Part shown: piece after piece, positions 1 to 64,000 of the stretch | How the letters are laid out: each line of letters opens with the position of its first letter | How positions within the stretch are numbered: the first letter of the stretch is position 1 | From: Sacculina carcini | Taxonomy: Eukaryota; Arthropoda; Thecostraca; Sacculinidae | Length of the DNA: 64,000 nucleotides | Reading direction: 5' to 3' | Assembly: GCA_916048095.2 (NCBI GenBank) | Contig: OU696582.1 | Coordinates: 4,742,001 to 4,806,000 of the forward strand | Position numbers and translations under genes: made by a program | The notes under the pieces: model-generated | Told to the model about the DNA's origin: nothing | What the model saw: only the letters and a program-made list of their open reading frames with translations | Databases searched by the model: none

Positions 1-1
1 G

Positions 2-170
2 TTGTTCTTGTCTGTCAGTCGCAGCAAGCTGAGCAAGGAGTTGAAGCGTGCGGCGGCGGCAGATGAGTTGCCGCTCACGCTGGCCAATGTGTTCAACGCC
101 AGCGTGGTGACCGGCCGCGTCGGCCAGCTGAAGGTGCACACCAACTACCTCTACGTGCAACAAGCGCCGG
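2..170 (+). CDS. Host gene 1, internal exon (partial at window edge)
   Basis: Open in frame from base 2 (57 residues) and ending at a donor GTCAGT at 171. The encoded stretch is ordinary mixed-composition protein, with an N-x-S glycosylation sequon (NAS) and a hydrophilic start. Only one reading frame joins to the next exon: it leaves one base, and the exon at 748 supplies the two that complete the codon. No family was recognised. It probably belongs to the ectodomain of a membrane protein, because the next exon carries a transmembrane helix. The 5' part of the gene is outside the window. Confidence 0.55.
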
Positions 171-747
171 GTCAGTGACTGACAGCATAGACACACGCAC
201 ATGCATGCGTGCATACGGGCACACAACTATACACACACGCGCACAGACATAAATATATAAGCGTGTGTATATATGTATGTGTGTGATGCACACGCACACA
301 TACACACGCATAAATTGCATGCGCCCTTGTTTTCTAAGACTTGGGCTATTCTCAGGAATGGATTCATGAACCATGTTGACGGTGTTTCATTCAGTTTATA
401 ATTTTATTTGTATATTTCTTCTATTTTTTGTTTTATTGACCTGGTGTGATTTGTGTAGTTGTAACTGCTTTCTCAATCAACAAGTATGCGTCTATAATAT
501 TTGCTCACGCTCGTCCTTAATTGTTTGTTTTATTTATAATTATGTACGCTCACCCTTATTGAAGTTATGTATGCTTCTCTATGGGTCTTACAATTTCGCA
601 AACCGACGCTATTGATATGTGAACCATTCATGTTGCTTCATCGGGCACACTGTTGTATTTGTGCATTGTATAGCACACTATTGTTGACACCATGTGTGTG
701 TTTGGATGTGTATGTGTATGTGTGTGTGTGTGTGTGTTTGTCGGCAG
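171..747 (+). other. Intron 1 of host gene 1, rich in CA/TG microsatellites
   Basis: Bounded by GTCAGT at 171 and a TG-rich tract ending in TCGGCAG at 747. It contains (CA)n-like runs around 190-305 and a (TG)n run around 715-737 that serves as the acceptor's pyrimidine-poor lead. There is no coding signal. Confidence 0.5.
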
Positions 748-971
748 TGGGTGTCGGTGTGAGATCGTCCCAGCGTGAGGCTGACGGTACGTTGGCTGCA
801 TCGCGCTGGGACCGAGGCGCTGTCCAGCGAGCCACTTTGCTGTTGGCCGTCTCGCTGCTGTTGCTGGTGGTCATGCTAAGAGCGGTGTGTGGTCGCATTA
901 GCGCCGACGGTCGGCACGCTGTCACAATCAAGCACGCCGCGCCGCCGACCACAACGGCGCAGCACAGAAAG
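748..971 (+). CDS. Host gene 1, transmembrane exon
   Basis: Preceded by acceptor CAG (745-747). The frame completes the split codon from the exon ending at 170. It encodes a hydrophilic juxtamembrane stretch, then one strong hydrophobic helix (ATLLLAVSLLLLVVMLRAVCG, with a basic residue after it), then a basic, threonine/proline-rich stretch. That is the layout of a type I single-pass membrane protein passing into its cytoplasmic tail. The exon is proposed to end at AAG before GTTGGT at 972, phase 0, matching the phase 0 exon at 1312. If that donor is not used, the frame continues to a stop at 1173-1175. Confidence 0.5.
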
Positions 972-1311
972 GTTGGTGCTGGCGCACGTGTTGTCGCTGG
1001 TCAGTTATGCCGTTTTTCAAAAGCCGTGCCGAGCAAGGATTCAAAGGTGGAGATAAATAAACGCCACGTAACCTACATTGTGATATTAGCGATCGTTGAA
1101 TTTACAGCAACCGTTTGCATATTGAGCATGTTAACCAATATTGTCGATGAAGCTCATCTTTCGAGTTATAGCTAACTCATCACTCCGATATGGAGTATAC
1201 GCCTGCGTGTGTATGTGTGTATGCGTGTGTATGCGTGTGTATGCGTGTATGCGTGTGTGTGTGTGTGTGTCTGTATGTGTGTGTGTGTGTGTGTGTGAAT
1301 GTTAAATACAG

Positions 1312-1794
1312 TACGATCGGCGACTGGACGGCGGTCATTGGCGCGAGATAGCCGCGCGGGCAGACACGTCAGTACATCAGCCGCAGACAGCCGGGGCAAC
1401 AACAACGGCAGAGACGGCGTCCGGCAAAGCAGACCATCACCGCCGCGATGACCGGCAGGTGCCGCTCGACATGTTTGGCGCAGCGATCAGCAGACGGGCA
1501 GACAACGGCGGTACGGTGTCGGGCGACTTGGAGCGGCGCGCTATCGGTGATATGGACGCGTGGACGGCAAGACGACAGCAAGTGACAGTCGAGTCCACGC
1601 GTTCACGAATCGGCGATTGTGAAGTGGCGCCTCGTGTGACCTCGTCATGCGACTGGACACGGCGAGACGTGGACGAGAGCGCGGCCGTTCGTGATTGTCG
1701 ACGCTGTGAAGTGGGATGCGACGAGAGGTGGCGCGCTCGCGGCGGCCATCACACTGCGGCCGCCTTCACGAGGCAGCAACGCCGTCATTTCTGA
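1312..1794 (+). CDS. Host gene 1, probable last coding exon (cytoplasmic tail)
   Basis: GC-rich frame of 160 codons opening after an acceptor-like TACAG (1307-1311) and closing with TGA at 1792-1794. It is phase 0, as required by the donor at 972. The product is very hydrophilic and rich in Arg, Asp and Cys (several CRRC/CDW-like spots) with no recognised domain. This fits an intracellular tail. The sharp rise in GC against the flanking AT-rich DNA supports coding. The acceptor tract is weak, so the exact start is uncertain. Confidence 0.4.
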   Translation, partial: YDRRLDGGHWREIAARADTSVHQPQTAGATTTAETASGKADHHRRDDRQVPLDMFGAAISRRADNGGTVSGDLERRAIGDMDAWTARRQQVTVESTRSRIGDCEVAPRVTSSCDWTRRDVDESAAVRDCRRCEVGCDERWRARGGHHTAAAFTRQQRRHF

Positions 1795-2446
1795 TTCGTC
1801 AAATTAGTGACGGTTTCAAATAGCAATTAACAATATTTTTATGGGGAGGGTGGTTTCATTATGCACGTTATGCACGTTTTCCTGTGTTAAATACTCATCA
1901 TGACGGCCATATGTGATATGTGCAAGAATAGCCAGCGGATAGTTGATGTGTTGATGGCACATATGATTATAAAATGACGTATTGACTCGTGTTTCAACCA
2001 TACCAGTACAACAACCTGAAATGTAGTGCAACGATTTCCAGTAACAAAGCAAACGACGGTATAGATCGACATCCCAACCTCACTAGATCTCAATCGTTTC
2101 TGGCCTTTCTTGAAATGTCGCATCTTGAAAACGATATATTATGTAATTCTATTATTGTTATTGAAATTAAATAACAACACGTTTCAGTACAACATTCCAA
2201 TTTCATTCACCATTAAGCGTCCAACAACAAAAATCAACACAAAACAATTCCAATGTACATTTTCAGCTGTTTGGCTGCATGTGCCTGCGATTAAAAATCC
2301 GAAGCTTGGCCCTCGGATTGAAGACGACAGATAAATATACAGCTGACAAACACGGAACATGCGTCCTGATGCGCGAGTGTGCACTTCTCATTGCGGCATA
2401 TTAATATTCTGGTGGTCATAGCGAATCACACGCTAGCTCTAGATAA
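1795..2446. other. Spacer between two convergent host genes
   Basis: AT-rich, with no long frame and no recognised repeat. It separates the stop of host gene 1 (+) from the putative end of host gene 2 (-). No clear AATAAA was found in the expected place for either gene. Confidence 0.4.
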
Positions 2447-2449
2447 CTA

Positions 2450-2941
2450 GACACGATATCCAGTGCTACCAGCCTGAATGTCGAGACGCCGTTGCACGCG
2501 CCTATCCACTTCATCGACCACAGTTAACAACCAACCCGTGTCGCCCATTTGTGCCTCATCGTCGGCTCCAGCAGCTATCGACACTGATGACGTCATCGGC
2601 GTACAGTTGAGCGTTTCTTCGTGACTCCACGCGTCGCGCGCACATGCCACGCGCACGCTCAGTCGCCGTCGCGTGCTCCACTCGTCGGCCCGCACCTGCA
2701 CCAATACCTGGTCGCCATAGTCCAGCAGCAGACGGTCATAGTGCGGCGAGCAGTGGCGCACCTCCAGCAGTCTGTCGCCGAGCCGCGCCACGAACGCTGC
2801 CGTCAGCCGTCGCCGCCGCGCGTGCGACACGGACGCAGCAGTCGTCTGCTGCTGGACGGCACGCGATACGAGCAGCACATAGGTCAGCAGTGGACACTTT
2901 GACGAGGAAGCACTGCAGTAGTGTGAGAGCGAGACAGAGGA
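2450..2941 (-). CDS. Host gene 2, probable last coding exon(s)
   Basis: GC-rich minus-strand frame reading to a stop at about 2447-2449. The most protein-like part (roughly 2860-2460) is rich in Leu, Arg and Val with alternating hydrophobic residues, e.g. DRLLEVRHCSPHYDRLLLDY. Two acceptors are possible: AAG before 2941, in phase with exon B, or a better pyrimidine-CAG before 2912 that would need another exon between. No family recognised. The compositional step against AT-rich surroundings is the main support. Confidence 0.4.
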
Positions 2942-3059
2942 CTTGACAGCGAGAGACGGCGGGGGCAGGCCATACGCAGGCGAGACGGACGGCTCTCCGC
3001 AACACATCAGCCAGTGCAGTGACGGTGACAACCACAGGCGAGCGCGTACAATCTTTCAA

Positions 3060-3235
3060 AACATGCATACACATACGCACACATATATACATACAGACAG
3101 ACACAGTTAAGTAGAAACACAAAGACAGAGACGCGTAGATACACACACTAGCATACAAACACAAACATACACACATGCAGGAGCACACATATGCATACAC
3201 ACACGCACACATATACTAATACCGCTATGTTGCAC
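3060..3235. repeat. CA/CATA-rich low-complexity tract
   Basis: Degenerate (CA)n, (CATA)n and CACACG runs. It lies inside an intron of host gene 2 if the gene model is right. Confidence 0.7.
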
Positions 3236-3717
3236 TCAATCACACTTTGTTGTACAAGAGACAAACGCCGCCAATTCATGCCGATAATTTGCCACCCCGC
3301 CTGAACGAAAAAAAAATTTTAAGAAGAAAGTTTATTTCACACTTGAAACAGAACATGAAGAACATCACAAAAAACAGTTGCAAAAATGATATTTTTCACG
3401 GTGTAAGGAAGAATCCTGTCTCAACCACTGAAATAATATATAATAATTCTAAATCATACAACAATGAACAATTGTGAATTGAAGAAAAGATAAAGTCGTC
3501 GTTTCAATTTTTGGTCAACCAAAACAAAAGTAGATCATTACAGATCAAATTAATAAAAATTGATAACAAAAAATAATAAAAATAAGGAGATGATGAGCCG
3601 AGGAAATAAACCGAGCCAAGTACACGTGATATTGTCACAATCAACTATCAGCATTGGTGCTATCAGCTATCATTACCATCGACATTGTCAACATCAACCA
3701 GATCAATGAATCACTAA
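3236..3717. other. AT-rich intronic DNA, no gene seen
   Basis: A/T-rich sequence with poly(A)-like runs and no coding signal on either strand. It lies in the proposed intron of host gene 2. Confidence 0.4.
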
Positions 3718-4310
3718 TCAGTAATTGTCCATAATCAGCTTGTTCGTAACTTGTTTGAGTTTACGTTTAGAAGGAGGAACATTCACGAGAGACGGAATAT
3801 TTTTGGCAAATAACTGATGCCAATACTTGGGTGCCTTGATAAACATGCAATTTTCTTCATAATTGTTATTTACTCTTAGCTCCTCAAAATGATGTTTTTC
3901 TCTTAGGTTTCTTGTATTGAGTTTCAAAATAAAATTGTGAGAAGTACATGGGGGAAGTGAATTGGTTAAAAAACTATGCATTAAAACCATACAGTTTGAT
4001 TTGACGAGATCACGAAATTTTTGTACCTTATATTTTTTTTAACTGGGCTTGTATGTGAACCATATGGAGCCATGTCGATAATCCTCAAATTCTCTTTTGC
4101 GCAACAATTAAGGGATTGTAATGGGTAGGATACCCCAATGCCCAATTTAAATTACAATACGATTGGTTGACTTGATTTACGATTGGTTGATTGATTGGTT
4201 GGTTGATTAGAAAGGTTGAATTAAGGCATTGTATAATAAAAGCACGTGTTCAGAGGTTAAAAATTTACGAGCCTTCGAAATAATTCCAATGTGCCTGTTA
4301 ATTGCTGTGT
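3718..4310 (-). pseudogene. Decayed LINE fragment: RT thumb and C-terminus
   Basis: The minus strand, read across several frames, gives pieces typical of the end of Jockey/CR1-type reverse transcriptases. Around 4300-4210 it reads IGIISKARKFLTSEH then LLYNALIQP (thumb). Around 4090-4060 it has LRIIDMAPYGSHTSP. Near 3930-3830 it has the terminal NTRNLREK ... APKYWHQL block. Stops and frameshifts separate them, so this is an old 5'-truncated copy in an intron. Confidence 0.6.
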
Positions 4311-4679
4311 GCTTGACAATTGCTGGTATCACAACAGATATGTCGCTACAAACGCGTGTGAGTATATGTATGTGTTTGATTATTTGCCACACGCACATAT
4401 AACAGAATATTATGGGGACATCATCAATCGGCACTGGTCCGTCGAGCAGACAGCAGTTCCTTGATGGATAAATCAACACGATTACGTGCACAATAACAAA
4501 ATCACAATCAAAATCACGCGCGAGCACAACATAGCCACACGAATCAACAAATCACATCTTACGTCAAATCGTTCAGACACATATTGACAAATAAATATAT
4601 TGACACATATTGACAGACAAATATTCAAATGATAAAGTGAGAATTCTATGAACATCAATTTAATATGGTCAGGTAGGCT

Positions 4680-5100
4680 ACTAAACAATTGTGGGCCAAA
4701 CTATTTTTTAAGTTTCTTGTCTGAACAAGGGCAACATTAAATCAATATTTTTATTGCGAGTTTGAAAGAGAGAGTGCTGAAAATGATGCAATGTTTGAGC
4801 TAAGGAGTTTTCATTCCTGTTTCTATATATCAAAATCAGAGGAAAGTATTTGTGAAGAGAGTATATATCTAGAATATGCATTGTATTGTATATATCGGAC
4901 ATGGAAGAAGATTTATCTTTAAGAAATATGCACATATACAAATTATTTTGCGTAATGCTTAGTTTTCGAAGAAAAGACGGTCAAGTTCTAGCCCATATAG
5001 GAATGCAATATATAAGGTGTGAATAGAATAGCGTTTAAGAAATATTCATTTTTGCTTCAATCGTCAAATTGTGACGTAAGCGATACATCAACCCTGTTAT
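4680..5100 (-). pseudogene. Decayed CR1/Jockey-like LINE fragment
   Basis: Minus-strand pieces such as ITGLMYRLRHNLTIEAKMNIS (5090-5035) and the serine/asparagine-rich end at 4941-4710 align by eye to the last 140 residues of LINE Y (53357-54343), e.g. its IIGVMYRVRHLLTVEAMISI. Several stops and frameshifts. The fragment ends at the microsatellite starting near 5110. Confidence 0.55.
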
Positions 5101-5109
5101 TTTATATAA

Positions 5110-5432
5110 TTTGGTGCATGTGTGTGTGTGTGCGTATGTTGTGTGTGTGTGTGCGCGCGTGTGTGTGTATGTGCGTAGGTGTGCGTAGGTGTGCGTGCGT
5201 GCGTGTGCATACGTGTACATATGTAAAACGCGGGAATGTGTAAGTGTTCGCTTGCGTGTACGTTTGAATAGGTATGTCGGTATATATATACATATATATA
5301 TATTTGTGTGTGTGTTGTGTGTGTGTGTGTGTGTGTGTGTGTACGTGTGCGTGTGTGTGTGTGTGCGTATGTGTGCGTGCGTATGTGTGCGTGTATGTGT
5401 GTGTTGTGTGTGTGTGTGTGTATGTTAGCGAG
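5110..5432. repeat. (TG)n/(CA)n microsatellite cluster
   Basis: About 300 bp of TG repeats with GC, GTA and ATA interruptions. It produces long artificial His/Thr or Cys/Val frames on both strands. Confidence 0.95.
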
Positions 5433-5450
5433 AGAAAGCATCAGTCTTGC

Positions 5451-5878
5451 CTGGCCATAGAACGACAATGTCAGCAGCAGTAAAGCTGACGGTGGTCCTG
5501 GATTGTCGCCTGATTCAGCTGGTGGCGCTGGCGGCAGCTCGGCAGGCAGCTTTATCAGCAGCTGCAGCTGATCACTGCCGCCAGCCATCGTCGCTGGAAT
5601 CAGCCGAGGTTCGACAGCTGCTTCGCCGACGTACTCGCGCAGGCGGCTACACAATGCCACCGTCGATGCGTCGAGGCGTGAGTGGACTCGCCGCCACACG
5701 TGCTCACGATAGACGGTCATCAGCTCACTGAGAACGCGCAGCAGCCAGGGATCAGGCAGTGAAGTGGTGACGTAGCAGCACCGCCGCGAAGTCAGACAGG
5801 AGAGCAGAGATGACAGAGGGCCACCGTCGGAGCTGAGATCCTTGGCGTCCGGGAACGTGTCGCTGTCCACCGTGATAT
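5451..5878 (-). CDS. Host gene 2, exon B
   Basis: Minus-strand exon of 428 bases. The acceptor CAG (5881-5879) follows a CGGTGCACAG context. The first two bases complete a codon begun by exon A, giving Asp. The encoded segment is normal protein: a Leu/Ser-rich start, [20 protein letters not shown] in the middle, then proline-rich [14 protein letters not shown] and the hydrophobic end [11 protein letters not shown]. No GT donor fits. CAG followed by GCAAGA fits a GC-AG intron with its donor at 5450-5449, leaving phase 0. No family recognised. Confidence 0.6.
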
Positions 5879-6206
5879 CTGTGCACCGAATTATAACGGC
5901 GCCGATTTTCACTCAGTTTTCGCGGACAGTATAAAGAATATACAGTAGGAGAAAGTAGAATATAAGAAGATATAAAGTGTATATAAAACGAAATCAGCCG
6001 AGAATATTGAAAATATAATCTTCGAGAAAAATTACCGGTAAGGATGTGAATTGCACAAAACAAAAAAACAAGGTAAGATCAGAATATATGGAAATTGAAC
6101 TATGTGTAAATTTCACATACATCAATGAGCGGAAACTCCTACATAACAAACAAATTAGCAATGACACTATGAACAGTTCAACTGAAAGCAGGACAGATGA
6201 AATTAC

Positions 6207-6429
6207 CTGCTCCCGTGACTTCGTCCAACAGCACAGTGACGTACACAAAATCATCCGCAAACGGAATGATTGCACGCACACTATTAACCTCAGTGTTGCG
6301 CTGCTCAGAATCAACGACCGATAAACCATCCTCATCATCGCTGATAACGCTTGTTACACTGCAAACACTTTTAAACTTCGTCCAGTGTCCGCGGATGACC
6401 AGCGAGGCGATTGACATAGAGCATACTAC
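6207..6429 (-). CDS. Host gene 2, exon A
   Basis: Bounded on the minus strand by a good acceptor (pyrimidine-rich tract then TGCTAG, ending at 6430) and a consensus donor CAG/GTAATT (GT at 6206-6205). It encodes about 74 residues with an acidic patch (ISDDEDGL) and a hydrophobic segment (FVYVTVLLDEVTGA). Phase 1 at the donor matches exon B exactly. This is the best-supported splice in the window. Upstream exons were not identified; the sequence beyond about 6600 is transposon. Confidence 0.6.
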
Positions 6430-7712
6430 CTAGCAGTGGAAAATTGCAACATTAATTGGAACACATGTATAAGAATAAAACCGACAAATAATCACGTTTC
6501 GAAGTGCTAACTATCCTGAGGAAATCGTGTTATTAGAATAAATGTTTTAACCTCACTATAAATTCAGAATATTTTTTCACGAGACCCTATAAGTGTGTGG
6601 GCTTAACCAACGCCACCTAGATACAGGCCGTTTCACGAAAGTATGGCGTCATCGGTTCAAGTGATTGACTCGTACGGGCGATACGCGTTGCTATGTGTTA
6701 ATGCGGGTGTTTGACTGGCATTCCGGTTGAACTGACTTGAAAAAGCATGTAACCAACATGCAAAGCTTCAAATACAATTGCAAATTGAATAACTGAATAT
6801 ATTATAAAACCACACAGGCATAAAAAAGTCACAACACAAACATGCAACCACTATACACGAGACAATGTGGAACGTTTTCGCTTCAATTTCTCTCTAATTA
6901 AATGTAGATGAATTTCTGTCACAACAATTATTGTTCAGAAGAATATTTACAGCGGTGCAGACACTTTTTCTGCAACTAATTGTAAATTACGTTGTTGAGA
7001 ACAGTACAAGTCAAGCATAACACCGCAATCACTCAGTTTTTCTAGTGCATGAAACCTATCTATTGCGCGCTGGTTTCCAACAATACTCAATTTATCATAC
7101 TCAATATACTTCTGCACAGTTAAAACCAAAGTAAAACAATATTATCAACATCACTAGAATATAACAGACTTTGGCGACCAATTTCTCTCAAATACGAAAA
7201 ATGTTCGGATGATGTGGTTTCACTTCGCGCAGCCAAAATGTTTTACATGAATCACAATCCTGTTTTTGAGAATAGCAATGATATCAACAATAACCTACAA
7301 CATATACGATCACTGGATGATGAGAACGTGAAATATCAGCGTCACATATACGAAAGATGAGACGTTCAGCAACATCTTTAAAAATATAACGAAAGTATTC
7401 CGCGGAACAAGTTAAATATTTCACATCAATATTGTCTGAAGTGATAAAATCAATATTGCCTGATGAAATCAATATAAATAAATATTATTCGATGTGATAA
7501 TGCACGACAATCCCAGCTCATTGGCACAATACTTGAAGATCTCACAGAGCGCATATGTTGTGTGATACGTGATGTGTGATACACAGCCAAAATGTCTCTA
7601 ATCAATCCGACCATATTCCTGTCTGACATCCATCCATCCAAACATCTCACTAAACGCTCCAAAAACAAAGGCCTGTCATCCATAGCTGAATCAGTCAACG
7701 GATGAGAATGAG

Positions 7713-8049
7713 TGTCATGAAACTCAACGAGCCTGAACGAAAGGCTTTATTAAACTCAAAATTCACGACATATCTGTGAACGATCAAATCATACATTTAA
7801 GCATCATACATCATACACAACAATTAACGCATCAAATTTACAAAATATAAGAGCGGATGCTCAACTTGTAACAGCAATGTTCATTGAGCACAACACGTAT
7901 TTAGTTACATATTATAAACGAGACTATACGAAAACATACCGAAAACAACCCTTCCCAAATAACAAACACTTCGAGTGGAAAATACATCGCCGCACTTCGC
8001 TCAGAGGGAAACCAGTCACTAGCAATAGCAAGGATGCCAGATCATAACA
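7713..8049 (-). repeat. Element A 3' LTR
   Basis: 337 bp, TG...CA ends in plus orientation (TGTCATGA ... CATAACA). Nearly identical to 11716-12054. Confidence 0.9.
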
Positions 8050-8069
8050 CTCTCCCCATGTAATAAAAA

Positions 8070-11000
8070 TTAATGCTGGTATTTCCTGTTCAAGACGACA
8101 CGTCGTCCTGATCGAGTTCTTGGCGGTAAGAACTTCAACGCGGTCTCCGTGTCGGCGACATCAGCGGGTGAGTCTTCAGAAGTACCGAGGTTGACGGCAC
8201 CTTCACTATCTGGGTCGCAAGTTGTTCTCGAAGAGTCTTCAGCGCCAGCCACGGACTCTGGATTGAGTGTCCGAGGAGAGATGTCAACGTTGGCGTTTTC
8301 GGCCGAAGTGGCATTTGATTCATCATATGACTTATCACTGAAAGCCGGAAGTGGTGCGAGGTCATCGGTAGACACGGAAGATTCCCGTCCGTCAGAGTGG
8401 CGGATTCTAGCGACTTTCGGGCTAGACGATAGTATTTCCACCGGCTCTACAAGAGCGTCAGACTTGCTGGTACGGACGAACTTCCTGAGCAATGCAGGCC
8501 CTCCAGCCAACCAGGTGGGCATAGAATATCCGGTTCCAGATCGACGCATAAAGTTGAAGAAGCGATTGTGCGGAGTGGTGTTTGTTGAAGTACATAGCAG
8601 CGAGCGCACCGAGTGCAGAGCAATATCCAGCACTTCTTGCCATTGTGTTCCATTCAGCTGTCGCGACCTGAGTGCCAGACGTATTGATCTCCACAGGCAG
8701 CCGTTCATTCTCTCACATTGGCCGTTTCCTATAGGATGATACGGCGAGGAGTGCGACATAGTTACACCGTTGTGATACAGAAAATGCTTGAGATCAGAAG
8801 ACACGAATTGTGCACCTCTATCGCTGTGAATTGTTTCAGGACATCCTACCAAGGTGAAGAGACTAGTCAAACACGTAATCACCGTTTGAGAAGTCATGTC
8901 TGCACAGGCGAACGCAAACGGGAATCTAGAATACTCGTCGACGATAACTAGGAGATAGCGATTACGATTTGTTGATGGTTTGGGTCCGACGAAGTCGATG
9001 GCCAAACGTTGCATCGGACGGCCAGCATGGATGAGCGTACCAGGAGATTTGTGAAACCTAGGCTTCAGCTCAGCGCACGTTCTGCAATCGCGACAGACTT
9101 TCTTGACGTCTTCAGTTGAGAATGGGAGGTTCTTCTCCTTCACGAAATGATTCAACCGGGCGACACCGGGATGGCAGAGCGCAACGTGAATATCCGATAA
9201 GGATGACGTCAGCGTGAGAGAACATGCTCTCGATAGAGCATCAACAGGTGCGTTAAATTCTCCACGACGGTATTCTATATCATAACAGTAACTGGAAAGT
9301 TCAAGCCTCCAACGCATCAATTTATCATTTTTCACCTTGGAGAGGCATTTGATGTTGAAAATGAAAGATACGGCTTGTTGGTCGGTGACGATAGTGAATT
9401 TTCGTCCCGTAAGCAGGTCTTGCCATTTCCTGATGGATTCGATTACCGCTGCTGCCTCACGTTCGATCGTTGACTGAGAACGTTCCGAGCGATTTAATGT
9501 CCTAGAAAAGAAGGCAACTGGTCTTCCTTCTTGAGAGAGGGTTGCAGCCAGAGCCGAGCCAGAGGCGTCAGTCTCGATTCTGAAAGGAGAGTTATCCTTG
9601 ATGGCGCACAGTGAGGCCGAACAGATGTCATCCTTCAGTTTTTCAAAAGCCCGCCGGGCTTCAATCGTCAAAGGAAATGATGACGTATTCAGAAGAGGGC
9701 TGATTTGCGATGAAAAATTTGGAATCCAGACAGAGTAGTACGAGAAAAGCCCCAGACAGCGTTTCAGGGACTTTTTACACTGAGGAAATGGCAGACTCTT
9801 GAGAGGTTCAAGTCTTTCCGGGTCTGGTCTTACAGTTCCATTCTCGATTTGATGACCCAGGTATTTGAGACATCGGACGTTGAATTCGCACTTATCTTGG
9901 TTGAGCTGGAGGCCCATTCCTTTGGCAACCTTCGTGAATGCCTCCACTCGCTGATTCAACTCTTTTTCATTATCAGCACCGATCACAATGTCGTCGATAT
10001 ACAGATGAGCACCCTTTATGTTGTTTCTACGTATTAGGTCGGTCAAAACACGCTGAAAAACCGCCACAGAGTTTGTCAATCCAAACGGAAGTCTTGTGAA
10101 CTCAAATAGTCCTCCAAGAGCCTCGAATGTTGTATACTTCCTGTCACCTTCACGAATAGGGCATTGGTAGTACGCCGATTTCATATCCATTTTGGAAAAC
10201 ACCTTATATTGTGTGAGACTATGAATGATGTTGGAAATTTTCGGAAGTGGAAAGGCGTCCAGTTCGGTGAATTTATTGATTGTGGATGAATAGTCAATCA
10301 CCATTCGCTTTTTGTGTCGTTCATTATGAGTGACCACGATCTGGGCTCTCCACGGTGAGTTCGACTTTTTGATGATGCCATCCTTCAGCAGCTTTCGAAC
10401 TTCGTTCTTGATGAATTCTCGATCAGAAGAAGAGTAGTAGCGGCTTCTTGTGCAGATGGGTCGGCAGTCTTCAGTAAGATTGGAGAACAGGGCAGGTGGA
10501 TCGATATTCATTTGTGCCACTCCACATACTTGCAAAGTCGGATTATTTCCTCCGAATTTGAACTCGACCGTGCGATGGAGTCTCATGAAAGTTTGACCGA
10601 GTATCATCGGTACACACAGATCAGGCATAATTGTCAGGCGAACGTTGCGATACACGTTTCCTTCGACCGATATGTCCACTAGACAGTACCCTCCAGTACG
10701 GCTCATCAGTTGAGACGACGCCATATACACGGTCTCGCTTGATTTGAGAATTCTCAGATGCATCTTTTTTGCGATCTCTGGTCGAATGAAGTTATCTGTG
10801 CTGCCACTGTCTACCATAGCCTTGAATTGTCTGCGATCAATTTCCACAGAAAGCATGGGATATTTAGGAGAATCCAATGGCCGCGTAGCAGCGATACTCA
10901 GTGCAGCGTTTGTTCTCACGGGGTTACTTCTCGAGGAAGATGATTTACACACTACGGCAAAATGCCCTTTTTTACCGCAGTTCCTGCACAGTGAATCTTT

Positions 11001-11678
11001 GGTAGGGCACCTCCATCGCGGATGAGGTGGTTTCCCGCAGAACTGGCAAGTTGTTGACGTTTTGCGCATAGCAGAACATTCTGCATCTGAGTCCGGAGAC
11101 GCCGCTTCCATAGGAGTGACCTCCGCAACTGCTGCATACGCAGGACGATAAGCAGCGGCGTTCATCTGAGCCATTTCTAGGCTGCGTGCAGTGGCCACTG
11201 CCGACTCCAATGTCAGATCAGATTTTTCTAGCAGTCGCTGACGGATCTCGTCCGACGCCAGGCCAGATATAAATGCGTCACGAATCGCCTGGTTCCAATG
11301 TTCAAGTGCATTCACGGCGCCGAACTGACAATCCTTTGCAAGACCTTTCAAAGATTGCAGAAACGAATCAATTTTTTCTCCTGTAGATTGTTTTTTGGTG
11401 GCCAGCAGATGCCTCGCAAACACCGTGTTTTTGGGTTTGACGTAAGTCGATTTCAACACGCTGATTGCTTCCTCATATGTTACACAATCGGAGATGAGAG
11501 AGTACACATTCGGTGAAATATAATTGATGAGAATGCTGAGTTTGTTCAGAGGAGTGTCTGGATGCATCGCAGAGAGAGATGAGATACAGTTGTTCAACGT
11601 TATATGCCAATGCGTCCACTGCTCCGCGGTGGTCTCGTCATTGCCCTCGAAACGCAAAGGTTTCAAAAGATTTTCCAT
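8070..11678 (-). CDS. gag-pol: Element A gag-pol polyprotein (1202 aa)
   Basis: Single frame from an ATG at 11678. Gag occupies about residues 1-250, with two CCHC knuckles at 211-224 (CQFCGKPPHPRWRC) and 231-244. The aspartic protease motif DSG is at 290-292. Reverse transcriptase carries YIDD at 560-563. RNase H is of the ordinary Gypsy type, with ETDASGSALAA near 702 and TDQQAVSF. Integrase has an HHCC finger (HPGVARLNHF ... CRDCRTC) and the DDE acids in LAIDFVG, IHSDRGAQF and GNGQCERMN. All catalytic motifs are present, so the copy may be functional. Gag and Pol share one frame, with no frameshift signal needed. Confidence 0.92.
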   Translation of the reverse strand: MENLLKPLRFEGNDETTAEQWTHWHITLNNCISSLSAMHPDTPLNKLSILINYISPNVYSLISDCVTYEEAISVLKSTYVKPKNTVFARHLLATKKQSTGEKIDSFLQSLKGLAKDCQFGAVNALEHWNQAIRDAFISGLASDEIRQRLLEKSDLTLESAVATARSLEMAQMNAAAYRPAYAAVAEVTPMEAASPDSDAECSAMRKTSTTCQFCGKPPHPRWRCPTKDSLCRNCGKKGHFAVVCKSSSSRSNPVRTNAALSIAATRPLDSPKYPMLSVEIDRRQFKAMVDSGSTDNFIRPEIAKKMHLRILKSSETVYMASSQLMSRTGGYCLVDISVEGNVYRNVRLTIMPDLCVPMILGQTFMRLHRTVEFKFGGNNPTLQVCGVAQMNIDPPALFSNLTEDCRPICTRSRYYSSSDREFIKNEVRKLLKDGIIKKSNSPWRAQIVVTHNERHKKRMVIDYSSTINKFTELDAFPLPKISNIIHSLTQYKVFSKMDMKSAYYQCPIREGDRKYTTFEALGGLFEFTRLPFGLTNSVAVFQRVLTDLIRRNNIKGAHLYIDDIVIGADNEKELNQRVEAFTKVAKGMGLQLNQDKCEFNVRCLKYLGHQIENGTVRPDPERLEPLKSLPFPQCKKSLKRCLGLFSYYSVWIPNFSSQISPLLNTSSFPLTIEARRAFEKLKDDICSASLCAIKDNSPFRIETDASGSALAATLSQEGRPVAFFSRTLNRSERSQSTIEREAAAVIESIRKWQDLLTGRKFTIVTDQQAVSFIFNIKCLSKVKNDKLMRWRLELSSYCYDIEYRRGEFNAPVDALSRACSLTLTSSLSDIHVALCHPGVARLNHFVKEKNLPFSTEDVKKVCRDCRTCAELKPRFHKSPGTLIHAGRPMQRLAIDFVGPKPSTNRNRYLLVIVDEYSRFPFAFACADMTSQTVITCLTSLFTLVGCPETIHSDRGAQFVSSDLKHFLYHNGVTMSHSSPYHPIGNGQCERMNGCLWRSIRLALRSRQLNGTQWQEVLDIALHSVRSLLCTSTNTTPHNRFFNFMRRSGTGYSMPTWLAGGPALLRKFVRTSKSDALVEPVEILSSSPKVARIRHSDGRESSVSTDDLAPLPAFSDKSYDESNATSAENANVDISPRTLNPESVAGAEDSSRTTCDPDSEGAVNLGTSEDSPADVADTETALKFLPPRTRSGRRVVLNRKYQH

Positions 11679-11697
11679 GATGGAACCAGCGTTGATT

Positions 11698-11714
11698 ATT
11701 TTGAGTTTAATAAA
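11698..11714 (-). promoter_or_regulatory. Element A self-primer site next to 5' LTR
   Basis: Seventeen bases just inside the 5' LTR (plus strand ATTTTGAGTTTAATAAA) are the exact reverse complement of 11749-11765 inside the LTR (plus strand TTTATTAAACTCAAAAT). That LTR segment contains the AATAAA. Transcript folding would therefore pair an LTR-derived 5' region with the position where a primer must sit. This is the arrangement known from Tf1 self-priming; the function here is inferred. Confidence 0.7.
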
Positions 11715-11715
11715 T

Positions 11716-12054
11716 TGTCATGAAACTCAACCAGCCTGAACGAAAGGCTTTATTAAACTCAAAATTCACGACATATCTGTGAACGATCAAATCATACATT
11801 TAAGCATCATACATCATACACAACAATTAACGCATCAAATTTACAAAATATAAGAGAGCGGATGCTCAACTTGTAACAGCAATGTTCATTGAGCACAACA
11901 CGTATTTAGTTACATATTATAAACGAGACTATACGAAAACATACCGAAAACAACCCTTCCCAAATAACAAACACTTCGAGTGGAAAATACATCGCCGCAC
12001 TTCGCTCAGAGGGAAACCAGTCACTAGCAATAGCAAGGATGACAGATCATAACA
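11716..12054 (-). repeat. Element A 5' LTR
   Basis: 339 bp; pairs with 7713-8049. Contains the minus-strand polyadenylation hexamer AATAAA within the self-complementary block. Confidence 0.9.
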
Positions 12055-12309
12055 ATGAGCATTTCTCAACCTGGAGTATTTGTAATATTGAAAAAAAATG
12101 TGTGTACAAATATACGAACGCAAACAACCACGCAACACTATCGCACACACCACGATCACTCTATCACACACCACAATCACAATCACACCACACGATCACT
12201 ATATCACACAGCTACCACGCAACGCTGTTACCCACAGCTCACACACCACCACCGTCCTCTACGCCTATCAAATTCACTCCCCTACACACACACACACACA
12301 CATGCACAC

Positions 12310-12695
12310 GGGGCCTGGACAGAGGAGACGGACGCCGCCCGGACGGGATAACCGTATACCCTTTCACGAGCGGCAAAAGCCTTGTCTGGGACGCCACCTG
12401 CTCAAACACGTTCAGCACCACACACACGCTGAACTGCGCCATCAACGCCGGCGCAGCAGCCCTAGCAGCAGAACAACGCAAGCGCCAGCGATACGCATCG
12501 CTGACGGACCGGTACCACTTCGTGCCAGTAGCGGTGGAGACCAGCGGTGCTCTGGGACCAGCATGCGAGACACTGTGCAAGCACATCGGTCGAAAGATCA
12601 CAGAGCGCACAGGCGAGAAGCGTGAAACTGCCTGGCTAATTCAGCGAGTTAGTCTGGCCATCATGCGCGGCAACGCTGCCTGTGTCTTGTTGTGA
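12310..12695 (+). pseudogene. C-terminal PD-(D/E)XK endonuclease fragment of a LINE ORF
   Basis: About 128 codons without interruption, GC-rich. The conserved acids sit in RPDG and VWDATC. The end is a long amphipathic helix followed by the RGNAA motif. No reverse transcriptase remains, so the fragment cannot move by itself. The frame appears to extend upstream only because the CA microsatellite has no stops. Confidence 0.65.
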
Positions 12696-12742
12696 TAGTT
12701 TTTACGTAATATGAACAATACATATGCAAAAAAAAAAACAAC
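12310..12742 (+). mobile_element. 5'-truncated LINE fragment with restriction-like endonuclease domain
   Basis: Absent from the sister LTR. It ends in a run of A (12728-12738) and is flanked by ACATGCACAC (12300-12309 and 12743-12752), though the CA-rich target makes the duplication length ambiguous. The coding part ends at TGA 12693-12695. It reads RRPDG, then PF..GKSLVWDATC, then ..AWLIQRVSLAIMRGNAACVLL. This is the pattern of the C-terminal PD-(D/E)XK nuclease of restriction-like-endonuclease LINEs found across invertebrates. The clade cannot be fixed from this piece. Confidence 0.7.
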
Positions 12743-13110
12743 ACATGCACACACACACACACACACATGCACACACACATTCACGCACATCTAGTGAACT
12801 AAACGGAGCGAGCGCGAATCACACAAACAATACACACTGTTAGCTATACTAACTACGACAAGAGCACACACGCATACACACACTCACACACACACTCACT
12901 CACTTACTCGCGCTATCTCTCTCACAATACAAACACAATACACAACACAACACCTCCGCCTGTTTCCAAAGAAACAAATACAAACAATTAAAATAAAAAA
13001 TGCGAAGTAAAATCCTGGCAAAACATTTCACGACCAACGATGGCCCAGCTAAACGCAGACAAAACTTGATAAAGGCAACAACAGTACACAATACGCAACA
13101 CCACACAAAA

Positions 13111-14405
13111 TCACGACCTATTCTCGCAGCAATAACGAGCGGGTGCACGTCGCACCCGTTCACTCCTTCTCAACTGCGTCGTCACCGCTTGGGTCTCACC
13201 AACTGGCGTTACTTCTGAGCCGCCTGATGGTACAGCTCCTGACAACTCATCAGTTCCAATGTCACCGTCCCCTGAAGACACTGGTGTAGATGCACGCGCT
13301 GGCTGGGTTGCATCTCCAACCAGTATCGGTGGTTCATCAGATTCACCGAGTGGCGGTTGATGACCGCGTTGACGGATGTCTTTCACATGACGAGGCATTC
13401 CGTTCACATCAACAACACAATCAGATACAATATCGGTGATGACACCAGGCTGCGACACGTCAGTACATCTGGTTCCTTTCCTGCGAGTCCACACCAAATC
13501 ACCAACTCCGAACTTGGTCCCGCCACGCACGTTGCCGGTTAAATCGCTGTTGCTTTGTCGTTTGCAACGAAGATCGCGCGTGTTCACAAGATCTCGGCAC
13601 TTGTATTTGTAAACACCGGCAAATGGAGCTGATGTCACCGCCTTATCATCGCGAGGAGTGATGTTGTACAGGTGCACAGCCTCCGCTACGGTACATTGCC
13701 GACGTGCACAAATCACTTTGACAGAGCGATGGTTCCGCTCGATGATGCCGTTTCCATGTGGCGAATATGCCGCACGAAAACGAAGATGGACGTTCCATTT
13801 AGCACACAGAGCCTGCAGTGATCTCCCACGGAAGATAGTGTCATTGTCGGCCAGTATCTCACTTGGAGCGCCACGTTCATAAAAGATCTCCTCAAGATGG
13901 TGCACGACAGTTGCAGCGTCGGCCCAACGCAACGCTCTCCAAATCGCAAAACGCGACGGACCACAGTCAATTATCGATAGATACGACGTATGTGAATGAT
14001 GGGTGATATCAATCGCCAACCTGTACCACGCCTGTTCGACATCCAGCCTGCCATGACGCCACCTAGCCGGAGCAGGATCAACAGAGTTGCACACATCACA
14101 ATGAGACACAACTTCCTGCACTTGTTTTCTGCTGATTCCACTCCCGCACTTACGTCTTGCAAAAAACAGAGTCCGCCGAATGCCTGGGTGGCCTGCGCTC
14201 TCATGTGTATCCAAAATGGCAGCATTAATGTCGGGTAAATTACGACTTTCCATCGCAGCAGCGGCACATGTTGATCGCTGTTCTCGGAGCCACTTTTCAG
14301 GTACTCTAGTGAGTGTGTCGGCACGATTCTCACCAGATCTCACAACCAAAACATGCAGCGTCAATTTGTATTCGCCGACCAATTCACGCACAAGGTCTAT
14401 TCTTC
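13111..14405 (-). CDS. pol: Element B integrase remnant with RNase H tail
   Basis: The minus-strand frame starts in the LTR by chance; true pol begins at about 14405. It opens with the end of RNase H (IDLVRELVGEYKL ... NRADTLTRVPEKWL). The integrase then shows an HHCC finger (HESAGHPGIRRT ... CDVCNS) and a DDE core (LAIDITHHSH, EILADNDTIF, GNGIIERNH). The C-terminal module ends VDVNGMPRHVKDIR. The integrase looks intact, but without gag or RT the element could only move in trans. Closest to element G pol by eye. Confidence 0.8.
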
Positions 14406-14417
14406 GCCGAAATAGCT
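14406..14417 (-). promoter_or_regulatory. Element B primer-binding site, tRNA-Phe 5'-end type
   Basis: The plus strand reads GCCGAAATAGCT, identical to nucleotides 1-12 of animal tRNA-Phe, and touches the LTR with no gap. On the element's RNA strand this is therefore complementary to the 5' end of that tRNA. No TGG follows the LTR. Confidence 0.7.
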
Positions 14418-14844
14418 TGTAATATTGAAAAAAAATGTATGTACAAATATACGAACGCAAACAACCACGCAACACTATCGCACACACCACGATCACTCTA
14501 TCACACACCACAATCACAATCACACCACACGATCACTATATCACACAGCTACCACGCAACGCTGTTACCCACAGCTCACACACCACCACCGTCCTCTACG
14601 CCTATCAGATTCACTCCCCTACACACACACACACACATGCACACACACACACACACACATGCACACACACATTCACGCACATCTAGTGAACTAAACGGAG
14701 CGAGCGCGAATCACACAAACAATACACACTGTTAGCTATACTAACTACGACAAGAGCACACACGCATACACACACTCACACACACACTCCCTCACTTACT
14801 CGCGCTATCTCTCTCACAATACAAACACAATACACAACACAACA
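14418..14844 (-). repeat. Element B 5' LTR
   Basis: 427 bp, uninterrupted copy; TGTAATATTG ... CACAACA in plus orientation. Confidence 0.9.
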
Positions 14845-15538
14845 GTATTATACGGTGTCATTACATTACAAATAGTTCACCGACGCAAAATTATTAAAAT
14901 AAAATGAGCAGTATCTTCAGAGAAACCAGGATTATTTGTAGCACCCAATGATCTTAGAGCCAACACCGCAAAATCACACCTAACATTCAGCACAAGTTTA
15001 ACATTTTGTCCTTCAATACTCGACGGACGAACAGCTTTGAGCGACAAACCGTACGATGATCAATAAATTCGAGCATTAGCACACTGGATTTTGTGTCTAT
15101 TCTCCATGAAAACACAAACAATTTGAAACAATACCTGATTTAATCGTGATTCACACAATCTCTATAATGATAATATAATAGATGATGCTCCGATGTGTTT
15201 GGATATTTCCATGTCACGCTTTATAGTAATTCCTGCTTTCCTGGGAATGAGAACATGCTGAATTTAGACTATCGGTCGTCATTCCTTTTTGCACCCCGGA
15301 ACACAGCTTCAGGAATTTCCTGATAATACATCATAATGAACACAAACAAGAAAGCATCAATATATCTGTGATAAACTATACATTTCATACTACCCGCAGT
15401 TATTCATTATGATTAATATTAATTGGTATTTTAAGCGACTGTGACTGTACATACTGTGACTATATGACACTACCCGCTGTGAAACAATCTACAGCGATGC
15501 CTCCCAGTAAACTCAAGCGGGTATTAAAATTCGCGCGC

Positions 15539-15608
15539 GGGACAAGATTCGAACCGCGAGCCTCTGACGCAAGATTTCAGCGCCTTAGCCACTGAACTAC
15601 TCGAGATC
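15539..15608 (-). ncRNA. tRNA-derived segment inside R1
   Basis: The minus strand has a pol III A-box-like TAGTTCAGTGG and a B-box-like GGTTCGAATC at tRNA spacing, with an anticodon-like loop ATCTTGC. The T stem no longer pairs and no acceptor stem closes, so it is a tRNA relic or SINE head, not a tRNA gene. A second copy is in R2 at 32419-32484. Confidence 0.55.
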
Positions 15609-16517
15609 TGAAATGATTTCTGTTATATATTGTAGCTAATGAGTTTCAAGCATCACTAATATATATTGCATAATCAATAACCTAATTTTAAACAATCAAT
15701 TTAGTCGAAAAGCGAAACACTAGCAGCTCCAAAGCTAAACAGCTAAACAGTGTTCACCTCCGTTGATTTATAACTATGATGGTATGCAAATATATATAAG
15801 ACATATTTAACGAAGCCAAGACCACATGAGAAACGAGCAGATGTGCATATTTTACTGAGCCTATCAACGTAACCAAACCTCTGACCGCAGCAAAATGTCC
15901 AGGATGATGGCATGCAGAATCATCCGAGTGAGGATCACAAAATTGCTGCGCAAATCACACTTGACACGAAATTTGACAAAGTCGCACTTCACTCTAAACC
16001 ACACTGAAGTGAAAACCACTAAACACGTCAATTATCGCCAAGAATAGCACGCGATAAAACACTAAACACACGAGAACACCAACCACGTGCGTTCGCTAAC
16101 GTGCAACTGCCATGCTGACAGTTGAAAAAAATACCAACGCCACCTAGATACAGGCCCTTTCACGAAAGTATGACGTCATCGATTCCGGTCGCTTCACTCG
16201 TACGGGCGATACGCGTTGTTATTATTATTATTATTAACGTTTATTTGTATAGCGCACATTAAAACACACGCGCGAAAAGAGAAATCTTGGTGCAAAAATA
16301 TAAACAAATATGTAAGACACGCCGCTTAGGGAAAACAAACATGCGGACAATACACACACCCACAATCACACACACTCACACAAACACACACACACGCACA
16401 CAAACATGCTCATGCACACACACCGCCAAATTGAAACATGGCAGTAAGAAAGAGCATAAAAAACAACAAGAAAACTTCTAGTAAATATATCACGCGAGAC
16501 GGGTACGGTATGACAGC

Positions 16518-19400
16518 TCAGAGCGAAGCGTAAGGAGTAAGAGAGTGAGAGTCATGATCAAAAGATTTATCAAAGAGATGGTTGCGCAGAGAAGAGGAAA
16601 ACGATGATAAGGATGTGGAGGAGATAACATGGGAGGGAAGAGAGTTGTACAACCGTGGAGCATAGAAAGGGAAGGATTTACTAGACCAGGTAGATTCATT
16701 GAGGGCTCGTGGACAAGATAAAGGAAGAGGATGACGGGAAAGAAAGTTATTAGAGAGTGTAAGAAGCTGCGAGAGGTATGTAGGTTGCCGAGGGTCATGC
16801 AAAAGTTTATAAACAAGACAGCAAATTTTTAATTGGATGCGAGGGATGATCGGAAGCCATCGAAGATTGTAGAGATAGGGTGAGGTATGACGAAAGTGGG
16901 AAGGAGAAAACACGAAACGACAAGATTTATTAATGACATGTTGCAGGATTTTCAGAGAGGAGCGAGGTACATGGAAATATAAAGAATTGCAGTAGTTGAT
17001 TCTTGAAAAGATGAAACAATGAATCAGTTTAATAGCTGAGGGACGGTCGAGAAAAGGGCGGATAGGATATAGCGAACGTAGAATGAGATGACAAGTGCGA
17101 GCAACAGCAGAAATATTTGCAGAAAAAGAAAGTGAGGAATCAAGAATGACTCCGAGATCGCGAACACTTTGAGATAGGGGTAAAGGGAGCAGCGGAGGTG
17201 TTAAGCGAGGAGGATGTAGAATGAAGAATTCTGATTTGGAAGTGTTAAGAAGGAGACTGCGAGAGGCACACCAGGAAGAAATATCAGAGATAATGTCTGA
17301 TAAGAACGAAGCATGGGGGAAGGGAAGAGGAATAATTATTTGTATATCGTCTGCGTAGACGTGGAACTGGACAGAATAGCGATGGAGAATAGGACATAGA
17401 GAAGACATGTACAGATTGAAGAGAAGCGGGGCTAGAATAGAACCTTGTGGCACACCGGAAAGTATAGGAGTTTGCTTAGAAGTAGTGGAATTGAATTGCA
17501 CCGAGTAGGAACGATCAGTAAGATAAGAATGTAGAAGAGAGAGCGCTGAAGAGGACACACCAAGAAAGGAGAGATCTCTGATTAAAATGGAATGGTCAAC
17601 TAAGTCAAAGGCTGCTGACAGATCAAGGAGGATAAGCAGAGCAGATTTACCGAATGAAAAATGAGAAAAAACAGTAGTAGTAACGGAGGTTAGGACAGAT
17701 TCAGTAGAGTGAGCAGACTTGAAACCCGATTGGAAGGGGTCAAGGGATTTGTTGATGAATGGCGCAAGTTGAGAATACATAGCAGACTCGAGGAGTTTAG
17801 AGGGAAAGTTGAGTAGAGAAATAGGACGGTAACTGCTACATAGCGAGGGATCGAGGGAAGGTTTTTTGAGTATCGGAAGGATGACTGCATGCTTCTCAGG
17901 AAAAAATACACCATGTAGGAAAGAGCTATTGATTAAATGCAATATAAAGGGAACCAGGAGCAAAATAGAGTCTGATAGGGCACGAAAATTTATGGGGTCC
18001 GCAGGGGAAAGCGAAATGTTTGTTGTAGAAATGATAGTGATGATATCAGGAAGCTCTAGATGAGAAAAGTGAGTAAAATGATCGTGGGATTTAGTGTGAG
18101 TCAAGCGGGAGTTAGGAGAAGAAATACTAGAAATGGCAATTTGGATTTTATCGGAAAAAAATACAGCAAGGTCGGAGGCAGAGAGAGAAGACGAAAGGCT
18201 TGGGTTTTGCAGGCCACTCAATGAGTTAAGCGAGGACCACAGAGATTTAGGACAGCGAGAGAGTGACGATAATTGAGATTTGAAGTAGGATTGTTTAGCA
18301 GAGTATAGGGCAGATATATACAAAGAGCGAGATGAGCAGAAGGATGACCACGTAGCAGTAGTGCAACAGCGTTTCCACACACGCTCGTGGTAGCGTTGGG
18401 CGCGTTTGAGAGAGATTAGTTCGCGATTAAACCAAGGAGGAAGATTGGAGCGATTGGAGGATGAGCATAGTGGAAATATGGCTTCGTTGATAGAAGACAT
18501 AACCTTGAAAAAAGAAGAGTACAATTGGGTAGGGGGAAGTGAGTGAAATTGAGTTGAGGGAAGCATGTGAGAGAATAAAGTTGAGAAGAGGTGAGGGTCA
18601 AAATTTTTGTAATTTCTGTACGATTTCGGGGGAGAAATGCGTGGTTTGGGAAAGGGAAGATTGAAAGTGAGGAGACTGTGGTCAGAAGTAATGGTATCTG
18701 GGGGGAATACAAGAACATCCGGAGGGGTTAGGTCGGATGCTAGAACTGGAGATGGAAAAAGAACAAGATCAAGGGTGTGACCGGAGATGTGAGTCGGTGA
18801 GGTAACAGGCGAGTACAGACCGTAAGTTTGGATCATACACAGGAATTGAGAGCAATAAGGATTTCGGGAAGGTTGATCGACCCAGAAATTAAAATCTCCA
18901 ACTATAAGAAAACGACTGGAGAAGGACGCGAGAAGCACATCAAGTAACACAGGAAATTCGGTAAGAAATAATGACGTAGTTCCCGGATGATTGTGGCGAT
19001 ATATTATAACAAAGCAAAATTTCGAGCAGGATGGAATATTGAGAGAAAGAGCGAGGTATTCAAAGGATAAGCATGGGGGACCAAAGTTGGGTATAGTAGA
19101 TAAGACTAAGGATTTATTGAATATGCATCCAACACCACCACCGGAAGCTTTGGTGTTTGAGCGGGAGGAGTGAATAAAGTTGAAATCAGCAGGGAGATGG
19201 GCAGTAAAAGACGTAACATCAGAATTAAGTAACCAGGTCTCAACGAGGAAGAATAAAGAAAGATTATGAGAGGAAATCAGGTGTGAGAGTATAGGAGTCT
19301 TATACCGACATGACCTAGTATTTAGAAAACCAAGAGTTAAAGCGCTAGTGTTAGAGGAGGAACGGATGGGCGAGGCAAGAGGGAGCGAAGGTAGTCAGGC
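16518..19400 (-). CDS. LINE W ORF2: endonuclease and reverse transcriptase
   Basis: The frame is open without ATG from about 19,400, overlapping the end of ORF1, to the stop near 16518, about 960 codons. The endonuclease begins LGFLNTRSCRYKTP and contains ETW (catalytic Glu), the SGGGVG loop, IVGDFNFW near 18890 and the terminal SDH (TITSDHSLLTF). RT has PISLLNFPSKLLE, the finger motif with DLSAAFDLVDH, SGVPQGSILAP and the catalytic YADD (FHVYADDIQI). The C-terminal block ends SRINYCNSLYFHVPRSSL, RWLPIIPRIQLKICC and the WSSKSFPFYAPRLYNSLP motif. All catalytic residues are present. Translation of ORF2 may depend on the ORF1 overlap. Confidence 0.85.
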
Positions 19401-20540
19401 CGAGATACACGAATGTGAATCAGGGTTAACTGAGACGGCAGTAGAAGAGGAAATTTGAGTAGGAGAGTCACAGGAGAGGGTGCGCATACGAAGAGAATTA
19501 CGGACAGCCAAGAGAGATGGACAGGATGAGTCGTAGGAGGAGTGACAGTGGCTACGCCCTGAGCGTACACAGTTTGTGCATTTGGCTGGTCCAGAACGGT
19601 CACATCTTTTGGATGCATGGGAACCGGCGCAGAAGCCGCACTTAGTAGGTTGACTACATTTATCGGCTTTATGGCCGAGCCCCGAGCAACGGAAGCAGCG
19701 TACAACCCAGTACCTACTGTACACCGCACAGCAGCGCAGACCAATAAATAAGCGGTCTGAGCAATCCTTGATGATTGAGCGAGCCGAGGGTGACACAGAT
19801 AGAACAGCATGAGTGGCGTTATTCTTCGGCTTGGTGAAAAATAGAACCTGTAGATCCGACGGGGGAAGATCAGTCAGAGAAGAATTTTTTAGGCGAATAG
19901 ATGAGAGCAGGCTTTCCGGAGTCATGTCGCTCGGGATGTTAGCGATCGTGATCTTTGGGCGAATATGCCTCAGAGGAGGGATGTGTACCTCCACATCGGC
20001 GAATGCCGCACGAACACAATCTGCAGCGTTCTCCGCCGAGCGTGGCGAGTCACAACGCAGCACTAAGCTACCGTTGGCAGATGGGCGAGAACCAGAGACC
20101 GGAATTTTCTGTAGAGCTGGAGCCACAAGTTTTTCAGAAATAGGTGTGTCAGAATTTCTGGATTTGAGGACAACCGCGTAGGACTTCAGAGAGTTGGGAG
20201 AACGAGTATCAGCCGTGACAGCTTGACTAGACGAGCTACGGAAATCGGTCAGTATTTCCTGCCGAAATGAGTTGAGGCGAGAATCGACAATATTAGCGAT
20301 TGTTTCAGCAGTTACAGGTGCCACAGTGGAAGCCGAGCGGATCTTTGATTGGCACGGTGTGCAGCACCAAAACAGCCGATGCTTCCTAACGGCATTGTAC
20401 GCCGGGGTGGTCAGGCCCGCACATGATACGTGAAAGCATGTCATACAGCTCTCGCACTCTATATACGATGTGGCGGCGATGGGCTCACCACATTGGCAAG
20501 ACTTCGCAGGGGTAGAGGTGGGAGCAGATGACGAAGGCAT
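19395..20540 (-). CDS. LINE W ORF1: PHD finger and zinc-knuckle RNA-binding protein
   Basis: Starts at ATG 20540 (MPSSSAPTST); the frame upstream is open but has no better start. An N-terminal PHD-type finger at about residues 15-65 (CQCGEP, then CESC, FHVSC, FWCCTPC) is followed by a linker, an RRM-like middle and C-terminal CCHC knuckles (CFRCSGLGHKADKC, CGFCAGSHASKRC). PHD-containing ORF1s are known from CR1/L2 elements. About 382 aa and uninterrupted. It should coat the element RNA. Confidence 0.8.
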   Translation of the reverse strand: MPSSSAPTSTPAKSCQCGEPIAATSYIECESCMTCFHVSCAGLTTPAYNAVRKHRLFWCCTPCQSKIRSASTVAPVTAETIANIVDSRLNSFRQEILTDFRSSSSQAVTADTRSPNSLKSYAVVLKSRNSDTPISEKLVAPALQKIPVSGSRPSANGSLVLRCDSPRSAENAADCVRAAFADVEVHIPPLRHIRPKITIANIPSDMTPESLLSSIRLKNSSLTDLPPSDLQVLFFTKPKNNATHAVLSVSPSARSIIKDCSDRLFIGLRCCAVYSRYWVVRCFRCSGLGHKADKCSQPTKCGFCAGSHASKRCDRSGPAKCTNCVRSGRSHCHSSYDSSCPSLLAVRNSLRMRTLSCDSPTQISSSTAVSVNPDSHSCISA

Positions 20541-21028
20541 TGCAATGGCATAGAGCGATGACAAGCACAGACGTGGACTTGCAGACAGACACACACTCAC
20601 GCTCGACAGCGGTAGATCAGGTGAACCTGATACTAGCAAATGTAACGTGAGCGCCTTCACGGCGTTCACACAACACCGCCACACAAGCGTAACTCACACA
20701 CTACGCAGCACCACCATAGTCAGCACTAGCACACTCTCACACTCTCACTCGTTCAAAAAATTGATCACAGTAAACACAACACCAGCAACACATCCACACT
20801 GGACCACTGACAACTGACAACTGTTATTAGAAATTGTGCTTAGTGCAGATGTTTGACTTGCATTCCGGCACAATTAAGTTTGAAAATCATGTTACCAAAA
20901 TAAGAAGCTCAAAATACAATTGCAAATAGAATAACTAAATATATTATAAGCCCACACAGGCATAAAACAGTAAAAACACAAACATGCAACGACCATACAC
21001 GATACAATGCGGAACGTTTTCGCTTCAA

Positions 21029-21504
21029 CAACAAAACAACAACATGTATTTAATATAGCGCACTTTCGAGAACAAAGGCGCGAGCAGGAGCAGGGTAATA
21101 AAGTGTAGGCACAGAGCGGTATGGGGACAAAAATATGGAGCACAAATCGACAGAAAGTACATAGGTGCTTGCAAAATTGAACACATACATACACACATAC
21201 ACACAAACACATACACACAAACACATGCACACGAAACATACACACGCACATATATACACATACACATGCATACACATATACATATATGAATAATGTAATG
21301 TAATAGAGCATATAATGGAAAGAGAGAAAATATATAATGGGAATATAGAATAAAAAAGCATAGGATATAAAATAATAAAAATAAATGCTAGATGGCCGTT
21401 GGCTAGCGAGTAGCTCTTCCGCCCTTGGACAGGTTTTATTTTTAGTCCTGCTGGGTGTCTAGCCACCCTCCTCACCGGTGGGAACCAGAGGGGGAGCTTC
21501 CATT
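21029..21504 (-). mobile_element. Truncated LINE/SINE-like insertion with L2-type 3' end
   Basis: Interrupts R2 relative to R1 (R1 continues at 6885 where R2 breaks). The left edge has AACAACATGTATTTAATATAGCGCAC, i.e. the L2 3' terminus with an (AAC)n tail. The body holds CA/CATA microsatellites. The other end carries GGAAGAGCTACTCGCTAGCC-type sequence that I do not recognise. No coding capacity. Confidence 0.5.
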
Positions 21505-22480
21505 GTTTCTAATTTATCGTAGATGAATTTGTCACAAAAATCATTGTTCAGAAGGACATTTACAGCGGTGCACAAAATTTTTCTGCAATTAATTGTAAAT
21601 TACGATGTTGAGAACAGTACAAGTAAACAAGCATAACACCGTAATCACTCAGTTTTTCTAGTGCATGAAACCAATCATCGCGCTGGTTTCCAACAATACA
21701 CAATTTATCATACTTAATATACTTCTGCACAGTAAAAACCAAAGCAAAACAATATTATCAGCCTAAAAATATTACGCCAATCTTCGGCGACCAATTTCTC
21801 TCGAATACGAAATTTTTTCGGATGACATGGTTTTACTTCGCGCAGCCAAAATGTTTTCCATGAATGAGAATCCTGTTTTTGAGAAAATACAACAATAACC
21901 CGCAATATATACGATCACTGGATGATGGGAATATGAAATACCAGCGTCACATATACGAAAGATGAGACGTTCAGCAATATCTTTGAAATATCACGAAAAT
22001 ATTCCGCAGAACACGTAAAATGTTTCAAGTCAATAGTGCATGATGTGATTAAATCAATATTGCCTGATGAAATCAATATAAATATATATTATTCGATTTG
22101 ATAATGTGCAATCACAAATCCTTCTCACAATACTTCGTGATCTCACAGAGCGCATATGATGTGTGATACACAGCCAAAACGTCTCTAGTCAAACTGAACA
22201 TATTCCCGTCTGACATCCATCAATCAAACCATCTCATGCAATGCTCTCAAAACAAAGGCCTGGCATCCATAGCTGAATCAGTCATCGAATTAACATTTCT
22301 CAACCTGGAGTCATTATACGGTGTCATTACATAACGAATAGTCCACCAACGCAATATCATTTATATAAAATGAGCAGTATCTTAAGATAAATCAGGATTA
22401 TTTGTAGCACCCAATGATCTTAAAGCCAACAACGCGAAACCATTCCCAACATTCAGCACAAGTTTAATATGATGTCCTTC

Positions 22481-22505
22481 TGTCGAATCGTGGAACACGG
22501 CTGAT

Positions 22506-22548
<43 letters not shown>

Positions 22549-22901
22549 CGGTATAAAGTATACACAAGCAAGATATAATGACACACTGATATGCAAACAC
22601 GATTCACTCACTCGCTACGCACTACGCACACATTCACTCAATACGCACGTACAACGCACAACGGTTCACTCGCACGGCACAACGTCGCTCCCTTCACTCC
22701 TGCACCAACACTCAACACACCGCCCGAGATGATACTGACTGCCCGGCTTCAGCGTCATGAACTTGCGTAGGCTCCGCCCACTTGTACTTAACACACACAC
22801 ACACACACACACATACACTACCGTACACAGGCACACACTGACAGACATACACTAAGCGCGCGCATGCAGCCCAATGGTGTGCTGCCTATATTTCACTGAC
22901 A
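22481..22901 (-). repeat. Element C 3' LTR
   Basis: 421 bp including an (AT)n tract at about 22508-22545. A few substitutions against the 5' LTR. Confidence 0.9.
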
Positions 22902-24023
22902 TCCCCCCCAGGCAGCACAACTTCGATCCTGACAATATCTCTGAGGAGGTCTCAACGTCGTTCGGTCTCGTAGCTGCATGTCAAAGGGTTCCACATTCTG
23001 TTCAACCGGCCGAGTGAAATCTTCATCTGGCACCACGTCTTCCTCTGTTTCCGCCAACTGCCGTGCCGGCTCGGCCATGCCTATTTGCTGATGGGCTGGA
23101 CTTGGTCGCATATTGTGTTCATAAGGTCCTGCAGCGGACGTAGGCTCTGTAGCTGCTGAACCTGCTTTTCTGACATGAGCGACGTGCCGCTTCACGCCAT
23201 CTTCCAGTGTCACACTCCACGGACCGACGCACTTCACACGATGTGGGCCGCTCCACTCTGACGTGCAGCGATTATCACGTGGTCGCAGGAATACAAAATC
23301 GCCGACGCTATATGGTGGGGTTGAAGTACCGACTCTTGTATTCTCCCGCCAACTCTTATCAAGATGTGAATCAGTTGATTCACGCAGAGCCGTCAGTCCT
23401 GGCAGCGCTGGTAGTGCATTAAACACGCTCACAAACGGCTTCTCACCAGTGGCCTGACTAGTTGTCACATTATACCAAAAGACCGCAGTTTCAACATCAT
23501 AACCAGATTTTTGCGCCATCCGCTTCACGGTGCGGTGCACTCTCTCACATAAACCATTGCCCTGGTGTCGATAGGCACAGGAGAACACCAGCTCAACACA
23601 CCAATTGTTCAGAAGCTGTTCAAACACTGTGCTACGGAACACAGGAGCGTTGTCACACAAAATCGACTGAGGAGGGCCAAATTCCACAAAAACACTTTTC
23701 AGAGCAGAAGTAACTGAATTTCCGCATTCCGATCTCAATTGTTTCCAGACTGTATAGCGGGAGCAGCAGTCTATCACGCTGAGATACGTCGTGTGATTGA
23801 AATACGTGATATCTACGGACAGTCTTTGCCACACAGCATCAGTCTCCAGTGAACCATGTTTGTATTTGACTCGCACAGCAGGATCAATTCTGCGACATGT
23901 GTCACACTTCTCCACTACGGTCTTCACCGCATCGCGACTCACTCTCGGATATACCTTGCTCACCAGCTCTCTTGTGCGGTCGACTCCAATGTGTCCAGTT
24001 CGTTTATGAACCGACTCAATCAT
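22893..24023 (-). pseudogene. pol: Element C integrase
   Basis: HHCC finger (HKRTGHIGVDRT ... CDTCRR), DDE core in LSVDITYFNH, SILCDNAPVF and GNGLCERVH, and a Gypsy-like C-terminal module with SGPHRV. The frame itself is open, but a TAA (24024-24026) separates it from RNase H. Confidence 0.85.
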
Positions 24024-24026
24024 GTT

Positions 24027-24470
24027 TTACGACACATCCTTCCATGCACCGAAGCAATGAGTGGTAGATTTCACCTTGATGAACGGCGGTAACCGTGTCA
24101 GCTTGTCGGCGAGGTTACTAGCTGTGTCAACATATGTAACGCTCAGCTCAAGCGAATACTCATCGATCATTTCTCGCAGAATGTCCAGCCTTCGCTTTAC
24201 AAGCATATCCGATAATCCATGCGATTTGATACGGTGGCTGTTTTTCACGATACTGGTGATCCATCCATGTACAACCCGAGAGTCTGTTTTCAATTCCAGA
24301 CACTTGAATCCCCACTTCAGGCACAAGCTCACTCCTTTAATTGCAGCACTTAATTCGGCAACGTTTATGTGCGTGCTATCATCTGATTTGCGCAACCAAC
24401 AACCGTCTTCAATGTGATTTCCATTCACAGTCACAACAACGCCAATAGCGAGATTGCTTGCGTCTGTTCA
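24027..24470 (-). pseudogene. pol: Element C RNase H
   Basis: RNase H with an acidic catalytic set in TDASNLAIG, NVAELSAAIKG and KTDSRVVHGW, and the terminal NLADKLTRLP. The arrangement NVAEL..A followed by TDS..VHGW is of the cellular/BEL type rather than the Gypsy TDHKPL type. Split from RT by an in-frame TGA just before the first catalytic Asp. Confidence 0.8.
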
Positions 24471-26036
24471 CACCACAGGCACTCCACCCAACACGGACCA
24501 AACTCCACACACCGGATCGTTAACAGTTACCTCCGCGGCTGTTTTTCTCACAAGGTTTTCAACATCCACACTAACATTTCTGTCCCATGAGCTTCGGCTA
24601 CTATCATCATTAGCAGAAGCACACCGCCTGATCCAACCGCACACCACCCGCAGCCACCCTGCACATGGGTAATGGCCAATCCACTTGCCACATATTGAAA
24701 ATACTTCTCGTTTCGTGAGCGTTGCAGGTATTGCCGGCAGAGTACCCTCCCTACTCCACTGGAATCCACTCGGAGTATTATCAATTCGTAGACCAAGTAT
24801 GTTTCCGCTGCCTAGTGGCTGAGGGTCCTTAGTAACCAGCCCGAACCGTCTCAGATGGGTCTGCACGTCACGAGGTCTGATTTTGCCGCTATCCACAATG
24901 ACATCATCGATGTAGGAATCAACAGCGCCACGAAACAGAGGGACGTCTTCAAGTATGCGCTTCATGACGGCACACATAACTTTAGGACCAATGCTTAGGC
25001 CGAAGCCCAGGCGTGTCATGACATATTTCTCGCCTTGAACTTCAACCACCTGAAAACGGTAAAGATCCTTGGCAACAAACAACTGGAGGTACGCCTTTCT
25101 CAGATCTACAATTACCACCTGATCACCCATAGTACGCCAATACCGCAGTTTTTCATCACACACTGCTGCATCTAGTCCTGGCGCACTGTGTATATGTGAA
25201 TTCAGCCGCCTATAATCAAGCACAGGTCTCAACTTCCCTTTTTTGTCCTGTCTCACTGCCATCAGTGGTATGGTCGCACCGATGGGTCCATGCTCACTCT
25301 CCTTGTATGGGATCAAAATTTTCTCCTCAATCCACGTCTGCACTTCCCTGTCAAACTCAGCTAGATCTTGCTGACTTACATTGTAATTGCGGCCAAATAT
25401 TATTTGTTCAGGACCGCCTTGTTTCCAGATCCACCGGATAGTCCAGTGCTTGCCATCAAACTCTGCAGTGAAATCCTGTTCCTTGATTGATATCACTGGT
25501 GAGGGTGGCAATGTACAGGCTGTTAGACTGGCCGGAGTGCGAGCAATTGACGTCATCTTCGTTTTTTGACCTCCCAACAACGCATCGCCGTTGCCATCCA
25601 CGTAAAGACCACCGGCTGCTTTTATAGCGTCCATTCCAAGAATAACTTCAAACGGAGGATTCACATCTGACTCAACAATCCACGCCACAATAGAGTGAAT
25701 AACGACTGGTCCAGACAACGATAGACTGATGTTTTTAATTTTGACATATTTCCGCAAGCACACCATTGAACCATCCATTATCCGCATGTTCAAATATCCG
25801 CTGTGGATTTCATCAGTTGGCATACGCTTGAAGACAAGTGATTCCGAACTGCCCGTATCAATCAAAGCAATGCAAGACTTACCATCTATATACAAGTTGA
25901 CCACTGGTCCGTGCTGGTACATTGCGGGGGGCCGACTTACAGCGCCGCTGAAGCTGATCCGGCCGACCCCCCACGGGCGTTTCCCGAACGGGTACAATTG
26001 GTTGACATTTGTCCACGTTGACCACATGCGAAACAC
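24468..26036 (-). pseudogene. pol: Element C protease and reverse transcriptase
   Basis: Protease motif DTGSSES near residue 60, then RT with DYRRLNSHIHSAPG, VIVDLRKAYLQLFV, MTRLGFGLSIGPKVM and catalytic YIDDVIV. The connection contains LTKREVFSICGKWIGHYPCAGW, unlike the usual Gypsy connection. A frameshift in an A-run near 26110 separates it from gag. Confidence 0.85.
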
Positions 26037-26102
26037 AAGACACCTTCGTTTCGAGATTTTCTGGTCCTGCAGTGCCTAGCTATGTGCCCCTCTTGTCCGC
26101 AT

Positions 26103-26669
26103 TCAAAACAAATCACTTTTTTTTACTTTCGACACAGCATAGGCGTGCACAGCACCCGAAAGAGGAGACGATTTATCGACAGTTCCCTGACTAACGACAA
26201 CTTGCTTGGCGCAACTCAACACGTCATCGAGCTTGAGCGTTGAGCCATGCATCGCCCGAACAGTCTCCTGCACAACAGGTGGCAGCCCACGAAGAAATTG
26301 GCACGCAATCCATTGGTCATTCTCAACTGCAGAAATACACCGACCAAGAGAACGAAGATCCGACATATACTCATCCAGGCTCTCTTCCTTTCTCCAGCTA
26401 CGTGCAACAAACTGTTCATATGCCACACACGGAGTGAGTCCAAAAGATTGACGGAGCGCCGCCACAATGGCTGTCTCATCCTGCTTATCTCGCTGAGACA
26501 GCTGCTGGTACACATGAAATGATTTTCAGACGAGAAAAAACGGAATGACACTCGCTACATTATCCACACCTTTCAAACTGCATGCCAACTTGAGTTTGTC
26601 CAACCAGCTGTCCAGTTCACCGTTACCATCAAACTTTTCCACAATGTCGGTCAACTTCAACGTCTCCAT
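26103..26669 (-). pseudogene. gag: Element C gag
   Basis: Starts at ATG 26669 (METLKLTDIVEKFDG), 19 bp from the LTR. An in-frame TGA at 26526-26528 breaks it after VIPFFLV; the frame then continues with YQQLSQRDKQDE and the conserved QSFGLTPCVAYEQF. The end shifts frame in an A-run before the zinc knuckles. Same gag family as element F. Confidence 0.8.
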
Positions 26670-26676
26670 AGCTGTG

Positions 26677-26688
26677 GCCGAAATAGCT
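26677..26688 (-). promoter_or_regulatory. Element C primer-binding site, tRNA-Phe 5'-end type
   Basis: Plus strand GCCGAAATAGCT directly abuts the 5' LTR at 26689. Same 12-mer and position as in B and F. Confidence 0.7.
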
Positions 26689-26713
26689 TGTCGAATCGTG
26701 GAACACGGCTGAT

Positions 26714-26784
<71 letters not shown>

Positions 26785-26911
26785 CGGTATAAAGTATACA
26801 CAAGCAAGATATAATGACACACTGATATGCAAACACGATTCACTCACTCGCTACACACTACGCACACATTCACTCACTACGCACGTACAACGCACAACGG
26901 TTCACTCGCAC
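26689..26911 (-). repeat. Element C 5' LTR, part 1
   Basis: Contains an (AT)n tract at about 26719-26780, much longer than in the sister LTR. Continues at 31720 after element E. Confidence 0.85.
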
Positions 26912-27054
26912 TGTAGTGTGATGCTGCCCCGCCCAGAGGGCGCGGGCGCGGCTAGCGTGGATGACGCTACCCGCTACGAGTCAGTGTGTGTCCAGCAGTG
27001 GTCGTGTGCAGGTCGTGACTTTGTTACCCTATTGTACGTGTCCGCTTGTAACCA
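26912..27054 (+). repeat. Element E 5' LTR
   Basis: 143 bp, TGTAGTGTG ... TTGTAACCA. Identical by eye to the 3' LTR. Confidence 0.92.
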
Positions 27055-27067
27055 CGCTTTATAATAC

Positions 27068-30000
27068 ATGGCGCAGCCGACTGAGACTCAGCAGGCTCTT
27101 CTGGAAGGTCAGCAACGACAGCTGGACCAGTTGACATCGCTGGTAAGCATGCTCGCCCGGCAGCAGCTGGAACCGGCAGCCCCCGCCGGTGCACCTGCTG
27201 TGGCTCCCCGGGTGAATTCCCCGCCGCCAGCCCGCCTGTCCTACGACACGACTGCAGCTGGGTTCACAGCGTGGAAGGAACGAGTGCTGGCTCATGGCAC
27301 GTTATCTGGCAGCGAAAAACTCAGCCCAGCCCAGCAACAAGCGCTGCTCACCACGCTGCTGGACGATGAGTGGTGCCGCATCATCCGACACTCTGTGGCT
27401 CTACCGGCGGACGCTGATCTGCCAGCCTGCATTGAGCTGCTGGAAAACCACCAGCGGTCACGTCAACAGGTGTTAGTGCAGCGCCGGCATTTTTTCTCCC
27501 GCCGCCAGCACGACGGGGAGAAGGTGGGTGACTTCGTGCTCTCCCTGCGTGAGATTGCGGCCTGCTGCGATTTCTGCAGCAGTTGCCGCGATGAGCGCAT
27601 TCGCGACCAGATCGTCATGGGGACCGCTGACTCCACTGCCCTGCACCAGCTGCTGCAGGTTGCCCACAACGAATTGTCGCTGGAGAGGGCAGTCAAAATT
27701 TGCGAGTCAGCGGAGTGCGTCCGCCATGATGTTGTGGCCATGCAGCGAGCCACGCCCGATGTGGCTAGTTCAGCCACCATCCGTACAGAGGTCGCCGCCG
27801 TGCGCCGTCAACCACTGCGCATGCGCGAGCATTTCGGCCGGCAGCCACTGCGCATGCGCGACCAGCATGACCGTCAACCACTGCGCATGCGCGACCAACC
27901 GAACCTGCAGTCAGCTGATGGTGGCAACGGCTCTGCATGCGATCGCTGCGGCCAAAGACACCAGACGGCGCCATGCCGCGCTGCTGACTGCGTCTGTCGC
28001 CGATGCGGAAAGCGCGGCCACTACGCGCGTGCATGCCGTGCGCCCCAGTCCGGCACGGGCCGCCGCCGAAACAACTTCGTCGAATATGTTGGCTGTGATG
28101 CAAACGATGGTGTTGTGAACGACGAAAATACACAAGACACATTGTATATCGGTGATATTTTTGATCGTGCTGAACGCACCCGTTTGACCACCGTGGGCCT
28201 AACCGTTTCCGTGGGGGGGCACCAACCGCGCAAAATCACATGGCGCTGTGATTCTGGGGCCGATGTCTCCGTAGTAGATGCTGTAGTCGCGCAGCAGCTC
28301 GGGGTAGCCGCCAAGAGCTTATGTCCACCGCTGTCGCGCCTGCGGGTCGCCAACGGCCAGCCACTGCGGTGTTTGGGTACATTCGAGGCGCTGCTGCGAC
28401 TTGGCGACGCTTCTTGCCGCTCCACAGTGTACGTGGTGCCGTCAGTGCGGCGCCCTCTGCTCTGTTGGCGGGACGCAGTGGAACTGCGCCTGCTGCACCG
28501 CGCATTTCCGCGCCAGATGTCACGCGAGCAGCATCTACAGCAGGTGACCGCAGGACCGTCAGTCCCGATGCCGCGACCTTGCCCTCGCTGGACCAGCGCG
28601 GCGCAGCCTACCGCTGCAGAGCGACGGGCACACAGCGAGCAATTGTTGGCGGCCTTCACTCGCGTGTTCTCTACGGACGGTCCCCTCCGCGAGATGACTG
28701 GCGGTGCAATGCGGATTGACCTCCGAGATGATGCCGTGCCCAACAATGTGACCGCCCCTCGTTCTGTGCCATTCTGCCACCGCGCCCAGGCACAACAGCA
28801 GCTGGAGCAGCTGCAGCAGCAGGGCGTCATTGAGCCGGTGTCCCACCCGACTGACTGGTGCTCGCCCATTGTCGTGGTCGGCAAACGAAATGCGGACGGC
28901 ACGCCCAACGGTTGCCGCCTCACGGTGGACTTTACCCGTCTCAATCGTTTCGTCCGCCGACCGACTCATCCGGTTCGCTCGCCTGTCGAGGCCGTAGCCA
29001 GCATGGGCCTCGGCAACCGGTGGTTCACCCAGGTGGACGCCCTACAGGGCTACTTTCAGGTGCCCCTGCGCCGCGAGGACCGAGACCTCACCACTTTCAT
29101 CACGCCGTGGGGTCGGTTCAGGTTCTGCCGGGCGCCAATGGGCCTGGTGTCAAGCGGCGACGAGTTCAACCGGCGCGGCGACGTCGCCTTGGCTGGCTTA
29201 GCGGACTCGTGCAAGATTGTTGACGACGTGCTGGTGCACACTGCCAGCTACGACGACCATCTGCAGCGAGTCTGGCAACTACTGCAGCGCTGTGACGACG
29301 CCGGCGTCACTTTGAACCGGAAAAAGTTTGTCTTTGCGGCCACTGCCGCCAATTTCTGTGGCTTCCACATCACGTCCTCCGGATTTACCATCGACGAGAA
29401 GAAAATTCGGGCCCTGGCTGACTTCCCTACACCGACGGACCTGACCTCACTGCGGTCGTTCTTGGGCTTGGCGAATCAGTTTGGCGACTTCTCTGACGCC
29501 ATCGCTTCTGCTGCCGAGCCCCTGCGTCAGCTGCTCCGCAAAGGCATCGAGTGGCAGTGGTCGTCACAACACGACGCTGCTTTCACGGCCGTAAAACGCG
29601 CGTTGGCCAGCCCGCCCGTGCTTGGCCACTTCGACCCGACAAGGCCCACCATGTTGGAGACGGACGCGGCAAGACAGAAAGGCCTCGGGTTTGTGCTCCG
29701 CCAGCGGGACGACCAGGGCCGCTGGCAGCTCATCCAGTGTGGGTCGCGATTCGTCTCCGACACGGAGAGCCGTTATGCCGTCTGCGAGCTGGAGATGTTG
29801 GCCGTGGTGTGGGCCTGCCAGAAATGCCACCAATATCTGGCTGGCCTGCCCACCTTCAATGTGGTCACCGACCACAAGCCGCTGGTGCCCATCCTGAACG
29901 AAAAGGCGCTCGGAGACATCTGCAATCCTCGTCTGCAGCGCATGCGTCAGCGTCTACTGCACCTGACCTTTGTCGCCAGCTGGAGGCCAGGAGCACAGCA

Positions 30001-31576
30001 CAACATCGCCGACGCCCTGTCACGCGCACCCTCCCAGCCGGCCGGTGCTGACGCGGACGTGGACGACTCTTCGTCTGGATTTTTCATACAGACGCTAGAC
30101 GCCTTCTCAGATGAGGACGATGAAGGCCGCCGCACATCGCCAGTCGACACCACTCTGGAGGCGGTGCGAGCTGCGTCTCTCGCGGACGACGAGTGCCGTC
30201 AGCTGATGCCGTACGTGCTAGACGGCTTTCCTCAGCATAAGCATCTCCTACCGTCCAGCCTTCACCAGTACTGGGGTGTGCGCGACCAGCTCACTGCGGA
30301 CCATGGCCTGATTTTGGTCGGCTGCCGTCTGCTTGTGCCCAAGCGCCTGCGAAAAGATACCCTCCGCCGCCTCCACGAAAGCCATCAGGGGCAGGTCAGG
30401 ACGGTTCAACGCGCCCGCCAGACTGTATTCTGGCCTGGCCTTAATAACGACATCGCCATGGCCGTTTCGTCATGCCAAGAGTGTCTCGAATACAAGGACT
30501 CTCAGCAGAAAGAGCCATACATGGCGGAACCGCGCCCGACACGGCCCTTCGAATCGGTGTCGGCAGATTTCTTCTACCATGCGGGGAAAACGTTCCTCGT
30601 ATACGCCGACCGATTCTCCAACTGGCCGCTGGTGTTTGAATGTGGCCTTGACGCGTCTGCTCATCAGCTGGTGAAGCTGTTTCGGCGCGTGTTTGTCGCC
30701 ACGGGCGTACCGTCCATATTGTCGTCGGACGGCGGCCCGCAGTTCACTGCGCGTCTCACTGCCGAGTTCCTGCGACATTGGCGTGTCCGTCACCGACTCT
30801 CCAGTCCACGCTTCCCGTCCTCTAATGGGCACGCCGAGTCCGCTGTCAAGCGGGTGAAGCGACTCATCCAGAAGTCGGCCCACGACGGGGACCTCAACAC
30901 GGACGCGTTCGTTGCCGGCCTGCTGGAGATGTGTAACGCGCCTGGTGCCGACGGCCGCTCGCCCGCGCAGCTGCTGTACGATCGCCCCGTGTCGTCTGCC
31001 GTCCCCGCGCATCCTCGCGCGTTCCTGCCTGAATGGCAGCCGTCCACCGCTGAGTGTGATCTCCGAGCAGCGGCCGCGCACGACAGGCAGATCACCAACT
31101 ACAATCGGTCAGCCAGACCACTGCCGCCGTTATCGCCCGGCACTACAGTGGCTCTCCAGGACCCGACGACAGGCCGCTGGGACCGGACTGGCGTGGTCGC
31201 TGTCACTGGTCGTCGCCGCCAGTACGCGGTACGCTTACCGCATGGCGGTCTCTACTGGCGTAACCGCCGCCACCTGCGGCCAGCAGTCAGCGCACCCGCC
31301 TCCGAAGTGACGCCGCCACCATTTGTCAGCGCAGCGCGGCCAGAGGCCATGTGCCTGCCTTGCCCACAGCTGTCGCCGCCGCAACCGCCGCGAGAGACCA
31401 GCAGCAGCAGCGGACCCGCGCCGCCGCCGGGGGAGGATGTGAGCGGAACATCAGAGGCTCCACATACACCAAACCCTCGCCGAAGCGACCGAACCCGCAG
31501 ACCGCCGCCGCACCTGAGCGACTACGTCTGCAGGACCAGCAGCGCCCCCCTTCCGCCGCTTGGAGGGGAGATGTAG
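27068..31576 (+). CDS. gag-pol: Element E gag-pol polyprotein (1502 aa)
   Basis: ATG at 27068, 14 bp after the LTR; the start overlaps a possible primer site TGGCGCAGCC. Gag has a threefold repeat RQPLRMR(E/D) around residues 240-275, then Cys/His knuckles (CDRCGQRHQTAPC, CRRCGKRGHYARAC). Protease CDSGAD is near 395. RT has LTVDFTRLNRFV, TQVDALQGYFQVPL and the catalytic IVDDVLVHT. A Gypsy-type RNase H follows (LETDAARQKGLGFVL, VTDHKPLVP, NIADALSRAP). Integrase has HESHQGQVRT ... CQECLEY, and DDE acids in SADFFYH, LSSDGGPQF and SNGHAESAV. The stop TAG (31574-31576) lies inside the 3' LTR. No defect seen. Confidence 0.93.
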   Translation: MAQPTETQQALLEGQQRQLDQLTSLVSMLARQQLEPAAPAGAPAVAPRVNSPPPARLSYDTTAAGFTAWKERVLAHGTLSGSEKLSPAQQQALLTTLLDDEWCRIIRHSVALPADADLPACIELLENHQRSRQQVLVQRRHFFSRRQHDGEKVGDFVLSLREIAACCDFCSSCRDERIRDQIVMGTADSTALHQLLQVAHNELSLERAVKICESAECVRHDVVAMQRATPDVASSATIRTEVAAVRRQPLRMREHFGRQPLRMRDQHDRQPLRMRDQPNLQSADGGNGSACDRCGQRHQTAPCRAADCVCRRCGKRGHYARACRAPQSGTGRRRNNFVEYVGCDANDGVVNDENTQDTLYIGDIFDRAERTRLTTVGLTVSVGGHQPRKITWRCDSGADVSVVDAVVAQQLGVAAKSLCPPLSRLRVANGQPLRCLGTFEALLRLGDASCRSTVYVVPSVRRPLLCWRDAVELRLLHRAFPRQMSREQHLQQVTAGPSVPMPRPCPRWTSAAQPTAAERRAHSEQLLAAFTRVFSTDGPLREMTGGAMRIDLRDDAVPNNVTAPRSVPFCHRAQAQQQLEQLQQQGVIEPVSHPTDWCSPIVVVGKRNADGTPNGCRLTVDFTRLNRFVRRPTHPVRSPVEAVASMGLGNRWFTQVDALQGYFQVPLRREDRDLTTFITPWGRFRFCRAPMGLVSSGDEFNRRGDVALAGLADSCKIVDDVLVHTASYDDHLQRVWQLLQRCDDAGVTLNRKKFVFAATAANFCGFHITSSGFTIDEKKIRALADFPTPTDLTSLRSFLGLANQFGDFSDAIASAAEPLRQLLRKGIEWQWSSQHDAAFTAVKRALASPPVLGHFDPTRPTMLETDAARQKGLGFVLRQRDDQGRWQLIQCGSRFVSDTESRYAVCELEMLAVVWACQKCHQYLAGLPTFNVVTDHKPLVPILNEKALGDICNPRLQRMRQRLLHLTFVASWRPGAQHNIADALSRAPSQPAGADADVDDSSSGFFIQTLDAFSDEDDEGRRTSPVDTTLEAVRAASLADDECRQLMPYVLDGFPQHKHLLPSSLHQYWGVRDQLTADHGLILVGCRLLVPKRLRKDTLRRLHESHQGQVRTVQRARQTVFWPGLNNDIAMAVSSCQECLEYKDSQQKEPYMAEPRPTRPFESVSADFFYHAGKTFLVYADRFSNWPLVFECGLDASAHQLVKLFRRVFVATGVPSILSSDGGPQFTARLTAEFLRHWRVRHRLSSPRFPSSNGHAESAVKRVKRLIQKSAHDGDLNTDAFVAGLLEMCNAPGADGRSPAQLLYDRPVSSAVPAHPRAFLPEWQPSTAECDLRAAAAHDRQITNYNRSARPLPPLSPGTTVALQDPTTGRWDRTGVVAVTGRRRQYAVRLPHGGLYWRNRRHLRPAVSAPASEVTPPPFVSAARPEAMCLPCPQLSPPQPPRETSSSSGPAPPPGEDVSGTSEAPHTPNPRRSDRTRRPPPHLSDYVCRTSSAPLPPLGGEM

Positions 31577-31714
31577 TGTGATGCTGCCCCGCCCAGAGGG
31601 CGCGGGCGCGGCTAGCGTGGATGACGCTACCCGCTACGAGTCAGTGTGTGTCCAGCAGTGGTCGTGTGCAGGTCGTGACTTTGTTACCCTATTGTACGTG
31701 TCCGCTTGTAACCA
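31572..31714 (+). repeat. Element E 3' LTR
   Basis: 143 bp; its third to fifth bases supply the pol stop codon. Confidence 0.92.
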
Positions 31715-31719
31715 CGCAC

Positions 31720-31941
31720 GGCACAACGTCGCTCCCTTCACTCCTGCACCAACACTCAACACACCGCCCGAGATGATACTGACTGCCCGGCTTCAGCGTC
31801 ATGAACTTGCCTAGGCTCCGCCCACTTGTACTTAACACACACACACACACACATACACTACCGTACACAGGCACACACTGACAGACATACACTAAGCGCG
31901 CGCATGCAGCCCAATGGTGTGCTGCCTATATTTCACTGACA
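31720..31941 (-). repeat. Element C 5' LTR, part 2
   Basis: Continues 26689-26911 without loss apart from the duplicated CGCAC. Ends at TSD CCTTC. Confidence 0.85.
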
Positions 31942-32418
31942 CCTTCAATACTCGACGGACGAACAGCTTTGAGCGACAAACCGTACGATGATCAATAAAT
32001 TCGAGCATGACCACACTGGATTTTGTGTCTATTCTCCATAAAACACAAACAATTTGAAGTTATACCTGATTTAAGCGTGATTCACACAATCTCTATGACG
32101 ATGATTGAAGATGCTCTCGGAGAAGAAGAAGATCTCTATGATTGAAGATGCTCCGGTGTGTTTGAATATTTCCATGCCACGCTTTATAGTAGTTCTTGCT
32201 TTTCTGGGAATGAGAACATGCTGAATTTAGACTATCAGTCGAAATTCCTTTTGCATCTTGGAACCAGCTCCAGGAATTTCCTAATAACATATAATGAACA
32301 CAAACAACAAAACATCAATAGCTCTGTGATGAAATATACCTTTCATATTAGCTGAAGTAACTGCTGAAATGATATATTTTGATAAATATTAATTGTTGTA
32401 TTAAGCGCGCACCGTATT

Positions 32419-32484
32419 TTGATTCGAACCGCGAGCCTCTGACACAAGATTTCAGCGCCTTAGCCACTGAACTACCCGAGAGCT
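32419..32484 (-). ncRNA. tRNA-derived segment inside R2
   Basis: Homologue of 15539-15608 with the same A-box and B-box strings and a few changes. Same caveats. Confidence 0.5.
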
Positions 32485-32976
32485 GCAGTGATATGTGTGA
32501 TATATTGTCGCTAATGAGTTTCAAACACCAATAATATAAATATCTCAAAATCAGTAACCTCAATTTAAACAATCAATTTCGACTAAAAGCGAAACACTAG
32601 CAGCTACACAGCTAAACAGTGCTCCCCTCTGTTGATTTATAACTATTATGGTACGCAAATATATAACTACGTTGATAAGACATGTTTAACGAAGCAAAGA
32701 CCTCATGAGAAACGAGCAGATGTACATATTTTACTGAACCTATGAACCTTGAACCATTACTGAACGAAACCAGACCTCTGACCGCAGCAAAATGTCCAGG
32801 ATGATGACATGCAGAATCATCCGAGTTCGGATCACAAAATGGCTGCGCAAATCACACTTGACACGAAATTTTACAAATTCGCATTTCACTCTAAACCGCA
32901 ATGAAGTGAAACTCACTAAATACGTCAATTATCGCCGAGAATAGCACGCGATAAAACACTAAACACATGAGAGCAC

Positions 32977-33380
32977 TATTTATATTTATTGTTGGATGTT
33001 TCTTTTTTGAATCATATGTATTGTTCTTGATTGTTATTTATTACTTATTTATTAATATTTATTCTTATTTATTGATGGCTGTTTTTAATGAATCACATAT
33101 TTATTGTTGATTGTTATTATTTATTGAGGAACGTGGGCGGAGTGACATTATGGATTGTTATCGGATGATGATTTATTATTTATTGTTATTTATTTATTAT
33201 TTTCTTTCCAACTCTCTTTCTAGACTTTTTTCTCTTCGAACTCTCTTTCTCTCTGAATCTTTTGGGCGCTTCCGGTACATGGGGCCACCTTTGGGTGGTA
33301 ATAGTGCTTGCACTCTTCCCATGCTACTGGATTTGCCTGTAATAAATAATAAATAATAATAATAATAATAATAATAATAA
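32977..33380 (+). mobile_element. Short non-coding retroelement 3' end with (TAA)n tail
   Basis: Interrupts R2 relative to R1 (R1 runs through at about 16075). Made of TTTATT-rich sequence, a C/T-rich stretch and GGGGCCACCTTTGGGTGG, ending in AATAAATAATAATAATAA. This fits the 3' end of a non-LTR element. No coding region. Confidence 0.5.
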
Positions 33381-33480
33381 CCACGTGCGCTCGCTAACGT
33401 GCAACTGCATGGCTGACAGTTGAAACAATAGACTTGTCACTGTCACGTGGCGATGACGTCATACTTTCGTGAAAGGTGAA

Positions 33481-33562
33481 GGTATCTAGGTATCTAGGTA
33501 TCTAGGTATCTAGATATCTAGGTATCTAGGTATATAGGTATCTAGGTATCTAGGTATCTAGG
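33481..33562. repeat. 8-bp tandem repeat GGTATCTA grown from a terminal repeat
   Basis: About ten units, two variant, immediately inside R2's right terminus. The unit is part of the terminal motif GTATCTAGGTGG. Confidence 0.9.
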
Positions 33563-33589
33563 TTTCGTGAAAGTATCTAGGTGGCGTTG

Positions 33590-33975
33590 CCCGAGCCCCC
33601 GCGTGCGCACCGTCAAGCCACTCGACCGATAGTGGCGTGGCGTGTGACGTCACACACCGCTCATAACACACACACGCACATATACATACATACATATGTG
33701 ACAGTAAACAGCATTCGAGTGTAGCTATGTTTCACCATGCCCCACAACGTTTTCCTTAGCCACCCTCAGCCCCATACTGTAAAAATCCTGGCGCCGTCAA
33801 TGTTTGAAGCCATTAACGACATTTCCATAGGTATTGTTTTTGGTTAAACAATAATTAATTAATGACTCCAACAAACAAAAGCCAATACAAATATGGCAAT
33901 GATCTCTAATGATAAAAAGGCCAAAAAAGCCTAAAATATGTTTGGCCTTTTGACAAAAGTTCGGCGAGGCCAACC
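33590..33975. other. Spacer between R2 and R3
   Basis: No gene seen. Contains the palindrome GTGTGACGTCACAC near 33648, a CATA microsatellite, and AAGGCC/GGCCTT-rich sequence near 33915-33950 that recurs inverted to the right of R3 (44510-44545). Confidence 0.5.
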
Positions 33976-34259
33976 CAATGCCACCTAGATACAAGGCCGT
34001 TTCACGAATTTGTGACGTCACAGCGTTCGGCCTACGTCGGTGCAGTCTGTATGTGCTGCGGTGCATTGTTAGTTGATATTATGCGTACGCCGGTGCATTA
34101 TTTTCACAAATACTCCCAGTTTTAGATGAAAGCTTGCATTTAGAAACTGTATAATGCCTAACAATTCTTCTTACGACCTAATACAAAAAAAATTTAGGCG
34201 GTTTACGATCATGTATGGTACCAAGCGTGATAATTAACAACAAGAAAATGATCAAATAT

Positions 34260-34780
34260 TGTGGTTTTATTGTGTTCAATCGATACTTGTTCTGTGTCTG
34301 ACGATTCGGTCGCAGTAGATTCATGTATATCGTTTGCATTGTGAATTACGAGCATGAGATGTCATTGTATAGTTCAATGTTATTACGCCAGTGGATGACT
34401 CATCGTAAGGCGGCGACAGTGTGTGAGAGCGGGGAGAGCGCCGTCTGATGAACCTGAGTTCGTGTCGTTGCCATGGCGACAGCGGGCGCTTAGCAGGCGT
34501 TTGTGTGTCTGTGTGTGTGTTTGTGCAGTGGGCGAATTTTGATGACGACTGAGCGAGACGGGGTTAGTGAGTGTGTTGGAGGGCTTGAGTGCGTTAGTGT
34601 GCTGTGCGTGGTGTTGGGAAGCTGCGAGTTGGTTTTAGTGTGCACTTTTCTTGGATATATTTGCTGTGTGCGTTGTGTTAGTGATTCTAATATTTTTCTG
34701 GCGACATTTATAATTGTTGTCTTGTAATTAATGTCTTGTTGATCCATACGTGTCGTCAATATATATCATTCTCGACTACA
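34260..34780 (+). repeat. Element G 5' LTR
   Basis: 521 bp, TGTGGTTTTATTG ... CTCGACTACA. Matches 38412-38932 throughout by eye. Confidence 0.93.
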
Positions 34781-34792
34781 AGCTAACCGGCC
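34781..34792 (+). promoter_or_regulatory. Element G primer-binding site, tRNA-Ile 5'-end type
   Basis: AGCTAACCGGCC starts on the first base after the LTR. Its reverse complement GGCCGGTTAGCT equals nucleotides 1-12 of animal tRNA-Ile(AAU). No TGG motif is present. Confidence 0.7.
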
Positions 34793-34799
34793 ATCAGTC

Positions 34800-35540
34800 A
34801 TGACAACAGTGAACGTGGAGAGCATGATTTCGTCATTTTCAGGCGACGGTGATGTTGTCGCCTGGCTGAAGAAAGTGACACTTGTTGCGAAGCTGAAAAA
34901 AGTTGACGATTTGGCCAGCTTCATTCCACTTTTTCTTGAGGGCGATGCGCTGGCTCTATATTTGGAGCTCAGCGAAGAAGACCAACAGAAGGCAGATAAG
35001 ATAGAGCAGACACTGAAGACAACTTTTACTGACGATGCTTTCGCTGCGCATCAAAAATTGAGCGTCAAGAGGTGGACGGGAGAATCTGTTGATGTTTACG
35101 CCAACAATATCCGGAGATTAGCTGGGCTAGCGAATTTCACTGGTGTTGGCCTGAACAATATGTGTAGATTGTGCTTCGTGAATGGTTTTCCGGCGAATAT
35201 CAGGTCATCACTACAGAGAATTCAGAATGTTGATTCAGCAGATATGAGTTTTCTCATTGCACAGGCTCGTGTACTGACGAAGAACGCTGGTTCAGAACAC
35301 GTCGCAGCTGCTGGGTCGGCAAGTATTCCAAATGATGACGTGAAAATTCCCCCTCAACGATCGCAGTACAAAGGACGATGTTTCCTGTGTGGCGGTTCCC
35401 ATTCCGCTAGACATTGTACAAAGAAGCGCACAGTTATATGTTATTGTTGTCGTGAGGAGGGTCACATCGCTGCGAACTGTCCGCAGGGAAACGAGCGTGG
35501 AGTAGCTGGTGCGCCAACAGCTACTCCATTCAACCAGTGA
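34800..35540 (+). CDS. gag: Element G gag (246 aa)
   Basis: ATG at 34800, 19 bp after the LTR. Begins MTTVNVESMISSFSGDGD. The capsid-like helical region contains LFLEGDALALYLELSEEDQ and SVKRWTGESVDVYANNIRRL. Two C-terminal zinc knuckles: CFLCGGSHSARHC and CYCCREEGHIAANC. The TGA at 35538-35540 overlaps the start of the pol frame. Confidence 0.9.
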   Translation: MTTVNVESMISSFSGDGDVVAWLKKVTLVAKLKKVDDLASFIPLFLEGDALALYLELSEEDQQKADKIEQTLKTTFTDDAFAAHQKLSVKRWTGESVDVYANNIRRLAGLANFTGVGLNNMCRLCFVNGFPANIRSSLQRIQNVDSADMSFLIAQARVLTKNAGSEHVAAAGSASIPNDDVKIPPQRSQYKGRCFLCGGSHSARHCTKKRTVICYCCREEGHIAANCPQGNERGVAGAPTATPFNQ

Positions 35541-38389
35541 AGGCGCTCTGCAAATTGCCAACAGTTGAAGTGGTCTTGTCGGGTCGCAAAGTTCGGGCGT
35601 TGGTGGATACCGGATGTTCGACAGCAGTGGTGCGTGCAGACTTGGTAGATCATATCGACGGTTCCTGTGGTATGACGGCTTTTGATGGGAGGCAGGTGAA
35701 ATGCAGAGGAGTTGCAGAAGTGAGTATTGTTGTGGATGGGAGGCAGCTGAATGTGACGGCGGTGGTAGTGGATAATATCGTGAACAATGTGGACCTAGTT
35801 ATCGGCATGGACGTGATCAATAGATTGAACGGGGTGTTTGTGAGCAAGTCGGAAGTAAGTTTTGGGTCAAACCAGCTGATCGCAAGCGCAGTAAAGAGTG
35901 ATCGAGTTGTGTGTGATAGTGACAAAAGTGATGTCAGTGGCAGACTGATCATTGAAGATACAGATTTTTGCGCAGTGTTTGACGGGAAGCGATGGGAAGT
36001 GGAATGGCTCTCGAAAGGGATGGAGCCGGTTCTGTCGAAAAAGATTGGCTGCTACGCAAAGACAGTGAGACAGAGTGGTCAGAAAGAGTTCGATGCTGAG
36101 GTGCAACGTTGGGTTGACGAGGGCATCCTGATTCCGTGGTTCAACTCAGAAACAACTGGTGTGCTACCTCTAATGGCAGTGGTGCAGCCGACCAAGCACA
36201 AAGTCAGACCGGTACTTGACTTCAGAGAATTGAACAGTTTTGTGAGCAGTCATACTGGCGATGATTGTATTGATGTGTGCGGAGATAAATTGCGGGAGTG
36301 GAGACGTCAGGAAGAGCCGGCATCAATTGTTGATCTGAAGGCAGCCTACTTGCAAGTGCATGTGAGTCCCAAATTGTGGAAATATCAATTAGTCAAGTAC
36401 AATGGACGAATTTATGCGTTGACTCGGATGGGATTCGGACTGTGTTCTGCGCCTAGAGTTATGACACGTATAGTGCGTACCGTCCTTCAACAATCCGAGG
36501 TCATCAACAGAGCTACCGACTCATATATTGATGACATTTTTGTGAGAGAATCGGTAGTATCTGGTCAGGACGTCGTCAATCATCTGCGTAAGTTCGGATT
36601 GGAGGCCAAAGATCCAATTTCTATTGCAAATACCGCGGTACTCGGTCTTAAGCTACAGCGTGATCCAAAAGGTGAGCTAGTGTATCGCAGAGGCAATGAA
36701 ATCCCTCATGTTACGGCCCATTTGACAAAGAGAGACCTGTTTTCGCTCTGCGGAAAATTAATCGGGCATTATCCTGTAGCCAGGTGGTTGCGAATCGCCT
36801 GCAGCTACGTGAAACGACAAGCTGGTTCAATAGGATGGAATGACACCGTTAGCGATGAAGTTATGCACATGGTACAGGAAATGCTGAAACGGGTGCACTC
36901 GAACGATCCAGTTGGTGGCAGATGGTTTGTGCGGGATACTGGCGCGGGAATACTGTGGTGCGATGCCAGCTCAATAGCCATTGGTGCTGCTATTGAGATC
37001 GACGGTGAGATCGTTGAAGATGCCGCCTGGCAACGGAAAAAAGATGACGTGCATCACATAAATGTTGCCGAACTTGAGGCTCTGCTCAAAGGTATCAATA
37101 TGGCAATTAGATGGAAACTGACTGACATCGACATACGTACAGATTCAGCTACAGTTGCTGGATGGGTGGGAACCGTATTGTCCAAAGAGAAAAGAGTGAA
37201 GACAAAGGGAGCCGCAGAGATTCTGGTCAAACGTCGCTTGAATATCCTCAACGACCTGATCGATGAACTGGGACTTCGGGTGAAGATAAAAACTGTGCCA
37301 ACAACTTCCAACAAATCCGACGAGTTGACACGAGTTCCGAGAGGCTGGTTAAGGCATCCAATCGCAACATCAGGATGCAAAAATATGCTCAACAACAGTG
37401 AGGTGTGCATGGCGAGCTGGAGTGAGGTGAAAAATATGCATGAAATGCATCATATGGGGGTCGATCGCACGTTATTTTTGGCTCAACAAGTAGACCCCAC
37501 TGTGTCTCGAGAGATCGTTAGACGCGTTGTCAGGAGCTGTGAAAGGTGTCAATCAATTGATCCTGCTCCGTCAGCACACACGCCAGGACATCTTAGCATG
37601 GACGAGCCGTGGAGAAGATTGGCCACTGATGTCACCCACTACCGTCACGAAAAATACTTGTCAATCATTGACTGTGGCCCAGGACGTTTTGCAATTTGGC
37701 GTCAGATTCGTTCCGAAACAGCAGAGCATGTTTGCAGAATTCTCGATGAAGTCTTCCGTGAGAGAGGTCCTCCCCATGAACTACTGATGGATAATAGTAG
37801 TGTTTTCCGGTCTCAAGAAGTACGTCAACTGCTGGAGCGATGGAAGGTGAGACCGTTCTTCCGGGCGGCATATCGTCCTAGTGGGAACGGGATTGTGGAG
37901 CGCCACCATCGTACTGTCAAAGCTCTTGCCGAGAGAGGACAGGTGCCGCCTACAACCGCTGTATTCTGGTACAACATGGCGCCGAGAGCTGGCTTGGACC
38001 AGGAGTCGATTCCTCATCGCAATGTCCATACTTACAAATGGCGACACCCGGGTAGTGAGATACCGCACGATGGCGACGTCGGTGAATGTTCGGTTCGCAT
38101 TGGAGATGAGGTGTGGGTCAAGCCACCGGACGGACTGTGTACTTCTCAGTGGACGGTCGGCACTGTCACCGACGTGCACTCGAGGAACAATGTGTCGGTG
38201 GACGGTATGCCCCGTCATGTTCTGGACATTCGGCCTGTGGTGGTGGAGACGGAGACTGACGACGAAGTTCGGGACAGGTCCCAGCCTGCTGATGATGGAG
38301 ACGATTCACAAAGTGATCAAGATCAGCTCCCTCGGCGTTCTGGCAGAGAGCGAAGGCCCCCGGTATGGATGAGCGAGTACGCTACTTAG
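35537..38389 (+). CDS. pol: Element G pol (950 aa)
   Basis: The frame is -1 relative to gag, so ribosomal frameshifting or reinitiation is expected; no ATG is needed at 35537. Protease has VDTGCSTAVV near residue 24. RT has LDFRELNSFV, SIVDLKAAYLQVHV, TRMGFGLCSAPRVM and catalytic YIDDIFV. The connection has HLTKRDLFSLCGKLIGHYPV. RNase H has CDASSIAIGAA, NVAELEALLKG and IRTDSATVAGW. Integrase has the HHCC finger (MHHMGVDRT ... CERCQS), the DDE core (LATDVTHYRH, ELLMDNSSVF, GNGIVERHH) and a C-terminal VSVDGMPRHVLDIRP module. All motifs present. Confidence 0.93.
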   Translation: MKALCKLPTVEVVLSGRKVRALVDTGCSTAVVRADLVDHIDGSCGMTAFDGRQVKCRGVAEVSIVVDGRQLNVTAVVVDNIVNNVDLVIGMDVINRLNGVFVSKSEVSFGSNQLIASAVKSDRVVCDSDKSDVSGRLIIEDTDFCAVFDGKRWEVEWLSKGMEPVLSKKIGCYAKTVRQSGQKEFDAEVQRWVDEGILIPWFNSETTGVLPLMAVVQPTKHKVRPVLDFRELNSFVSSHTGDDCIDVCGDKLREWRRQEEPASIVDLKAAYLQVHVSPKLWKYQLVKYNGRIYALTRMGFGLCSAPRVMTRIVRTVLQQSEVINRATDSYIDDIFVRESVVSGQDVVNHLRKFGLEAKDPISIANTAVLGLKLQRDPKGELVYRRGNEIPHVTAHLTKRDLFSLCGKLIGHYPVARWLRIACSYVKRQAGSIGWNDTVSDEVMHMVQEMLKRVHSNDPVGGRWFVRDTGAGILWCDASSIAIGAAIEIDGEIVEDAAWQRKKDDVHHINVAELEALLKGINMAIRWKLTDIDIRTDSATVAGWVGTVLSKEKRVKTKGAAEILVKRRLNILNDLIDELGLRVKIKTVPTTSNKSDELTRVPRGWLRHPIATSGCKNMLNNSEVCMASWSEVKNMHEMHHMGVDRTLFLAQQVDPTVSREIVRRVVRSCERCQSIDPAPSAHTPGHLSMDEPWRRLATDVTHYRHEKYLSIIDCGPGRFAIWRQIRSETAEHVCRILDEVFRERGPPHELLMDNSSVFRSQEVRQLLERWKVRPFFRAAYRPSGNGIVERHHRTVKALAERGQVPPTTAVFWYNMAPRAGLDQESIPHRNVHTYKWRHPGSEIPHDGDVGECSVRIGDEVWVKPPDGLCTSQWTVGTVTDVHSRNNVSVDGMPRHVLDIRPVVVETETDDEVRDRSQPADDGDDSQSDQDQLPRRSGRERRPPVWMSEYAT

Positions 38390-38411
38390 TGATCTTGAGA
38401 TCAGGAGGTGA

Positions 38412-38932
38412 TGTGGTTTTATTGTGTTCAATCGATACTTGTTCTGTGTCTGACGATTCGGTCGCAGTAGATTCATGTATATCGTTTGCATTGTGAATTA
38501 CGAGCATGAGATGTCATTGTATAGTTCAATGTTATTACGCCAGTGGATGACTCATCGTAAGGCGGCGACAGTGTGTGAGAGCGGGGAGAGCGCCGTCTGA
38601 TGAACCTGAGTTCGTGTCGTTGCCATGGCGACAGCGGGCGCTTAGCAGGCGTTTGTGTGTCTGTGTGTGTGTTTGTGCAGTGGGCGAATTTTGATGACGA
38701 CTGAGCGAGACGGGGTTAGTGAGTGTGTTGGAGGGCTTGAGTGCGTTAGTGTGCTGTGCGTGGTGTTGGGAAGCTGCGAGTTGGTTTTAGTGTGCACTTT
38801 TCTTGGATATATTTGCTGTGTGCGTTGTGTTAGTGATTCTAATATTTTTCTGGCGACATTTATAATTGTTGTCTTGTAATTAATGTCTTGTTGATCCATA
38901 CGTGTCGTCAATATATATCATTCTCGACTACA
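38412..38932 (+). repeat. Element G 3' LTR
   Basis: 521 bp; see 5' LTR. Confidence 0.93.
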
Positions 38933-38937
38933 AATAT

Positions 38938-39679
38938 ATAAGCCAATATGACATGTTTCATTAATTACTTGCCACAGTCAATTCAGGCACGCTATTTAAT
39001 TCATCATTCACAACATGCTGCAGCTCATCAACATGTCGACAAAAACGTGTTTACACACTTCACGAATACAACATTGCGAAATACAAAGCCAATAACTGAG
39101 CATAAATGCAAGCATTGACAGACGCACAACAATAAATTTGATGATGACCAAATATCACATAGAACAGCGGTCCGAAACATGCGCTAATTATCCGCTCATG
39201 TATATTGCAAGTGTGTTTGTAAGTGTCGATTTGTCAATTGTAAGTGTCGCTAAGTGGGGAACTAAAGTTCGGATAGAAGGACAAATGCGTGTTTTTATCA
39301 ATCCGAACTCTTTCATTTTCGCTTATATCAACTTCCTGGCATTGAATTTGTTCGAACCACTGGATTCATAAGATTCCTCAGCGGTTCCAAGAAATCAATA
39401 AATTGACACGCTTTCACATGAGAATATTGAATAATCGATCTTAAAGCAAATCCATGGGCACTATTCATTCTATATCAACGATAATGACACGCACACATAT
39501 ACACCATACCACACCATATCACACATTACCACCATATCACACATTAACACCATATCACACATTAAAACCATATCACACATTAACACCATATCACCCATTA
39601 ACGCACAATTTGCACGCATCAACATTAGATATTATTGGATAAAATGATCAAATATTTAAAAAAGATTGAAACATTGAAT
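38938..39679. other. R3 body, middle part, with a minisatellite
   Basis: AT-rich and non-coding. Holds about five copies of an 18-bp unit (ACCATATCACACATTAAC) at 39505-39603. Confidence 0.7.
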
Positions 39680-39986
39680 TGTTATGAAAGATTAGCCTCA
39701 ACGATAGGCTTTATTCATCACAAAACACACATCTACTGAAACAAAAGAAAGTACAAATAGATATGTGAACCATAAAACGTTATATATACGGGATAATTGT
39801 AAGTACACAATTAAACAAAATGATCGCCCAAAATGTGCTATTTACAGAATATTTAACACACAAATATACCCGGAGATGTGCACGCAAAACACGATGGTGA
39901 AATACAAAATACGTTGTTGTTGTTATACAGAAAATACCCACTGCGCTGCCAGATGAACGCACAAAAATAGCCAAGATTTCATAACA
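39680..39986 (-). repeat. Element H 3' LTR
   Basis: TGTTATGAAAG ... TTTCATAACA, 307 bp. Confidence 0.9.
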
Positions 39987-39996
39987 ATCTCCCCCT

Positions 39997-41364
39997 CTAA
40001 AAATCGCAAACATAGTCTCCAAAACGACTGGGCGGTCTACGGACGCGACTCGACCTTCGGACAGTCTGAACCTCATCACCAGCTTCGACTCTACTTTCGT
40101 CGTTTGCTTCGCCACCAGTCTCACCCGAGTGTCTGGATGCCTGTGGTCCGGAAGGATCTGAGTTTGAAAAATCAGTATTCGCCGAAGTGGTAGGGCTCGA
40201 CGCGTCACCTCGAGTCGCCGGTTCATTCACAGCATCACTGGAGATAACAGTAGACTCACGATCAGTAGAAATATGTGATGGTGCCAAATGTCTTGTAGAT
40301 ACGGTCGTTTCGACACCTGCACGATTTCGAATATGAGCATAATGTGGGTTTGCCTGTATGAGTTCCACTTCTTCAACAAGCGGTTCATTTTTGCTTGCCC
40401 GTACGTGGCGCTTCAGAAGAACAGGACCTGGATGACAGAGCCAAGAAGGAACCGACGCACCTGAAGAAGAACGTCGTGTGAAGTTGAATAAACTTTCATG
40501 TGGAGTTGAATTGATAGATGTGCACAACAACGAGCGTATAGAATGCAGAACACCCGGCAAAACAGTCTGCCAGTGCTGTGTCTGAAGACCACGAGACTTC
40601 AGAGCCATCAAAACACTTTTCCATATGACTCCGTTAAAACGCTCAACCTGACCATTTCCTTGTGGATTATAGCTCGTTGTTCTGCTGCACGCTATTCCTT
40701 TTCTCATTAAGAAATCTTGAACCTCCCTGCTCATGAAATACGATCCTCTGTCGCTGTGTATGTATGCCGGCATACCAAAAATGGAGAATAGATGCGCAAG
40801 GCAGTCGATGACGGTAGCGGCAGTCATGTTCGAACAGGGATACACAAACGGAAAATGAGAATACTCGTCTATGATATTCAGAAAATAGCAATTCTTATCT
40901 GTGCTTGGTAAAAGTCCCTTGATGTCTATATTTAAACGTTCAAATGGTTGTGTTGCTTTAATTAGACTAGTCTTCTCAGGTTGATTAAATCTTGTTTTGA
41001 CTTCGGCACACACTTTGCATGACCGGATGACCTGTCGAACATCCTCTACAGAATATGGCAAATTCTTGATCCTGATGAAATGACACAGGCGGGTGACGCC
41101 AGGATGACATAAAGCTTCGAGGAGAGACCTCAACGCATCGGCACCACTGCAGGCTGCTCCACAATGAGGCCTGGAGAATATGTCAGGAGTTACATTCTCG
41201 TGACCTGGTCGGAAAACGATGTCGTAGTTGTAACAGGACAGCTCTAGACGCCAACGCAAAATTTTGTCGTTCTTTATCTTACTTCTATGTTGCTTGTCAA
41301 ACATGAAGCTCACAGATTTCTGATCAGTCCTTATGATGAAACGTCTTCCAGTTAGATAATGACG
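39997..41364 (-). pseudogene. pol: Element H RNase H end and integrase
   Basis: The end of a Gypsy-type RNase H (LRWRLELSCYNYDIVFRPGHEN) runs into integrase with HPGVTRLCHF ... CKVCAE, and DDE acids in LNIDIKGL, IHSDRGSYF and GNGQVERFN. The frame is intact from 41313. The TGA at its upstream edge replaces what is Trp (WQD) in element A. Confidence 0.85.
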
Positions 41365-42408
41365 TCAGTGAGGGACTGCTTCGATGATGGCCTGCGCTTC
41401 TTTTTCCACCGATGCGTATAATTTCTCGGGCCCTTGAAATGTTCTTGAAAAGAACGCTACAGGGCGTCCATTCTGGGCCAGTACAGCGGCGATCGCCACG
41501 TCGGACGCGTCAGTTTCCACGTCAAAAGGAAGTGTCTCATCAATCGCTTGCACTACTGAATTTTCTATTTCACCCTTGAGTTTTTCGAAAGCGATCTCAG
41601 CTTCCTTGGAGACTGGAAAGGTAGTGGTGCTGCTTAACGAGTGAACCTTCTGAGAGTAGTTGTGGATCCAATGCGAATAATACGCAAACAAACCCAATGT
41701 TCGATTCAGTGACTTTCTGTCCTTGGGTACAGATAATTCGCGTAGAGGACGAAGTCTCTCTGGATCTGGGCGTTTCTTGCCATCTTCCACCACATAGCCT
41801 AGAATACTGAGACACTTTGTCGAGAATGAGCATTTTTCATCGTTGTAGCTGATGTTTCTTCTTTTCGCCGCTGCCATGAATTTTTCAAGGTTTGAGTCAT
41901 GCTCTTCTTGAGTCATACCACATATGGTGACGTCATCCAAGTAGGCAAACGTCCCAGAGAGCTGTTCTTCCTGAATCAAGGAATCCATGATCCGTTGGAA
42001 GCAGGTGACGCCCTTCGTAACTCCGAATGGATTTCGAGTAAACTGATATAAACGGCCGCCAGCTTGAAACGCCGTATATGGCTTGTCTTCATTCTGAATC
42101 GGGATCTGATGATACGCACTCCTCAAGTCTATCGTGCTGAAAATTCGGTAACGCGCAATTTTGTCCACGGTATCGTCAATTCGTGGTAAAGGGTAGCTGT
42201 CGAGAAGCGTGAACTTGTTTACTGTCTGCGAATAATCAACAGCCATGCGCCATTTCTTCGTGCCATCTTTGACCACAACAATCTGTGCACGCCAAGGAGA
42301 ATTTGACGGTTCAATGACTCCTTCCTTCAACAGCCGCTGAGTCTCTTTCTCGATGAACAACCGATCTTGATGTGGTACCTCCTGGACTTGGTTGGAATCG
42401 GATGACAA
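41365..42408 (-). pseudogene. pol: Element H reverse transcriptase
   Basis: RT with WRMAVDYSQTVNKF, STIDLRSAYHQIPI, NPFGVTKGVTCFQ and the catalytic YLDDVTI, then the RNase H start ETDASDVAIAAVLAQ. Cut off from protease by a one-base frameshift near 42390 and from the rest of RNase H by a TGA. Confidence 0.85.
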
Positions 42409-43617
42409 TCTTCTGTCATGTTTTTTAAAAGTTCAGGTGGGTCCACTTTCATGGCACTGAATCCACAGACAACGAGAGGTGGCAGATCTCCTCCGTACTT
42501 CAAAACGACATTGTCATGCATCTGCTGAAAATCTTGACCCAGAATAATATGTGAACACAATTGAGGCAGGACTGTCAAACGCACCCTATCGTATTGTCGA
42601 CCATTAACTCTGATATTGACCAGACAGTGTCCAGACGTTCGCGTGGAGAACGAAGTTGAAGCCATGGAAACAGTACTGGGTGATGGCTGAACAGTTAGCG
42701 AGTGGCGTTTAACGAGACACGGATGAATGAAACTTTCCGAGCTACCACTATCTACGAGACCGTCAACCTCCTCGTTAGCAATGAAAACCTTCACAGCCGC
42801 CTTTGACAATGAGCTCGGAGTGGCTGCCGACATAGTAGATGCTATCATTTTGCCGACAGAATCCACGTCTGTATTTGCAGCAGCTGTTGTCGGCCTTCCA
42901 CGACACACTTTGGCAAAATGACCAGTTTTCTGACATTTATGACAGACAGCTTCTCGAGCAGGACACCTTGAGCGAGGGTGTCTTTGTAAACCACAAAAGA
43001 AACATTTCGCACTCACAGCACATGTAACAGCAGTGGTGTCATTATTTTCACAGAGTGAGTCGGCCGGGACACATGCCGCATGAGTTTCACCGTAGACAAC
43101 AGAGTTATTCCGAGCCGACTCTAGAGCTCGCGCTTGGTCAAACATGGTAGTCAGTTCCAATGTTGTATTCTCCAGGAGGCGCTGTCGTATAGCTGACGAC
43201 TGAAATCCAGCAATGAATGCGTCACGTATAGACTCTTCACAATATTTTGTTGAAGTGACGGCCTGGAAATTGCACTCTCTGCTGAGAACTTTGAGAGCCT
43301 GAAAATACTCGTCAAGAGACTCTCCCACCTGCTGACGCCGAGTGGCCAGTCGGTGACGGGCAAACACTTCGTTTGACGGTCTGACATACTGCGACTTGAG
43401 ACACTTGATAGCTTTTTCGTACGTATCACAGTCAGAAATAGTATCGTACACCTTTGAAGACACAAAATTGACTAGTAGTCCCAACTTGTTGGCGCTTCTT
43501 TGAGGAACGACTGTCAGAAAAAGCTCGAAAGTTTTGAACCAGTGTTTCCACTCTTGTTTCGCTGAAGACGAGGACGGGTCACAGTCCAACCTCTCTGGTT
43601 TGAAAAAGCGTTCCATC
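42390..43617 (-). CDS. gag: Element H gag and protease
   Basis: ATG at 43617 (MERFFKPERLDCD). Gag resembles element A in spacing (KQEWKHWFKTFELFL, YVRPSNEVFARHRLATRRQ). Two zinc knuckles (CFFCGLQRHPRSRC, CHKCQKTGHFAKVC). Protease VDSGSSESF. The frame runs on to 42327 in the wrong phase for RT. Confidence 0.85.
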
Positions 43618-43626
43618 TTATCGGAT

Positions 43627-43644
43627 TGTTTTGTGATGAATAAA
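43627..43644 (-). promoter_or_regulatory. Element H self-primer site next to 5' LTR
   Basis: Plus-strand TGTTTTGTGATGAATAAA is the exact reverse complement of 43676-43693 in the LTR. Same position as in element A (one base inside the LTR border), different sequence, complementarity kept over 18 bases. Confidence 0.7.
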
Positions 43645-43645
43645 T

Positions 43646-43952
43646 TGTTATGAAAGATTGGCCTCAACGATAGGCTTTATTCATCACAAAACACACATCT
43701 CCTGAAACAAAAGAAAGTACAAATAGATATGTGAACCATAAAACGTTATATATACAGGATAATTGTAAGTACACAATTAAACAAAATGATTGCCCAAAAT
43801 GTGCTATTTACAGAATATTAAACACACAAATATACCCGGAGATGTGCACGCAAAACACGATGGTGAAAGACAAAATATGTTGTTGTTGTTATACAGGAAA
43901 TACCCACAGCGCTGCCAGATGAACGCACAAAAATAGCCAAGATTTCATAACA
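43646..43952 (-). repeat. Element H 5' LTR
   Basis: 307 bp; pairs with 39680-39986. Confidence 0.9.
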
Positions 43953-44494
43953 CATATCTTCATTAATTCAACAAAATCAGGCTCAACGGAAGAGATATAT
44001 GAATGAGCATTTACTTACTTACCTTCCACTCCGAAAGGTGAAATTCTCCGGAATACACCAATCTAATAATACTTGAAGTAACCTTGCGGGAAACACTGCA
44101 CCACTGCTTTAAGTATGATAGAAGCAACAGCGAATGCAAACGCTCAATGCCACTACAATTGTGAACGCAATACTAACAGAAACGCGTCGAGCCAACTACG
44201 CTGCACTGAAAATATAATGCGCACAGCGCCACAAACACAATTATCACAGCGAACACACGTAAAATCGCAAGACGCGCAATGCCACAAACACGCGCAACGC
44301 TACACTGACAACGAACTGATAACTTGGTCAGCGATGCAGCGTCAGCGTTTCAATGGTTTGTAGCTGAGTCATTAACATCGGTTTGTAGCTGACTCATAGC
44401 AAGCTGTGATACCCAGGTAGCGTTAGGACGGACGGGCTGACGTAGCACCCCCCATGGGGAGGGGATGGAAAGGCCTTGTATCTAGGTGGCGTTG
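43953..44494. other. R3 body, right part
   Basis: Non-coding. Ends in the terminal repeat; contains short direct repeats around GTAGCTGAGTCATTA / GTAGCTGACTCATAG. Confidence 0.5.
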
Positions 44495-44579
44495 GGCCAA
44501 CCACGATCGAAAAAGGCCAAATTGGCCTTAAAAGGCCAAACATGGCAGCCCTGGCAGCAGGTGGACCGCCCTATATCAA

Positions 44580-44688
44580 ACAAACAGCAAACAAACGTAT
44601 ATTTACTATAGCGCCAGTAAAAACACGGGCGCGCATAACTTCAAGAGGAACAACAAAGCGTAAATACATATATACATATACATACATA
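44580..44688 (-). mobile_element. Very short L2-type 3' end
   Basis: Has the L2 terminus (CGTATATTTACTATAGCGCC) next to an AAC-rich tail and about 100 bp of 3' sequence only. Severe 5' truncation. Confidence 0.5.
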
Positions 44689-44991
44689 ACAACAACAACG
44701 ACAACAACAACGTGTATTTGCTATAGCGCCGGTAAAACACAAGCGCGAAAAACGGAAAACATCAATTGAGATAAAACGACAATTGTAAAGAATATGGGAG
44801 AAACGAGCAAGTAAAAGAAAGATAAGTCACAAAACAACCAAAATTGGTAAATAGCAAGCACAAACACAAAGGGCACAGTTCCAAAAAATCAAGTGGTATG
44901 TTCGAACAATAAACTCGACCGAGAATTATTACAGAGAACATTCACAATAGAATAAATAAAGCAGCAAGGAAGGAAAGGAAGCAGTAACTGT

Positions 44992-45692
44992 TGTGGCGCC
45001 TGTGCAAATGTAGGCCAAAAACATTTGCCCATACACGACAAACACACACTCTACCAGCGCTTCAGCGGTACGCGTCCCGGAGGTGTATGTCCCCTGCACA
45101 CAGACATACACCACGTACAAACACCAGCCAGCGCGCACCGACCCGGTACAGTGCCGCGTCCCGGAGGTGTATGTCCCCTGCACACAGACATACACCACGT
45201 ACAAACACCAGCCAACGCGCACCAACCCGGTAGAGTGTCGCGTCCCGGAGGTGTATGTCCCCTGCACACAGACATACACCACGTACAAACACCAGTCAGT
45301 GCGCACCAACCCTCTTCAGTGTCTGGGCCAACATCTGGTTCGCATCCGCCTGACCACATCCTCACCCAGGGATGCAGCAGCCATCGAGGGCAACATCTGG
45401 TCCACAGCCGTGCGCCCAGACCATATGTGACCCAGAACACCAGGCGACAACATACGCACATACACACACATTCTCAACCACACACGCCAGCGACGTATAA
45501 AACACCGTCACACACACTCTTCCACAACCAGTCCACAGAACCCACCCTGTTGCTGGCTCGCTCTGTTGTTTACCATTGCTCGTGTTTTGCTTCGCCACCG
45601 TAAGAACCGCCTCTGAACTGTGATCTCTTGTGAATATATATTGTGTTGTCGTCCCCCATTGTGTCGTTCGCCAGACCCGGGGGGTTGCAACA
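44992..45692 (+). mobile_element. Solo LTR inside LINE Z
   Basis: 701 bp, TGTGGCGCCTGTG ... GGTTGCAACA, flanked by the 4-bp TSD CTGT (44988-44991 and 45693-45696). Contains a TATA-like GTATAAAACA near 45494 and three tandem 84-bp units at 45071-45322. No internal region, so it is an LTR left by recombination. Confidence 0.75.
45071..45322 (+). repeat. Three tandem 84-bp units in the solo LTR
   Basis: Units start at 45071, 45155 and 45239. The first ~60 bp of each are identical and the last ~24 bp vary. 84 is a multiple of three, so the plus frame stays open over all units. Confidence 0.92.
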
Positions 45693-45851
45693 CTGTGCTC
45701 AAGACAGGGAAAAATAAGACAACGAGAATTGAAACAATCATGAAACGGAGAAATAGTTCAAACAATATCACAGAGAGGCGAAAGGAGAGAGAGAGTGAGA
45801 GACGGGATCAAATGAAATGTCAAAAAGGTACAGGCGAAGCCGACGGCGGAA

Positions 45852-47282
45852 TTACCAGAATGTAGAGGCACGGGTGATATGAGAGGGAAGAGAATTATAC
45901 AAGCGAGGGGCGTAAAAGAAGAACGATTTAGAGGACCAGGAAGATTCATTAGATGCACGAGGACAAGCGAGAGGAAGAGGGCGACGAGAGGAGTGTGAGT
46001 TAGTGGGAGACAAAAGATTAGCAAGATAAGAAGGTTGGTGAGGATCATGCAGAAGCTTGTAAATGAGACAGCAAAGGCGAAAATGAATTCGTGGGATGAT
46101 AGGAAGCCAGTGGAGTTGAAAAAGTAGGTGAGACGTGTGGCGAGAAAAGGTAGGATGAAAGACAAATCGACAAGATTGGTTGATCACACGCTGAAGGATT
46201 AAGAGATGAGAACCAGGAGCACTAAAGTAAAGCGAGTTGCAGTAGTTTAACCTGGGGAAAATGAGAGTATGAACAAGAGTGATGGCGGAATTTTTATCAA
46301 GATAGGGACGTATAGGGTAGAGAGAGCGCAGAATAAGACGACAAGTGCGGGCGACAGAAACGATATTGTCAAAGCAGGAGAGCGAAGAGACAAAGATAGA
46401 GCCGAGATTGCGAACAGCAGTTGAGATAGGAAATGGGAGAAGAGGAGGTGAAATACGAGGTGGATGGAGGACGTTGAACTCAGACTTAGTAGTATTCAAG
46501 TACAGCTGCCGAGAGGCGGCCCATGAGGAAATTTCAGAAAGTATATCAGAGAGAAAGGAGGGAGTATCAGGAGTGACAGGAATGAGGAATTGGATGTCAT
46601 CGGCATAGATTTTGAAAGTAATGGAATGTTTTCGAAGAACAGGGCAAAGAGAAGACATATAAAGATTAAATAATAGTGGGCCAAGGACGGAACCTTGGGG
46701 AACACCAGATCGAAGAGGGAAGTGAGCAGAGGTAGAGGAATTGATGTCAACTGAGTAAGTACGATCAGTGAGGTAAAATTTCAGAAGAGAAAGGGCGGAA
46801 GAAGATAGTCCCAAACAGGAAAGATCACGAATAATAATAGGGTGACTAACTAGATCAAAAGCCGAGGTCAGATCAAGTAATACCAAGAGGACAGATTGAC
46901 GGTAGGAGAAGTGTGAAAGGGTATCATTACACAAGGAAATAAGTACAGATTCAGTAGAGTGAGCAGAGCGGAAACCAGATTGACACGGGTCAAGGAATTT
47001 AGAGATGTAAGGAGAGAGTTGCAATGAAATAGCGGATTCAAGGAGTTTGGATGGAAGACTGAGGAGAGATATAGGACGGTAATTGGTGAGAGCAGCGGGA
47101 TCAAGAGTAGGTTTTCCTATAATGGGTCGAACAATAGCATGTTTGTCTGGCAAGAAAACACCATGCAGAAAAAAAGAGTTGATAAGGTGGAGAAGGTAAG
47201 GTACAAGAGAAGGAAGACACACAGAAATAGCTCGAAAATTAATTGAGTCCGAGGGAGAGTGTGACATCTTGATTGAACACAA
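45852..47282 (-). pseudogene. LINE Z reverse transcriptase
   Basis: Open for 476 codons: YRPISLLSLPSKLLESA, LLDLTSAFDLVSH, SGVPQGSVLGP, catalytic YADD (FKIYADDIQFL), then LNYCNSLYFSAPGSHL, RWLPI-like LHWLPIIPRIHFRLCC and FFFYAPRLYNSLPSH. The C-terminal tail shifts frame (continuing at 45758-45850 in another frame). Separated from its N-terminal part by element I and a frameshift. Confidence 0.85.
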
Positions 47283-47295
47283 AAGGTGGAGAATA

Positions 47296-47458
47296 TTGTA
47301 ATGTCGACAGAACGGTTACACTGTATTGGATGAACTTTGCATACACACACAATGGTATTCACAAACACTCGCAATATGACACCCGCACACCAAGACGTCT
47401 CGTGGGTGACTGACTTGGTCCAGTGTTTGACATGGGGCGCCATCTAACGCTCCTTACA
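47296..47458 (-). repeat. Element I 3' LTR
   Basis: 163 bp, TGTAATGTCGACA ... CGCTCCTTACA. Confidence 0.9.
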
Positions 47459-47467
47459 TCTCCCTTT

Positions 47468-48430
47468 CTACGGAGAGTATCTTCTCGGGGGACGGATGGC
47501 ACGACCTGCTCTTGAGACGATCGGCGGAGAGTCGTTTTGAGTCAACACCACCGGCGTCGCTGCTCGTGCTTCCAACAGTGTACCAGGACTCGTATCTTCA
47601 TTTGTTCCTGGGTCATGACTGACATTGTTTGGCGATGCTGTGGCGGTGTCAGCTGGTCTTATGAAGCCTTTGTTTCGGCGTAAACTCCGTCCGGATTCTG
47701 TTAGGACCTGATTTGACCTCGGGTGTTCGGTTGATCTGGAGACAACTCTGCCCCGCTGCCATGTATTGTTCTCTTGTCGGATGTATATGGGTTCTCCAGT
47801 ATTGAAATCGGGGCGGGTTGCTGCCGAGCGATTGTAATGTGTCGCCTGCTCGTCTTGCCGCTCCTGTAGTCTCGCTCGGTGTAAATCTCGGTCAATATTC
47901 TGGTTGCTCACGATGCCTGGAAGGACACCCCTCAGTCTTATGTTCATCAGGAGCTCGGCAGGGCTGGGTAGTTTCCTGTCGATCGGTGTCGCCCTCAGAT
48001 TTAAAAGAGCGAGCTGCAGGTCGTCTCCACTCTCATTCACCTTTGTCATTGTTTGCTTTAGCGTTTGTATTGTGCGTTCGATCAAGCCGTTCGACTGGGG
48101 GTAGTGTGGCGAGCTGCTGATGTGATGGATGTTCCATTCTTCCGTAAAGCGTGCGAACTCGTGCGAACTAAATTGTGGTCCGTTGTCGCTCACCATCTTC
48201 TCGGGAATTCCAAATTCCGCAAATGTCTGCTTAAGTGCATCTTTCACTGCAGTCGAGCTGCAGTACGAAGGCATTCGCCGTACAATTGGGAACTTCGAGT
48301 AGTAATCAACGATGGCTAGGTATTTCTTGCCACCCCAATCGAAAAGATCGGCTCCAACAACTTGCCAGGGTCGAGTTGGTACCTCATGTGGTAGTAACGG
48401 TTCCTTCCGTGGCGCCTTTGCGAATTTGTT
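47468..48430 (-). pseudogene. pol: Element I integrase core
   Basis: D in GADLFDW (about 48350), VSDNGPQF and SNGLIERTI give the DDE set; the C-terminal part is GVLPGIVSNQ ... IYIRQENNTWQRG. A TGA near 48432 follows CKSCPV and separates it from the zinc finger, in the same frame as RT. Confidence 0.8.
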
Positions 48431-50113
48431 TCAAACAGGACAGCTCTTGCACATGCCTTCTATGTCATTGTTGATCCTTACCCAAAATACACATTCCCGA
48501 GCCAACAGATTGCACTTTTCTTCACCCAGATGTGCCCCATGCAACTGCTTCAGGATCATGGATGTTCTTGATGATGGGATGATAACGCGCTGTCCTCTCA
48601 TGACTACACCATCAACAATTGATAATTCGTCCCGATATGGCCAGTATGCACGCTGATCCTCCCGGATGTCTCCGATTCTTTCGGGCCATCCCCTGTTTAT
48701 TGTCTCGCTGAGTGTTTGCAACTCAAGGTCCTTTTGTGTATCATTCCGAATATCTCTGATCCGCTGTGGTTCGAAATGGACGTGGTCGACTTGCACATCA
48801 AGATCGATATGCTCGTTGCATGCCCCTGGCGCTCTAGACAGTGTGTCGGCCGCTGTAATGGCGTCTGGCTTGGCGTATTTGATCTCGTAGTCATATGGCT
48901 GCAGTGCTAGAAGCATTCTTTGCAGTCGAGGAGGGGCAGCATGAAGGTGTTTCTTCTGAATCATCTCCAGCGGTTTATGATCGCTATGCACCGTCACCGG
49001 TCCACCATATATATACGTATGGAATCTCCGACATCCGAAGACTACTGCTAGTAGTTCTCTCTCAATGTTTGCGTATCGTTTCTCGACATCTGTCAGGGCT
49101 TTGGATGCGAATGCGATCGGCCTGCCTTCTTGGATGAGCACGGCTCCCAAGCCTTTTTGGGACGCGTCTACTTGGATTTCGGTGAGTTTTTGTGTGTCGT
49201 AATATGACAGCGTCGTTTCTTTCGATATTGCTCCCTTGACGTCCTCGACAGCTGCTGCATGCTGGGGTAGCCAGTCGAAAATTGCCTCCTTTCGCAGCAA
49301 GTCTCGCAGTGGTGCCGTTTTCTCAGCCAGGCCGCTTATAAACGGGCTCATGTAGGTTGCCAAACCCAGAAATTCTTGCAATTCAGTCTTGTTGCATGGC
49401 TCCTTCATGTCCTGTAAGTCTTTGACTTTATCCGGGTCTGGGTGTTTCCCGCTTGCGTCAAAAACTGCTCCGAAGAATTTGACGCTACTGCACTTTATGA
49501 AGCACTTACTGCTGTTAAAAGTCAGTCCCGAACGTCTTGCTACTTTCATCAAGTTGTGAAGTCGTATGTCGTGTTCTTCTTCAGTGGTGGAGTACACCAC
49601 AACGTCGTCGGCAATGCCAATGGCACCTGGGCATTGCTCGAGTATTGCATCCATTTTTTGTTGGAATACGTCTTGCGACATCCTCAACCCGAATGGCATT
49701 CTGTTGTATCGGAAACGTCCGAACGGTGTGTTGAACGTCGTGAGTTCGGAACTTGCGTCATCCAATTCCACCGACCAGTATCCGTCCTTGGCGTCCAATT
49801 TACTAAAGAATTTAGCTCCGGCTAACTGGTGCGATATCTCATCAAGTGTGGGGGCGCGGTGGTGAGTTCTCATGATGCATTTGTTGAGGTCCTTTGGGTC
49901 CAGACATACTCTCAATCGTCCGTTTGCTTTCCGCGTACACGTGAGGCTGTTCACCCATTCGGTTGGCTTTGTTACGCGCTCAATAACCCCTTGAGTCTCC
50001 ATTTCGTTAAGAGTCTGCTGTAAATCATTTTTTACTTTGATTGGTACTTGTCTGGGTGCATGTACCACCGGCTGGGCTCCGGATCGCAAAACGATGCGGT
50101 ACTTCCCGGGCAT
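48431..50113 (-). pseudogene. pol: Element I reverse transcriptase and RNase H
   Basis: 560-codon frame with CLDPKDLNKCIM, SKLDAKDGYWSVEL, MPFGLRMSQDVFQ and the catalytic IADDVVVYS. Gypsy-type RNase H follows (IQVDASQKGLGAVL, VHSDHKPLEM, AADTLSRAPG), then the integrase zinc finger (HGAHLGEEKC ... CKSC). Same broad group as element E. Confidence 0.88.
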
Positions 50114-50210
50114 GTGTCCGATAGTGCGAACCTGTCCGGGTATTGTGCCTTCAGTTGATCTGTACTGTGCACTCGGTCAATTGACTCTTGGTCTTGCCGA
50201 CTATGGTCGT

Positions 50211-50792
50211 TCACGGTGTACAGCCGAGGAGAGCCGGGCGTTTTGTGTCGACCACGAAGAAATCTAGTGTAGCGGTTTTGCCATTTTCGTGTCGACATAC
50301 CAAGCTCATAATGCCGAAATGCCTTATAGGCGTTGGTTTACTTGAGTTATCATGGTACGGTGTGAGCACCGAGCGGCACGGTCTGGTGTCGCCACTGGCG
50401 GGTTTCTCGCGCTGAAACAATTTTTGGAACATACGCAATGGCAAAATATTGCCAGCAGCACCGGTATCCACCTTGAATTTCATGCTGAACACGGTGCCAA
50501 ACCGTTCAGTATCCAGGTTTGTGTACACTTCATGTTCGGTGCCTTCGACTTCGTCCAAGGTGTCGATGCGGAGTTTGCACACAAGATTGTCGACTTCAAT
50601 GTCCTCGTCATGCTTTTCGATTTCATGTGCATTGCGCGGACGCGTTGCGTGACACATCGAAGCCCAATGATCCCGCCTACCACAATTATTACATGTTGTG
50701 ACATACGCGGGGCAGTTACGCCGCCCCTGCTCATGTTGTCTTCCACAATACGTGCATGTGACGGAGCGCCCGCCTTTCCACGCGCCTGCCAT
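50211..50792 (-). pseudogene. gag: Element I nucleocapsid and protease
   Basis: Zinc knuckles CTYCGRQHEQGRRNC and CNNCGRRDHWASMC, then protease VDTGAAGNILPLR. Ends in a TGA after LLGCTP and lies in a different frame from RT. Confidence 0.8.
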
Positions 50793-51007
50793 GCCCTTCT
50801 TGCTCGCGTTGAATGAATCACCCTATCTGCGCGTGCAGACGGCGTCGCCTGCCTGATGTGTGTCTGTCTGTCTGCCTGTTAGGCCCTTCTTGCTCGCGGA
50901 TGTTGCTGCATTCCATTTCACGGCGTCATATTTCTGTTGGTCTGCTGTATTCATACGGGATAACTGCTCCATATGAGTCAACGATGCCTCGACCGTCCTG
51001 CCACTAT

Positions 51008-51517
51008 CTAATACCTCGGATAGCTTAAGCGTGTCGTGCATGAGGAGTTTTTTTGCAGCTCGGGGTGTTTGGTGCCAGCGATTACTTGGTCTATAATTCG
51101 ATCCTCTAATTCCGAGCACCGTCCGTCTGTGTCGCTATTATCCTTGAAACGACATTTCAGTGCCTGCAGTTTGCACCGTGACACGAAATTCGTCATGTTC
51201 TCGTCTGGTGCTTGTCTAAATCTTTGCAATTCCAAGCGACTGATGCGAAAACTCGTACTTGGCTGGATTTGTCTCGTGAGCTCTTCCCATATATGCTGCG
51301 GATCGCGTCGTTCGTCCTCTGTCATGGTCCAGGAGTTGTACATCCTTATGCCTGTTTCCCCGGCAAACAGAAGTATGTGGTCCACTTGTTTATCCGTCGA
51401 GATGTTCTGAACTGAAAAATACAGCTCGCATTTCTGCCTGAAGATGGATATCGCGTTAATTCGGTCTTCATCATCCCAGTTCATACTTGGCGTGAGTCGT
51501 TCCATGGCTGCCACCAT
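51008..51517 (-). pseudogene. gag: Element I gag capsid part
   Basis: Reads from next to the primer site (MVAAMERLTPSMNWDDEDR) through FRQKCELYF and SRLELQRFRQAPDENMTNFVSRC. Breaks near a TGTC microsatellite at 50860-50880 before the zinc knuckles. Confidence 0.8.
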
Positions 51518-51678
51518 GTAATGTCGACATAACGGTTACACTGTATTGGATGAACTTTGCATACACACACAATGGTATTCACAAACACTCGCAATATGAC
51601 ACCCGCACACCAAGACGTCTCGTGGGTGACTGACTTGGTCCAGTGTTTGACGTGGGGCGCCATCTAACGCTCCTTACA
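51518..51678 (-). repeat. Element I 5' LTR
   Basis: 161 bp; pairs with 47296-47458. Confidence 0.9.
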
Positions 51679-51683
51679 AATAT

Positions 51684-52490
51684 CAGGAAGAAAATGAAGG
51701 AAAATTTTCGGAAGTGCGAGTATGACAGAGGGAGGATCGGAAAGGAGGGATATTCTTTAGAACAGAATCAATTTTCGCAGAGAAAAAAGACGCAAACTGA
51801 GAGGCTGTAAGATCACACGAGGTTGAAGGAGATCGAAGACCGCAGAGAGAATTGAGAGATGACCAAAGAAATTTAGAAGAACGGGAAAGGGAAGCAAGTT
51901 TGGATTTGTAAAAATCTTGTTTGGCAATATGTAATGCAGAAACATAAGACGACCGGGCAGAGCAAAGTAGTTCCCAATCCTGTGAAGACCGAGTTCTACT
52001 CCAGACAGTTTGGGCACGCCGCTGAGTATGTTTAAGAGAATGAAGATGAGAGGAGAACCAAGGGGGAGAAGAAGTGAGAGGTTTAGACCGAGTGACCAAA
52101 GGAAACATAAAATCATTTATACCTGAGAGAACATCTGAAATGGCTGGAAAAATATCGCAGAGAGGGAGCCAGTAGAAGCGGTCGAGAGGAAGTAAGGAAG
52201 ATAAAAGTGAAGTAAATTTAGCAGGATCAAACTGTTTGTAATTACGATATGAGAATGGTGGAGGACAAGCAGCACGTGAGAAAGGAAGTGAATAAATCAA
52301 GAGGCAATGGTCAGAAATATTTGGATCAGAAGGCAATGTGAAAACATCAGGAGGAGGACGGTCTGAGGAGATAACGGGAGCGGGAGAGAGAAATAGGTCA
52401 AGAGAGTGACCAGATATGTGAGTAGGAGAAGAATTCAAAATTGATAGACCGAGTGCCTGAAGAAGAGAAATGAAGTTCTGACAGTACATA
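51684..52490 (-). pseudogene. LINE Z endonuclease end and RT N-terminus
   Basis: Starts at FISLLQALGLSIL, SPTHISGHSLDLF and ISDHCLLIYSLPF (final SDH of the endonuclease), then the linker WFSSHLHSLKHTQRRAQTVW ending FLWSSLNSLCGL. Homologous to LINE W residues from about 18830 down to 18100. 5'-truncated within the endonuclease. Confidence 0.8.
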
Positions 52491-52570
52491 CACAAACATG
52501 CACTTATACATACATACATACACAAACATGCACTTATACATACACATACATACACATATACACATGAATT
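52491..52570. repeat. CATACA/CATGCA tandem tract between LINE Z and LINE X
   Basis: ACATACACAAACATGCACTT-type units twice or more. Probably the 3' tail of LINE X on the minus strand. Confidence 0.7.
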
Positions 52571-52614
52571 TTGAGTACAATAAGGAGGAATAGAAAATGG
52601 ATAGCTGAATGGAA

Positions 52615-52970
52615 TCATAGTTTGGCGAAAGGAGTGAGAGTGTGAGAAGTAGGATCAAACGAGATGTCAAAAAGGTGATTTTGAAGTCGGGAAGCAAACA
52701 TGCGGTAGGAAGAAGATGAAGTAATATGAGAAGGAAGAGAATAATAGATGCGCAGACCGAAGAAAGTAAAAGATTTAGAGGACCACGAAGATTCATTAGT
52801 GGCCCGAGGACAGATGGGGGGAACAGGTCTACGAGAAGAAACATTATCAGAACGAGTTAAAAGACTGACTAGGTAGGGAGGTTGACTAGGATCATGAAGG
52901 AGTTTGAAGATTAGACAGCAAAGGCGAAGGTGAATACGAGAGACAATTGGAAGCCAACGAAACCTAAATA
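52615..52970 (-). pseudogene. LINE X RT C-terminal end
   Basis: Ends in WSSKSFTFFGLRIYYSLPSH and LFDISFDPTSHTLTPFAKL, the standard L2-clade terminus, with a proper stop at 52615-52617. Confidence 0.85.
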
Positions 52971-53356
52971 AATTGTAAATTGTAAATTGTAAGTTTATTG
53001 TCACACACAAGCAATACAATAATAAGAAAATAAGAACAAATCAAGGTGACAAATGTCCGCCGAGCATGAGCTCCTTAGCGGACATGAAAGTTAGTACAAT
53101 AGCAGACGTGAAGGTTTTGGACAATGTGACAATTGGAAAAGACAATACTATGCAAAGTGGGATTATATATCATTCATCCAAAAGTACAAACACAATTGTC
53201 AGAAGCATACACACACACAATATGCAGAAATCGCTCAAGCAAAACTGCGAATTCAATCTCCTAAGGAGACACTGTAAATCCAACAAATATTTCTTGATAT
53301 ACTTCTTGATCAGTGATTTATTTGTAGCTGGAAGAGATTTCAGACGTTGAGGAAGA

Positions 53357-54507
53357 CTATTGAACAGATTCGGACCAAAATAAAAAAAGACTATTTTTAA
53401 ACAATATTGTTCTAAACGCAGGACAAGTAATGTCCATGTTGTTACTGCGTGTAGGTGAGACGTTGGCTCTTATTTGGAACGTGCTGCCTCGATGTAGGTA
53501 ACGAAAGATAAGTAACAGGGTGAATAGTTTGTGGATGGAAGTGAAATTAAGTAGCTTGAATTCGTTAACCTTTTCTGTGATTGAATCAAACTTTTTTAGG
53601 GAGAATATGCAGCGAAAGAACTTGCTTTGGACCAAGGTGACTCGACGTAAAAAGGATGGCCAGATACAGGCCCAGATTGGAAAGCAATATATCAGATGAG
53701 GATAGAAAAGGCCGTAGTATATACTAATCATGGCTTCAACTGTTAAAAGATGTCTTACCCTATACATAACCCCAATAATTTTGGACAATTTGGTACAGGT
53801 CGCATCTATATGATGCTTAAAATTTAAATTTTCGTCGATTATTAATCCCAAAAATATTGTACATTTCACTGGCAGAAGAACTCCATCATTAATAGGAATT
53901 GGTGGTAAGGAGTAGCTCAACGATCTATTCTGGAGCAAAATATAGTTGGATTTGGAAATATTCAACCTTAGCTTGTTAGCTTGAATCCATGCCACAACCT
54001 TCATCAATTCAGTATGAACATTTAGGTGCAGGAGATCAATATCTTGATTTTTAATTACTAAAGCAGTGTCGTCGGCATAAAGTTGGAAGTAAAATTTGCT
54101 ACTAGAATTTATAATATCCTTAATATATATAAGAAAAAGTGTCGGGCCCAGCACTGAGCCTTGAGGAACGCCTTTACGTATTGACATACATGGTGAGTAA
54201 TTCTGATTGCAAAAAACACTTTGTTTCCTATTACTAAGATAGCTTTTAAAGATAGTAAGAGTTACTCCCCTTATCCCTATGTTGAACAATTTATTAAATA
54301 GAATTTCGTGATCCAAACTGTCGAACGCTTTAGATAAATCCAAAAAATACCTGCAACAAAAAGCTTTTGCTCAAGACCGGCATAAATATTGCTTACCAAT
54401 TTTAAAACTGCAGATTCGGTGGAGCGACCGCTTCTAAAGCCGTGCTGTTGGTCAACTAACAAATTATTTTTTTCAAGATAATTAATTAGTCTATGGGAAA
54501 TTACTTT
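53357..54507 (-). pseudogene. LINE Y reverse transcriptase
   Basis: HGFRSGRSTESAVL, DLSKAFDSLDHEIL, RKGVPQGSVLGPTLF, catalytic YADD (FQLYADDTALV), the thumb SKIIGVMYRVRHLL and the terminal RTILFKNSLF. A one-base change in a T-run near 54345 shifts the frame between the first two motifs. Confidence 0.85.
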
Positions 54508-54512
54508 CTCAA

Positions 54513-54769
54513 TGCAAGACAGACTATATATATAAACACACACAAATAGTAACACACACAGACTATGTCACACAAATCACAACGCACAGACAGCGCACGC
54601 ACGATCACCGCCGATCACCGAACAAACACTGCTCGCCTTTGGCCTTGACAAGGACATTGCACCTTACGTTGTCGCATGGGGACGCCGTTACTTGAAACGC
54701 GGTATCGCACAGCGATGCACACGCGGTCTTTACCACAGTAGCTTGCTGACTCTTTAATAAACTCTAACA
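54513..54769 (-). repeat. Element F 3' LTR
   Basis: TGCAAGACAG ... CTCTAACA, 257 bp. Confidence 0.9.
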
Positions 54770-54893
54770 CTCCCCCGATTCAGCAAAGGAATATCACCAC
54801 AAACTTGGAAAACCTCCCAAAAACACGTTGTAACATAAACATCAACTGAACAAATGATCAAATGAACAATACACGTAGGAATATAATCGTACA

Positions 54894-56048
54894 CTACGAC
54901 CGATAACGAGCAGGTCGCCTCAAGTTGGCCCGCTCACGAACATTGTACCGCCCAGTAGCAGGGACTTCATCACGAACGTTTGAGTCCTGTAGTGTAACTA
55001 CATTCCGTGCCGTATCTTCGCTGTCAGCACTGGATCCATTGGAATGTTGTACGGGAACAGAAGACACGATCGTGCGGCTGATCCGTGCGGCTGACGAACG
55101 TCCCACTGGGCGAACATGCGACACATGTCTGTTGACACCATCACCAATATTTACTGTCCATCTATTCGCACTTTCCACTCGATGCGGTCCTGTCCATTTT
55201 GTAGTGCAGCGACCATCCGTTGGGCGTAGAAATACCATGTCACCAGGTTTGTACATGCATGAAACTCCATCACGACGGCACGAATTCGTCCAAGTTTGAC
55301 GTAACTTGGTAGATGTCAGAACACGACTTCGACGTATTCTCGGTAGTTGCGGTGCGGTTCTGAAAACACTTGCAAATGGCGTCTCACTGGTAGATTGACT
55401 TGTCGTCGCGTTGTAGTAAAAACCTACTTTACCGATTGTGCATCGTGTTCTGGACGCCATTCGTTTGATTGTGCGATGTACACGTTCACATATGCCATTT
55501 CCTTGATGACGATATGCACACGACTTTTCATGATAAACCTCCCACTCGTGGAGAAGGCTGGAGAACTCCGTACTGAGAAATATCGGCGCATTATTGGATA
55601 AAACGCTACAGGGTGGACCAAAATACACGAATACACTCTCCAGAGCGGCAACCACTGACGCAGCATTTTCATTGCTCAATTTTTTCCAGATAGTAAACCT
55701 AGAACAGCAGTCGATGATGGACAAGTACGCGGCATGGTTGTAGTACGTAATGTCTATTGCAAGTCTTCTCCATACGGCGGGAACACTGAGTGAACCATGA
55801 TGATTCTTTGTGCGATTTACCGGATCTATCCGACGACATGATTCGCAATGACGTATCGCCTCGTCCACCGCAATAGAGCTAACAGATGGAAACACATTTG
55901 AAACGAGTTCCTTTGTACGCTGTACACCCATGTGCCCACTGTTATCGTGGATGCCTTGTATGACCTCGCGCTCATCCCTGGTTAGAGCGTAACATCCACT
56001 TGTTGAACCAGAAGACAGTAACGGCAGGAAACGGGGTGGACGTGTCAT
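54894..56048 (-). pseudogene. pol: Element F integrase
   Basis: HHCC finger (HDNSGHMGVQRT ... CESCRR), DDE core in LAIDITYYNH, SVLSNNAPIF (the second Asp is Asn) and GNGICERVH, and C-terminal TGPHRV. The frame is open, but the catalytic D-to-N change suggests inactivity. Confidence 0.85.
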
Positions 56049-56152
56049 GGCATCGGCGATGTTTTTTTGCTGTCTACTTGTCTCACATGCAGTTCCAGTG
56101 AAAACGATGCCAGCAATTCTTGGATTACATCCAGTCGCCTGCGGATCAGCAT

Positions 56153-57025
56153 TTAGGACATGCCGTGTGTTCGAATCCGATGTGTATTATGAACCGCGCT
56201 GGTCAGCCAACCATGAACGACAGACGAATCGGTTATCAACTCAGCTTCTCGGAATCCCCACTTCAAGCACAAATTTATTCCTTTGACCGCCGCGTCTAAC
56301 TCAGCCACGTTAATATGCGAAGAGTCGTTCGGCTTCCTCAGCCAGCAACCATCTTCCACTGGTTTTCCATCCACTGTAAGAACAACGCCGGTGGCGATGT
56401 TACTGGCATCGACACATATCCTGGGTCGGCGATCCTCAACACACCAAAAACCACGTACCGGATCTCGATGTTTCACTTCGTCGGCGATTGATTTAATAAT
56501 TATTGCAGTATGTTCATCTATTTCTACATCCCAATGCGCATTCGACTTGTTTTCTAAGCCTTCAGACGCGCGCCGCTTGATTAGTCCACATACGACTCGA
56601 AGCCAACCGGCTATAGGAAAGTGGCCGATCCACTTGCCGCACAATGAAAACAGAGACCTTTTTGTTAAAACATCTGGCACATCGGGAACATCTCCATCTC
56701 GTTGCCACTGCAATCCGGATGGCTTGGTTTCCACTTTGAGTCCGAGTACTCTGGCACCGTTCAGATCGCAAGAACTTTTTGTGATCAAACCATATCGTTG
56801 CAGATGCTGAACAACTTGTTCTGGTCTCACACGAGATTTATACACTATCACATCGTCGATGTAAAAGTTAGCTCCATTGGTGTCAAAATCGGCTTTGAGA
56901 AACACTTTCTTCAGTATTTCCGTCATGACTTTGGGACCGATTGATAGTCCAAAACCCAGCCTGGTCATGGTATACTGCTTCCCCATAAATTCCACCACTT
57001 GATATCTTTGTAGTTCGGTTGCCAT
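56153..57025 (-). pseudogene. pol: Element F RT (palm/thumb) and RNase H
   Basis: TMTRLGFGLSIGPKVM, catalytic YIDDVIV, LTKRSLFSLCGKWIGHFPIAGW, RNase H with CVDASNIATGV, NVAELDAAVKG and ITDSSVVHGW. Frameshift at both ends. Confidence 0.85.
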
Positions 57026-58026
57026 ATGTATCTGGAGATAGGCTTTTTCAAATCGATTATCGACACATTACTGCCCATGCGCCTCCACTTACGGAGCTTT
57101 TCATCACACACTGCCGAGTCCATACCAGGAGCACTCCGAATATAACAGTTCAAGCGCCTATAATCCAGCACGGGTCTGATTTTGTCCTTCTTCTCCTGTT
57201 TGACTGCAAACAAGGGCAATTTTGCTCCAATGACACCATGCATTTTCTCGTCGTAGGGAATGAGTACACCTTCCTCGATCCACGAATTAACCTGGGCTTC
57301 AAAAGCAGCTTTTTCTGTCGGCTTAATAGCATAGTTCACACAATTGATTCTTCTATTGGGTACGTCATTCTCCCAGAACCAGTTCACAATCCACTTCCTC
57401 CCGTCAAAGAATGCCTTGAAATCACAATCCACTATCTCCAATGTGGAGGTCCCTGTGTGGTTTGGCGTCGACTGCAGCACAGCAGCTTGAGGCTTTGCAT
57501 CATCAAGTGAAGGAATCTCTAGCTGAAAAGATCCCCAGGGTGCACCCGTACTTGACACACCAAACGACACTTTGCCATCTGGCGAAACATTCATTCCACC
57601 GGCTGCCAATATTGCATCCATACCGAAAATAATGTCAAACGGTGGACGATAGTTAGAATCGCACAACCATACGCGCAGCGATTTGATTTTGACACAACCA
57701 TCAGAAGAAAATCGAACATTTTTGAGAATATAGCTCTTACTGGCGGTAACGCTTACACCACCCAACAACTGCAGGTTCACTGTACATTTTTGCTCTGGTA
57801 CCATACGCAAGATTGATTTCGTCATGACAATGGAGTTCGTACTGCCAGTGTCGACGAGAACGGACATAGGTCGTTTCACATCATCACACCACACCTTTAT
57901 CAACAACCTGGAATTATCGGGGGGTCGACAGGTTCTTACGCTGAAGATTGAGCCGGCCCCCCTCGCAAGTTTTCCGACTTGCGACAATTCTTTGCAGTGT
58001 GACCGGACGCGCCACAGTTGAAGCAC
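56990..58026 (-). pseudogene. pol: Element F protease and RT fingers
   Basis: Protease VDTGSTNSIV near residue 58, then PVLDYRRLNCYIRSAPG and VSIIDLKKPIS, where a one-base shift breaks the frame. Confidence 0.8.
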
Positions 58027-58650
58027 ACTTGCTGTCGTTTTCTACGAATTGGGCAATTTCTGGCAATGTGACCCTCTTGTTGGCACTCAAAGCATATCAA
58101 TCTCCTTGAACTGGAGGCGGAATAGGCATGCACATTGTGTGTAACATCTGTCTCACCTGCTTTGCCAGCAACCACCTGCTTAGCACAACTCAGTAAATTG
58201 TCAAGCTCAAGTGAATCTCCGTGCATGGCTCTCACCGTGTTCTCCGTTGTAGTTGGCAAACCGCAAAGAAATTGACAAGCAATACAGCGGGAGCTTTCGC
58301 TGTTCTCACCCACCACACATTTAGCCAACGAACGCAAATCAGACATATATTCGTCCAAGGTCTCCTCAGCAATCTTCCACTGACGCTCTTTGAACATTGA
58401 GAAAGCGACACAGGGAGTCAACCCAAAAGACTGACGCAGGGAGGCAATAACGATCAACTCTTTTTTTGTCACTCTCAGATAACTGTCTATACACATTGAA
58501 CGCCCGACCGTACAAAAATATCGGGATGACTTTAGCCACGTCATGTATGCCCTTCAGTGAACAAGCGTAGCTGAGTTTCTCCACCCACGTGTCGAGATCT
58601 CCACTACCGTCGTATCTCTCAACAAAATCTGTCAACTTCAGCTCATCCAT
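57936..58650 (-). pseudogene. gag: Element F gag
   Basis: ATG at 58650 (MDELKLTDFVERYDG), 20 bp after the LTR. A frameshift follows SESDKKRVD near 58470. The rest carries QSFGLTPCVAF and two zinc knuckles (CFECQQEGHIARNC, CFNCGASGHTAKNC). Confidence 0.85.
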
Positions 58651-58658
58651 CGTAATGG

Positions 58659-58670
58659 GCCGAAATAGCT
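58659..58670 (-). promoter_or_regulatory. Element F primer-binding site, tRNA-Phe 5'-end type
   Basis: Plus strand GCCGAAATAGCT touches the 5' LTR at 58671, as in B and C. Confidence 0.7.
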
Positions 58671-58927
58671 TGTAAGACAGACTATATATATAAACACACA
58701 CAAATAGTAACACACACAGACTATGTCACACAAATCACAACGCACAGACAGCGCACGCACGAGCACCGCCGATCACCGAACAAACACAGCTCGCCTTTGG
58801 CCTTGACAAGGACATTGCACCTTACGTTGTCTCATGGGGACGCCGTTACTTGAAACGCGGTATCGCACAGCGATTCACACGCGCTCTTTACCACAGTAGC
58901 TTGCTGACTCTTTAATCAACTCTAACA
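58671..58927 (-). repeat. Element F 5' LTR
   Basis: 257 bp; see 54513-54769. Confidence 0.9.
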
Positions 58928-58932
58928 CTCAA

Positions 58933-59891
58933 ATACTTTATTAAAAGCGGGTAGAATGGAAATTGGACGATAATTATTTACATCGGTTTTTTCACCAGAT
59001 TTATGTGAAGGAATAACTTTGACTAGCTTCAAATGATCCGGAAAAACTCCTGTTTTGAGAGATAAGTTAATAATGTGTGTGAGAGGAAATGATATGAAAC
59101 AAGATGACAGTTTCAGGAACATTGCTGGTATATCGTCATACCCAGGTGAATTAGAGGTAGAGTACATTGAGATGTTCGTAGAAACATTCAAAAATATTTA
59201 AAGTCAACATTCGTATCTTTTGTTGTATGATGCTTCAATAAGTGCTCGTTAAGAGAAACTGAAAAGTTTGCCGATTCAGGGGACAACTCAATTTTGGGAT
59301 TATAAGTTTTAGTCCTGCCCAGAAGTGAGTTAATATAATTCCATTGACATTTTGGATTCCCTTGGTTTTGACATAAATATGTTTTGTAATAATCGTTTTT
59401 TGCCGCCCTTAAAGTCGCAGTTAACTTGTTTCTGAATTTTGCATATGTTGTTCCGTACGTCAACGGCCATCTCTTGGCAAGCCTCTCCAGTCTATGTTTT
59501 TCCCTGATACTTTCTTTCAAAGTCGGCGTTATATATGAGCTGAAATTATTCTTCTTTTTAGGGTTTACTTTTTTCAGGAAAATGAGTTTGAAAAAGTGTG
59601 TGAAATTTTTTGTAAAACAGAGTATAGGCCTCTTTCGCATCTTCAGTCATAAGTATCGGAGCCCAGTCAACTCCAGCAAGATCAGCAAGAAATTTCTCCG
59701 TAGAAATTTTGGAGAATATCGTTTTATGAATGTATTGTGGCTTATTTCTAATAAAGGATAGTCTAAACAGGGATACAATCGGGAAGTGATTGGAAATGTC
59801 AGTTTCAATAATATAGTTGTTGGTATTATTTTCAAATTGGGAGGACCAAATATGATCAATTAACGTTGCAGTCGTGTGGGTCACTCTAGTT
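58933..59891 (-). pseudogene. LINE Y endonuclease end and RT N-terminus
   Basis: THTTATLIDHIWSS and DISNHFPIV (normally SDH), a linker with TLKESIREKHRLERLAKRW, then SPGYDDIPAMFLK, HIINLSLKTGVFPDHLK and NNYRPISILPAFNK. Three frames are used in turn, so at least two frameshifts. Confidence 0.8.
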
Positions 59892-60064
59892 CAGAGCCGT
59901 TGCGAGTAATTATGGGGCCCCCCCGAAGGCAGCACTTGGGGCCCCCATTGTGAATATTGAATGCATTTATTAGATATAATCACATAATACGTGAAGCAAA
60001 GGGGCCCCTCAACATTCGGGGCCCCCCCGGCCGGGGGGTACGGGGGGCGGTTTCTACGGCTCTG
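59892..60064. mobile_element. 173-bp hAT-type MITE in LINE Y
   Basis: Terminal inverted repeat CAGAGCCGT / ACGGCTCTG and 8-bp TSD CTCTAGTT (59884-59891 and 60065-60072), which has the hAT TA-core. Interior has GGGGCCCCC blocks. Confidence 0.9.
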
Positions 60065-60072
60065 CTCTAGTT

Positions 60073-60389
60073 GGTCGTGTGATATGAGGAAAGAGAGAAA
60101 AAGAGAACATTAAATTGGTATAATCGATAACATTATTGTCGTTGGATGACAACAAATTTATATTAAAATCCCCAAATACAAAAATCCCTCCGTAGTTCTT
60201 TTCTTGTACAGATGAGAGAATATCACTCATTGTATAAATAAAATTGTCGAGTTTTCCACTTGGAGGTCTATAAACACATATAAAAACATAGACTTTGGAG
60301 TTGATACATACTTGCACGGCTAGAGTTTCAATATGCAACTGGGATAAATTTAGATGTTTTTGTTCAATGACATCGTAATCATTTGAGAA
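60073..60389 (-). pseudogene. LINE Y endonuclease, middle part
   Basis: FICVYRPPSGK and FVFGDFNINLL (GDFN motif) ending FPHITRPTR. Lies between the solo LTR and the MITE; reading frame uninterrupted. Confidence 0.8.
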
Positions 60390-60393
60390 GTAT

Positions 60394-61334
60394 TGTAGCC
60401 ACACACATCAATTCTTTATTGTTCCATGTGTGTCAAATGTGTACACTGTTTTATTCTATTTACATTTGCCAATTATATGAATGCCACTATATCACTGTCA
60501 CTGTATTACCGCGAGTATCATTACGTATTTACAGTACGTATTACGTTGTTGTTGTTGTTGTTGTTGTTGTATTAATTCCGATATATAACAATTAAGTGTG
60601 CACGATGTTTGTATATGGTTTTGATTGTTATTGCTGTTATTTATCACAAAATGTTAGACGCGCATGCGCGTCAGACAAACACACACACACACATTCGTCA
60701 TGTTGCACACGGTAGCAGTGACGCCACGTGTAACACTACACCGTACGGTTACAACGTGCGGTATATAAAGCGTGCCATTTCGGTAATAAACGCCTCTTTC
60801 ACGTCGTCGGCTCTGAGTTTCACTGGTCTCCACGGTACCGCTCCCGCTCCCTGTGAAATTATCGAGTTAACCTACGCAATATACATTTCGGTATTTTTAA
60901 AGACCACATCGCCCTCACAGCGTTTAGCCAAGGATAGATTGTGCTCTGCCGCCTGTCTTGGACTGAATACCGTAGCCGGTTATTCCTCCGAGACAGACGC
61001 CCATAGAGGTGGGCTTGAGAACATTTGATTCTGAGGCATCAGACGTTCGCTTTAAACCGTCGAGTCTGGCTAGTGTCACTTAGCGGTGCACTCCCAGCTC
61101 GGACGTCTCTTAGCAAGACGGAAGGTTTTTATACCGAGCGTCGCGCTGTAGGGTAGTCGGTTTCAGGTCGACAGACAGGGCACAGCCTGTCGTTCCAGTG
61201 CGCTGCAGTTGGCGTTAGTGAGTGACTGGGTCTCACACCCTCCGTCACTCGTACACTACGCCACTGGTTCACGGCACACCTGCTGCCACAGCCACTGGGA
61301 CTGATCGCTAGCGGCATCATGCCCAAAAGCGACA
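60394..61334 (+). mobile_element. Solo LTR in LINE Y
   Basis: 941 bp, TGTAGCC ... GCGACA, TSD GTAT (60390-60393 and 61335-61338). TATA box TATATAAA at 60762-60769, AATAAA at 60785-60790, (GTT)n at about 60549-60570. LINE Y reads through when it is removed. Long for an LTR with such a short TATA-to-AATAAA distance; orientation + follows from these signals. Confidence 0.75.
60762..60790 (+). promoter_or_regulatory. TATA box and polyadenylation signal of the solo LTR
   Basis: TATATAAA followed after 15 bp by AATAAA. Confidence 0.55.
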
Positions 61335-61338
61335 GTAT

Positions 61339-61673
61339 AGCGCCACACCTCCCCCATGAAAGTTTCTACAATTTGTGAAAAAATGATACCCCGGCATATC
61401 ATACAAGAAATTGAGGTGTGAATCAAGACGGATTTTAGTGAGACCAATTATATCGAAGGTGTTCGAAGAAGGGCATAAAATATAATCTTGAAGGTTTTGA
61501 CATTTTTTAGGAATTGACCTAATATTCAGGTGAAAAATCGAAAACGAGTTATTGGTGCCAACGGATATGATGGTGTCATCAGGCATTACATAATTGCATT
61601 CCGGAATTGAAAGTCTGTTTACATATAGTTCATCGGCGCATGGACCATCATATTTGTCTGCTGTTGAGAGCAT
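61339..61673 (-). pseudogene. LINE Y ORF2 start, endonuclease N-terminus
   Basis: ATG at 61673, 120 bp after ORF1. FSIFHLNIRSIPKKCQNLQ, then FDIIGLTKIRLDSH, where the catalytic Glu (usually TET/TEI) is Lys, and the HGGGVALY loop. Broken by the solo LTR. Confidence 0.8.
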
Positions 61674-61793
61674 TGTAACACAGATCAGTGTAACCCCTAT
61701 CCCTGTTGGACATCATTATAAAAAGAAAAATAAAAGAACTGGAGATACAGAGACATCGTACAAGGCAACATACACCTGACTGATGTAGACGCC

Positions 61794-62717
61794 TCAGTTT
61801 TTCTTTGGTGCCCTTCGCACTCTGGTTGGCGCCGTGGTAGTGGTGGACACGGCCGCGCCAGTCGCCGGAGATGCCGCCCCAACCTCGTCGGCTGCGTCAG
61901 AAGTGGCGGCAGTCATATTGTATGGCGTCACCAATCCAGACGAGACGTCATCAGCACCAGTCAGAGGAGCAGCCACAGAGGCAGAAGTGTCCGGCACCGT
62001 GCGCCACCGTGCACCACCGTCGCTTCCATGCGGCCTTTCTCTTATAATAAGCCTGGTCCGGCGAAAATAAGCAATTTTGCCTTCGGCTCTTGCCTGATAC
62101 ATTTGTGGCAGTTGGTTTTTCACCTTGGCTTGGGATCCATGGCAAAGGTCCTCGTTGATATACATCCTGGTACCTTTTAACTTCACGGCATTTCTGCGCA
62201 CCAACTCTCTGTCGCCATACTTGGCAAAATGAGCAATGACTGTACGAGGCTCATTGTTTTTTTTCTGTCCCACACGATTGGCTTGCTCAATTTGAATTTC
62301 GGGTAATTCAAGCTTTGTCTCGAGAAATTCTTTCACTTTTTTGGTGGTTTGCTCCCATGTTTCACCACCTGCCGGTTCTTGCAAGCCACTAATCCGGAGA
62401 TTGTTTTTGCGGCTCAGGTCGTCCATGTAGACTTGTTTTTCTTCCAGTTTTCCAAAATCTTCATTGAACGTTTCAATTCGATCTTGATATTCTTGTCTTG
62501 ATTTTTGTTCATTTTTTCTTGCGCTTTGTAGAATCTTGTTTTCTTTCTTCAGCTCATCGATCGTACATTGACTGAACTCCAAGCTCTTTTGAAGTTCGCT
62601 GACCTTGTCTTCAAGTCTTTCAATTTTTCTGTACATTTGATCCATCATCATTTCAGTCATATTCCTGTATGCGTCCTGATGAGTTTTTAGAAGAGCGTTG
62701 ATCGTTTCCTGGTTCAT
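61794..62717 (-). CDS. LINE Y ORF1: coiled-coil RNA-binding protein of L1 type
   Basis: ATG at 62717 (MNQETINALLK); the longer frame upstream belongs to LINE X and 5' UTR. An N-terminal coiled coil of about 90 residues (KIERLEDKVSELQKSLEF ... KKENKILQSARK) is followed by an RRM-like domain (RKNNLRISGLQEPAG ... ANRVGQKKNNEPRTVIAHF) and a basic C-terminal domain (QAKVKNQLPQMYQARAEGKI). This is the L1-type (transposase_22) ORF1 layout. The alanine/threonine-rich tail is extra. About 308 aa, apparently intact, though ORF2 is dead. Confidence 0.85.
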   Translation of the reverse strand: MNQETINALLKTHQDAYRNMTEMMMDQMYRKIERLEDKVSELQKSLEFSQCTIDELKKENKILQSARKNEQKSRQEYQDRIETFNEDFGKLEEKQVYMDDLSRKNNLRISGLQEPAGGETWEQTTKKVKEFLETKLELPEIQIEQANRVGQKKNNEPRTVIAHFAKYGDRELVRRNAVKLKGTRMYINEDLCHGSQAKVKNQLPQMYQARAEGKIAYFRRTRLIIRERPHGSDGGARWRTVPDTSASVAAPLTGADDVSSGLVTPYNMTAATSDAADEVGAASPATGAAVSTTTTAPTRVRRAPKKN

Positions 62718-62827
62718 GCCGAGTGAGCTGATATAGGTCGAACTTGAGTTTAAGCACAAGGTCAAAGAGCACCAACAACACACGTCCACACTGTCCAAAC
62801 ACCAACACACAAGTGTAGATACAAATA

Positions 62828-63170
62828 GAAAACTGGAGGTATGACGGCAAGGAGTAGGGTGAAGAACAAATCGGCAAGGTTGGTTAAGAACACGTTGTAG
62901 TATTTTTAGGGAAGAACGAGGTAAGCTAAAGTATAGTGAGTTGCAATAGTCTAATCTAGAGAGTATAAGAGAATTAACAAGTTTAATAGATGAAGATTGA
63001 TCGAGACAGGGACGAATGGGATAGAGTGAACGTAGGATCAAACGACAAGTGCGTGCGACGGAGCGAATGTTATCTACAAAGGAGAGCGAAGAATAAAAAA
63101 TAATACCAAGATTTCGAACGGTAACGGCTAGGGGAACTGAGAGCAGCGGAGGACGTTGTATATAGCGTTG
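62828..63170 (-). pseudogene. LINE X RT fragment upstream of LINE Y
   Basis: VTVRNLGIIFYSSLSF, ARTCRLILRSLYPIRP and RLDYCNSLYFSLPRSSLK, ending at RHTSSFLF, which is continued at 52970. 5'-truncated near 63170. Confidence 0.85.
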
Positions 63171-63574
63171 GTGTTTGTATTTCAACATGTTTCATGTACA
63201 ATATTATTGAACATATTTGATTAAGAAAATTTTCAGCCTACAATATGTCAGTTGGCAAACAATTTCGTTTTTAAAAATCCATTTTACGTGACTTTATTAA
63301 ATACGTTTGAACTTCTTGGTACGTCTGATATCGAACATATCGCCGCGAAAGTTTTATGATATTCTTGTCGACAAAATTGACGCAGTAAAATAACTCAACA
63401 AGTTCAAACTTTAAGTCCCGCCTTTCTGATCGTTAGCGCGCGTGTGGTTTGTTGTTGAAATTTTTAGGACAAATGTGTTACTGATACTGTTTAGTTGTTT
63501 TAGGGATGTTTGTTTTTCCATGTTGAGTGTATTTATTCTTGTGTTTTCCAGAACGCTTTTTGTTTGTGTTGCAG
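63171..63574. other. Upstream region of the right-hand host gene
   Basis: Non-coding, AT-rich to 63400, then a GCGCGCG-containing stretch (63435) and pyrimidine-rich sequence leading to the acceptor at 63574. Could hold a promoter and a 5' untranslated exon; not provable here. Confidence 0.35.
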
Positions 63575-63766
63575 GTTTTGGCTAGTATAATGGAAAATGG
63601 GAGGATCAGGGATGATATTGCCAGGTGCAAAACGCTGGCAATGATTCAGCTGGATCGGTATATCCAGAACACCGTGGACTTGTACCGGGAGCTTGGTGTG
63701 TCTCAGGATCAGTGGCCGATGCTTGTGAAACACATATGGGATGAGATTTGTGGAGTGGCCTGTGAG
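63575..63766 (+). CDS. Host gene 3, first coding exon; PRC1/Ase1-like N-terminus (tentative)
   Basis: Good acceptor (TTTTTGTTTGTGTTGCAG at 63574) and donor GAG/GTGAGG at 63767. After 15 bases of 5' UTR, ATG at 63590 opens 59 codons, phase 0 at the donor. The product is helical, with DLYRELGVSQDQWPMLVKHI followed by WDEICGVACE. This spacing (W/Y-x-x-L-G-V-x-x-D-Q, then a helix with HI..., then an acidic end) resembles the start of PRC1/Ase1/MAP65 proteins, which cross-link antiparallel microtubules at the spindle midzone. The match is from memory and short; an unrelated coiled-coil protein is possible. Confidence 0.4.
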
Positions 63767-64000
63767 GTGAGGGACTTTATTTCATGCCTGCCCCTGTGCA
63801 CCCGTATATTATTAGTGTTGTATGTATTAGTATGGCCATACTTTTTTATTGTGTCTACTTTCGCGAATGGGAGGGCGTTGCGTGTGAAACCGCGGTATTT
63901 CAATTATGCCATAGTGTTGTATATCGTATTAACGAATATTCGGTGTTACCATGGTAACGGATGGGAGAGTTGAGTTCTCACCATATTTTTCTGTATTATA

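Follow-up and report, generated by a model that had tools for sequence, protein, structure and literature searches.

Primer-binding sites complementary to the 5′ ends of host tRNAs suggest priming by a 12-nt tRNA fragment in a divergent LTR retrotransposon lineage of Sacculina carcini

Priming is the founding step of reverse transcription. In the Tf1 element, an RNA duplex has to be cut by RNase H, going by the title of a 1996 report by Levin that is cited in PMC4600332. In LTR retroelements more generally, the available portions of one survey name three primer types, i.e., whole tRNA, half-tRNA and self primer, and the methods described there to search for primer-binding sites (PBS) use tRNA 3′ ends and the elements' own LTRs (PMC6317226). 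No primer consisting of the 5′ end of a tRNA surfaced in the accessible parts of the open-licence papers that our literature search covered, which agrees with the initial annotation of this locus, where no family primed in that way was said to be described. Here, we analyzed a window of 64,000 nt of the S. carcini genome, in which eight LTR pairs were delimited. Four of the elements (B, C, F and G) carry a site matching a tRNA 5′ end; of the same eight, A and H have a self-complementary site, D a tRNA-Ser 3′ site and I a TGG-type site.

Element G (34260–38932, plus strand) has LTRs of the form TGTGGT...ACTACA at 34260–34780 (5′) and 38412–38932 (3′), identical over 522 of 522 positions of a BLAST alignment whose final base matches by chance. 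Since the target site duplication (TSD) AATAT stands on both sides, the LTR end is fixed at 34780. The 12 bases directly 3′ of the terminal ...ACTACA, AGCTAACCGGCC at 34781–34792 on the plus strand, form the PBS and are the reverse complement of nt 1–12 of tRNA-Ile(AAT). The tRNA-Ile genes begin with GGCCGGTTAGCTCAG, found exactly at 10 places in the 264-Mb genome, and ARAGORN calls the loci shown with this start tRNA-Ile(AAT), beginning with those bases. The zero-gap match of G to tRNA-Ile and the arrest of pairing at nt 1 in a common register, both put forward in the initial annotation, are exact for tRNA-Ile when compared with the genomic genes. Taken alone, the bare 12-mer is unremarkable in the window, where it has one match at ≤1 mismatch against 0.12 expected and where 11 of 100 shuffles also contain one; its weight comes from position and recurrence.

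The second site, AGCTATTTCGGC, is present in three exact copies in the window, all on the minus strand, which adjoin with zero gap the 5′ LTRs of F (58659–58670), C (26677–26688) and B (14406–14417). A further copy with one mismatch is located at 30675–30686, making four matches where 0.19 are expected, a number reached in none of 100 shuffles. The LTRs of F are 97% identical (5′ at 58671–58927, 3′ at 54513–54769 with its end inferred, both on the minus strand), and the TSD CTCAA fixes the LTR end. Near-identical TG...CA LTRs with a TSD identify G, and F likewise, as LTR retrotransposons. Part of the 5′ LTR of C lies at 26689–26911 on the minus strand and the remainder at 31715–31941; judging from the repeats, it was probably interrupted by element D (26912–31717), an apparent insertion. 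The 5′ LTR of B spans 14418–14844 on the minus strand; B looks internally deleted, and the sequence directly after its PBS is read by eye as late pol. All three sites are the reverse complement of nt 1–12 of the metazoan tRNA-Phe, the comparison here being with the general metazoan sequence and not with a gene read from this genome.

We scanned all registers at offsets 0–15 with 17 tRNAs, i.e., 16 read from the genome (Val-TAC and two variants were left out) and the metazoan tRNA-Phe. The best matches were nt 1–12 of tRNA-Ile for G and nt 1–12 of tRNA-Phe for B, C and F, with 0 mismatches at offset 0 in every case, while the runners-up had 2–3 mismatches and lay outside the anticodon region. 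These four sites show neither the canonical pairing with a tRNA 3′ CCA end (TGG...), nor the anticodon-region pairing of the copia type with any of the 17 tRNAs, nor the complementarity to the element's own LTR that is typical of Tf1/sushi elements. The same scan recovered the canonical tRNA-Ser 3′ site in D, which serves as a positive control. It lies 14 nt beyond the apparent end of the LTR, where it overlaps a putative gag ATG. For A, H and I, none of the 17 tRNAs matched with fewer than 3 mismatches. In A (7713–12054) and H (39677–43952), both on the minus strand, the sequence that follows the 5′ LTR can pair with the LTR of the same element over 17 and 18 nt, respectively; the complement sits 31–33 nt from the LTR end, and its sequence differs between the two. 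A and H look self-primed in the manner of Tf1, so that two non-canonical priming styles would coexist in one window, in apparently separate lineages.

The weak point of the tRNA 5′-end reading is that an intact tRNA-Phe gene was not found in the assembly. A gene beginning with GCCGAAATAGCT was sought with a 15-mer (0 matches), and two anticodon-arm patterns also gave 0 matches. For GCCGAAATAGCTV there are 46 genomic matches, and ARAGORN reported no tRNA gene at the 20 that were checked (every one of the 15 with C at nt 13, plus 5 more). Several of these checked matches resemble sites with a mutated LTR end. BLAST with the metazoan tRNA-Phe returned two genomic places only, both of them fragments. 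Because the DNA search skips some words and some stretches of the assembly are N, a gene may be there although these searches did not return it. For the Phe match we rely on the metazoan sequence and on the two genomic tRNA-Phe 3′ fragments. These fragments suggest that the host has, or once had, a tRNA-Phe whose acceptor strand TTTCGGC is complementary to GCCGAAA. The earlier assignment of B, C and F to nt 1–12 of tRNA-Phe at zero gap stands exactly against the metazoan tRNA, with no intact gene for it found in the assembly; likewise, the proposed check that tRNAs of this species start with these 12 nt came out positive for tRNA-Ile and found no gene for tRNA-Phe.

Both sites together recur at about 2,200 genomic places. 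The Phe site preceded by ACA (ACAAGCTATTTCGGC) occurs at 1844 (924 + 920), with 0 + 0 for the reversed control, and the Ile 12-mer at 402 (205 + 197, the 10 tRNA-Ile gene places included), with 22 (10 + 12) for its control. We also selected copies by the gag of G, a criterion in which the 12-mer plays no part: 150 matches were scored of 2052 candidates, and we read the best 30 (G among them) and 40 of the other 120, hand-picked for variety. All 70 copies carry the Ile or the Phe 12-mer with at most 3 mismatches (none in 58 copies, one in 8, two in 3 and three in 1), as the initial annotation had anticipated for related copies. Among 30 Phe-site loci, 16 match gag/pol pieces of the B/C/F/G lineage and 14 are without a match, in a test confined to 1.5 kb after the site, where RT is barely reached; none of the 30 matches the pieces used of A, H, D and I, the queries for D comprising no gag. 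Genome-wide patterns for tRNA-Lys and for tRNA-Ala/Cys gave no sign of use, with one copy for Lys and one match for Ala/Cys. The lone Lys copy (L099) has a site that reads as the 5′ 12-mer of tRNA-Lys(CTT), which may point to a third primer or to an Ile site altered by two mutations.

The pooled set comprises 185 loci, with the tRNA-gene loci L002 and L003 left out and L007/L022, a single place, counted once. Exact sites are present in 172 of them, and these 172 form 84 clusters and 47 flank groups (<60% ungapped identity between groups), of which 33 are Phe, 13 Ile and 1 mixed. Across the 47 groups, conservation drops away right after base pairing with tRNA nt 1: positions +13 to +20 hold only 0.04–0.33 bits, and the LTR-terminal ACA holds 1.85 bits at each base. 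As ACA together with the 12-mer had served to select the Phe pool, and the 12-mer to select much of the Ile pool, the pooled values bear solely on where the site ends at its 3′ side. When the gag-anchored part is taken by itself (10 groups, from 57 exact loci whose flanks are complete), the base at +13 is A in 7, T in 2 and G in 1; among the 30 Phe loci, the site is followed by C in 12, A in 12, T in 4 and G in 2. We rejected the idea that hypervariability at +13 marks where the primer ends: it is seen in 6 of 25 clusters (Poisson p = 0.0074 for this one position), but position −36 has 7.

The mixed group is the only one among the 47 with both Phe and Ile sites, and it contains the pair L084 (Ile) and L085 (Phe). 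These copies differ at 9 of 203 positions on the LTR side, at 5 of 12 in the PBS and at 0 of 46 aligned positions on the 3′ side, which also contains an indel. The five PBS changes convert one tRNA 5′ end into the other (Fisher p = 1.3 × 10−4, for a pair chosen because its sites differ). In this subfamily, as judged from the aligned copies, the Phe site was exchanged for the Ile site as a unit. Tandem sites are found in 9 of the 80 loci read, in which an Ile site adjoins the LTR and is followed by a 7-nt spacer and then a Phe site; both are exact in L182, L206, L223, L225, L231 and L235, and one is decayed in L186, L204 and L211.

The coding part of G lies on the plus strand. Its gag (34800–35540) starts at the ATG at 34800 of a 265-aa open frame (34743–35540) and has a zinc knuckle scoring 19.9 bits, just below the Pfam threshold of 20.8. 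The pol gene (35456–38389, 977-aa open frame) overlaps gag in another frame and contains an RT core with YIDD (36179–36718) of a divergent lineage common to C and F, an RNase H region (36953–37264; Pfam RNase_H 21.7 bits, cut-off 25.8; RVT_3 at 37028–37168, 24.7 bits, cut-off 21.6) and a Pfam integrase core, rve (37607–37879). Pfam matches to a protease, to RVT_3/RNase_H and to rve succeed one another along the pol of G, with the YIDD motif of the RT after the protease. The order protease, RT, RNase H, integrase is that of Ty3/gypsy elements, some of the Pfam scores being below cut-off. Piecewise RT identity is 38–71% among G, C and F (G–C 41%), 44% for A–H and 25% for A–G. The RT of C scores 28.9 bits with RVT_1 (cut-off 29.6), and no RVT_1 match is listed for the G pieces. 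A 280-aa piece of G had no match in PDB at E 0.1, and viral_contigs, searched with the RT piece and gag, yielded no relatives. Relatives of the gag elsewhere amount to 228 proteins; among the 120 matches listed, identity reaches 59% and none is named.

We hypothesize that minus-strand DNA of this lineage is primed by the 5′-terminal 12 nt of a host tRNA, mostly tRNA-Phe and often tRNA-Ile. We give this reading, which includes the placement of B, C, F and G in one divergent LTR retrotransposon lineage with Ty3/gypsy-type domain order, a probability of roughly 80%. What the sequence itself shows is the site with its register and boundaries, how often it recurs and that it can be exchanged as a unit; we infer priming by a tRNA fragment from this anatomy and its evolution. 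The tRNA 5′ end matured by RNase P would pair with the PBS as a 12-bp RNA duplex, and cleavage of the tRNA would follow after nt 12, with the element's RNase H as the likeliest enzyme, in the way that Tf1 cuts its own 5′ end. The new 3′-OH would adjoin the LTR and be extended into U5, the primer being a 12-nt RNA, GCCGAAAUAGCU or GGCCGGUUAGCU, joined to the LTR end. Copying of this primer up to its physical end (nt 1) would rewrite the PBS, which would explain why conservation stops at nt 1 and why a switch changes all 12 nt at once. The tRNA is probably cut in situ; G has an RNase H region, whose cutting activity is predicted. Against such a primer, twelve bases is short. Fragments of 16–35 nt are given in the part of a tRNA-fragment review that we drew on (PMC7515703), and rewriting of the PBS from the primer is not universal, since it is absent in Ty1 and Ty3 according to the sections consulted of another paper (PMC5371799).

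Two loci, both of the Phe type, fuse tRNA-Phe to Phe-site elements. The fragments are nt 38–72 in L154 (94% identity; 1501–1535 of the reverse complement of the locus) and nt 38–67 in L155 (100%; 1501–1530 of the reverse complement), and both start exactly at nt 38, just 3′ of nt 37. In L154, TTTCGGC closes the tRNA fragment, and next comes a leader that belongs to a Phe-site family (matching from +42, with 73–77% identity), so that tRNA nt 66–72 stand in place of PBS nt 6–12, i.e., in the register of the PBS; an inverted copy of the leader lies upstream (93% over 174 nt). The fragment in L155 borders on a direct repeat of 227 nt (99%), taken here to be a truncated LTR; the first copy of this repeat ends at a Phe site. 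An inverted 93-nt flank is also seen in L155. Position 58 of tRNA is that of m1A58, and the modified base at G37 of tRNA-Phe is a strong RT block; the change A58T is present in L154 and absent from L155. Such chimeras could arise if nascent minus-strand DNA ending in GCCGAAA annealed to the acceptor 3′ strand of that same tRNA, which would then be copied up to the modified base at nt 37. We consider the chimeras supportive, not conclusive, of priming by the tRNA 5′ end. A tentative extension, to which we assign somewhat less than even odds, is that these elements form a fourth primer class of LTR retroelements, in which RNase H would cut the tRNA after nt 12 within the duplex while nt 13–76, with the acceptor 3′ strand unpaired, would stay in the particle and sometimes be copied by template switching, giving rise to the tRNA-Phe(38–72) chimeras at the PBS.

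The most serious competitor, although less likely than not in our judgment, is that a host nuclease produces a longer 5′ tRNA fragment or tRNA half, which is trimmed to give the primer, instead of the element's RNase H cutting the tRNA in situ. Precedents exist, as half-tRNA primers are described for copia and Ty5 in the excerpts at hand (PMC5371799) and for the plant elements Osser, Bryco, Gymco-II and Bianca in the corresponding part of the survey (PMC6317226). However, those halves end in the anticodon region and the sites described here end at nt 12 throughout; because the paired 3′ end is nt 12, a tRNA half would still need about 20 nt of trimming. Much less probable is the idea that the site is an anti-tRNA packaging or translation element beside the LTR and that another primer is used. 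It draws on the gag ATG, which in several families follows the site by as little as 0–8 nt, but the position and orientation of the site are those of a PBS, neither a canonical nor a self PBS is seen instead in B, C, F and G, and the unit swap between tRNAs fits copying from the primer.

We give very little credence to self-priming of the Tf1/sushi type, in which the PBS would pair with the 5′ end of the element's own transcript and the tRNA likeness would be incidental. The 17- and 18-nt complements of A and H show that such sites occur in this window, and a short zero-gap site does resemble that of Tf1. The longest complement of the 12-mer in the LTRs is, however, 6 nt in G, 6 in B, 6 in C (both parts) and <5 nt in F, and on this basis (≤6 nt) we rejected self-priming for these four elements; nor does self-priming predict a single 12-mer in 33 (Phe) or 13 (Ile) flank groups with unlike LTR ends. 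Each of the two 12-mers, moreover, corresponds to the 5′ end of a tRNA. That the site reflects chance, or a single ancestral 12-mer that was inherited, is hardly credible: the bare Ile 12-mer is not significant in one window and the carriers with recognizable proteins belong to one gag/pol lineage (16 of 30 loci), but two tRNAs appear in the same register, 172 exact sites are spread over 47 flank groups and the L084/L085 swap within a subfamily speaks against pure inheritance, which upholds the initial view that chance is unlikely.

If priming by the 12-nt tRNA 5′ end is true, some two thousand sites would represent a fourth primer type, one that links the self-priming of Tf1 to tRNA priming. 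PBS searches that rely on tRNA 3′ ends and on an element's own LTRs would miss such elements. The same reading predicts a 12-nt tRNA fragment, as well as an RNase H acting on RNA duplexes outside fungi.

Each of the known systems shares part of this arrangement. As in canonical retroviruses and Ty3/gypsy elements, and in D with its tRNA-Ser 3′ end, the PBS stands beside the LTR and is complementary to a tRNA; the canonical elements pair with the 3′ CCA end, whereas none of the sites in B, C, F and G starts with TGG. In bivalve TRIMs, the sequence directly after the 5′ repeat likewise resembles a tRNA elsewhere than at its 3′ end, but there the match is to the central part of tRNA-Tyr, concerns two species and comes with no clear mechanism from its authors in the text accessible to us (PMC6934838). 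In copia, Ty5 and Osser/Bryco/Bianca, an internal cut frees a 3′-OH in the 5′ part of the tRNA, as would be the case here; going by the portions of the two papers considered, that cut falls in the anticodon region (PMC5371799, PMC6317226), whereas B, C, F and G pair with nt 1–12 and the 3′ end would lie in the D stem. The nearest parallel is Tf1. This element and Tj1 are alike in that a PBS by the LTR pairs with the physical 5′ end of an RNA and in that cleavage of the duplex is needed to provide a 3′-OH. Tf1 pairs with its own transcript, whereas B, C, F and G would pair with a host tRNA in trans.
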